A stretch of 33,872 bases of DNA from an uncultured Halieaceae bacterium. GTDB taxonomy: Bacteria > Pseudomonadota > Gammaproteobacteria > Pseudomonadales > Halieaceae. A program made the translations under genes and the position numbers. Positions within the stretch are counted from its first letter, which is position 1. Each line of letters opens with the position of its first letter. The notes below the pieces were generated by a model. That model saw nothing but the letters and a program-made list of their open reading frames with translations, did not search any database and was not told the origin of the DNA. Location of the stretch: assembly GCA_913048495.1 (NCBI GenBank), contig CAJWWA010000007.1, positions 1 through 33,872 on the forward strand, written 5' to 3'. This document shows positions 1-33,872 of the stretch, in pieces.

Positions 1-583
1 ACTTCACCTGGGGGTGGCGTTCCTGCTGGTAGCCGATGTCCCAGGCGCTCTTGGCCATGAAGACAAGGTTGCCGTCGCGGTCCTTGGCCATGTTGGCGCC
101 ATTATAGGCGACGAGATCCTTGAGCGCGGCTTCGTCGCCGCTGTAGAAGCCCCGGTAGATGTCGGCCATGCCCTCCCGGAACGCCGGTCGCAGCTGCACC
201 CAGAGCCCGTTCGGGGCGAACACCAGGTCCTGGCCGTCGACGGCGAAGCGCTGGCTGCGCAGGTCCAGGAAGAGACCGTCCCCATTGAGCCACTGCGCAA
301 AGTAGAGCCGCAGCAGTGCGTCGCCGCAGCGCTTGCGCACGCGCGGCCCGTCCACCGCCGGAAGCGGGCGAAGGCCCTCCATGGCCGGCGCCAGCACCAC
401 GCCCGGGTCCCGGGCCGCCAGCCCTTCGCGCAGTTTCTCCACGCCCGAGCCGCTGACGAAACGCCAGCTGACAGAGCGCAGGCTGCCGAGCAGGGGCTTC
501 CACTCGATCGCATCCCAGCCCCGGGCCGGCACGAAGCGGGCGAGCTGGCGCAGGTCCTCGGGAACGAAGCGGGGCAGCTGCAC
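1..583 (-). CDS. Unrecognised protein, 3' end cut by window edge
   Basis: An open minus-strand frame runs without a stop from a GTG at 583 to the window edge (about 194 codons seen). It begins MQLPRFVPEDLRQLARFVPA and includes aromatic, non-repetitive stretches such as GFYSGDEAALKDL, so it reads like a real globular protein rather than a GC-rich shadow. I do not recognise the family. No signal peptide, membrane segment or known motif is visible. The GTG lies 3 bases beyond the fumC stop codon (587-589), which suggests it is the last visible member of the efflux-channel-fumC run and is translated by coupling. The C-terminus is not in the window, so length and function are open. Confidence 0.65.
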   Translation of the reverse strand, partial: MQLPRFVPEDLRQLARFVPARGWDAIEWKPLLGSLRSVSWRFVSGSGVEKLREGLAARDPGVVLAPAMEGLRPLPAVDGPRVRKRCGDALLRLYFAQWLNGDGLFLDLRSQRFAVDGQDLVFAPNGLWVQLRPAFREGMADIYRGFYSGDEAALKDLVAYNGANMAKDRDGNLVFMAKSAWDIGYQQERHPQVK

Positions 584-586
584 GGC

Positions 587-1990
587 TCAGTCGTCGTTCC
601 GGCCCGTTGGCCGGGTCATGGCGTCCACGTCCACCAGCCGGTCGAAGGTGTCCCCGTCCACCGCGCCCTCGGCGAGGGCCGCCTCGCGCAGCGTCGTGCC
701 CTCGGCGTGGGCGCGCTTGGCGATGGCCGCAGCGCGATCGTAGCCGATGGCCGGCGCGAGGGCGGTAACCAGCATCAGCGACTGCTCGAGGTGCATGGCG
801 ATACGGTCCCGCTCCGGCGCCATCCCCGCGAGGCAGCGCTCGATGAAGCTGTCCGTGGCGTCCGCGAGCAGGGCGATGCTGGTGAGCACGTTGTGGATGA
901 TCACCGGCTTGAAGGTGTTGAGCTGCAGCTGCCCCTGCAGGCCCGCGGCGGTGACGGCAGCGTGGTTGCCGATGACCTGCACGCAGACCATGCCGAGCGC
1001 CTCGGCCTGCGTCGGGTTGACCTTGCCGGGCATGATCGAGGAGCCGGGCTCGTTCGCCGGCAGCCGGAGCTCGCCGATGCCGCAGCGCGGGCCGGAGGCG
1101 AGCAGGCGCACGTCGTTGGCCAGCTTGCCGAGGCTGACGGCGACGGTGTTCAGTGCCCCGGAGAGCTGCACCAGCGCGTCGTGAGCCGCGAGGGCCTCGA
1201 ACTTGTTCGGCGCCGAGCGGAAGGGCAGCCCGCTTTCCTCCGCGACGAGGGCGGCGAAGCGCTCGGCGAAGCCGGCCGGGCAGTTGAGGCCCGTGCCGAC
1301 CGCGGTGCCGCCCTGGGCAAGCGCGTAGACATCGTCCAGGGCCGCCTCGATACGCCGGCGCCCGAGCGCGGCCTGGGCCGCGAAGGCGGAGAACTCCTGC
1401 CCCAGGGTGAGGGGCGTGGCGTCCTGCAGGTGCGTGCGACCGATCTTGTTGATCCCCTCCCAGGCGCCGGCGTGGCCGGCGAGGGCCTGCTCGAGTCGCG
1501 CGAGGGTCGGCAGCAGGCGCCCGTGCGCCTCGCCGGCCGCGGCGATATGCATGGCCGTGGGGAAGGTGTCGTTCGAGGACTGGCCCCGATTGACGTGGTC
1601 GTTCGGGTGCACCGGGTCGCGGCTGCCCAGCGTGCCGCCGAGGAGCTCGCAGGCGCGGTTGGCGATGACCTCGTTGGCGTTCATATTCGACTGGGTGCCG
1701 GAGCCGGTCTGCCACACCGGCAGCGGGAAGTGGTCGTCCCAGCGCCCGTCCATTACCTCGCGGGCGGCGCGGGCGATGGCGTCCGCGATGTCGGCGGGCA
1801 GCTCGTCGAGCTCGCCGTTGCAGCGCGCCGCGCAGTACTTCACCAGGCCGAGGGCGCGGATCAGCGGCAGCGGCATGCGCTGGTCGCCGATGGGAAAGTT
1901 GCCGAGGGCGCGCTGCGTCTGCGCGCCCCAGTAGCGGTCCGCCGGTACCGGCACCGTGCCGAGGGCGTCCTGTTCCTCGCGGGTGTTCAC
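587..1990 (-). CDS. fumC: Class II fumarate hydratase (fumarase C)
   Basis: This enzyme interconverts fumarate and L-malate in the cytoplasm, without an iron-sulfur cluster. The 467-residue length is normal for FumC. Family motifs are all present: [14 protein letters not shown] (about 95-108), SSNDTFPT (138-145), THLQDATP (187-194) and the superfamily signature [11 protein letters not shown] (316-326), whose flexible serine loop carries the catalytic base. Argininosuccinate lyase and aspartase share the fold, but the [10 protein letters not shown] and THLQDATP blocks fit fumarase. The start is a GTG at 1990 that overlaps the stop of the upstream K+ channel gene as GTGA, so translation is probably coupled. 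Its place behind an efflux and channel cluster is unusual. The frdABCD genes, which use the same metabolite, are about 28 kb away in the window. Confidence 0.95.
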
Positions 1991-2421
1991 AGCGAGGCGT
2001 TGCCGAGGACCCGGCGCAGGGCGTGCTGGAAGGTCTGCATCAGCGCGGCGGTGGATATGCCGACCATGAGAATGCCGTTGATGGACTCGAGGGGGCCGAG
2101 CAGCGCGTGCCGTTCGGACATGACGATATCACCGTAGCCGAGGGTCGCGAAGTTCACGGCTGAATGGTAGACGGCCATCGAGAATTCGTCGAATTCGCCG
2201 ATGAACAGGAACAGCGCCGCCCAGGCGGCGACCTGGGCGAGATTGCCGAAGATCAGGATCAGCATTACCACGGTGAGGATCTTCAAGGCCGAACCCAGCG
2301 CGTGGTCGCGGATGTTGACCTGCCGGTTGACGTAGAAGCGCAGGGCAAACACCACCAGCGTTGACTGGAGGATCAGGCAGACGGCCATCACGGGCACGCC
2401 GAGGAGCAGGTTCAGGAGCAC
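1987..2421 (-). CDS. Small K+ channel-like membrane protein
   Basis: A 144-residue integral membrane protein with the potassium selectivity filter TLGYGD at residues 93-98, preceded by a pore-helix-like stretch ([12 protein letters not shown]). Hydrophobic helices lie near 5-27, 48-75 and 113-130, giving the minimal TM-pore-TM core of the Ion_trans_2 family plus one extra N-terminal helix. No cytoplasmic RCK/TrkA-N ligand domain is present, so gating cannot be predicted. The chosen start is a GTG at 2421 with a GGAGG ribosome-binding site about 8 bases upstream; it overlaps the DUF2955 gene end by 10 bases. A longer open frame continues upstream to 2940, but that part is a shadow of the DUF2955 gene. 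Several subunits would be needed for a pore. Confidence 0.85.
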
Positions 2422-3455
2422 GGTAAGGCCTCCGGGGTGCGGGTGGGCGCGGCGCGGCGCCGCTCGCGCCAGCGCTCGAGCGCGGCCATAGCCAGTATGG
2501 CGTAGCCGGTGACGCCGATAAACAGCGCCATGCGCAGGGCGAAGGCCTGGTAGACGTCCTTGCCCGCGGCGCTGTCCTGCACCGCCGAGCCGAGCAGGAT
2601 GAGCATCGTCACGAGGGCGTTCACCCACCAGGACGGGCCGTGGCGGGTCGGCGCCAGCCCGTACAGGCGGTAGCCCGTGCAGGCGGTGAACACCGCTGTC
2701 CAGAGCGCGAAGAACCACAGGGTCGGGGCGAGGCCGAGGAGCATCCAGAACAGGACGGCCCCGGCGCCGCCGGCGAGAGTAGAGCCCAGCAGCTCCCGCG
2801 TTGCCGCGCGGGTGCTGACGGTGGAAGCCTCCCGCGACAGCAGCAGTGACTTCATGGCCACGGGCAGGTAGAAGGTCGGGTCGAGGAGCAGCAGCCCGAC
2901 CGGCGGCACCATGAACAGCGTCGCGCGCAGGGCGATCCACTGGCTGTCGGCGAGCGCCGGGGCTGGCGGGGGTGCCGGCGCCGGCCCCGTGGCGGGAAAG
3001 AATGCGAAGGCGACGGCCTGGCAGAGCAGGGCGACGCCCATGGCCAGGACCATGGCCTGGATGAGCGTGGCGGCGAGACCCGGGTCCACCGCGGCAATGG
3101 CCGGGATCACCGCGCAGCCGATGGCAAGCAGCACACCGGCGGGCGCCTTGCCCTCGCTGGTGGCGATGCGGGTGCTGAGATAGATACCCGCGGCCATCAG
3201 CGCGAGGCCGGTGGCGGGGTAGGCGCTGGCGAGCGGGCCGAGGATCACGCCGATGCCGAGGGTCAGCGCCAGGGCCAGCAGGATGGCGACGATGCGCTTC
3301 GCACCGGGAGCCTCGCTGGCGCCGCTGGTCAGGAACACGGCGAAGAGCGCGGCGAGGAAGGGCAGCGGCAGCGCCAGGCCGTAGCCCGCGGCGATGGCAA
3401 GCGCCGTTGCCGCGGCGAGGCGGTGACTGCGGCGGCGGGCTTCCAGCGGATCCAT
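2412..3455 (-). CDS. DUF2955/FUSC-family inner-membrane protein
   Basis: A 347-residue polytopic membrane protein with about eight to ten hydrophobic helices in two blocks (roughly 14-170 and 195-335), separated by a proline- and alanine-rich linker (about 155-170). It resembles the DUF2955 branch of the FUSC/aromatic-acid-exporter superfamily, whose members are encoded beside HlyD-type adaptors, as here. Its ATG at 3453-3455 shares one base with the HlyD stop (TGATG), a translational-coupling arrangement. I infer that it forms the inner-membrane part of a tripartite exporter with the HlyD and NodT proteins. The substrate is not visible. It is about half the length of full FUSC proteins. Confidence 0.8.
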   Translation of the reverse strand: MDPLEARRRSHRLAAATALAIAAGYGLALPLPFLAALFAVFLTSGASEAPGAKRIVAILLALALTLGIGVILGPLASAYPATGLALMAAGIYLSTRIATSEGKAPAGVLLAIGCAVIPAIAAVDPGLAATLIQAMVLAMGVALLCQAVAFAFFPATGPAPAPPPAPALADSQWIALRATLFMVPPVGLLLLDPTFYLPVAMKSLLLSREASTVSTRAATRELLGSTLAGGAGAVLFWMLLGLAPTLWFFALWTAVFTACTGYRLYGLAPTRHGPSWWVNALVTMLILLGSAVQDSAAGKDVYQAFALRMALFIGVTGYAILAMAALERWRERRRAAPTRTPEALPCS

Positions 3456-4591
3456 CAGTAGGCGTAGGAGAGCAGGCTGGCGAGGCGGATGTAGAGCTTG
3501 CCGAGGGGCGCGAGCAGTCCCGAGCCCTCGCCGTAGGCGATCACCGACGCCTGGCCGCCGACCAGGAGTTGTGTGCGGAACTCGGCGGGCAGCGGCTCGT
3601 CGAAGGCGACCTGCACGGGGAAGCGTTGCGCCGGGCGCAGCCAGTCGCGGCTCGAGCGCACCGTGGGCAGGTTACCGGCCTGTGCATCGCGGCTGCCGCT
3701 GACACCCCGGCCGATGCCGCGGATACGCCCCGGGTAGACGCGCCCGGGCAGCACGTCGAGAACGACCTCCACCGGCGTGCCCGGGGCCAGGTGCCCGAGG
3801 TTGTTCTCGGTGAAGGCGGCGTCGATCCACAGGTCGTTGAGGGCGATGAGCGTGAGCACCGGGTTGCCGGTGCCGGCGAACTGGCCGACCTCGGTCCGCA
3901 GGTCGGTCACGAAGCCGTCGCTTTCGGCGACCACGGTGGTATTGGCGAGGTCGAGCTCCGCCTTCGCGACCCGGGCCCTGGCCGCCGCGAGCTGGGTGTT
4001 GTCCTCGCCCGGGCCGCCCATGGCGTCGATGGCCCGCTGGATCTCGGACTGTGCCGCGGCCACCTGGGCCCTGGCCGCCTCGAGGCTCGCCTCGGAGATC
4101 TCCAGCCGGCGCAGCGACACCGTCCCCGGGTCCTCTTCGCGCAGCCGCCGCAGCCGCTGCGTGTCCTTTTCCGCCTTCTCCCGGTTGGCCTCGGCGGCGC
4201 GCAGGTTGGCCCGGGCGGTGGTGACCGCCGCCTCCCCTGCGCGCACCTGCTGGCGCACGTTGGCGAGGTCGGCCCGCGCGCCCTCGGCGGCGATCGCGTA
4301 CTGGCTGTCGTCGATGCGAAAGAGCGCCTGCCCCTCGCTCACGCGCTCGTTGTTGCCGACCAGTACGGCGGTGACCTTGCCGGCCACCTTGGGGGCGACC
4401 CCGACCACGTAGGCCTCTACCCGCGCCTGGCTGGTGTAGGGCGTGTAGCGGTCCGCCAGCAGGTACCAGCCCAGGCTCACGAGGATGAAGGCGAGGAGCA
4501 GCAGGCCGCCGCGGCGCCCGGCCGGGGGCGGGGCCGACTCCCGGGGCTCTTCGGGGGGTGCTTCCGGCGCCGGCGTGTCGGGCTCGGTCAT
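3455..4591 (-). CDS. HlyD/EmrA-type periplasmic adaptor protein
   Basis: This 378-residue protein has a short proline-rich cytoplasmic N-terminus, one membrane anchor (about 29-47), a lipoyl-like beta segment (APKVAGKVTAVLVGNNERVS, about 65-85), and a long alanine- and arginine-rich alpha-helical hairpin (about 100-215) typical of adaptors that bridge inner-membrane pumps and outer-membrane channels. The second lipoyl half follows at about 218-250 (ANTTVVAESDGFVTDLRTEV), then a beta-barrel domain. AGGATG precedes the ATG at a plausible distance. The gene sits 9 bases after the NodT-type lipoprotein gene and overlaps the DUF2955 gene by one base. Together they form a complete three-component export system. 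Confidence 0.92.
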   Translation of the reverse strand: MTEPDTPAPEAPPEEPRESAPPPAGRRGGLLLLAFILVSLGWYLLADRYTPYTSQARVEAYVVGVAPKVAGKVTAVLVGNNERVSEGQALFRIDDSQYAIAAEGARADLANVRQQVRAGEAAVTTARANLRAAEANREKAEKDTQRLRRLREEDPGTVSLRRLEISEASLEAARAQVAAAQSEIQRAIDAMGGPGEDNTQLAAARARVAKAELDLANTTVVAESDGFVTDLRTEVGQFAGTGNPVLTLIALNDLWIDAAFTENNLGHLAPGTPVEVVLDVLPGRVYPGRIRGIGRGVSGSRDAQAGNLPTVRSSRDWLRPAQRFPVQVAFDEPLPAEFRTQLLVGGQASVIAYGEGSGLLAPLGKLYIRLASLLSYAY

Positions 4592-4600
4592 GGCGTCATC

Positions 4601-6124
4601 CTATTCATGGTGGGCCGGCGGGTCCGCCGGCGCCGCGTCGAGGAGGTTGTCCCAGGCGCCGCGGGCCCGCAGCTGCTCCCGGGTCTCCGCGGGCAGCAGG
4701 GTTTCGGCCGTGGCGGGCTCCCAGCCGCCGCCGAGGGCGGCGTAGAGCTGGATGACCGCCTGCAGGTGGTCGCCCTGGTTGCTGATGGCGCGGTCCGCCT
4801 GCGCGGCGAGGGCGCGCTGCGCGTCGAGGACCCGCTGGAAACCGGAGTAGCCTTCCTGGTAGCGGCGCGTGGCCAGCGCGAGGGAGCGCTCGGCGGCGTC
4901 GAGGGAGGCGTCGAGGTCGCCCTGGCGCTCGGCGGTCTTCACCAACTGCACGGCCGCGTCGTCGATTTCCCGGGCCGCCGTGAGCACCGCCGCCCGGTAG
5001 CCCTCGAGGGCCTGCTGCAGCCGCGCATCCTCCACGCGCACCGCATTCTCGAGGCGGCCGTAGTTGAGGATGTTCCAGCGCAGCGTGGGGCCGGCGGCGA
5101 GCACCGTGCGGTCCGGCGACAGCGCGAGGGAGCTGCCGGACCAGCCGACGCTGCCGGCCAGGCCGATCGCCGGGTAGAGATCCGCGGCGGCGATGCCGAT
5201 ACGTGCGCTCTGCGCCGCGGCCTGCCAGGCGGCCGTGCGCACGTCCGGGCGGCGGGCGAGGAGCTGCGCCGGCAGCGCCGGGATGGCCTCCGGGGCGACG
5301 GCCGGCAGGCTGTCGTCGATGGTCTCGAGGCCCGGGATGTCCCCCGGCGGGCGGCCGAGGAGCGCGGCCAGCGCGTTGCGCTGGCGGGCGAGGGCGATCT
5401 CCAGGCTGGGTATGCCGGCCCGCGTGCCGAGGTACTGCACTTTCGCCTGCTGCAGGTCGAGCTCGGAGGTCTGCCCCTCGTCGTAGAGACGTGTCGTGAT
5501 CTCGAGGCTGCGCGCCTGCACGCGGACGTTCTCCCGGGCCACGCGGATGCGGCGCAGCGTGGTCTTGTAGTCGTAGTAGCGCGCGGCGACCTCTGCCGTC
5601 AGCAGCAGCTGGGCGTCGCGCTGGGCGGTGATCGAGGCGAAACTCGCCGCCTCGGCCGACTCCACGGCGCGGCGGAACCGGCCCCAGAAGTCGAGCTCCC
5701 AGGCCAGGGAAAGACCCAGGCTGGCACTGGTGTCGCTGCGGTCCGGTGACAGGCCCGAGCTGTCGTCCACGCCGGCGATCGAGGCGCTGCCCTCGATGCG
5801 CTGCAGCTGCGGGTAGCGGCTGCCGCTGGCGATGCCGAGGGCGGCGCGGGCCTCGAGGACGCGCAGGCCCGCCGTGCGCAGCCCCGGGTTGTCGCGGTGG
5901 GCGAGGGCCAGGAGCGACGCCAGCTGCGGGTCCTCGAAGCGGGTCCACCAGCGGGCAAGGCTGTCCTCGAAGGCGGGGTCGCTGCCGTCCACCTGCCCGT
6001 AGAGCGACGGCTGCCAGGCCGCCAGCCAGTCGACCTCGGGCTCCCGGAAGTCGGGGCCCAGTGGCGCGCAGGCGGCAGTGGTCAGAAGTGCCAGCGCGAG
6101 CGTCAGCTGCCGGGCGAGACGCAT
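4601..6124 (-). CDS. NodT-family outer-membrane efflux lipoprotein
   Basis: A 507-residue TolC-like outer-membrane factor. The N-terminus is a lipoprotein signal (MRLARQLTLALALLTTAAC) with the acylated cysteine at position 19; the residue at -3 is Thr, not the usual Leu. Two OEP repeats follow, with the family's hallmark segments GSRYPQLQ, WELDFWGRFRRAVESA, and in the second half LLARRPDVRTAAWQAAAQSARIGIA and AAAGPTLRWNI-like positions. An open frame extends upstream to 6325, but that part lies inside the permease gene; the signal peptide fixes the start at 6124. It is 10 bases downstream of the permease stop and 9 bases upstream of the HlyD gene. Confidence 0.93.
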   Translation of the reverse strand: MRLARQLTLALALLTTAACAPLGPDFREPEVDWLAAWQPSLYGQVDGSDPAFEDSLARWWTRFEDPQLASLLALAHRDNPGLRTAGLRVLEARAALGIASGSRYPQLQRIEGSASIAGVDDSSGLSPDRSDTSASLGLSLAWELDFWGRFRRAVESAEAASFASITAQRDAQLLLTAEVAARYYDYKTTLRRIRVARENVRVQARSLEITTRLYDEGQTSELDLQQAKVQYLGTRAGIPSLEIALARQRNALAALLGRPPGDIPGLETIDDSLPAVAPEAIPALPAQLLARRPDVRTAAWQAAAQSARIGIAAADLYPAIGLAGSVGWSGSSLALSPDRTVLAAGPTLRWNILNYGRLENAVRVEDARLQQALEGYRAAVLTAAREIDDAAVQLVKTAERQGDLDASLDAAERSLALATRRYQEGYSGFQRVLDAQRALAAQADRAISNQGDHLQAVIQLYAALGGGWEPATAETLLPAETREQLRARGAWDNLLDAAPADPPAHHE

Positions 6125-6134
6125 GGTCGGCGGG

Positions 6135-7241
6135 TCAGGCGCCGTCCTGGCCGGCCGCAGGCCCGGGCTCGGCCGCCGGTGGCGGCGCCGTCCGGTCGAC
6201 CCACGCCATGAGCAGCTGGTAGCCCATGGCGAGCAGGACGGCGCCGGTAAACAGGCCCATGAGGCCGCTGCTGACCATGCCGCCCAGGGCGCCGAGCAGG
6301 ATGACCGGCATGGGCGCGTCGACACCGCGGCCGAGGAGCATCGGCTTGAGGACGTTGTCCGCGAGCCCCGCCAGGAAGAAGTAGACCGTGAATACCGTGT
6401 TCGCGACGGTGCCGTGATCGCTGCCGAGCCAGAGCCAGGCGATGGCCGGCAGGGTGAAGATGAGCGCGGGAATCTGCACGATGCCGAGGATCAGCGCGGC
6501 CAGGGCGAGCAGCCCGGCCGCGGGGACGTCGGCGAGCAGGAAGCCGACCCCGAAGAGCACGGCCTGGATGAAGGCCACGCCGACCACGCCGGCCGCGACC
6601 GAGCGGGTGGTGGCCACGGCCAGGGTGTGCAGCCGCGTGCCGCGCTCCTCCCCGGCGGCACGGCAGCAGAGACGCTGCAGGGCGCCCGTGCCGCTGTCGG
6701 CATAGGCCATCATGACGCCGGCAATGATGAAAGCGCCGGTGAAGAACAGCAGTGTCGCCACGGAGCTGCCGGCCGCCCCCATGGCCCAGCGCGCGATGCT
6801 GCGCAGCTGCTCGCGGTGCTCGGCGAAAAAGTCGGAGAAATCGGCGGCGGCCTCGGTCCAGGCGGCATGGAGCTCCGGGCCGATCACGGGCCAGCCGGCG
6901 ACTGCATCCCGCGGCGCCGGAACCGCGAGGGTGCCCGCCTCGAAGGCGCGGTAGCCGTCGACCACGTCGCCCGCGAGCGAGATCGTCAGCAGCACCGTCG
7001 GTGTGCCGATGAGGGCGAGTATGGCCAGCACGAGCAGCGTCGCGGCGCGCCCCCGGCCGCCGCCGATAGCGCCGGCGAGGCGCCGGTTCAGCGGGTTCAG
7101 GGTGACCGCGAGGATCAGCGCCCAGAGCAGCAGGTTGGCGAAGGGCGAGAGGATGTACGCGCAGGCGTAGGCGAGGAGGGCGAGCAGCGCAACCTGCACC
7201 ACCGTTTCGATGACCGGACCGCCGCGGTGCTCCGTGGTCAT
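6135..7241 (-). CDS. AI-2E/PerM-family inner-membrane permease
   Basis: A 368-residue polytopic membrane protein of the AI-2E transporter (PerM/TqsA) family, with about eight helices in the usual layout: two N-terminal helices (about 14-50), a third helix (about 62-85), a soluble segment (about 90-160), then a helical bundle from about 165 to the end. Family-like stretches are FIQAVLFGVGFLLADVP and the later GLADNVLKPMLLGRG (LKPxLLG is a strong hallmark). The ATG at 7241 is preceded by AAGGGGAG, a good ribosome-binding site. It is the first gene of the minus-strand run. Family members export autoinducer-2 or act as Na+/H+ antiporters; the substrate here cannot be told. Confidence 0.9.
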   Translation of the reverse strand: MTTEHRGGPVIETVVQVALLALLAYACAYILSPFANLLLWALILAVTLNPLNRRLAGAIGGGRGRAATLLVLAILALIGTPTVLLTISLAGDVVDGYRAFEAGTLAVPAPRDAVAGWPVIGPELHAAWTEAAADFSDFFAEHREQLRSIARWAMGAAGSSVATLLFFTGAFIIAGVMMAYADSGTGALQRLCCRAAGEERGTRLHTLAVATTRSVAAGVVGVAFIQAVLFGVGFLLADVPAAGLLALAALILGIVQIPALIFTLPAIAWLWLGSDHGTVANTVFTVYFFLAGLADNVLKPMLLGRGVDAPMPVILLGALGGMVSSGLMGLFTGAVLLAMGYQLLMAWVDRTAPPPAAEPGPAAGQDGA

Positions 7242-7428
7242 GGCGTGCTCCCCTTTATTGATTCTCGACGGGTTCTGTTTTCCGGGCCGCGTGCGACCGA
7301 TCGTTCCGCCCCGGCGGATAGTAGCACGGCACCGGGGCGCGGTTTCGCGTGCCCCGCGCGGTCTGTTAGGGTGACTGGATGCCTGGTAATGACGCCGGGT
7401 CCACAGCCAAGCCCGGAGGAGGCACAGC

Positions 7429-7857
7429 ATGAAACAGGCACAGGCGGGTGATACCGTGCGCATCCACTACAGCGGCACGCTCAACGACGGCACGCAGTTC
7501 GATACCTCGGAGGGCAGCGATCCCCTCGAGTTCGCCGTCGGCAGCGGCATGGTCATCGCCGGCTTCGACAAGGCCGTCGAGGGCATGGCCGTCGGCGAGA
7601 GCAAGTCCGTGAAGATCCCGCCGGAGGAGGCCTACGGCCCCCGGCACGAGCAGCTCGTGCAGGAAGTGCCGAAGAGCGCGCTGCCGGACGACATCGCCCC
7701 GGCGGTGGGCATGCAGCTGCAGGGCAAGAGCGCCGACGGCCAGGTCATGAACCTCGTCGTCACCGACGTGGGCGAAGCGGAAATCACCGTGGATGCCAAT
7801 CACCCGCTGGCCGGTGAGGAGCTGACCTTCGACATCGAGCTGGTCGAGATCGTCTGA
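7429..7857 (+). CDS. SlyD-like FKBP-type peptidyl-prolyl isomerase
   Basis: A 142-residue cytoplasmic prolyl isomerase and chaperone. The start GDTVRIHYSGTLNDGTQFDT and the segment GSGMVIAGFDKAVEGMAVGE are classic FKBP. An insert-in-flap domain follows (about 70-120), and the protein ends with NHPLAGEELTFDIELVEI (about 124-141), the block typical of SlyD and FkpB-like proteins. It lacks the His/Cys-rich nickel-binding tail of enterobacterial SlyD, so metal storage is unlikely. The ATG follows GGAGGAGG. The gene is divergent from the permease gene (187 bases between starts) and convergent with the desaturase gene (40 bases between stops). Confidence 0.95.
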   Translation: MKQAQAGDTVRIHYSGTLNDGTQFDTSEGSDPLEFAVGSGMVIAGFDKAVEGMAVGESKSVKIPPEEAYGPRHEQLVQEVPKSALPDDIAPAVGMQLQGKSADGQVMNLVVTDVGEAEITVDANHPLAGEELTFDIELVEIV

Positions 7858-7865
7858 TGCCGCAC

Positions 7866-7897
7866 GCCGCCCGCGAGCGTGGCGGCCTGCCCAGGCC
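7866..7897. terminator. Candidate shared terminator between convergent genes
   Basis: In the gap between the FKBP and desaturase stops, GCCGCC (7866-7871) pairs with GGCGGC (7881-7886) across a 9-base loop. An overlapping palindrome, GGCCTGCCCAGGCC, fills 7884-7897. There is no T-run on either side, so intrinsic termination would be weak. Confidence 0.3.
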
Positions 7898-8848
7898 CTA
7901 ACCGGCCTGAACGACGACCGCGCGGAGCACGGCGCCGTAGGAGCGGGTATCGGGCACGCCCTCGAGCGCGCCCCGCTCGCGCAGCAGGCGGTGCAAGCGC
8001 CGCAGCCGGTAGCAGGGCACGCCGGGCAGCAGGTGATGCTCGAGGTGGAAGTTCACGCCGTTCGGCGCGAGCAGCCAGCGCTGCCACCAGGGCGCGTCGA
8101 CGGTCCGGGTATTTTTTCGCGGGTCCGGGTGATAGAGGTCCGGAACGGCGGCGTGCTCCGCGATCTGCCGCAGGCGTATGACCAGCATGAAGGTGGTGAG
8201 AAAACTGCCCAGCCAGGCGGCATAGAGCCACGGCATCCCGGCGAGGACGCTGCACGTAAGGAGCACGGCCTGCACCAGCAGCATCTGCCGGAAAGGCCGG
8301 GTGCCCGACCGGCTGGCCCCGGCGGTCACCCCGCCCGCGGCGCCGCGGGCTACGAAACCGAGCAGCCTGAGCCCGGTGCGCCCGCTGAGGTCGCGCAGCA
8401 CCTTGCGGCGGAAGCTGGCGCGGTCCACCGGGTAGGCGGCGTAGTTGGGCAGGTCCGGATCGTCGCGCGTGCCGGCCATGCGGTGGTGCTCCCGGTGGCC
8501 GGCGGCGTAGCTGGGCAGGTCATTGAATAGCGGCAGGGCGCAGCACCACTGGCCGATCCAGCGGTTGAGGCGGGCGCTGGCAAACAGGGTGCCGTGCCCG
8601 GCCTCGTGCATGAGCACCGCGAGCCCGAGCTGCCGTCCGGGCAGGAGCAACAGCGCGAGCAGGAAAGTCAGTGGCCCCGGGGCCAGGGCGAGGGGCGCGA
8701 GCACGGCGGCGATCGTCGCCCAGTTGCCGGCCACGAGCAGCCAGGCGCGCAGGTTGCTGCGCCGGCGGAGGCCGGCCAGTTCCTCCGGCCTGAGGTGGCA
8801 TCGCGGGTCAAACACAGCCGCCTCGGCTGCAGCTCTACCGACCGTCAT
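7898..8848 (-). CDS. Membrane fatty acid desaturase
   Basis: A 316-residue membrane di-iron desaturase. The three histidine boxes are intact: HEAGH (81-85), HREHH (118-122) and HLEHH (268-272), with an additional candidate ligand at H232 in QIAEHA. Hydrophobic helices lie near 36-60, 62-80, 187-205 and 207-226. The family inserts double bonds into acyl chains of lipids or carrier-bound acids, or hydroxylates related substrates; regiospecificity cannot be read. The start chosen is ATG 8848; an in-frame TTG six codons upstream is also possible. The gene is transcribed towards the FKBP gene and is the last strongly GC-rich gene before the lower-GC block. Confidence 0.9.
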   Translation of the reverse strand: MTVGRAAAEAAVFDPRCHLRPEELAGLRRRSNLRAWLLVAGNWATIAAVLAPLALAPGPLTFLLALLLLPGRQLGLAVLMHEAGHGTLFASARLNRWIGQWCCALPLFNDLPSYAAGHREHHRMAGTRDDPDLPNYAAYPVDRASFRRKVLRDLSGRTGLRLLGFVARGAAGGVTAGASRSGTRPFRQMLLVQAVLLTCSVLAGMPWLYAAWLGSFLTTFMLVIRLRQIAEHAAVPDLYHPDPRKNTRTVDAPWWQRWLLAPNGVNFHLEHHLLPGVPCYRLRRLHRLLRERGALEGVPDTRSYGAVLRAVVVQAG

Positions 8849-9242
8849 GTATCGGGAGTTCCTCAATCCTGCCGTCGGGCCATTGTTTCTGAGCGGGCGA
8901 CTCCCGTGTCGCAGGGGGCCTGTGCTGCCAGCGCTGCCACCTGCCGTGGCGTCGCCCGGGACGCTTGCGAAAATGATACCCTTTCTACATTCTTCCGGTC
9001 GATTGCGTACCGGGGGCGCGTGCGCCAGCGGGGTCGACGGCCTGAGCAGATACCCTGGAGGGGCATTCCAGGCTGCTCTCTGCTAGTCTCTTTCTGCAAT
9101 CCGATTCAGAATGGTGAGGCCACTTGCCGGTGGGGCGATGGGCGACAGCAGACTACCCTTTTCTCTGGAGACGCAACGGTCTCGCCGACTATTGCCCGGG
9201 CGCAGGTGCACCGTTCCGGCTTTGGCTGGTGGGTACGGCTGA
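8849..9242. other. Non-coding gap at left edge of the lower-GC block
   Basis: No convincing gene is seen in these 394 bases. On the minus strand, TATCAT (plus-strand 8973-8978) is a five-of-six match to a -10 element and could serve the desaturase. An inverted repeat CCTGGA (9054-9059) / TCCAGG (9067-9072) with a 7-base centre is followed by pyrimidine-rich sequence and could be an operator or a weak hairpin. No tRNA end or attachment-site repeat was recognised. Confidence 0.5.
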
Positions 9243-9557
9243 ATGATCCGCCTGACCGTTCTCTACAACCTGCCAGCAGGCGCCGATGAGGCAGAGTACC
9301 TGGCCTGGCGCCGCGCAAACCACGCGGATTATGTCAACGGAATGCCGGGCGTACTGAGGAGCGACTTTGCCCGGGTAGAATCCATCTCGCCCTCTTCAAG
9401 CGTGCCCGCTTACCGCTTTCAGACTACGGTCGACTGGCCCGACTACGATAGCTACGCCGCGGCCTTCCTCAACGAACAGGCGCAGGCAGACCTCAGGAAA
9501 AATCTCGAGCGCCTGGGCGACTACCTGTTCGTCGTGTCGGAGATCCTGAACGACTGA
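9243..9557 (+). CDS. EthD-like dimeric alpha/beta-barrel protein
   Basis: A 104-residue cytoplasmic protein opening with MIRLTVLYNLPAGADEAEYL and containing a central RRANHADYV, which fits the EthD fold (compact ferredoxin-like, usually dimeric). The C-terminal half (WPDYDSYAAAF to GDYLFVVSEI) also follows the family pattern. EthD proteins are found beside catabolic oxygenases and transporters, and are often of unknown or accessory function. The start is ATG 9243; only a weak ribosome-binding site (GGTGGGT) precedes it. Its stop is 3 bases from the stop of the convergent secreted-protein gene. Confidence 0.75.
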   Translation: MIRLTVLYNLPAGADEAEYLAWRRANHADYVNGMPGVLRSDFARVESISPSSSVPAYRFQTTVDWPDYDSYAAAFLNEQAQADLRKNLERLGDYLFVVSEILND

Positions 9558-9560
9558 TTG

Positions 9561-10523
9561 TCACCAGGCGTCTTTCAGAGTCGGCCAGCTCTCCATTTCA
9601 CCCGGTGGCTGAGTCTTGCGGGTCCATTCATAGACGGCAGGCCGGTAGGGTTCCGGGCAGCTGTCCACGTCGCGGGGGCCAGCAGTGCTTCCTTGCAGCT
9701 CGGTTGCGTAGGAGTTGGCAGCCAGTTGTTCAATGTCGCCCTGGACGTTGTAGTCCACCGTGTTCACGACAGAGATGAAGAATGTGTAATCCCGGCCGGG
9801 CGCCAGCGTGCCTGCCGGGACCTCCACCGAGGTATCCTCGAAAGTCACATAGGTATCGGTATCGGGCGCTCCGCCGGTGAAGACGACCTCGCCGTGACAG
9901 TCGGAAATCAGGACGAAGATAAAATCGCTCCATGGCGAATCCCCGAGCGGGGCCCCTTCTTCGAAAGGAAGCCAGCTCATCGTTAGCGGACGTGCTGAGT
10001 CAATGGCCTCTCCCGGTTCAATGGCGGCGGTGCCCTGCGCCAGGGTAATCGGGCTTGGACGCGGAACCTGGGTGCGTTCTTCCGGTCCGCCGATGCGTAT
10101 CTCCTGCAGTACCTCCACGCGATCGGGGTACTGGATCTCCCAGCGGAAACGCGTATCCGGAGGCCAGGTGCCGTCAAGGTCGGCAAGGGAATCAAAGGAA
10201 CGTGTCTTGCGCGTATAGAAGAAGCCGTTCGTGAAGGCGCTCTTGTCCGACGAAGGGTCGTAGGTGGCCACCAGCAGATCGCCGGCATAAAGCCGCGCTG
10301 TTACGTCTTTCATGTCGTCAAAGACATCGAATACGACCTCGCTCAGGAAATGTACGTCGGTAAGGCGTAAATCGCCGTTGGAATCCTGTGCGTAGGTCAC
10401 GTATTTCTCGACCCAGGTGATATCCGGCCCGACGCCGGGTTGCCCCAGGGCCGCTCCCGTCTCAAGCAGCGTCATGCCGAGAACAAGCGGGTATACAGCA
10501 ACAAACGAGGTTGTCTTTTTCAT
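9561..10523 (-). CDS. Secreted protein of unknown function
   Basis: A 320-residue protein with a signal peptide (MKKTTSFVAVYPLVLGMTLL, cleavage probably after ALG near residue 27). The mature part is rich in Asp, Thr and aromatic residues and looks all-beta. Segments such as RFRWEIQYPDRVEVLQEIR and APGRDYTFFISVVNTVDYN resemble fibronectin-type or Ig-like sandwich strands, but I recognise no family. Only one cysteine pair is apparent (FVLISDCHG and DVDSCPEP), which may form a disulfide. GAGAGGAA precedes ATG 10523. The gene is divergent from the first MFS gene, with which it may share a control region (10524-10733). Confidence 0.75.
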   Translation of the reverse strand: MKKTTSFVAVYPLVLGMTLLETGAALGQPGVGPDITWVEKYVTYAQDSNGDLRLTDVHFLSEVVFDVFDDMKDVTARLYAGDLLVATYDPSSDKSAFTNGFFYTRKTRSFDSLADLDGTWPPDTRFRWEIQYPDRVEVLQEIRIGGPEERTQVPRPSPITLAQGTAAIEPGEAIDSARPLTMSWLPFEEGAPLGDSPWSDFIFVLISDCHGEVVFTGGAPDTDTYVTFEDTSVEVPAGTLAPGRDYTFFISVVNTVDYNVQGDIEQLAANSYATELQGSTAGPRDVDSCPEPYRPAVYEWTRKTQPPGEMESWPTLKDAW

Positions 10524-10695
10524 CAGCCGGATTCCTCTCGGTAGCCGTCGCGTTGGTGATCGGATACCGCCAAATTCAGCTAGCGGGTCTCCCGACCTGT
10601 GCGAAGCCAGTCTAGTTACCGGTCCACATCCGCCACATAACAGATCTCTGATGCTCACATCGCCGAACGGAAAAGCCACTCCGGGTTGCGGAGGG

Positions 10696-10701
10696 TATGA
10701 T
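10696..10701 (+). promoter_or_regulatory. Candidate -10 element for first MFS gene
   Basis: TATGAT matches the sigma-70 -10 consensus at five of six positions and lies 32 bases before the MFS start. No good -35 hexamer is found at the usual spacing, so this is tentative. Confidence 0.25.
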
Positions 10702-10733
10702 CTCATTCGCCTGATCAATTGGGATAGCACGCC

Positions 10734-11915
10734 ATGGTCTTGCTCGCGATCATCGTCACGGGGCTCATTGCCGATATATACCTTGCCGTGGCGCCGTCCC
10801 TGCTGGGCGCCATGGTCGATTACCAGGGCATCAGCCCTCGCTTGTCGGGCCAGCTCATATCCTATAATTTTTTCGGCTCGGGGCTGGGGACGCTTCTGGC
10901 ACCGGTGGCTCTGTCCCGGTCAAACTGGAACATCCGGTTGACCATGCTGGCGGCGCTGGGAACTGTCAGCGTGACCAGTGTGCTGTCAGTCTGGCTCGTA
11001 GGCAGTAACAGCGCCCTTTCGCTAGTGCGATTCCTGAGTGGCCTCGGTACGGGCGTGGGCTTTACCGCTGCCTGCGTGGCGCTTGTCGGCCTACCCAACG
11101 TCGAACGCTGGTATGCCATTCTCTACGGCAGCCCTTTCGTCGTCGGCGGTGTCGGGATCGCGCTGTTGCCTTCCGTCTATGTTTCCGTTGGCGTGACCGG
11201 CGCCTTCTATGGAATCGCTGCTCTTTGCCTCGCCGCTTGCGCGCTTCTGCCCTGGTTCCCGCGCCACATAGGAGAAGCCGATCGACAGTCGGCGCCGGCT
11301 CCAGGGCAGCTAAGTGGCGCGGGGTGGCTGGCCTCCGGTTTACTTCTGTCGGCGTTTTTTCTGCACTATGTGTTCAACTCCGGGATCTGGACCTACTTTG
11401 AGCGGCTCGGCGTGAGCTTCGGTATGACTCCGGAGTACACAGGTGCGGTGCTCGGCCCCGGCATGGCAGCCGGAATCATAGGCATGCTGCTTGCCTCCTG
11501 GTTGGGTAATCGCATGGCGCCAGTAAGGGCGATCACGGCGGGGACTCTGGTTATCTTTGCGACCACGGCACTGCTGCTTGCAGAGCCATCGGGTCTGGCT
11601 TTTGCGCTGGTTGCGGCACTGTTCAATGCCAGCATTCCCTTCGTCACACCGTATTTTGTTGGTCCGCTCTCGCGCCTCGTCCCGCGGGGACTGGGTGTTA
11701 TGGCTGCCAATGCCGCGCTTATGCTGGGTTTTGCTTCGGGCCCCATGCTCGTGTCGCTAACGATCTCCGGTGACGAATTTACCGGAGCAATCCTTCTTAC
11801 GCTGGCGGGCTTCCTTGCTGTCCTGGTGCTGACCGGATTGTTCGCAGTAGTGGCTTCTGCCAGAGGGCTGCTCGCGCGTGAAGCTGCAGGAACGCCAGCG
11901 GCGAGTGCACCCTGA
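10734..11915 (+). CDS. MFS transporter, paralog A
   Basis: A 393-residue major facilitator superfamily permease with about 12 hydrophobic helices starting at residue 3. It has short loops and a central hydrophilic loop (about 178-198). It is clearly paralogous to the MFS protein at 14440-15621: compare the N-terminal IYLAVAPSLLGAMVDYQG with VYMAAAPSFVGALVDYQG, the mid-protein GAVLGPGMAAGIIGM with GAILGPGLAAALIGM, and LFNASIPFVTPYFVG with VFNASITFVVPYFVA. An in-frame TAG three codons upstream fixes the start at ATG 10734. The substrate is unknown. It reads towards the amidohydrolase gene, 153 bases downstream, and may be co-transcribed with it. Confidence 0.9.
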   Translation: MVLLAIIVTGLIADIYLAVAPSLLGAMVDYQGISPRLSGQLISYNFFGSGLGTLLAPVALSRSNWNIRLTMLAALGTVSVTSVLSVWLVGSNSALSLVRFLSGLGTGVGFTAACVALVGLPNVERWYAILYGSPFVVGGVGIALLPSVYVSVGVTGAFYGIAALCLAACALLPWFPRHIGEADRQSAPAPGQLSGAGWLASGLLLSAFFLHYVFNSGIWTYFERLGVSFGMTPEYTGAVLGPGMAAGIIGMLLASWLGNRMAPVRAITAGTLVIFATTALLLAEPSGLAFALVAALFNASIPFVTPYFVGPLSRLVPRGLGVMAANAALMLGFASGPMLVSLTISGDEFTGAILLTLAGFLAVLVLTGLFAVVASARGLLAREAAGTPAASAP

Positions 11916-12068
11916 GCCAGTCCCGGCGGAGCGGTTTGCGCGGAAGTAATGCCGGCTTGAGAAAAAAAGGATGCCCGCGCTGCGCCAGAGTAGGCAAGCT
12001 GTGTGGCGCAGGTGTCGGCCTCAGCGGCTGAAGCCCGCTTTCTAACAGGACTCAATGGCAATCCGGTT

Positions 12069-13325
12069 ATGCAGCGACTGCTGATAGAAAATGCAAACGT
12101 GTTTGACGGTTACCGCGACGAGCTTCTCGAAGGACTGCACCTGCTCATTGAGGACGGTGTTATCACGGGAGTTTCCGATGCCCCTGTACGAAGCCCTTCC
12201 ACAACGCGTATCGATGCCTCGGGTGCGACGGTCATGCCCGGGCTTATCGATGCACACGTCCACGTTACAGATTGGGGTGCTTCACCGGCGGAATTGCGCA
12301 ATACACCCTCCAGCTTAACGGCGCTTCGCGCAGCCCGCAGTCTGAACAACATGCTGCATCGCGGCTTTACGACCGTGCGCGACGCATGCGGTGCCGATTT
12401 CGGTCTCGCGGTTGCTATCGAAGACGGTTTGATCGAAGCACCAAGGTTGTACTTTGTTGGACAGGCATTGAGCGCCACTGGTGGTCATGGTGATTTCCGG
12501 GACCCCGGTGATGACACGCGAGACGATCCTTGCGGTTGTTCCGCCCGCGGTCTGAGCCTGGTCGTGGACGGAGAGACCGAAGTAAGGCGCGCTGCTCGCA
12601 ACGAGCTGAGGAAGGGTGCCCACGCGATCAAGATCATGGCGTCCGGCGGTGTTGCGTCGCCGACGGATCCGATTGCGAACCTGCAGTTTTCTGAGCGCGA
12701 GATGCGTGCAATTGTCGAAGAAGCCCGCTTCTGGGGTCGCTACGTCATGGCTCACGCCTATACGGCAGAGGCTATCGGGCGTTGCCTGGAGTGCGGCGTG
12801 CGATCCATAGAGCACGGTAATCTGATCGATCGCGAAGCCGCGGAACTCGCCGCCAGTCTCGATGCCTTCGTGGTCCCGACCCTCGTCACCTACCAGGCGA
12901 TGGAGGAGCGAGGCGAGGAGATCGGAATGTCGCGGGTCAGCCTCGACAAACTCCGGGATGTACGCAAGGCCGGGCTGCAGAGTCTTGAATACCTGAAGGA
13001 AGCCCGTGTGAAAACGGGCTTCGGTACCGACCTTTTCGGCGATCTTCAATCCGAGCAGGCCCGGGAGCTCTCGATCCGTGCCGAAGTTGAATCGAACGTC
13101 GAAGTCCTGCGTTCAGCGACGTCGGTTAATGCCGAGCTGCTTCAGATGAAGGGGCGTCTCGGGTGTATACGCGAAGGTGCGTTGGCGGATCTGCTGATCG
13201 TCGATGGCAACCCGCTTGAGGACCTCGGCAAGCTGCAACAGGGCGCCCGGTACATCACGCACATTATCAAGGGTGGCCGCGTCGTTGGCGGGAGTGCCTC
13301 CGGCGTCAGTCCTGCCGCAGGTTAA
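12069..13325 (+). CDS. COG1228-type metal-dependent amidohydrolase
   Basis: A 418-residue amidohydrolase-superfamily enzyme with a complete binuclear metal site: HVH (H63, H65), the bridging lysine in AIKIMASGG (K188, carbamylated in homologs), H229 in VMAHA, H249 in SIEHG, and catalytic D321 in GFGTD. GGHGD (138-142) is a further mark of the imidazolonepropionase/prolidase-like COG1228 group, whose members include Xaa-Pro and Xaa-Arg/Lys dipeptidases. A small beta domain is formed by both termini. No signal peptide is seen, so it should act in the cytoplasm. The start is uncertain: ATG 12069 fits family N-termini, while GTG 12003 is an in-frame alternative. The NicX-like gene follows after 28 bases, implying an operon. 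Confidence 0.88.
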   Translation: MQRLLIENANVFDGYRDELLEGLHLLIEDGVITGVSDAPVRSPSTTRIDASGATVMPGLIDAHVHVTDWGASPAELRNTPSSLTALRAARSLNNMLHRGFTTVRDACGADFGLAVAIEDGLIEAPRLYFVGQALSATGGHGDFRDPGDDTRDDPCGCSARGLSLVVDGETEVRRAARNELRKGAHAIKIMASGGVASPTDPIANLQFSEREMRAIVEEARFWGRYVMAHAYTAEAIGRCLECGVRSIEHGNLIDREAAELAASLDAFVVPTLVTYQAMEERGEEIGMSRVSLDKLRDVRKAGLQSLEYLKEARVKTGFGTDLFGDLQSEQARELSIRAEVESNVEVLRSATSVNAELLQMKGRLGCIREGALADLLIVDGNPLEDLGKLQQGARYITHIIKGGRVVGGSASGVSPAAG

Positions 13326-13353
13326 TCAAGTTCAGGAAGGAGTAATAGACCCC

Positions 13354-14433
13354 ATGTCAGAAACGACCGATGTCAGTACAGCGCTAAAGCCCGAGTTCCT
13401 GGTCGTCGTCGACAAGATCTACCGGGAGATGTGTAACCTCCAACCCGGTACCAAGGTTCTTATCATCACCGACTCGCGAACGCCCCGACACGTAGTGTCG
13501 GTGTTCATGGGGTATGCCATGGCGATGGGTGCCGATGTTTCGGTTTCCGAGAATCCGATGCCACCGCCGCCCACGCTGCAGCCTGGCTACGAGTGGAACT
13601 CGATGGTAAAGGCCGCCGCCGCGCAGGCGGAGCTGATCGTGGACCTTGCCGTTGGCTATGCCGATTTCATGGCAGAGGCCGTTGAGCGGGGCGCGCGCAT
13701 TATGAGCCCCGGAGATGGTACCGGCGGCCACCATATCGAGGATACGCTGATCCGGACAATGCTGGCGGCTGACATCCACGCACTGCGCCGGGAAGCAATA
13801 GCGATTGCGAAGCTGTTCACCGAGGCGTCTACACTGAGAATGACCTCGGAAGAGGGTACTGATTTCGAGATGGATATCAGCGGCCTCGAGGGCATCTCTT
13901 CGGACGAGTTCCTCTGGGACCCCGACAAGAAACAGATGACCGGCACCTGGGCGGCACTGCCCCCGGCGGCCCCGGGCATCGTGATTCCCAAGGGTCGTGG
14001 GAACGGGGTGATGGCAGTGGACGGTTTTCTTCTTTATGAACCGGCCTATGATCACGAGAAGCCGACGGGTCCGGTATTCCTTACCTTCGAGAACGGAAAG
14101 ATCGTTGATGTGGCCGGAGAGCCATTGTTTGCCGGTCGCTTGCGGCACTGGTTCGACGAGCAGCCCGATGATTCGGCGCAATATGGCCCTGTGCATCTGA
14201 ACCTCGGCCTGAACTCGCGCGCAATGCTGACGCAGCATCCAGAGTTCGAGAAACTCCGCGGAACCGTTTGTTGTGGCATTGGCGACAGCAGCTTGTTGAC
14301 CAGGATGTGGCACGGGTCGGATCTGGAGCCGAACATATCTCACATGCACTGGGACATTCTGCTCATGCGGCCGACGCTGCTGCTCGATAGCGCGCCGGTT
14401 TGCAGGGACGGCTTTATCGTCGCTGAAACCTGA
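13354..14433 (+). CDS. NicX/M29-like metalloprotein, copy 1
   Basis: A 359-residue protein related to the group that contains M29 aminopeptidases and the 2,5-dihydroxypyridine dioxygenase NicX. Candidate metal ligands are H281 (PVHLNLGLN) and the HxD pair H332/D334 (MHWDILLM), which correspond by my recollection to the iron triad of NicX. The position where M29 peptidases carry a metal-binding Glu appears as IPKGRGNG (211-218), with no Glu. That argues against a classic two-metal aminopeptidase, but the activity is unproven. It is paralogous to the protein at 28878-29963. AAGGAG lies 11 bases before ATG 13354. It is probably co-transcribed with the amidohydrolase gene, and its stop is 6 bases from that of the convergent MFS gene. 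Confidence 0.75.
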   Translation: MSETTDVSTALKPEFLVVVDKIYREMCNLQPGTKVLIITDSRTPRHVVSVFMGYAMAMGADVSVSENPMPPPPTLQPGYEWNSMVKAAAAQAELIVDLAVGYADFMAEAVERGARIMSPGDGTGGHHIEDTLIRTMLAADIHALRREAIAIAKLFTEASTLRMTSEEGTDFEMDISGLEGISSDEFLWDPDKKQMTGTWAALPPAAPGIVIPKGRGNGVMAVDGFLLYEPAYDHEKPTGPVFLTFENGKIVDVAGEPLFAGRLRHWFDEQPDDSAQYGPVHLNLGLNSRAMLTQHPEFEKLRGTVCCGIGDSSLLTRMWHGSDLEPNISHMHWDILLMRPTLLLDSAPVCRDGFIVAET

Positions 14434-14439
14434 GCCCGC

Positions 14440-15621
14440 TCAGGTGGCGGTCCCGGCCCGGGAATCGTCGTCAAGACGTTTGATGTCGTATCGTTTGACC
14501 AGCGCCGTGAGCGCCAGCGCGATAGCGAAGCCGGCAATGGACGTGAAGTAAAGCCGGCTGAAACTATCGCCATGCAGCAGGTAAGACGCGACCAGGGCAC
14601 CCAGGGAGTACCCGGCCATCAGCAGGAAGTTTGCTGCAGCAACCGCGCGTCCAGAGGGCGCAAGGAGTGCCGCAAAGGCCACGAAGTAGGGCACGACGAA
14701 GGTGATACTCGCGTTGAACACTGCTGACGCGACCCCAAAAACAAGCGGTGAGGTGAACGCGGCAAGCGCAACAGTGGCGAGCGTGATGGCAATCAGTCCG
14801 GCAATGATCGGAATCACGTGGCCAAGCCTGTCGCCCAGTATCCCTGCGCCGCACATGCCGATGAGTGCCGCGGCGAGTCCGGGTCCCAGTATCGCGCCAG
14901 AGTCCTCTGGAGAGAGGCCCAGAGAAACCCCGATACGCTCGAGGTATACCCAGACGCCGGTGTTGGCCGCGTTGAACAGAAAGAGCGCCACCATGATCGC
15001 GGTAACCGGAATAGCTATGGCGGGGAACTGATCGCGGGTCGGCGCCGATACTGCATTGCGAGGTCCAACGCCGATGGGGAAGAGCCGATGCATTGGCAGC
15101 GCAACCAGGGCGAGTAGCGCAATACCGCCAAAAACACCCTCCAGACCGATTGAACGATACAACGTGGGCAGGCCGGCCAGGCCCGCTCCGCCGAGGATGA
15201 AGGGCATCCCGCACAGCACGGCATAGGTGCGCTCCATCCAGGGCATCGTCATGAGAGCCACAGCGCACACGGTGAACGAAAGACCCGCTGCGATACCGTT
15301 GACGAACCAGTTGATGCTAAGCAGCCACGGCCAGGGGCTGAGTGTTGCAGCGCCTAAGCTGGTTACGATCACGATCAGCATGCAACCGGCAATCGTCCTG
15401 CGAAGGTCCCAGCCGCCCCGGTGAATGACAAGTATCGCCAGGAGACTAGCGAGTGTGGCTCCAATATTGCTGTAGGAAATGAGCCGTCCCGCGAAGGCCT
15501 CGCTGAAGCCCTGGTAATCCACAAGCGCGCCGACGAAGGACGGTGCGGCCGCCATGTAGACATTGCACAGGCCTCCAAGAAGGAGGATTGCTGCTATCCT
15601 GTGCAGCACATGACCGCGCAT
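14440..15621 (-). CDS. MFS transporter, paralog B
   Basis: A 393-residue major facilitator permease, the same length as the MFS protein at 10734-11915 and similar along its whole length (NVYMAAAPSFVGALVDYQG, GAILGPGLAAALIGM, VFNASITFVVPYFVAF). About 12 helices are predicted by eye, with a central loop near 183-200 (PRNAVSAPTRDQ). The substrate is unknown. The start is ATG 15621 with only a weak GCAGGG upstream. It is convergent with the NicX-like gene and divergent from the TonB-receptor gene, so together with paralog A it brackets the amidohydrolase-NicX pair. The two copies may import related substrates or form an import/export pair. Confidence 0.9.
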   Translation of the reverse strand: MRGHVLHRIAAILLLGGLCNVYMAAAPSFVGALVDYQGFSEAFAGRLISYSNIGATLASLLAILVIHRGGWDLRRTIAGCMLIVIVTSLGAATLSPWPWLLSINWFVNGIAAGLSFTVCAVALMTMPWMERTYAVLCGMPFILGGAGLAGLPTLYRSIGLEGVFGGIALLALVALPMHRLFPIGVGPRNAVSAPTRDQFPAIAIPVTAIMVALFLFNAANTGVWVYLERIGVSLGLSPEDSGAILGPGLAAALIGMCGAGILGDRLGHVIPIIAGLIAITLATVALAAFTSPLVFGVASAVFNASITFVVPYFVAFAALLAPSGRAVAAANFLLMAGYSLGALVASYLLHGDSFSRLYFTSIAGFAIALALTALVKRYDIKRLDDDSRAGTAT

Positions 15622-16108
15622 GGTACGACTACCGCCCTGCTGCTGACACGGGCAGCAAAACCAAGGTTTGCCACTTCCTCATAGCGCTGGTGACCCTCGA
15701 GTGGTGGGCGTACTCCTGCAGGCCCCGATTGCTTGAGATGACGCGCGGCATTCCGTTACCCCCTTCGCTTCGATCAGGCCCGGACCGACCCTTAGCGGGT
15801 GTCTGCTCTTCCGGCGGCTGCGGTGGAGTCGCTGCTTTTGCGGCAGGATAGCCTGCGGCTGGCCGGGAACCCATGCCCCGATTCAAAAGCCCGCTTGTTC
15901 AATTGATGAAGTCGTTTGCAATGGAGTCCGTACTGCTCCGCCAAGGTGCGCCAGGCACCAGCTAGGTGCAGATGCCGCTCGTTCAGCTTTAGACAATGTC
16001 GGCTTGAGCAAAAACGAATTTACCGGGCGCTGCCGGGGCGGCTAGTTTGATCGAGAGTCAGGAGATGAACCTTTTTCCATTACTGTTACTCGAACCGGGG
16101 CCGCCCAG
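15622..16108. other. Divergent control region, no gene seen
   Basis: These 487 bases separate the divergent MFS and TonB-receptor genes. No frame here has convincing coding character. GGTGC at 15945-15949 and 15965-15969 flanks GCACC at 15955-15959, with starts spaced exactly 10 bases, which would place them on one face of the helix; this could be a regulator site or a small hairpin. No confident -35/-10 pair was found. Confidence 0.4.
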
Positions 16109-18514
16109 ATGCAACCAGTATTTCACCAACTAAACCGCCACCTGCGGAAGACGCCAATAGCGCTGGGGGTCGCCCTGGCGCTCCAGCAACCCCCTGCGGT
16201 TGCACAGGAGGCTCGGCTTGAGGAGGTACTCGTTACCGCAACTCGCCGCGCGGTAACGGTGCAGGACATCCCCTACAACATCAACGTGGTCACTGGCGAA
16301 CAGCTGCGCGCGGCCGGCATTTCCGATGTTGTGGAGCTGGTCAGACTGGTCCCGGGCCTGACTATTCTCAACGAGGGGCCGCGGGTGTCGGGCAACCGCA
16401 ATACCTACAATCTGCGTGGTATGAACGTCGATGCGGCCGGCAACGAGGATGACAACCCCCGCATCAGCCAGGCTACCGTTTCAACGTACCTCGGCGAGGT
16501 GCCGATGTTCTTCCCCATGAAACTGGTGGACATAGCCAGAGTCGAAGTGCTGCGTGGACCCCAGGGCACGCTGTACGGCGCGAGCTCGGTTGGCGGTACC
16601 ATCCGCTTCATGCCCGAGGCGCCGCGGCTGGATGAAACTACGGTCCAGCTCATGGGTGAGTTTTCCCAGACCGAGGAGTCAGGTGATCTCAACTATGACG
16701 GCAATATCGTCGTTAACCTTCCCCTGTCCGAGCAGCTGGCCTTCCGCGGTTACTTCGGACAGGAGCGGCTTGCCGGTTTTATCGACGCCGTTGACCTTAT
16801 TGAGCAGACCGGAACGCCGCGCAACCCGGGTGAAATCGTCTTGCAGGATCCGGACGACATTCTTGGCAGTCCGGCGATTCGCGGCGGGGTCATCAAGGAT
16901 TCCAACGAATCCGAACAGACTTATTTCCGCGGCAGCCTGTTGTTCCGCCCCAGCGACCTTATCGAAGCCACGTTGAACTACCATTTTCAGGAAGTCGAGG
17001 TCGACAACCGCTACGAAGACAATCGCTTTTTCGGGGACGGAGAGGATTACAAGACCTACAAGGCCTTCACTGATCCACAGGACGGTGAACTTTCCCTCAT
17101 CAATCTCGATGTGCAGGCGGACCTGGGGTTCGCGCGGTTGACCTCTGCTACAGGCTATACAGAAATCGACATCGACAGCGTTTCGGATTCCTCCGGCTTT
17201 TTGCGCACCAATTTGCCGCAGTACTACTTCGGCTTCCCGCGTCTGTTTGCCCCCTTGAGCCGCAGTCAGTCCACTGAGACCTTCACCCAGGAACTGCGTC
17301 TTGTATCCACGGGGGACGGCCCCATCGACTGGGTGGCGGGTGTCTTCTACATGGAGAACAAGCTTGATTTCACCATGTTGCAGATCGCCTCTGGACTGAA
17401 CGACTACACCAACGCCTATTTCGGCACACCCGCACCGGTGGATTTTACCGACGTGCTGGCGCGCGGGGGAACAAACCAGGAGTTCACCGACCTGGCCGCT
17501 TTTGCTGAAGTAACCTGGCATGTCACCGACCGCTGGCAGGTTACCGGCGGAATCCGGGTTTTTGACCAGGAACTGGACGGATCCTCCGGCATACCGCTTC
17601 CTTACGCGTCGAGAACGTTCGAGTACTACTACTACGGCACGGCGACCGATGATTTTCTGCTCGGTGGCATCAACCCGACCGAGTACGAAGTGGACGAGGA
17701 GATCCTGAAGTTCAACACCTCGTTCGAAGTTTCTGACGACATGCTGATCTTCGCGACCTTCGCCGAGGGTTTTCGGCCTGGCGGGGCCAACCAGCTCCCC
17801 GAAACCGACCCCTTTGGGAACGACAACTCGGCAATCCTCGATTTTCAGCCGGATGTCGTTGATAACTATGAGGTGGGTATCAAGGGCACGATCGATGATC
17901 GTTTCACCTATACCGCGACCGCGTTCTACATGGACTGGGACGATTTTCAGGCAACGCTCGCTTCACCTTTCGGAATCGCCTATATCGACAATGTGCCCGG
18001 GGCGGAATCGAAGGGTCTGGAGCTCGAACTGAGCGGTTACCTCGGCAGCAGTTTCGACTTTACGCTGGGATATTTCTACGTGGATGCGGAGATCAGCGAA
18101 GACTTCAATTTTGTGGCGGGGGACCCCTCCTCTGTGATCGAAGCAGGCACGTCGCTGCCGGCGGTTCCAGAGCACGAATTTTTCGGCGCGGCGAACTACC
18201 GGGTTGGTTTCGGCGATTCCACGCTAACTTTTCACCTGGACGCCTCTTACCGCGGGGAGACCCGCAGCAACTTCCGTGACCTGCCGAATTACCCGCTCGA
18301 GAACTTTGCAGAGCTTGATGCTTTCACGATCTGGAATGCCTCGGTAAGCTGGGAGACCGGACCGTACCGCGTCTGGCTGTTCGGTGAGAATCTGGGCAAT
18401 GAACGCGGGGAAACACTTGTAACAGCGGAGGATGCCTACGGCCCTCGTGACCAGGCACGGGGAGTGACGAGGCCGCGCACCTTCGGCCTACGATTCAGCT
18501 ACTTCTGGGAGTAA
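16109..18514 (+). CDS. TonB-dependent outer-membrane receptor
   Basis: An 801-residue outer-membrane active transporter. A signal peptide (about 1-33, ending PPAVAQ) is followed by a TonB box-like segment EEVLVTATR (38-46). A plug domain (about 50-170) holds the family blocks VPGLTILNEG, YNLRGMN and VEVLRGPQGTLYGASSVGGTIRF. The remainder is a 22-strand-type barrel with alternating aromatic strands, ending FGLRFSYFWE; the final Glu after Trp is slightly unusual, since most barrels end in an aromatic residue. Substrate specificity cannot be read. The start ATG 16109 is preceded only by GGGG. The TPR-sulfotransferase gene follows after 46 bases. Inside this block it is the obvious entry route for a large or scarce substrate. 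Confidence 0.93.
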   Translation: MQPVFHQLNRHLRKTPIALGVALALQQPPAVAQEARLEEVLVTATRRAVTVQDIPYNINVVTGEQLRAAGISDVVELVRLVPGLTILNEGPRVSGNRNTYNLRGMNVDAAGNEDDNPRISQATVSTYLGEVPMFFPMKLVDIARVEVLRGPQGTLYGASSVGGTIRFMPEAPRLDETTVQLMGEFSQTEESGDLNYDGNIVVNLPLSEQLAFRGYFGQERLAGFIDAVDLIEQTGTPRNPGEIVLQDPDDILGSPAIRGGVIKDSNESEQTYFRGSLLFRPSDLIEATLNYHFQEVEVDNRYEDNRFFGDGEDYKTYKAFTDPQDGELSLINLDVQADLGFARLTSATGYTEIDIDSVSDSSGFLRTNLPQYYFGFPRLFAPLSRSQSTETFTQELRLVSTGDGPIDWVAGVFYMENKLDFTMLQIASGLNDYTNAYFGTPAPVDFTDVLARGGTNQEFTDLAAFAEVTWHVTDRWQVTGGIRVFDQELDGSSGIPLPYASRTFEYYYYGTATDDFLLGGINPTEYEVDEEILKFNTSFEVSDDMLIFATFAEGFRPGGANQLPETDPFGNDNSAILDFQPDVVDNYEVGIKGTIDDRFTYTATAFYMDWDDFQATLASPFGIAYIDNVPGAESKGLELELSGYLGSSFDFTLGYFYVDAEISEDFNFVAGDPSSVIEAGTSLPAVPEHEFFGAANYRVGFGDSTLTFHLDASYRGETRSNFRDLPNYPLENFAELDAFTIWNASVSWETGPYRVWLFGENLGNERGETLVTAEDAYGPRDQARGVTRPRTFGLRFSYFWE

Positions 18515-18560
18515 TCGGCAGGGCGTCGATACTCCCGACGTCCTGTGTGGGACTCCGGCG

Positions 18561-20159
18561 GTGAATGACGCTCAAGACAGCTACCAGAGCCTCGAGACGC
18601 AGGTACGTGCGGTAGCCGGCCTTTTGCAGGCGGGCCGCATAAAGGTTGCGCGGCGGGCCATTGATTCGCTCAAAGGGCAGGGCCCGGACAACGGCGACAT
18701 CTGGGCACTCGATGGCGAACTTGCGCTTCGTGAGCGGCGGCCGGAAGCGGCCCGAGCGGCGGTGGATCGGGCCCTCGCCCTCGACCCCGGCCTGCCAGAG
18801 CGGCATATCCAGCGGGCACGATGCTACCTGTTGACGGGCGATGCCGAGGAAGCGCTGGTTTCCGCCGAACTTGCTCTTGCATGCCCTCTGCGACGACTGG
18901 ATCACCTGCTGGTACTGGGTGGCGTGCTGGTTCGCTGCGAACGCCATGAGCAGGCCCTCTCTGTCTACGACCAGGCAAGCCGTCAGGCACCGGATTCGGC
19001 CGATGCGTGGCGAGGCCTGGCAGCCGTATACCGCTTCCTGGGTCGTCTGGAAGACGCCGAGCGCGCTGCAGACAAAGCGATCCATCTGGATCCCGCAGAC
19101 TACGAAACCATCGGGCTTCGCTCTTCGCTGCGCACCTGGGCAGAGCATGATAACCACCTTGCGGCGCTGGAACGCCTGGAGCGCGAGGGCATCAAGGACT
19201 GGCGGGGTGCGGTACAGGTTGCCTACGCGATCGCACGCGAGTACGAAGACCTTGGTCGCTGGTCCGAGTCTTTTGCCGCGCTCCGGCGCGGAGCCACGTT
19301 GAAGCGTCAGCATACGCGTTACGATCATGCAGACGATCTCCGCATCTTTCCGACACTGAAGTCCGCATTCACCCGGGAGGCGCTGGCTTCGCTCGAGGGG
19401 GGTGGACTCTGCACCGGTGAGCCGATCTTCGTTCTGGGTATGCCCCGCACCGGCTCCACGCTGGTCGAGCGCATCATTACGGCCCACAGCCAGGTGCAGA
19501 ACCTTGGAGAGGTGAGCACCTTTTCCGCGGAAATGGTGCGTCTCGTCCGCGAGCGGAATGCCGCTCAAGTAGACCGCCTTGCCCTGGCTGAACGCAGCCT
19601 TGAGCTTCCCATGCATACGCTCGGAGCGCGCTACATGGCTGCGGTGGACAAGGCTCGTGACGGTTCAGCGCGGTTTGTGGACAAACTGCCGCTCAACTGC
19701 CTGAACGTGGGTCTGATACACGCGGCGCTGCCGAATGCCAAGATCGTGCATGTCGTCCGGGACCCGATGGATGCCTGCTACGCAATCTACAAGTACCTGT
19801 TTCGCAATGGCTATCCTTTCTCCTACGATCTTCGGGAACTCGGCGCGTACTACGCCGAGTACTGGTCGCTCATGGCGCACTGGCGGGAGGTGTTGCCCCG
19901 CGGCGCTCTCTACGAGATCCGTTACGAAGACGTTGTCGAGGACCTGCCGGGTCAGGCACGCGCACTGATTGATGCCCTCGACCTCACGTGGGAAGAAGCC
20001 TGCATCGAGTTTCACGCCAACCGGCAGGCAAGCACCACGGGAAGCGCTGCGCAGGTGCGCAGGCCGGTCTACCGATCATCGGTGGGCCTTTGGCGCCGCT
20101 ATGAACGCGAGCTTGCGCCGCTACGGGAGGTGCTGGCGGCAGCGGGGCTACCCGTCTGA
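18561..20159 (+). CDS. TPR-repeat sulfotransferase
   Basis: A 532-residue two-domain protein. The first half (about 12-255) consists of TPR-like helix pairs (for example PDNGDIWALDGELALRER and PDSADAWRGLAAVYRFLGR). The second half is a PAPS-dependent sulfotransferase fold. GMPRTGSTLVERI (293-305) is the 5'-phosphosulfate loop and HVVRDPMDACYAIY (397-410) is the 3'-phosphate motif. FVDKLPLNC (372-380) is the conserved segment before the latter. Such fusions are found beside TonB-dependent receptors in several proteobacteria, but their acceptor is unknown. The start is a GTG at 18561 with a poor ribosome-binding site. It is convergent with the LysR gene, with 18 bases between stops. Confidence 0.88.
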   Translation: MNDAQDSYQSLETQVRAVAGLLQAGRIKVARRAIDSLKGQGPDNGDIWALDGELALRERRPEAARAAVDRALALDPGLPERHIQRARCYLLTGDAEEALVSAELALACPLRRLDHLLVLGGVLVRCERHEQALSVYDQASRQAPDSADAWRGLAAVYRFLGRLEDAERAADKAIHLDPADYETIGLRSSLRTWAEHDNHLAALERLEREGIKDWRGAVQVAYAIAREYEDLGRWSESFAALRRGATLKRQHTRYDHADDLRIFPTLKSAFTREALASLEGGGLCTGEPIFVLGMPRTGSTLVERIITAHSQVQNLGEVSTFSAEMVRLVRERNAAQVDRLALAERSLELPMHTLGARYMAAVDKARDGSARFVDKLPLNCLNVGLIHAALPNAKIVHVVRDPMDACYAIYKYLFRNGYPFSYDLRELGAYYAEYWSLMAHWREVLPRGALYEIRYEDVVEDLPGQARALIDALDLTWEEACIEFHANRQASTTGSAAQVRRPVYRSSVGLWRRYERELAPLREVLAAAGLPV

Positions 20160-20177
20160 TCGTGAGCGATCATCCCT

Positions 20178-21080
20178 TCATTCCGCGTTGACGCCAAGCT
20201 TGTCGAGAAAAAGACGCGACAGGTTGGAGAGCCTTCCGGATTTGCGCTTGACAAGGCAGAAACCGAAGCTGCGCCGGAGCCTGGTCGGCAGCAGTGCCCG
20301 CAGTTCGCCGCGTTGCTGCCATAAATCGGCGTAATGGGTCGGCAGGTAGCCGAGATACTTTCCGGAGAGGATCAGGTAGGTAACACCCTCGATGTAGGGT
20401 GAGGCGGCGACCTCGTTGAAGGAGAAAGGCGCTTCCCAGCCGTCGAGTCCCTCAACATAGCCCCAGGTCACATAGCCGGCTTTGCCGAACTCTTCCTCGG
20501 TGATGGCGTCGTCATCACGCGTAAAAAAGGGGTGTTTCCTGGCGCAGTAGAGGAGGTGCTCCTCGTCGAACAGCGGTATGTAGTCGATGCTCTCCAGCTG
20601 GTGGTGGAACAACCCGACTGCGATATGCAGGCGCCCGTCCAGCACCTGCTGTTCCAGTTCTACCGCGCCTCCCACATAGATGTTGATCCTGGCATCCGGG
20701 GCCGCCTCGGAGAAGGCAGCAATGGCGTCGCGTATACGGCTGTCCTCGTGGGTGACCGTATTGTCGATAAGGCCGAGCCTGAGTTCCCCGGTAAGCCGTC
20801 CGCGGGCTTCCGCTACGTCGTTGCGGAAATCCTCAAGCGCGGCAAACAGCTTCTCACTGGCCTCAAGCACGGCGATGCCATCCTCAGTCAGTTCGAAGTT
20901 GCCGCGACCGCGTTCGCAGAGGCGGCATCCAAGGCGCACCTCGAGCTGTGCCATCTGGGTGCTGATGGCCGACTGGCTGACATTGAGTTGCGCCTGGGCC
21001 GCCGAGAAACCGCCGCACTCGGCAATGACCTGGAAGATCCTGAGCAGCTTGATATCGCTGTCGTGAATCTGCCCCAGCAT
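20178..21080 (-). CDS. LysR-family transcriptional regulator
   Basis: A 300-residue LysR regulator. The N-terminal winged helix-turn-helix is clear (about 10-67: LLRIFQVIAECGGFSAAQAQ, then SQSAISTQMAQLEVRLG, CERGRGNFELTEDG). A linker helix and an effector-binding domain follow (about 95-295). It is divergent from the DUF1989-carboxylase-allophanate hydrolase operon, with 127 bases between starts, the usual arrangement for a LysR protein that controls its neighbour and itself. I infer that the effector is the substrate or an intermediate of that operon (guanidine, carboxyguanidine or allophanate). Confidence 0.93.
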   Translation of the reverse strand: MLGQIHDSDIKLLRIFQVIAECGGFSAAQAQLNVSQSAISTQMAQLEVRLGCRLCERGRGNFELTEDGIAVLEASEKLFAALEDFRNDVAEARGRLTGELRLGLIDNTVTHEDSRIRDAIAAFSEAAPDARINIYVGGAVELEQQVLDGRLHIAVGLFHHQLESIDYIPLFDEEHLLYCARKHPFFTRDDDAITEEEFGKAGYVTWGYVEGLDGWEAPFSFNEVAASPYIEGVTYLILSGKYLGYLPTHYADLWQQRGELRALLPTRLRRSFGFCLVKRKSGRLSNLSRLFLDKLGVNAE

Positions 21081-21084
21081 GTTT

Positions 21085-21104
21085 GTCAGTTTCCCAGAGA
21101 TGAC
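21085..21104. promoter_or_regulatory. Candidate LysR binding dyad
   Basis: GTCA (21085-21088) and TGAC (21101-21104) form a dyad with a 12-base centre just upstream of the LysR start and about 100 bases before the operon start. The arms are short, and no perfect T-N11-A box is present, so this is only a candidate. Confidence 0.2.
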
Positions 21105-21150
21105 CGCTTTCCGCTAAGTGGATGTGGGGTTGAAGAAAAAGTGATGTTAA

Positions 21151-21178
21151 TTGCTGGTTTCGCGCCAGACAATATTCT
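21151..21178 (+). promoter_or_regulatory. Candidate sigma-70 promoter of the guanidine operon
   Basis: TTGCTG (21151-21156) and TATTCT (21173-21178), 16 bases apart, could be the -35 and -10 elements. The -10 lies 29 bases before the GTG start at 21208, leaving a short leader with AGGGGAT as ribosome-binding site. A weak -35 would fit an activator-dependent promoter. Confidence 0.35.
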
Positions 21179-21207
21179 GCCGTGAGTCGCAAATAGGGGA
21201 TAACACT

Positions 21208-21948
21208 GTGGTTAGCGTTACGCCAGAGGCTGAATGCCTTTATGCCGACCGGCTGGAGGGCGGCTCTCACTGGTCGCTGGTGATGCGCCGCGGCACCAGG
21301 CTGCGGCTTGTCGACATCGAAGGCGGTGCCAACCTGGGGATGCTGCTTTACAACCCGTTGGACAAGCTTGAACGCTACAACGCCCCGGATACCCTCAAGT
21401 GCCAGCACACCTTTCGCCTGGGGCAGGGCAACTGCCTGTTTTCCGATATGGGCCGTATCTTCTGCTCTTTAATATCCGATGATCTTTCGGGGCACGATAC
21501 GGTTTGCGGCAATCTGAGCGAGCGTGCGCTGCACGAGAAGTACGAGGTGCGCACCTTCCAGGAGGCCCGCAATGAGCGCTCTGTTAGCGGGGAGTATGCC
21601 TTTCTGATTGAGCTCGGCAAGCACGGCCTGGGAGAAAGAGACCTCGCGGCGAATGTCAACTTCTTCAGCAAGGTGCTTACCGATGAGGCCGGAAACCTGT
21701 CCTATGTGACCGATTACAGCGGGCCTGGCAGCGCTGTCGAACTTCGCTTTGAGATGGATTCGCTGGTGATCATGCACAGCTGTCCGCACCCGCTGAATCC
21801 CTCGCCGGAATACCCCCGGCGCCCGGTGGCCTTTGAAGTGCTGAGGGCCGATCCGCCCTCTAAAGATGATCCCTGCTTGAACCACTGCGAGGAAAACCGA
21901 CGCGGCTTCCAGAACAACGCGATCTATCACTTGCAGGGAGGTTACTGA
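21208..21948 (+). CDS. DUF1989 protein, carboxyguanidine deiminase subunit (UAAP2-like)
   Basis: A 246-residue DUF1989 protein of the type long called urea carboxylase-associated protein 2. Published work has reassigned this pair as carboxyguanidine deiminase (CgdAB), which converts carboxyguanidine to allophanate and ammonia. Visible family features are GHDT (95-98), NVNFF (149-153), SGPGSAVEL (171-179) and MHSCPHPLNP (189-198). The same blocks recur in the next gene, so the two subunits are paralogs. A Cys-rich tail (DPCLNHCEEN, 221-230) is present only here. The start is GTG 21208 behind AGGGGAT; the frame is open further upstream, but a TTG at 21151 would fall on the promoter. Confidence 0.88.
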   Translation: MVSVTPEAECLYADRLEGGSHWSLVMRRGTRLRLVDIEGGANLGMLLYNPLDKLERYNAPDTLKCQHTFRLGQGNCLFSDMGRIFCSLISDDLSGHDTVCGNLSERALHEKYEVRTFQEARNERSVSGEYAFLIELGKHGLGERDLAANVNFFSKVLTDEAGNLSYVTDYSGPGSAVELRFEMDSLVIMHSCPHPLNPSPEYPRRPVAFEVLRADPPSKDDPCLNHCEENRRGFQNNAIYHLQGGY

Positions 21949-21949
21949 C

Positions 21950-22591
21950 GTGTTGCAGGAGAGCAGGCTGGACGCCGCCGGGGCCCGGTTTCGAAAGCGC
22001 ATAGACGCGGGGGACTTCTGGTTTGAGCGGATTGCCTCGGGGCAGACGCTCCGCATCGTTGATATCGAGGGAAACGAGGCGGCAGATGTCCTGTTTTTCT
22101 CGGCGGCGGATCCCGCGGAGCGCTACTCCGCTGTAGACACCGTGCGCGGGCAGGGCAATATCTACCTCGGGTACGGAAGCGTGTTGCTAAGCACCCGGGG
22201 CAACCCGCTGCTTGAGATTACCGCGGACACGGTCGGACGGCATGACACGCTGGGCGGAGCCTGCGCGGGTGAGTCAAACACCGTTCGCTACGCTCACGAC
22301 CGAAAGTGCATGCACTCCTGTCGCGACAACTGGATGTTCGCGATCTCGCAGCGGCCGGAGTTCGCCGTGTCCAAGCGCGACATCACGCATAACATCAACT
22401 TTTTCATGAACGTACCGGTCTCGCCGGATGGCGGGCTCCATTTCGACGATGGCATATCCGGTCCCGGCAAGTATGTGGAGCTGGTGGCAAGGATGGACGT
22501 GCTGGTGTTGATCAGTAATTGTCCGCAGCTCAACAACCCCTGCAGCGGATTCAATCCAACACCGCTCGAGGTGCTTGTCTGGGATGAATAA
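21950..22591 (+). CDS. DUF1989 protein, carboxyguanidine deiminase subunit (UAAP1-like)
   Basis: A 213-residue DUF1989 protein, the shorter partner of the preceding gene. Shared blocks are GRHDT (96-100), HNINFF (147-152), SGPGKYVEL (170-178) and SNCPQLNNP (189-197). Further cysteines occur at 105, 120, 124 and 198, some likely metal ligands given the family's predicted Zn site. With the upstream gene it should form the heteromeric carboxyguanidine deiminase. Its GTG start (21950) begins one base after the upstream stop codon, with GGGAGG as ribosome-binding site. Its end overlaps the carboxylase start by 8 bases, so the genes are translationally linked. Confidence 0.88.
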   Translation: MLQESRLDAAGARFRKRIDAGDFWFERIASGQTLRIVDIEGNEAADVLFFSAADPAERYSAVDTVRGQGNIYLGYGSVLLSTRGNPLLEITADTVGRHDTLGGACAGESNTVRYAHDRKCMHSCRDNWMFAISQRPEFAVSKRDITHNINFFMNVPVSPDGGLHFDDGISGPGKYVELVARMDVLVLISNCPQLNNPCSGFNPTPLEVLVWDE

Positions 22592-25500
22592 GTCGTCAGC
22601 CGCCAGCCGGGTGCTCATTGCCAATCGAGGTGCTGTCGCCGTGCGCATCCAGCGCACCCTGCGGGATATGGGCATCGACCCGGTGGTGGTCTACCACGAA
22701 GCGGACCGCGAGTCCCTGCACGTGCAGCAGTCGCCGCTGCACTTCTCCCTGGGCTCGGGCAGCGTGCAGGACACTTACCTGAATGCCGGTCGTCTTATCG
22801 AGACTGCGCTGGAGGCCGGGGCCTGGGCAGTGCACCCAGGCTACGGTTTTCTCAGCGAGAACGCCGAGTTTGTCCGGGCCTGCGAGGCCGCGGGCCTGGT
22901 TTTTCTCGGCCCCACGCCGCAGCAGATCGAGGCTTTCGGCCTCAAGCACCGTGCGCGCGAACTCGCCCGGGGCAGCGGTGTGCCCCTTGTCCCCGGCACT
23001 GGCGAACTGGCCTCCGTCGAGGAGGCGTTGGCTGCCGCCGGGAATATCGGCTACCCGGTAATGCTCAAGAGTTCGGCCGGCGGCGGTGGCATCGGAATGG
23101 CCGTCTGTCGCGATGCCGATGCGTTGAATCGAGCGTGGGATTCGGTGCGGCAGGTGAGTCGCAGTAACTTTGCAGACTCCACACTTTTTCTGGAGAAGTT
23201 CATCGAGCGGGCCCGGCATATTGAGGTTCAGGTCTTTGGCGACGGCGCGGGCCGGGCCCTGGCTATCGGAGAGCGGGACTGTTCTGCCCAGCGGCGCAAT
23301 CAGAAAGTGCTCGAGGAGACACCGGCGCCGGGTCTCGACGCTGCCCAGCGCCAGCGTCTCCACGACACAGCTGTGCGCTTGCTGGAGGCAGTGAGCTACC
23401 GCAGCGCCGGCACCGTTGAATTCATTCTCGATGATGACACGGGTGAATTCTATTTCCTGGAGGTGAATACCCGCTTGCAGGTCGAACACGGCGTGACCGA
23501 GGAAGTCTGGGGTGTGGACCTCGTGCGCTGGATGGTCGAACTGGGACAGGGTGTCCTTCCTGAACTCACCACGCTGGCGGCGGGACTCGCTCCGCGCGGA
23601 CACGCCATCCAGGCGCGTGTTTACGCCGAGGATCCCTGGAAGGACTTCCAGCCCTGTGCGGGACTGTTAACCGAGGTCAGTCTGCCAGAGCCCGTGGGCG
23701 GAGCGCTGCGGGTAGATCACTGGATCGAGACCGGGGTCGAGGTGAGCGGCCTGTTCGACCCCATGCTGGCAAAGCTCATCGTGCGGGCGGAGGATCGTGA
23801 GACCAGCCTCAAGCGGTTGCTGGAGTCGGTAGAGGCGAGCCGGATAAGCGGTATCGAAACGAATCTCGCTTACCTGGGCGCGCTGCTGCGATCAGAGCCG
23901 GTGCGCGAGGGCCGGTGCCTGACTTCGACGCTCGCTGGCATCAGGGTGCCGTCGCAGGCCATCGAAGTCATCTCCGGCGGCACGCTGACGACGGTCCAGG
24001 ACTACCCCGGCCGAACCGGTTACTGGGGCGTCGGGGTACCGCCCTCGGGACCCTTCGACAGTTTGAGTTTCCGGCTGGGCAATCGTCTGCTGGGCAATCC
24101 CGAAAATGCTGCAGGCCTCGAGATAACCCTGCAGGGGCCTGAACTTGCCTTCCGGTCTCCGCGCTGTTTCGTGCTCGCCGGCAGTGTTTTCGAGGCCTTC
24201 ATCGATGATGAGGCCGTTGCTCCCTGGCAGGTGGTGTGCGCGCAGGCCGGGCAGACGCTGCGGATCGGTTCTCCGCGCGGCCGCGGCGTCCGTGTCTACC
24301 TGCTGGTGGAGGGAGGCCTTGACTGTCCCGAGTACCTCGGCTCGCGGAGCACATTCACCCTCGGCCGGTTTGGTGGTCACGCGGGTCGTGCGCTTCGCGC
24401 GGGTGATGTCCTGCGCCTGTCCTGCCCTCATGGCTCCGCTAAACCGGGAGTAATACTGCCCGAGGCGCTGACCCCGGAAGACAGTGAGACATGGCAGCTG
24501 CACGTAATTCCCGGTCCCCAGGGGAGTACCGAGTACTTCAGCGAGGATTACCTGCAGGCGTTCTACAGCGCCGACTGGCGGGTGCACTATAACTCCAGCC
24601 GCACGGGCGTTCGCCTCGTGGGCCCGAAGCCCGACTGGGCCCGAAGCGACGGCGGTGAAGCGGGCATGCACCCCTCGAATATCCATGACAACGCCTATGC
24701 CATTGGCACGATAGACTTTACCGGAGACATGCCGGTAATACTTGGACCCGATGGCCCCTCGCTGGGGGGGTTCGTCTGTCCCGCGACGGTTATCGAGGCG
24801 GATCTGTGGAAGATCGGTCGGCTGTCCGCTGGCGACCTGGTACGGTTTGTCCCGGTTACGCTTGAAGGTGCTGTGGCCGCGCTCGAACGGCAAAAGCGTG
24901 AGATTGCGGAGCTGCGGGCGATCCCCTCGCGACTCGTCCGCGCACCGGCAGTTGAACCGGAAATGCACCGCTTCGAGGCCAACGGTGTCGCTATCACGGT
25001 ACGGCGCAGTGGTGATGGCTGGTTGCTGGTGGAGTATGGGCCGCCGGTGCTGGATATCCGCCTGCGTTTCCACGCTCACCGGCTGATGCTATCCCTGCAG
25101 CAGGAGCCGCTACCCGGCATGCTCGAGCTCACGCCGGGGATACGAAGCCTGCAGGTTCGCTATTCGCCGCTGGCGGTAGAGGCACCGCGTCTCCTGCAGG
25201 CTCTGGTGGATCGCATCCTCACCGTGGCCGAGCAACCCGCCGAAACAGTTAGTTCCCGCATCATCCATCTACCACTTTCCTGGGACGACCCGGCCTGTCA
25301 CGCGGCTATCGAAAAGTACCAGAAGTCGGTCCGTGCCGATGCGCCCTGGTATCCTTCAAACATCGAGTTCATCCGACGCATCAACGGGCTGGACTCGGTC
25401 GACGACGTGCGCCGGATCGTTTTCGACGCAAGCTATCTCGTCATGGGCCTGGGTGACGTCTATCTCGGCGCCCCGGTAGCTGCGCCTTTGGATCCGCGGC

Positions 25501-26198
25501 ACCGGCTGGTAACGACCAAGTACAATCCGGCGCGGACCTGGACGGCGGAGAACTCCGTGGGTATCGGCGGCTCCTACCTCTGCGTCTACGGTATGGAAGG
25601 CCCCGGGGGCTACCAGTTCGTTGGTCGCACCCTGCAGATGTGGAACCGCTATCGCTCTACACCGGAATTCAGTCGCCGCTGGCTGCTGAAGTTTTTCGAC
25701 CAGCTGCGGTTCTTCGAGGTCAGTGCCGAAGAACTGCAGCAGATCCGGGCAGATTTCCTGGTGGGGAACTACCCGCTGCAGGTGGAGCAGGCCGAGTTTG
25801 ACCTCGAGGCCTACGACCGGTTCCTGTCGGCTAACCGGTCAGGGATCGAGGCCTTCGAGGCATCGCGCAACCGGGCCTTCGATGCGGAGCTGAATGCCTG
25901 GAAGGCGGCAGGGGAGTTTCACTATGAGCCGGCCCAAGTGCCGAGGCCCCCGGCCGAGGAGCCGATGCCGGCGCACTTCCGGAAAATCGAAAGTCCGGTG
26001 TCGGGCAGCGTATGGCAGGTGGTCGTCGACACGGCGCAACGCGTCGAGGCGGGCGAGTGCCTGCTGATCCTCGAGTCCATGAAGATGGAGATCGAGGTGA
26101 AGGCGCCGGTGGCCGGGACGGTGCGGCACATCGCGCGAGCTGCGGGAACGGCGGTGCTGCCGGGTCAGTCGCTGGTCTACCTGGAGCCCATGGTATGA
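22584..26198 (+). CDS. Biotin-dependent guanidine (urea) carboxylase
   Basis: A 1204-residue single-chain carboxylase. Residues 1-450 are biotin carboxylase (HPGYGFLSEN 84-93, KSSAGGGGIGM 162-172, EVNTRLQVEHGVTE about 292-305). Residues about 458-760 are a KipA/AHS2-like domain (SGGTLTTVQDYPG). Residues about 800-1020 are a KipI/AHS1-like domain, with GMEGPGGYQFVGRT. The C-terminal biotin carrier has ESMKMEIEV, and K1167 is the biotin site. ATP, bicarbonate and guanidine would give carboxyguanidine. The presence of both DUF1989 deiminase genes upstream favours guanidine over urea. Literature ties the preference to one Asp/Asn position in the carboxyltransferase domain, which I could not place with certainty here. 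The ATG at 22584 is preferred over an in-frame TTG at 22575. Confidence 0.9.
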   Translation: MNKSSAASRVLIANRGAVAVRIQRTLRDMGIDPVVVYHEADRESLHVQQSPLHFSLGSGSVQDTYLNAGRLIETALEAGAWAVHPGYGFLSENAEFVRACEAAGLVFLGPTPQQIEAFGLKHRARELARGSGVPLVPGTGELASVEEALAAAGNIGYPVMLKSSAGGGGIGMAVCRDADALNRAWDSVRQVSRSNFADSTLFLEKFIERARHIEVQVFGDGAGRALAIGERDCSAQRRNQKVLEETPAPGLDAAQRQRLHDTAVRLLEAVSYRSAGTVEFILDDDTGEFYFLEVNTRLQVEHGVTEEVWGVDLVRWMVELGQGVLPELTTLAAGLAPRGHAIQARVYAEDPWKDFQPCAGLLTEVSLPEPVGGALRVDHWIETGVEVSGLFDPMLAKLIVRAEDRETSLKRLLESVEASRISGIETNLAYLGALLRSEPVREGRCLTSTLAGIRVPSQAIEVISGGTLTTVQDYPGRTGYWGVGVPPSGPFDSLSFRLGNRLLGNPENAAGLEITLQGPELAFRSPRCFVLAGSVFEAFIDDEAVAPWQVVCAQAGQTLRIGSPRGRGVRVYLLVEGGLDCPEYLGSRSTFTLGRFGGHAGRALRAGDVLRLSCPHGSAKPGVILPEALTPEDSETWQLHVIPGPQGSTEYFSEDYLQAFYSADWRVHYNSSRTGVRLVGPKPDWARSDGGEAGMHPSNIHDNAYAIGTIDFTGDMPVILGPDGPSLGGFVCPATVIEADLWKIGRLSAGDLVRFVPVTLEGAVAALERQKREIAELRAIPSRLVRAPAVEPEMHRFEANGVAITVRRSGDGWLLVEYGPPVLDIRLRFHAHRLMLSLQQEPLPGMLELTPGIRSLQVRYSPLAVEAPRLLQALVDRILTVAEQPAETVSSRIIHLPLSWDDPACHAAIEKYQKSVRADAPWYPSNIEFIRRINGLDSVDDVRRIVFDASYLVMGLGDVYLGAPVAAPLDPRHRLVTTKYNPARTWTAENSVGIGGSYLCVYGMEGPGGYQFVGRTLQMWNRYRSTPEFSRRWLLKFFDQLRFFEVSAEELQQIRADFLVGNYPLQVEQAEFDLEAYDRFLSANRSGIEAFEASRNRAFDAELNAWKAAGEFHYEPAQVPRPPAEEPMPAHFRKIESPVSGSVWQVVVDTAQRVEAGECLLILESMKMEIEVKAPVAGTVRHIARAAGTAVLPGQSLVYLEPMV

Positions 26199-28009
26199 GC
26201 GGGCTGCCTACACTGCCCGATATTCCAAAGCTTGAAGCCGGCTACCGGAAAGGGTGCTTTACGCCGCGGCAGGTCATTGCGGATGCGCTTGCCAGGGCGG
26301 CCCGCTTTGAGGACAGGAATATTTTCACCTTCCGCCCCGAAATAGACGCCCTGATGCCCTGGCTGTCGAGGCTGGAGGATGCTGAGCCCGAGTCCCTGCC
26401 CCTCTTCGGCATTCCGTTCCTGGTGAAGGACAACATCGATGTGGCCGGCATGCCGACCACCGCGGCCTGCGTACCTTTCGCCTACACCCCGGACCGCAGC
26501 GCGTTCGTCGTCCAGCGCCTTGTGGACGCAGGTGCGATTCCAATCGGCAAGACCAACATGGATCAATTCGCTACCGGGCTGGTGGGCACGAGATCGCCCC
26601 AGTGGGGCGTATGCCGCAACGCCCTGGATCCCGGGTGGATTGCCGGCGGCTCCAGTGCGGGCTCAGCGGTGGGTGTGGCGCTCGGCCTCGCCAGCTTCTC
26701 GCTTGGCACAGACACGGCGGGGTCAGGGCGCGTGCCCGCCATGTTGAACAACGTCGTTGGCCTCAAGCCCAGCCGGGGCCTGCTTTCCATGAGCGGCATC
26801 GTGCCCGCCTGCCGCTCGCTGGACTGTCCCAGCGTGTTCGCACTTACTGCAGCCGATGCCAGGCGGGTTTTCGAGGTGGCCGTAGACCGTGATCGGGAAG
26901 ACCCCTGGTCTCGCGAAAATCCCTTTTCCAACTCGGTCCGAGCCGCGGGTTTGCCGACGGGCACCCTTCGGCTGGGCGTACCGATCGAATCACAGCTTGA
27001 ATTCTTCGGCGACACTGGCAATGCGGGCTGCTATGCCGCCGCGGTGGAGGCATGGATTGAACTCGGTGCGGAGACGGAGGAGGTCGATATCGCGCCACTG
27101 CTTGCAGCGGCCCGCCTGCTCTACGATGGTCCCTGGGTTGCGGAACGGTATCTCGCGGTTGAGGACGTTTTCGAGCAGCTCGGTGATGCTATGGACCCCG
27201 CCGTGCGCGCTATCCTCGAGCCGTCGCCCGATTTGCGCACCGTGGATGCCTGGCGCGCAGCTTATGCCCTGCAGCGCTGCCGTGTTGCCGCCGAGCGGCT
27301 CTTCGACGGCATAGACGCGCTGCTGTTGCCCACCGCACCGACCAGCTACCGCATTGAGGAGGTGCTGGCGGAGCCGCTTGCCCTGAATACCCGTATGGGT
27401 TTCTACACCAATTTCATGAATCTGCTGGATCTTTGCGGTGTAGCGGTACCGGCGGGTATGAATACTGCCGGCCGGCCCTTTGGTGTCACGCTCGCAGCCC
27501 CGGCCATGCGCGACCAGGCGCTGCTGGGTCTTGCTGAATGGTGGCAGGCCAGCCAGGGGCTGCCCGCAGGTGCGACCGGGCAGGTTCCTGCGCTTGTTAC
27601 ACCATCGCCTTCCCGGTATTCCGCCCGCGTCGATGTCGCCGTGTGCGGCGCTCATCTGGACGGTCTTCCCCTGAACTGGCAGTTGGTCGAGCGGGGCGGG
27701 AAGCTCGTTGAAAAGACCCTGACGATGAGCTGCTACCGGCTCTATGCCCTGCCCGGCGGACCTCCCCTGCGGCCGGGGCTGCTGCGCGACGAAAATGCCG
27801 GCACCGCTATCGAGGTCGAAGTCTGGTCTCTGCCAGCCACTGAATTCGGCAGCTTCGTGGCAGCGATTCCGCGACCGCTGGGCATCGGTCAGGTCGAGCT
27901 GGAGTCCGGGTGCTGGGTCAGTGGTTTCCTGTGCGAGCCAGCGGGGCTGGAGGGAGCCACGGATATCAGCTCCCTGGGCTCATGGCGAGCCTATCTGGCG
28001 ATGCAGTAA
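26195..28009 (+). CDS. atzF: Allophanate hydrolase
   Basis: A 604-residue AtzF-type amidase that hydrolyses allophanate to ammonia and CO2. The amidase-signature triad is present: K78 (FLVKDN), cis-Ser S153 (GGSSAGSA) and nucleophile S177 (GTDTAGSGR), with the expected 24-residue spacing between the serines. The C-terminal domain (about 445-604) is the one found in AtzF and in urea amidolyases, not in plain amidases. The ATG overlaps the carboxylase stop as ATGA. It completes the four-gene pathway and is the last gene of the operon. A G-C-rich imperfect hairpin lies near 28062-28078, but it has no T-run. Confidence 0.95.
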   Translation: MSGLPTLPDIPKLEAGYRKGCFTPRQVIADALARAARFEDRNIFTFRPEIDALMPWLSRLEDAEPESLPLFGIPFLVKDNIDVAGMPTTAACVPFAYTPDRSAFVVQRLVDAGAIPIGKTNMDQFATGLVGTRSPQWGVCRNALDPGWIAGGSSAGSAVGVALGLASFSLGTDTAGSGRVPAMLNNVVGLKPSRGLLSMSGIVPACRSLDCPSVFALTAADARRVFEVAVDRDREDPWSRENPFSNSVRAAGLPTGTLRLGVPIESQLEFFGDTGNAGCYAAAVEAWIELGAETEEVDIAPLLAAARLLYDGPWVAERYLAVEDVFEQLGDAMDPAVRAILEPSPDLRTVDAWRAAYALQRCRVAAERLFDGIDALLLPTAPTSYRIEEVLAEPLALNTRMGFYTNFMNLLDLCGVAVPAGMNTAGRPFGVTLAAPAMRDQALLGLAEWWQASQGLPAGATGQVPALVTPSPSRYSARVDVAVCGAHLDGLPLNWQLVERGGKLVEKTLTMSCYRLYALPGGPPLRPGLLRDENAGTAIEVEVWSLPATEFGSFVAAIPRPLGIGQVELESGCWVSGFLCEPAGLEGATDISSLGSWRAYLAMQ

Positions 28010-28145
28010 ATCCGGCACAGGCTGCAGGGGATTCTGCGAGCGTCCTACCCGTTAACTCGACCAGATCCCGACGGGGTCGCCCGGGCCGCGCGGACTTTGC
28101 TGGTGATAAACCGCCCTGTGTGCTTCGAGGGCGCTGTCGGTGGAG

Positions 28146-28781
28146 TCAATCGAGATACCGGGCGAGATAGGCTTCCTGCATGGCGTACAGTTCTTCCAGA
28201 TAACGCTGTGCTTCATTGCCCCGGAGCTGGAAGAAAGTGTCGCCACCTGCATTCAGCGCGCTGACAGCAGCGTGCGCGACTGCCTGCAGCTGCGCTCTTG
28301 AATGCCGGCAGCCGCGCGCGACCAGCGCGCTGCTGAAGCGCGCACACATTTCTTCGAAAATCGACTGGTGTAAGTCCCTCAGTTCCGGAGTGGCGTTGAT
28401 CGCCTGCAGTACGCTCACGCTGCCTGGTACTTTATTCGCCTTGCGCATCCAGTTGTCGATGGTTCTGCGCAGCACCGGTCGCCAGTCGACGCTGCGGTCT
28501 GCCAGGGCAGCATAGAAGGGCTCGTTCCAGCTGTTCCACTGTACCGCCAACTGCTCGGTCAGCGCCGCAATGACTGCGTACTTGTTGGGGAAGTAACGGT
28601 AGACAGTGCGCACCCGCAGCCCGGCCTGCTCGGCCAGCAGGTTGGTGTTGAAGCCGTCAATGCCGGTCTCGTCGAGCAGCTGCGCAGCGGTCTCGATGAT
28701 CAGGTGCCAGGTTTCCCGGGCACGGGCCTGCACGGGTTCGGCCCGGCGTTGGAGAGCTTTGGAGGGCTTCGCGTTGGCCAT
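28146..28781 (-). CDS. TetR-family transcriptional regulator
   Basis: A 211-residue TetR-type repressor. The helix-turn-helix is clear at about 46-68 (TNLLAEQAGLRVRTVYRYFP), preceded by the usual first helix (ARETWHLIIETAAQLLDETG). The C-terminal ligand and dimerisation part (about 75-211) is all-helical with no recognised ligand. The start chosen is ATG 28781; an open frame continues upstream across the repeat region but is not expected to be coding. It is divergent from the second NicX-like gene (96 bases between starts), and a tandem repeat in the gap is a plausible operator. Its stop converges on the allophanate hydrolase stop, with 136 bases between. Confidence 0.9.
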   Translation of the reverse strand: MANAKPSKALQRRAEPVQARARETWHLIIETAAQLLDETGIDGFNTNLLAEQAGLRVRTVYRYFPNKYAVIAALTEQLAVQWNSWNEPFYAALADRSVDWRPVLRRTIDNWMRKANKVPGSVSVLQAINATPELRDLHQSIFEEMCARFSSALVARGCRHSRAQLQAVAHAAVSALNAGGDTFFQLRGNEAQRYLEELYAMQEAYLARYLD

Positions 28782-28796
28782 GGTCGGGTAGTGTAC

Positions 28797-28825
28797 TTGA
28801 CGTCGAGTCAATAAGGGAGTAAATA
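28797..28825 (+). promoter_or_regulatory. Candidate promoter of NicX-like copy 2
   Basis: TTGACG (28797-28802) is a five-of-six -35 match, and TAAATA (28820-28825) lies 17 bases downstream as a weak -10. TTGAC (28797-28801) and GTCAA (28807-28811) also form a dyad around the -35. The -10 falls inside the first operator repeat, so a bound TetR protein would block it. Confidence 0.35.
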
Positions 28826-28855
28826 CTTCCCTTAAAGGTAGTAAATACTTAACTT
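28814..28855. repeat. Tandem 20-bp repeat, probable TetR operator
   Basis: Two copies of a 20-base unit occur at 28814-28833 and 28836-28855, matching at 17 of 20 positions, with a 22-base period (two helical turns). Each holds AGTAAATACTT, whose core AGTA-AA-TACT is a perfect dyad. The first copy also has AAGGGA/TCCCTT as outer arms, off-centre by half a base. The repeats sit between the TetR gene and the second NicX-like gene. I infer two TetR dimer sites that control both promoters. Confidence 0.6.
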
Positions 28856-28877
28856 TTGCCTGCTGCGAGGATACTTC

Positions 28878-29963
28878 ATGGCGCACATTTCACCCGACAC
28901 CGCTTCTCGCCTGAAGCCTGATCTGCTGCCTGTCGTCCATACGCTCTATACCCAGATGTGCAACCTGCAGCCGGGGGAGAAAGTGCTGGTGATCAGCGAT
29001 GCCCGCACACCTTTCGAGCTGGTAGCAGCCTTCCAGGGAATGGCCATGACGCTGGGCGCAGAAGCCGTCGTCATCGAGGCCTCGATTCCCTACGGCGGGC
29101 CCACCTACCAGCCGGGCGCTTCCTGGTCTTCAATGGTGGCAGCAGCGGCGCTGGAGGCGAACCTGATCATCGACCTTGCCGTGGGCTACGCGGAGTTTAT
29201 CTCCGCTGCCATGGACCGCGGTGCTCGGGTGCTGATGCCGGGCGACGGGATCGGTGGTCCCTACCTTGATGACATGCTGATCCGCAACATCCGTGACGTT
29301 GATATCCACGCGCTCCGACGCAGCGCCGGGCGCATCGCGCAAAGGTTTACCGAAGCATCGAAGATCAGCCTCATAACGGGCGGTTCGGACCTGTTGGAAA
29401 TCGATATTTCCGGCCTGCGGGGCGAGCCGGTAGACGGCTTCCTCTGGGACCCTGACAAGGGAGAGTTCAAGAGCAACTACGAGATCATGCCGCCCGCCCA
29501 GCCGGGGGTCATGATTCCGAAAGGCCGCGCCAACGGAACCGTCTGCGTAGAGGGCGTGGTGCTGTGGCACCAGGTTTACCATGAGTGCCCCCGTGAGGAC
29601 CTGCGGCTGACCTTCGAGAACAGCCGGCTTGTGGACCTGCAGGGTGACCGCAACCTGGCCAATCGAGTGCGCCGCTGGCTGGAGACGCTTGGCGACGACG
29701 GTGCCTGGGAAGGCCCGAATCACTTCAATATCGGCATCAACCCCAATGCGATGCTCAGCCAGAACCAGGAATGGGAGCGAATCTACGGTTCCGTTACCTG
29801 TGGTATGGGTGACATGAGCACTGCCGGAAAACTGCTCTCGGCCGGTTCAAGCATGGAGTATGCGGCCTCCAGCGTGCATTGGGACTGGACTATTCTGCAG
29901 CCGGAAATCCTTCTCGACGATGAAGTGCTGGTTCGTGGCGGTGTCGTCCACGACGCAGAGTGA
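28878..29963 (+). CDS. NicX/M29-like metalloprotein, copy 2
   Basis: A 361-residue paralog of the protein at 13354-14433. Shared blocks are QMCNLQPGEKVLVISDARTP (27-46), IIDLAVGYAEF, RVLMPGDGIGG, DVDIHALRR, ISGLRGEPVDGFLWDPDK and IPKGRANG. Candidate metal ligands are H282 (NHFNIGIN) and H334/D336 (VHWD), the same layout as copy 1 and NicX. The M29 Glu position is again Arg (KGRANG, 215-220). These features fit a single-metal enzyme better than a two-metal aminopeptidase, but activity is unproven. GCGAGG precedes ATG 28878. It is controlled, by inference, by the divergent TetR gene. Nearest neighbours are the guanidine operon and a GNAT gene. Confidence 0.75.
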   Translation: MAHISPDTASRLKPDLLPVVHTLYTQMCNLQPGEKVLVISDARTPFELVAAFQGMAMTLGAEAVVIEASIPYGGPTYQPGASWSSMVAAAALEANLIIDLAVGYAEFISAAMDRGARVLMPGDGIGGPYLDDMLIRNIRDVDIHALRRSAGRIAQRFTEASKISLITGGSDLLEIDISGLRGEPVDGFLWDPDKGEFKSNYEIMPPAQPGVMIPKGRANGTVCVEGVVLWHQVYHECPREDLRLTFENSRLVDLQGDRNLANRVRRWLETLGDDGAWEGPNHFNIGINPNAMLSQNQEWERIYGSVTCGMGDMSTAGKLLSAGSSMEYAASSVHWDWTILQPEILLDDEVLVRGGVVHDAE

Positions 29964-30062
29964 TATTTACGGAAGCCCCGCCTCGCAATCTCGCCGCGTT
30001 TGTGCGCGGGATTCCGGCAGAATTGCGTACGAGAGGGAGTCGAAGAGGGCTGCCCTCCAGGC

Positions 30063-30590
30063 TCAGGTCGATTCCTTTCCTGCTGGGTCGACCAGGACGT
30101 CGTAAGCACAATGAGCACCGAAATCGCCAAGATTGATGGTGCCGGTTGCCACGGCTCCCATTGATTCCACGAGCGCTCGAGCGTGCCTGTTTTCCGGTGC
30201 GATATAGCACACGACACGGCCTATTTCAGGAAAACAGCAAGCGTGCTCCAGCACCGCTTCCAGTGCTTCCGGCGGGTATCCTTTCTCGTAGGCATCTTCT
30301 GTGAACCAGAAGGCCAGTTCGGTAGCGTCCCAGTCCCAGGGCTGCCAATAGCCCGCGCAACCGATGAGACCATGATCAGATGAGCACTCTACAGCCCAGA
30401 CACCGAATCCCCGGAGCTCCCAGTGCCCGATCATGCTGGCCAGGTGTCGCCAGGCCTGCGCCTCGTTCAGCTTCCCCCCGTAGTGTTTAGCGGTTGCTTC
30501 CTGGCAGAGGAAGCTGGAGTAGAAATCGAAGTCGCCTCGGCACCACTGGCGTAGCCGCACACTTTCGCCCTCGATCTGTAAAGGCCTCAT
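30063..30590 (-). CDS. GNAT-family N-acetyltransferase
   Basis: A 175-residue acetyltransferase of the RimJ/RimL-like (Acetyltransf_3) group. Typical features are the start ESVRLRQWCRGDFDFY (8-23), the strand VWAVECSSDHGLIGCAGYWQ, ELAFWFTEDAYEKGYPPEAL (the usual E-L-x-(Y/W)-x-(L/F) then GYxxEA block) and a late NRHARALVESMGA, which fits the terminal AcCoA-proximal segment ENxxSxxVxExxG. The acceptor is unknown. The start is ATG 30590 with a weak ribosome-binding site. It sits 14 bases behind frdD on the same strand, so read-through from frd is possible, but its base composition matches the lower-GC block. Confidence 0.85.
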   Translation of the reverse strand: MRPLQIEGESVRLRQWCRGDFDFYSSFLCQEATAKHYGGKLNEAQAWRHLASMIGHWELRGFGVWAVECSSDHGLIGCAGYWQPWDWDATELAFWFTEDAYEKGYPPEALEAVLEHACCFPEIGRVVCYIAPENRHARALVESMGAVATGTINLGDFGAHCAYDVLVDPAGKEST

Positions 30591-30604
30591 ACTCGAGCGA
30601 GCCA

Positions 30605-30946
30605 CTATCGCACCAGCAGCCAGCTGGCGCTGGCGATGGTGAGCACCGTGGCGCTGCCGTAGCAAAGCAGTGCGACCAGGCCGTGGGGCAGGGGGACGTG
30701 CAGTTCCTGCAGGCCGTGATGCAGCCGGTGCACCGTGTGGTAAAGCGGCAGCGCGATCACCGCGAGGAGAAAAAGCTTGCCCAGCGGGTGCGCGATGAAC
30801 GCATCCACGGCGTGCCAGGTTGCGACCGGCTCGCCGAAGGGGAGCAGGAACCCGGTGGTGAACACCAGTCCCGGCCCGATGAGCGCGAGCAGCATGCCGC
30901 CGGCGCCGAAGAGGCTCCAGGCGATGGGTTCGTTGGAGCGCTTCAC
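30605..30946 (-). CDS. frdD: Fumarate reductase membrane subunit D
   Basis: A 113-residue membrane anchor with three hydrophobic helices (about 9-35, 55-72, 90-112). KRSNEPIAWSLFGAGGMLLA at the N-terminus and PLYHTVHRLHHGL in the middle follow enterobacterial FrdD closely. With FrdC it holds the FrdAB catalytic dimer to the membrane and binds menaquinol. Its ATG overlaps the frdC stop (ATGA). It is the last frd gene, and its stop marks the right edge of the lower-GC block. Confidence 0.93.
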   Translation of the reverse strand: MKRSNEPIAWSLFGAGGMLLALIGPGLVFTTGFLLPFGEPVATWHAVDAFIAHPLGKLFLLAVIALPLYHTVHRLHHGLQELHVPLPHGLVALLCYGSATVLTIASASWLLVR

Positions 30947-31341
30947 GAGCCTGCCCCCCCGAGGGGCCAGCTGGCGAGGGCCGCGCCGACGATGACCGCG
31001 GACCCGATCAGCGCCGCGACCTGGTGCCCGCGCTTGATCGTGGGCCCGCTGATGCCCGGTACCACCAGCAGCTTGGGCACGAGCTCGATCCAGGTGATCG
31101 CGTGCAGAACGCAGGCGGCCGCGGCGAGCGCGTGGAACGCGAGCCAGCCGGGCGACTGCATCGCTTCCAGCCAGCGGGTGAAGGCGAGCTGCCCCTGCGT
31201 GTAGCGATAGAGGCCGCTAACCAGCACCAGGGCGTAGACAAACAGCGGCAGGGCCGTCGCCTCCCGCAGCAGGTAGCGGCGGTAGGCCGGGTTGTGCTGC
31301 CACCAGTTCCAGCGCTGGGCCGGCCGCCAGGGTCTACGCAT
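30943..31341 (-). CDS. frdC: Fumarate reductase membrane subunit C
   Basis: A 132-residue membrane anchor with three helices (about 30-48, 65-85, 105-128). YLLREATALP (23-32) matches the E. coli REGTAVP region, which carries the glutamate near the quinol site, and VLHAITWIELVPK (80-92) matches the LLHTKTWFELAPK segment that carries the proximal histidine. These identify FrdC rather than SdhC, which has a haem b and a different sequence. The gene overlaps frdB by 8 bases. Confidence 0.93.
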   Translation of the reverse strand: MRRPWRPAQRWNWWQHNPAYRRYLLREATALPLFVYALVLVSGLYRYTQGQLAFTRWLEAMQSPGWLAFHALAAAACVLHAITWIELVPKLLVVPGISGPTIKRGHQVAALIGSAVIVGAALASWPLGGAGS

Positions 31342-32089
31342 CGCGCTTGCCTCCCGCCAGTCGAAGCAGGTTCAGCCCGTAGTTGATGGTGGAGGCCACC
31401 TTGCCCCGGTTTACCGCCGCGGCCGGGTCCACGTCCTTGGGGCAGACTTCCGAGCAGTAGCCGACGAAGGTGCAGCGCCAGACGCCCTCGTCCGCGTTGA
31501 GGAAGGGCATGCGCTCGGCACTGCCCTCGTCGCGGGAGTCGAGGTTGTAGCGCAGCGCCAGGGTCAGCGCCGCCGGCCCCAGGAAGCTGTCGTCGCGACC
31601 GAACTGCGGGCAGGCGGCGTAGCAGAGGCCGCAGTTGATGCACTGGCTGAACTGCTGGTAGCGCTCGAGCTCCGCCGGTGTCTGCCGGTATTCGCCCTCC
31701 GCGACCGGGCGCTCGGCCTCGTGGAACATCCACGGCTTCACCGTTTCCAGGTGCCCCATGAAGCCCTCGAGGTCGACGACGAGGTCGCGCTCCACCGGGA
31801 AGTGATCCAGGGCCCGCAGGTGCAGTTCGCCGCGGCCCGCGAACTCGCGCAGGAAGGTCTTGCAGCCGAGCCGGGGCTCGCCGTCGATCATGACGCCGCA
31901 GCTGCCGCAGATGGCCATGCGGCAGGACCAGCGGTAGGACAGCGTCGGATCCAGCTCGTCCTTGATGTAGTTGAGTGCCTCGAGGACCGACAGGTCCGCG
32001 CTCAGCGGTACGTCGTAGCGCTGCTCCGTCGGCGCGTCGTCTTCGCCGGGCCGGTAGCGCGCCACGTAGATGGCGATGCTGTCGCTCAT
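31334..32089 (-). CDS. frdB: Fumarate reductase iron-sulfur subunit
   Basis: A 251-residue electron-transfer subunit. All cluster ligands are seen: the [2Fe-2S] cysteines C56, C61, C64 and C76; a CINCGLCYAACP motif with C150, C153, C156 and C160; and C206, C212 and C216 in WRCTFVGYCSEVCP. The spacing equals E. coli FrdB shifted by about two residues, so [4Fe-4S] and [3Fe-4S] clusters are expected. It passes electrons from menaquinol (through FrdCD) to FAD in FrdA. Its ATG overlaps the frdA stop as ATGA, an operon with strict coupling. Confidence 0.96.
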   Translation of the reverse strand: MSDSIAIYVARYRPGEDDAPTEQRYDVPLSADLSVLEALNYIKDELDPTLSYRWSCRMAICGSCGVMIDGEPRLGCKTFLREFAGRGELHLRALDHFPVERDLVVDLEGFMGHLETVKPWMFHEAERPVAEGEYRQTPAELERYQQFSQCINCGLCYAACPQFGRDDSFLGPAALTLALRYNLDSRDEGSAERMPFLNADEGVWRCTFVGYCSEVCPKDVDPAAAVNRGKVASTINYGLNLLRLAGGKRDA

Positions 32090-33872
32090 TGCGCCGCCTC
32101 CTTCGCGCGCGCGGCGCCGCCGTAGAGGCGTTCGCCGGGCTCCGATCGGGTGATGTTCACGTCCTGCCAGTCGACGGTCGGTGCGGCCGCGCCGCCATGG
32201 TGGGCGAGGCTGTGCTTGAGGAAGCCGGCGTCGTCACGGGCCGGATAGTCCTCGGGGCGCTGGTGGCTGCCGCGGGACTCGCGGCGGGCCAGCGCCGCCG
32301 CGGTCATCGCCTCGGCGACATCGAGCAGGAAGCCGAGCTCGATCGCCGAGAGCCACTCGGTGTTGAACGCCACGCTGTCGTCCTCGAGGTGCAGCCGGCC
32401 GTAGCGCTCGCGGAGGTCGCGGAGCGTCGCAGCGGTCTTCTCCATCGCTGCGGGCATGCGCTGGATGCCGACACCCGCCTCCATGGCCTCGGCCATGGCG
32501 TTGCGCAGGTCCGCGAGCCGCTCAGTGCCGCGGCGGGCGCGCAGCGCATCCCAGCGGGCCGCGTTGTCGCGGGCCTGCGCGAGCAGGTCCGTCTCGGGCG
32601 GCGTGTTGCCGCTGCGCGCCACCGCTGCGGCCTCCTCGCCGGCCACGCGGCCGAACACGGACAGCTCCGCCAGGGAGTTCGAGCCCAGCCGGTTGGCGCC
32701 GTGGAGCCCGACGCTCGCGCATTCGCCGGCAGCAAACAGGCCGGGCAGGGTGGTGGCGGTGCGCCCGTCGGTCTGGATGCCGCCCATGGTGTAGTGGGCC
32801 GTCGGGCGCACCGGGATCGGCTCGTGCACCGGGTCGACGTCGATGTAGGTGCGGGCGAGCTCCCGGATGAAGGGCAGGCGCTCGTTGATGCGCGCCTCAC
32901 CCAGGTGGCGCAGGTCGAGGTTCACCGCCTCGCCGCGCGGCGAGCTGAGCGTGCGCCCGGCCTGGGACTCGTGCCAGAAGGCCTGGCTCACCTTGTCCCG
33001 GGGCCCGAGTTCCATGGTCTTGTTCTGCGGGGCGCCGAGCGGGGTCTCCGGGCCGAGGCCGTAGTCCTGCAGGTAGCGATAGCCCTCGCTGTTGGTCAGC
33101 ACGCCGCCCTCGCCGCGGGCCGCCTCGGTGATCAGGATGCCGGAGCCCGGCAGCCCGGTGGGGTGGTACTGCACGAACTCCATGTCGCGCAGGGGCACAC
33201 CCTGGCGGTATGCCATGGCCATGCCGTCGCCGGTGACGATGCCGCCGTTGGTGTTGTAGCGGTAGACCCGGGCCGCACCGCCGGTGGCGATGATGACCGC
33301 CGGCGCGAGGAGCGCGACGGTTTCGCCGCTCGCCATGTGGATGCCCTGCACGCCGCCGCAGCGCTCGTCGGCGACCAGCAGATCCGTGCAGAACAGCTCG
33401 TCGAAGCGGCGGATGGACGGGAACTTGAGCGAAGCCTGGAACAGCGTGTGCAGGATGTGGAAGCCGGTCTTGTCGGCGGCGAACCAGGTGCGCTCGATCT
33501 TCATGCCGCCGAAGGCGCGGACATTGACCCGGCCGTCGGGCTTGCGGCTCCAGGGGCAGCCCCAGTGCTCGAGGCGCAGGTTCTCCTCCGTGGCGTGGCG
33601 CACGAAGTACTCGACCACGTCCTGGTCGCAGAGCCAGTCGCCGCCGGACACGGTGTCGTCGAAGTGGTGGTCGATGGAGTCGTGGTCCTGCACCACGCCG
33701 GCACAGCCGCCCTCCGCCGCCACCGTGTGGCTGCGCATCGGGTAGACCTTCGAGACCAGCGCGATGTCGAGGGACGGGTCTGCCTCGGCGGCGGCGATGG
33801 CCGCCCAGAGCACGCGCTCGACGCGGAGCACAGCGAGCTGGAGCGGCATGCCGAGGAAGTCCTCGCGCGGGG
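32086..33872 (-). CDS. frdA: Fumarate reductase flavoprotein subunit, 5' end missing or disturbed
   Basis: The catalytic flavoprotein, partial at the right edge. From AAIAAAEADPSLDIALVSKV onward it follows enterobacterial FrdA: RSHTVAAEGG holds the histidine that binds FAD covalently, RTWFAADKTGFH, YNTNGGIVTGDGMA, RGEGG (catalytic Arg region), AHYTMGG, and GECASVGLHGANRLGSNSL. Upstream of AAIAAAE, where a GxGxxG nucleotide-binding motif should stand, the frame reads MPLQLAVLRVERVLW, with no glycine motif in any frame. An ATG at 33849 opens the visible frame, but it is probably not the true start. The frame is open to 33872. The stop overlaps frdB. Confidence 0.9.
   Translation of the reverse strand, partial: PREDFLGMPLQLAVLRVERVLWAAIAAAEADPSLDIALVSKVYPMRSHTVAAEGGCAGVVQDHDSIDHHFDDTVSGGDWLCDQDVVEYFVRHATEENLRLEHWGCPWSRKPDGRVNVRAFGGMKIERTWFAADKTGFHILHTLFQASLKFPSIRRFDELFCTDLLVADERCGGVQGIHMASGETVALLAPAVIIATGGAARVYRYNTNGGIVTGDGMAMAYRQGVPLRDMEFVQYHPTGLPGSGILITEAARGEGGVLTNSEGYRYLQDYGLGPETPLGAPQNKTMELGPRDKVSQAFWHESQAGRTLSSPRGEAVNLDLRHLGEARINERLPFIRELARTYIDVDPVHEPIPVRPTAHYTMGGIQTDGRTATTLPGLFAAGECASVGLHGANRLGSNSLAELSVFGRVAGEEAAAVARSGNTPPETDLLAQARDNAARWDALRARRGTERLADLRNAMAEAMEAGVGIQRMPAAMEKTAATLRDLRERYGRLHLEDDSVAFNTEWLSAIELGFLLDVAEAMTAAALARRESRGSHQRPEDYPARDDAGFLKHSLAHHGGAAAPTVDWQDVNITRSEPGERLYGGAARAKEAAQ

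Follow-up and report, generated by a model that had tools for sequence, protein, structure and literature searches.

Predicted tandem operators for a TetR-family regulator between its gene and a divergent NicX-like gene in an uncultured Halieaceae bacterium

In the Tn10 tet region, TetR dimers bind both tetO1 and tetO2, and no cooperativity is indicated (PMC3037858). For two other TetR-family proteins, QacR and CprB, binding to DNA as a dimer of dimers has been described (PMC4150764). Divergent control with paired operators, in the style of Tn10 tetR/tetA, is an ordinary, known arrangement. Another reference point for the locus described here is NicX, a 2,5-dihydroxypyridine 5,6-dioxygenase with the four iron ligands His265, His318, Asp320 and Ser302 (PMC7910607). 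What is new at our locus is the operator predicted for a TetR clade; a search of a literature library for operator sequences returned nothing relevant and no described binding site for this clade.

The window, i.e. the whole stretch of 33,872 nucleotides that was analysed, carries a gene for a TetR-family regulator (P0001) on the minus strand and a NicX-like gene (product P0002) on the plus strand. If tetR starts at the ATG at 28781, the 96-bp gap at 28782-28877 is exactly the space between these two genes. The features of this region are as follows:

28146-28781, minus strand: tetR, encoding P0001 (211 aa), a TetR-family regulator with HTH GFNTNLLAEQAGLRVRTVYRYFPNKYAV
28797-28825, plus strand: promoter candidate for the NicX-like gene, made up of TTGACG (28797-28802), 17 bp, TAAATA (28820-28825); a weak consensus match, inferred
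28813-28833, no strand: predicted operator site 1, AAGGGAGTAAATACTTCCCTT, with the 16-bp core GGGAGTAAATACTTCC at 28815-28830
28823-28845, minus strand: best-scoring promoter-like hexamers for tetR, TTTACT from 28845 and TTTACT from 28823, reading leftward; weak candidates
28835-28855, no strand: predicted operator site 2, AAGGTAGTAAATACTTAACTT, with its core at 28837-28852 and one half-site degraded
28867-28870, plus strand: GAGG, 7 nt ahead of the ATG of the NicX-like gene and likely its ribosome-binding site, as read from the sequence
28878-29963, plus strand: gene of the NicX-like enzyme P0002 (361 aa), divergent from tetR and its putative target

The gap has a GC content of 43%, compared to 65% for the whole window, in agreement with the AT-richness noted in the initial annotation. 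Sites 1 and 2, which take up a large part of the gap, constitute a 21-nt direct repeat (18/21 identical, period 22), of which the 20-base units described earlier, matching at 17 of 20 positions, are the same unit minus its first base. The core AGTAAATACTT indeed recurs at the 22-base period that had been reported, at 28818-28828 and 28840-28850. Shuffling the 96-bp gap under a dinucleotide model gave a repeat of equal quality once in 20,000 trials, and at spacings up to 60 bp no further pair in the window attained 18/21. In the whole 3.52-Mb genome, AGTAAATACTT has two occurrences, both in the tetR/NicX-like gap, so that the scattering of the repeat over the genome, which had been named beforehand as an outcome speaking against an operator, was not seen. 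Each unit is an imperfect palindrome with AGTA-AA-TACT at its centre. Within a 20-bp frame, 7 of 10 base pairs are symmetric in site 1, compared to 5 of 10 in site 2, which has a lost half-site, TACTTAA; the 10-bp core is the same in both copies. Because each repeat is palindromic by itself, the two would represent two complete dimer sites and not two half-sites. This refines the two-dimer operator originally proposed, as each repeat forms a palindrome by itself and not one arm of a shared palindrome, and as the second copy clearly matches less well.

The candidate -10 hexamer TAAATA of the NicX-like gene falls within operator site 1, and the minus-strand hexamers of tetR are located in both operator sites. 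The overlap between repeat and candidate -10 that had been claimed thus holds in position, but the promoter itself is weak, and a consensus promoter scanner reported none. An inverted repeat TTGAC-N5-GTCAA, which may be due to chance, lies over the candidate -35 at 28797-28811.

P0001 matches the Pfam models TetR_N (2.6e-11, 43.6 bits, cut-off 24), covering the N-terminal HTH, and TetR_C_15 (5.5e-10, 40.3 bits, cut-off 26.8), covering the C-terminal ligand and dimer domain. Against the TetR equivalog it scores 34.9 bits with a cut-off of 265, which places it outside the tetracycline-specific TetR proteins, and its likeness to TetR is confined to the HTH region. A search of its own genome (G000) for close paralogs at E<=1e-10 returned the self-match only. 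Among relatives of P0001 the recognition helix (RVRTVYRYF) is variable.

To relate the palindrome to the regulator, the DNA beside TetR relatives was compared. The first of these comparisons used a motif taken from the window alone and are hence not circular. Among TetR relatives at 36-38% identity, the 10-mer AGTAAATACT is present without mismatch upstream of tetR in L005, L011 and L012, and AGTAATTACT stands upstream of tetR in L061. When the upstream regions of 98 relatives were searched for gapped palindromes, blind to the window motif, the top-ranked one was TAGT-N4-ACTA (19 loci compared to 0.13 expected) and the third-ranked one AGTA-N2-TACT (4 loci compared to 0.08 expected), both of which share their centre with the core in the window. 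The best match of the site 1 21-mer in these 98 regions was found in L003 (16/21, a score reached in 1 of 2000 shuffles), the closest TetR relative known when the 21-mer was matched. A search of the family of the L003 genome yielded closer relatives, with TetR E-values down to 1e-35. Upstream of tetR, L136 carries AAAGAAGTAAATACTTCTCTT (18/21 compared to the site 1 unit), L137 carries AAAGAAGTAAATACTTCTATT (17/21) and L138 has two sites 23 bp apart; GGAAGTATTTGCTTAC occurs in the upstream region of L139. Several relatives, e.g. L136 and L137, have a single site adjoining tetR, in L128, L004 and L036 the site lies elsewhere in the locus and not directly upstream of tetR, and no site was seen in L007 and L062.

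In a maximum-likelihood tree P0001 falls inside a 13-member clade (support 100/99), on a long branch whose exact position within the clade is unsure. The sites of this clade resemble GGAAGTAnnTRCTTCC. The clade motif (GGAAGTAnnTACTTCC; GGAAGTANNTACTTCC) is present at >=12/14 in 9 of 12 clade relatives, compared to none among 75 non-clade loci (Fisher 4e-10), a count which is partly circular because the 14-position motif was written after the clade sites had been seen. In the window, site 1 matches GGAAGTANNTACTTCC at 13/14 and site 2 at 11/14. The TAGT-N4-ACTA sites belong to the sister group of the P0001 clade. Across genomes, the recurrence of the palindrome thus tracks the TetR tree, amid quite different neighbour genes. 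As a further observation, eight Burkholderiales loci (L025, L031, L046, L050, L069, L074, L079 and L082) carry pairs of ATAGTnnnnACTAT palindromes upstream of tetR, mostly exactly 17 bp apart and in two cases 45-46 bp apart; these pairs are a conserved paired operator, as predicted from sequence, of the sister TetR clade.

Two features expected of a TetR-type operator are present here: a palindrome in the gap beside the regulator gene, and conservation of the site beside related regulators. Since the relatives carry the same kind of site by their own genes, the repeats are very probably the switch of P0001 for both itself and the enzyme: adjacent operators for the neighbouring TetR, which would repress the NicX-like gene and tetR until released by a ligand. 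The operator function for the adjacent TetR put forward in the initial annotation is in this way supported by the palindrome beside the relatives, which follows the TetR tree. We infer repression here and not activation. Each palindrome of ~16-20 bp, with the clade motif, would take one TetR dimer, site 1 acting as the strong operator and site 2 as the weaker one. As the centres are 22 bp apart, or about two helical turns, two dimers would lie next to each other along one face of the helix. Bound to both, TetR would cover the NicX-like promoter region as well as its own promoter and so repress both genes; since site 1 covers the candidate -10 and the tetR hexamers lie in both sites, binding would block both directions. 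A ligand, perhaps the substrate of the enzyme or a pathway intermediate, would release TetR. No NicX-like neighbour was found beside any TetR relative, and it is therefore solely the position of the NicX-like gene that points to its control by P0001. In L138 an ORF of NicX length lies opposite tetR; it was rejected as NicX-like, being unrelated to the NicX-like gene and without a family match.

Occupancy of both sites has to be weighed against the possibility, which we regard as rather doubtful, that in practice P0001 binds site 1 only, with site 2 adding little as a duplicate that has decayed or has an auxiliary role. Such a reading fits with the weaker agreement of site 2 with the clade motif, its lost half-site and the single site by tetR in L136 and L137. 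Conversely, the two copies agree in full over the 10-bp core, a phasing of 22 bp suits two dimers, and relatives also have tandem pairs, 23 bp apart in L138 and 17 bp apart in many Burkholderiales. Those 17-bp overlapping pairs look similar to a single cooperative dimer-of-dimers operator, for which CprB and QacR provide the precedent in the TetR family (PMC4150764). That both copies in the window form such an operator is nevertheless unlikely, as the dimers of QacR and CprB overlap on one 22-32-bp element and here two full palindromes abut with their centres 22 bp apart, a layout closer to that of Tn10, in which tetO1 and tetO2 are separate operators and no cooperativity is indicated (PMC3037858). 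Intergenic DNA binds other factors too, and the gap also holds the TTGAC-N5-GTCAA inverted repeat, but the motif follows the TetR relatives amid differing neighbours and tracks their tree, which makes it very improbable that the repeats serve a regulator other than the adjoining TetR. Finally, although short two-copy repeats often arise by chance, a chance or recent local duplication without function is hardly credible for a repeat with so few equals among its shuffles that recurs in relatives at 16-18/21. Adjacent operators for P0001, with site 1 as the stronger, are accordingly the reading we retain.

Further regulon members had been expected elsewhere in the genome, an expectation that was not borne out: besides site 1, no clade-motif site at <=1 mismatch is present in the own genome of P0001, and there is one site at two mismatches (C44). 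Relaxed motifs gave genome-wide mostly poor or in-gene matches, fewer than a reversed control. P0001 is probably a local regulator. In other genomes, the L127 site lies near genes for a SnoaL-like protein and a CmcJ/NvfI oxidoreductase, the L138 site near an amine oxidase gene and the L137 site near a haloalkane dehalogenase-like gene. Because the sites of the relatives adjoin such varied, catabolic-looking genes, the P0001 clade seems to be made up of local repressors that are redeployed on different genes. Separately, another part of the genome has a perfect palindrome, AAGCAAGTACTTGCTT, where an ORF begins (L151, G000:C35:2997-3014); it is possibly the site of another regulator.

P0002 itself had no match in Pfam, NCBIfam or a single-sequence PDB search. 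A profile built from P0002, its paralog in the window and two plasmid relatives (identity to P0002 <=31%) matches one PDB sequence, 7cn3 (E 4.3e-14), which is NicX; the homology to P0002 is distant and detected at profile level. The iron ligands His265, His318 and Asp320 of NicX align with H282, H334 and D336 of P0002, and for Ser302 and the substrate residues the alignment is unreliable in that region. An AlphaFold model of P0002 made from two sequences has a mean pLDDT of 34.8. With NicX as the sole PDB match of the profile and three iron ligands aligned, the label 'NicX-like' of the initial annotation is fair, and P0002 is probably a ring-opening enzyme. At E<=1e-20 no orthologs beyond the two copies of this genome were found in 139 other genomes of the family, and no matches beyond these two in phylum and class samples (399 and 369 genomes). 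The second copy, at 13351-14433 on the plus strand of the window, is 47-48% identical to P0002 and matches no Pfam model; no copy of the repeat is present upstream of it.

Adjoining the TetR/NicX-like pair, the window holds at 20178-28009 a LysR gene and genes for UAAP1 and UAAP2 (urea amidolyase-associated proteins), urea carboxylase and allophanate hydrolase. Further upstream, at 10734-18514, there are genes for an amidohydrolase, two MFS transporters and a TonB-type receptor. No Rfam element was found anywhere in the window, and the urea carboxylase genes hence have no guanidine riboswitch nearby. Together this gene set looks like a nitrogen-compound breakdown cluster. Tentatively, an uncharacterised TetR clade may have an operator class to itself, GGAAGTAnnTRCTTCC, akin to the ATAGTnnnnACTAT class used by the sister clade, and may here have been recruited to a NicX-like ring-opening enzyme in a urea carboxylase cluster, a cluster that could mark a new pathway for the breakdown of nitrogen heterocycles. 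The analysis provides a concrete operator prediction for the P0001 clade, with a usable regulator-operator pair, and links a NicX-like gene that is very rare with a predicted dedicated repressor, whose inducer would for that reason point to the substrate of the enzyme.

Compared to the described systems, P0002 has very low identity to Pseudomonas putida NicX, without a single-sequence match, and its setting in a urea carboxylase/allophanate hydrolase cluster is unlike that of the latter. With QacR and CprB the locus has in common two TetR-family dimers, here predicted, on one control region; their dimers overlap on one element, whereas the window has two separate, abutting palindromes. With Tn10 tetR/tetA it shares a tetR gene divergent from its target, two palindromic operators, here predicted, in the gap over the promoters, and a repressor that is expected to control both itself and the target. 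Operator centres in Tn10 lie ~30 bp apart, compared to 22 bp in the window. The locus thus has the divergent genes and the two predicted operators of Tn10-like divergent control, with a different operator sequence and with a NicX-like enzyme as target in the place of a tetracycline efflux pump.
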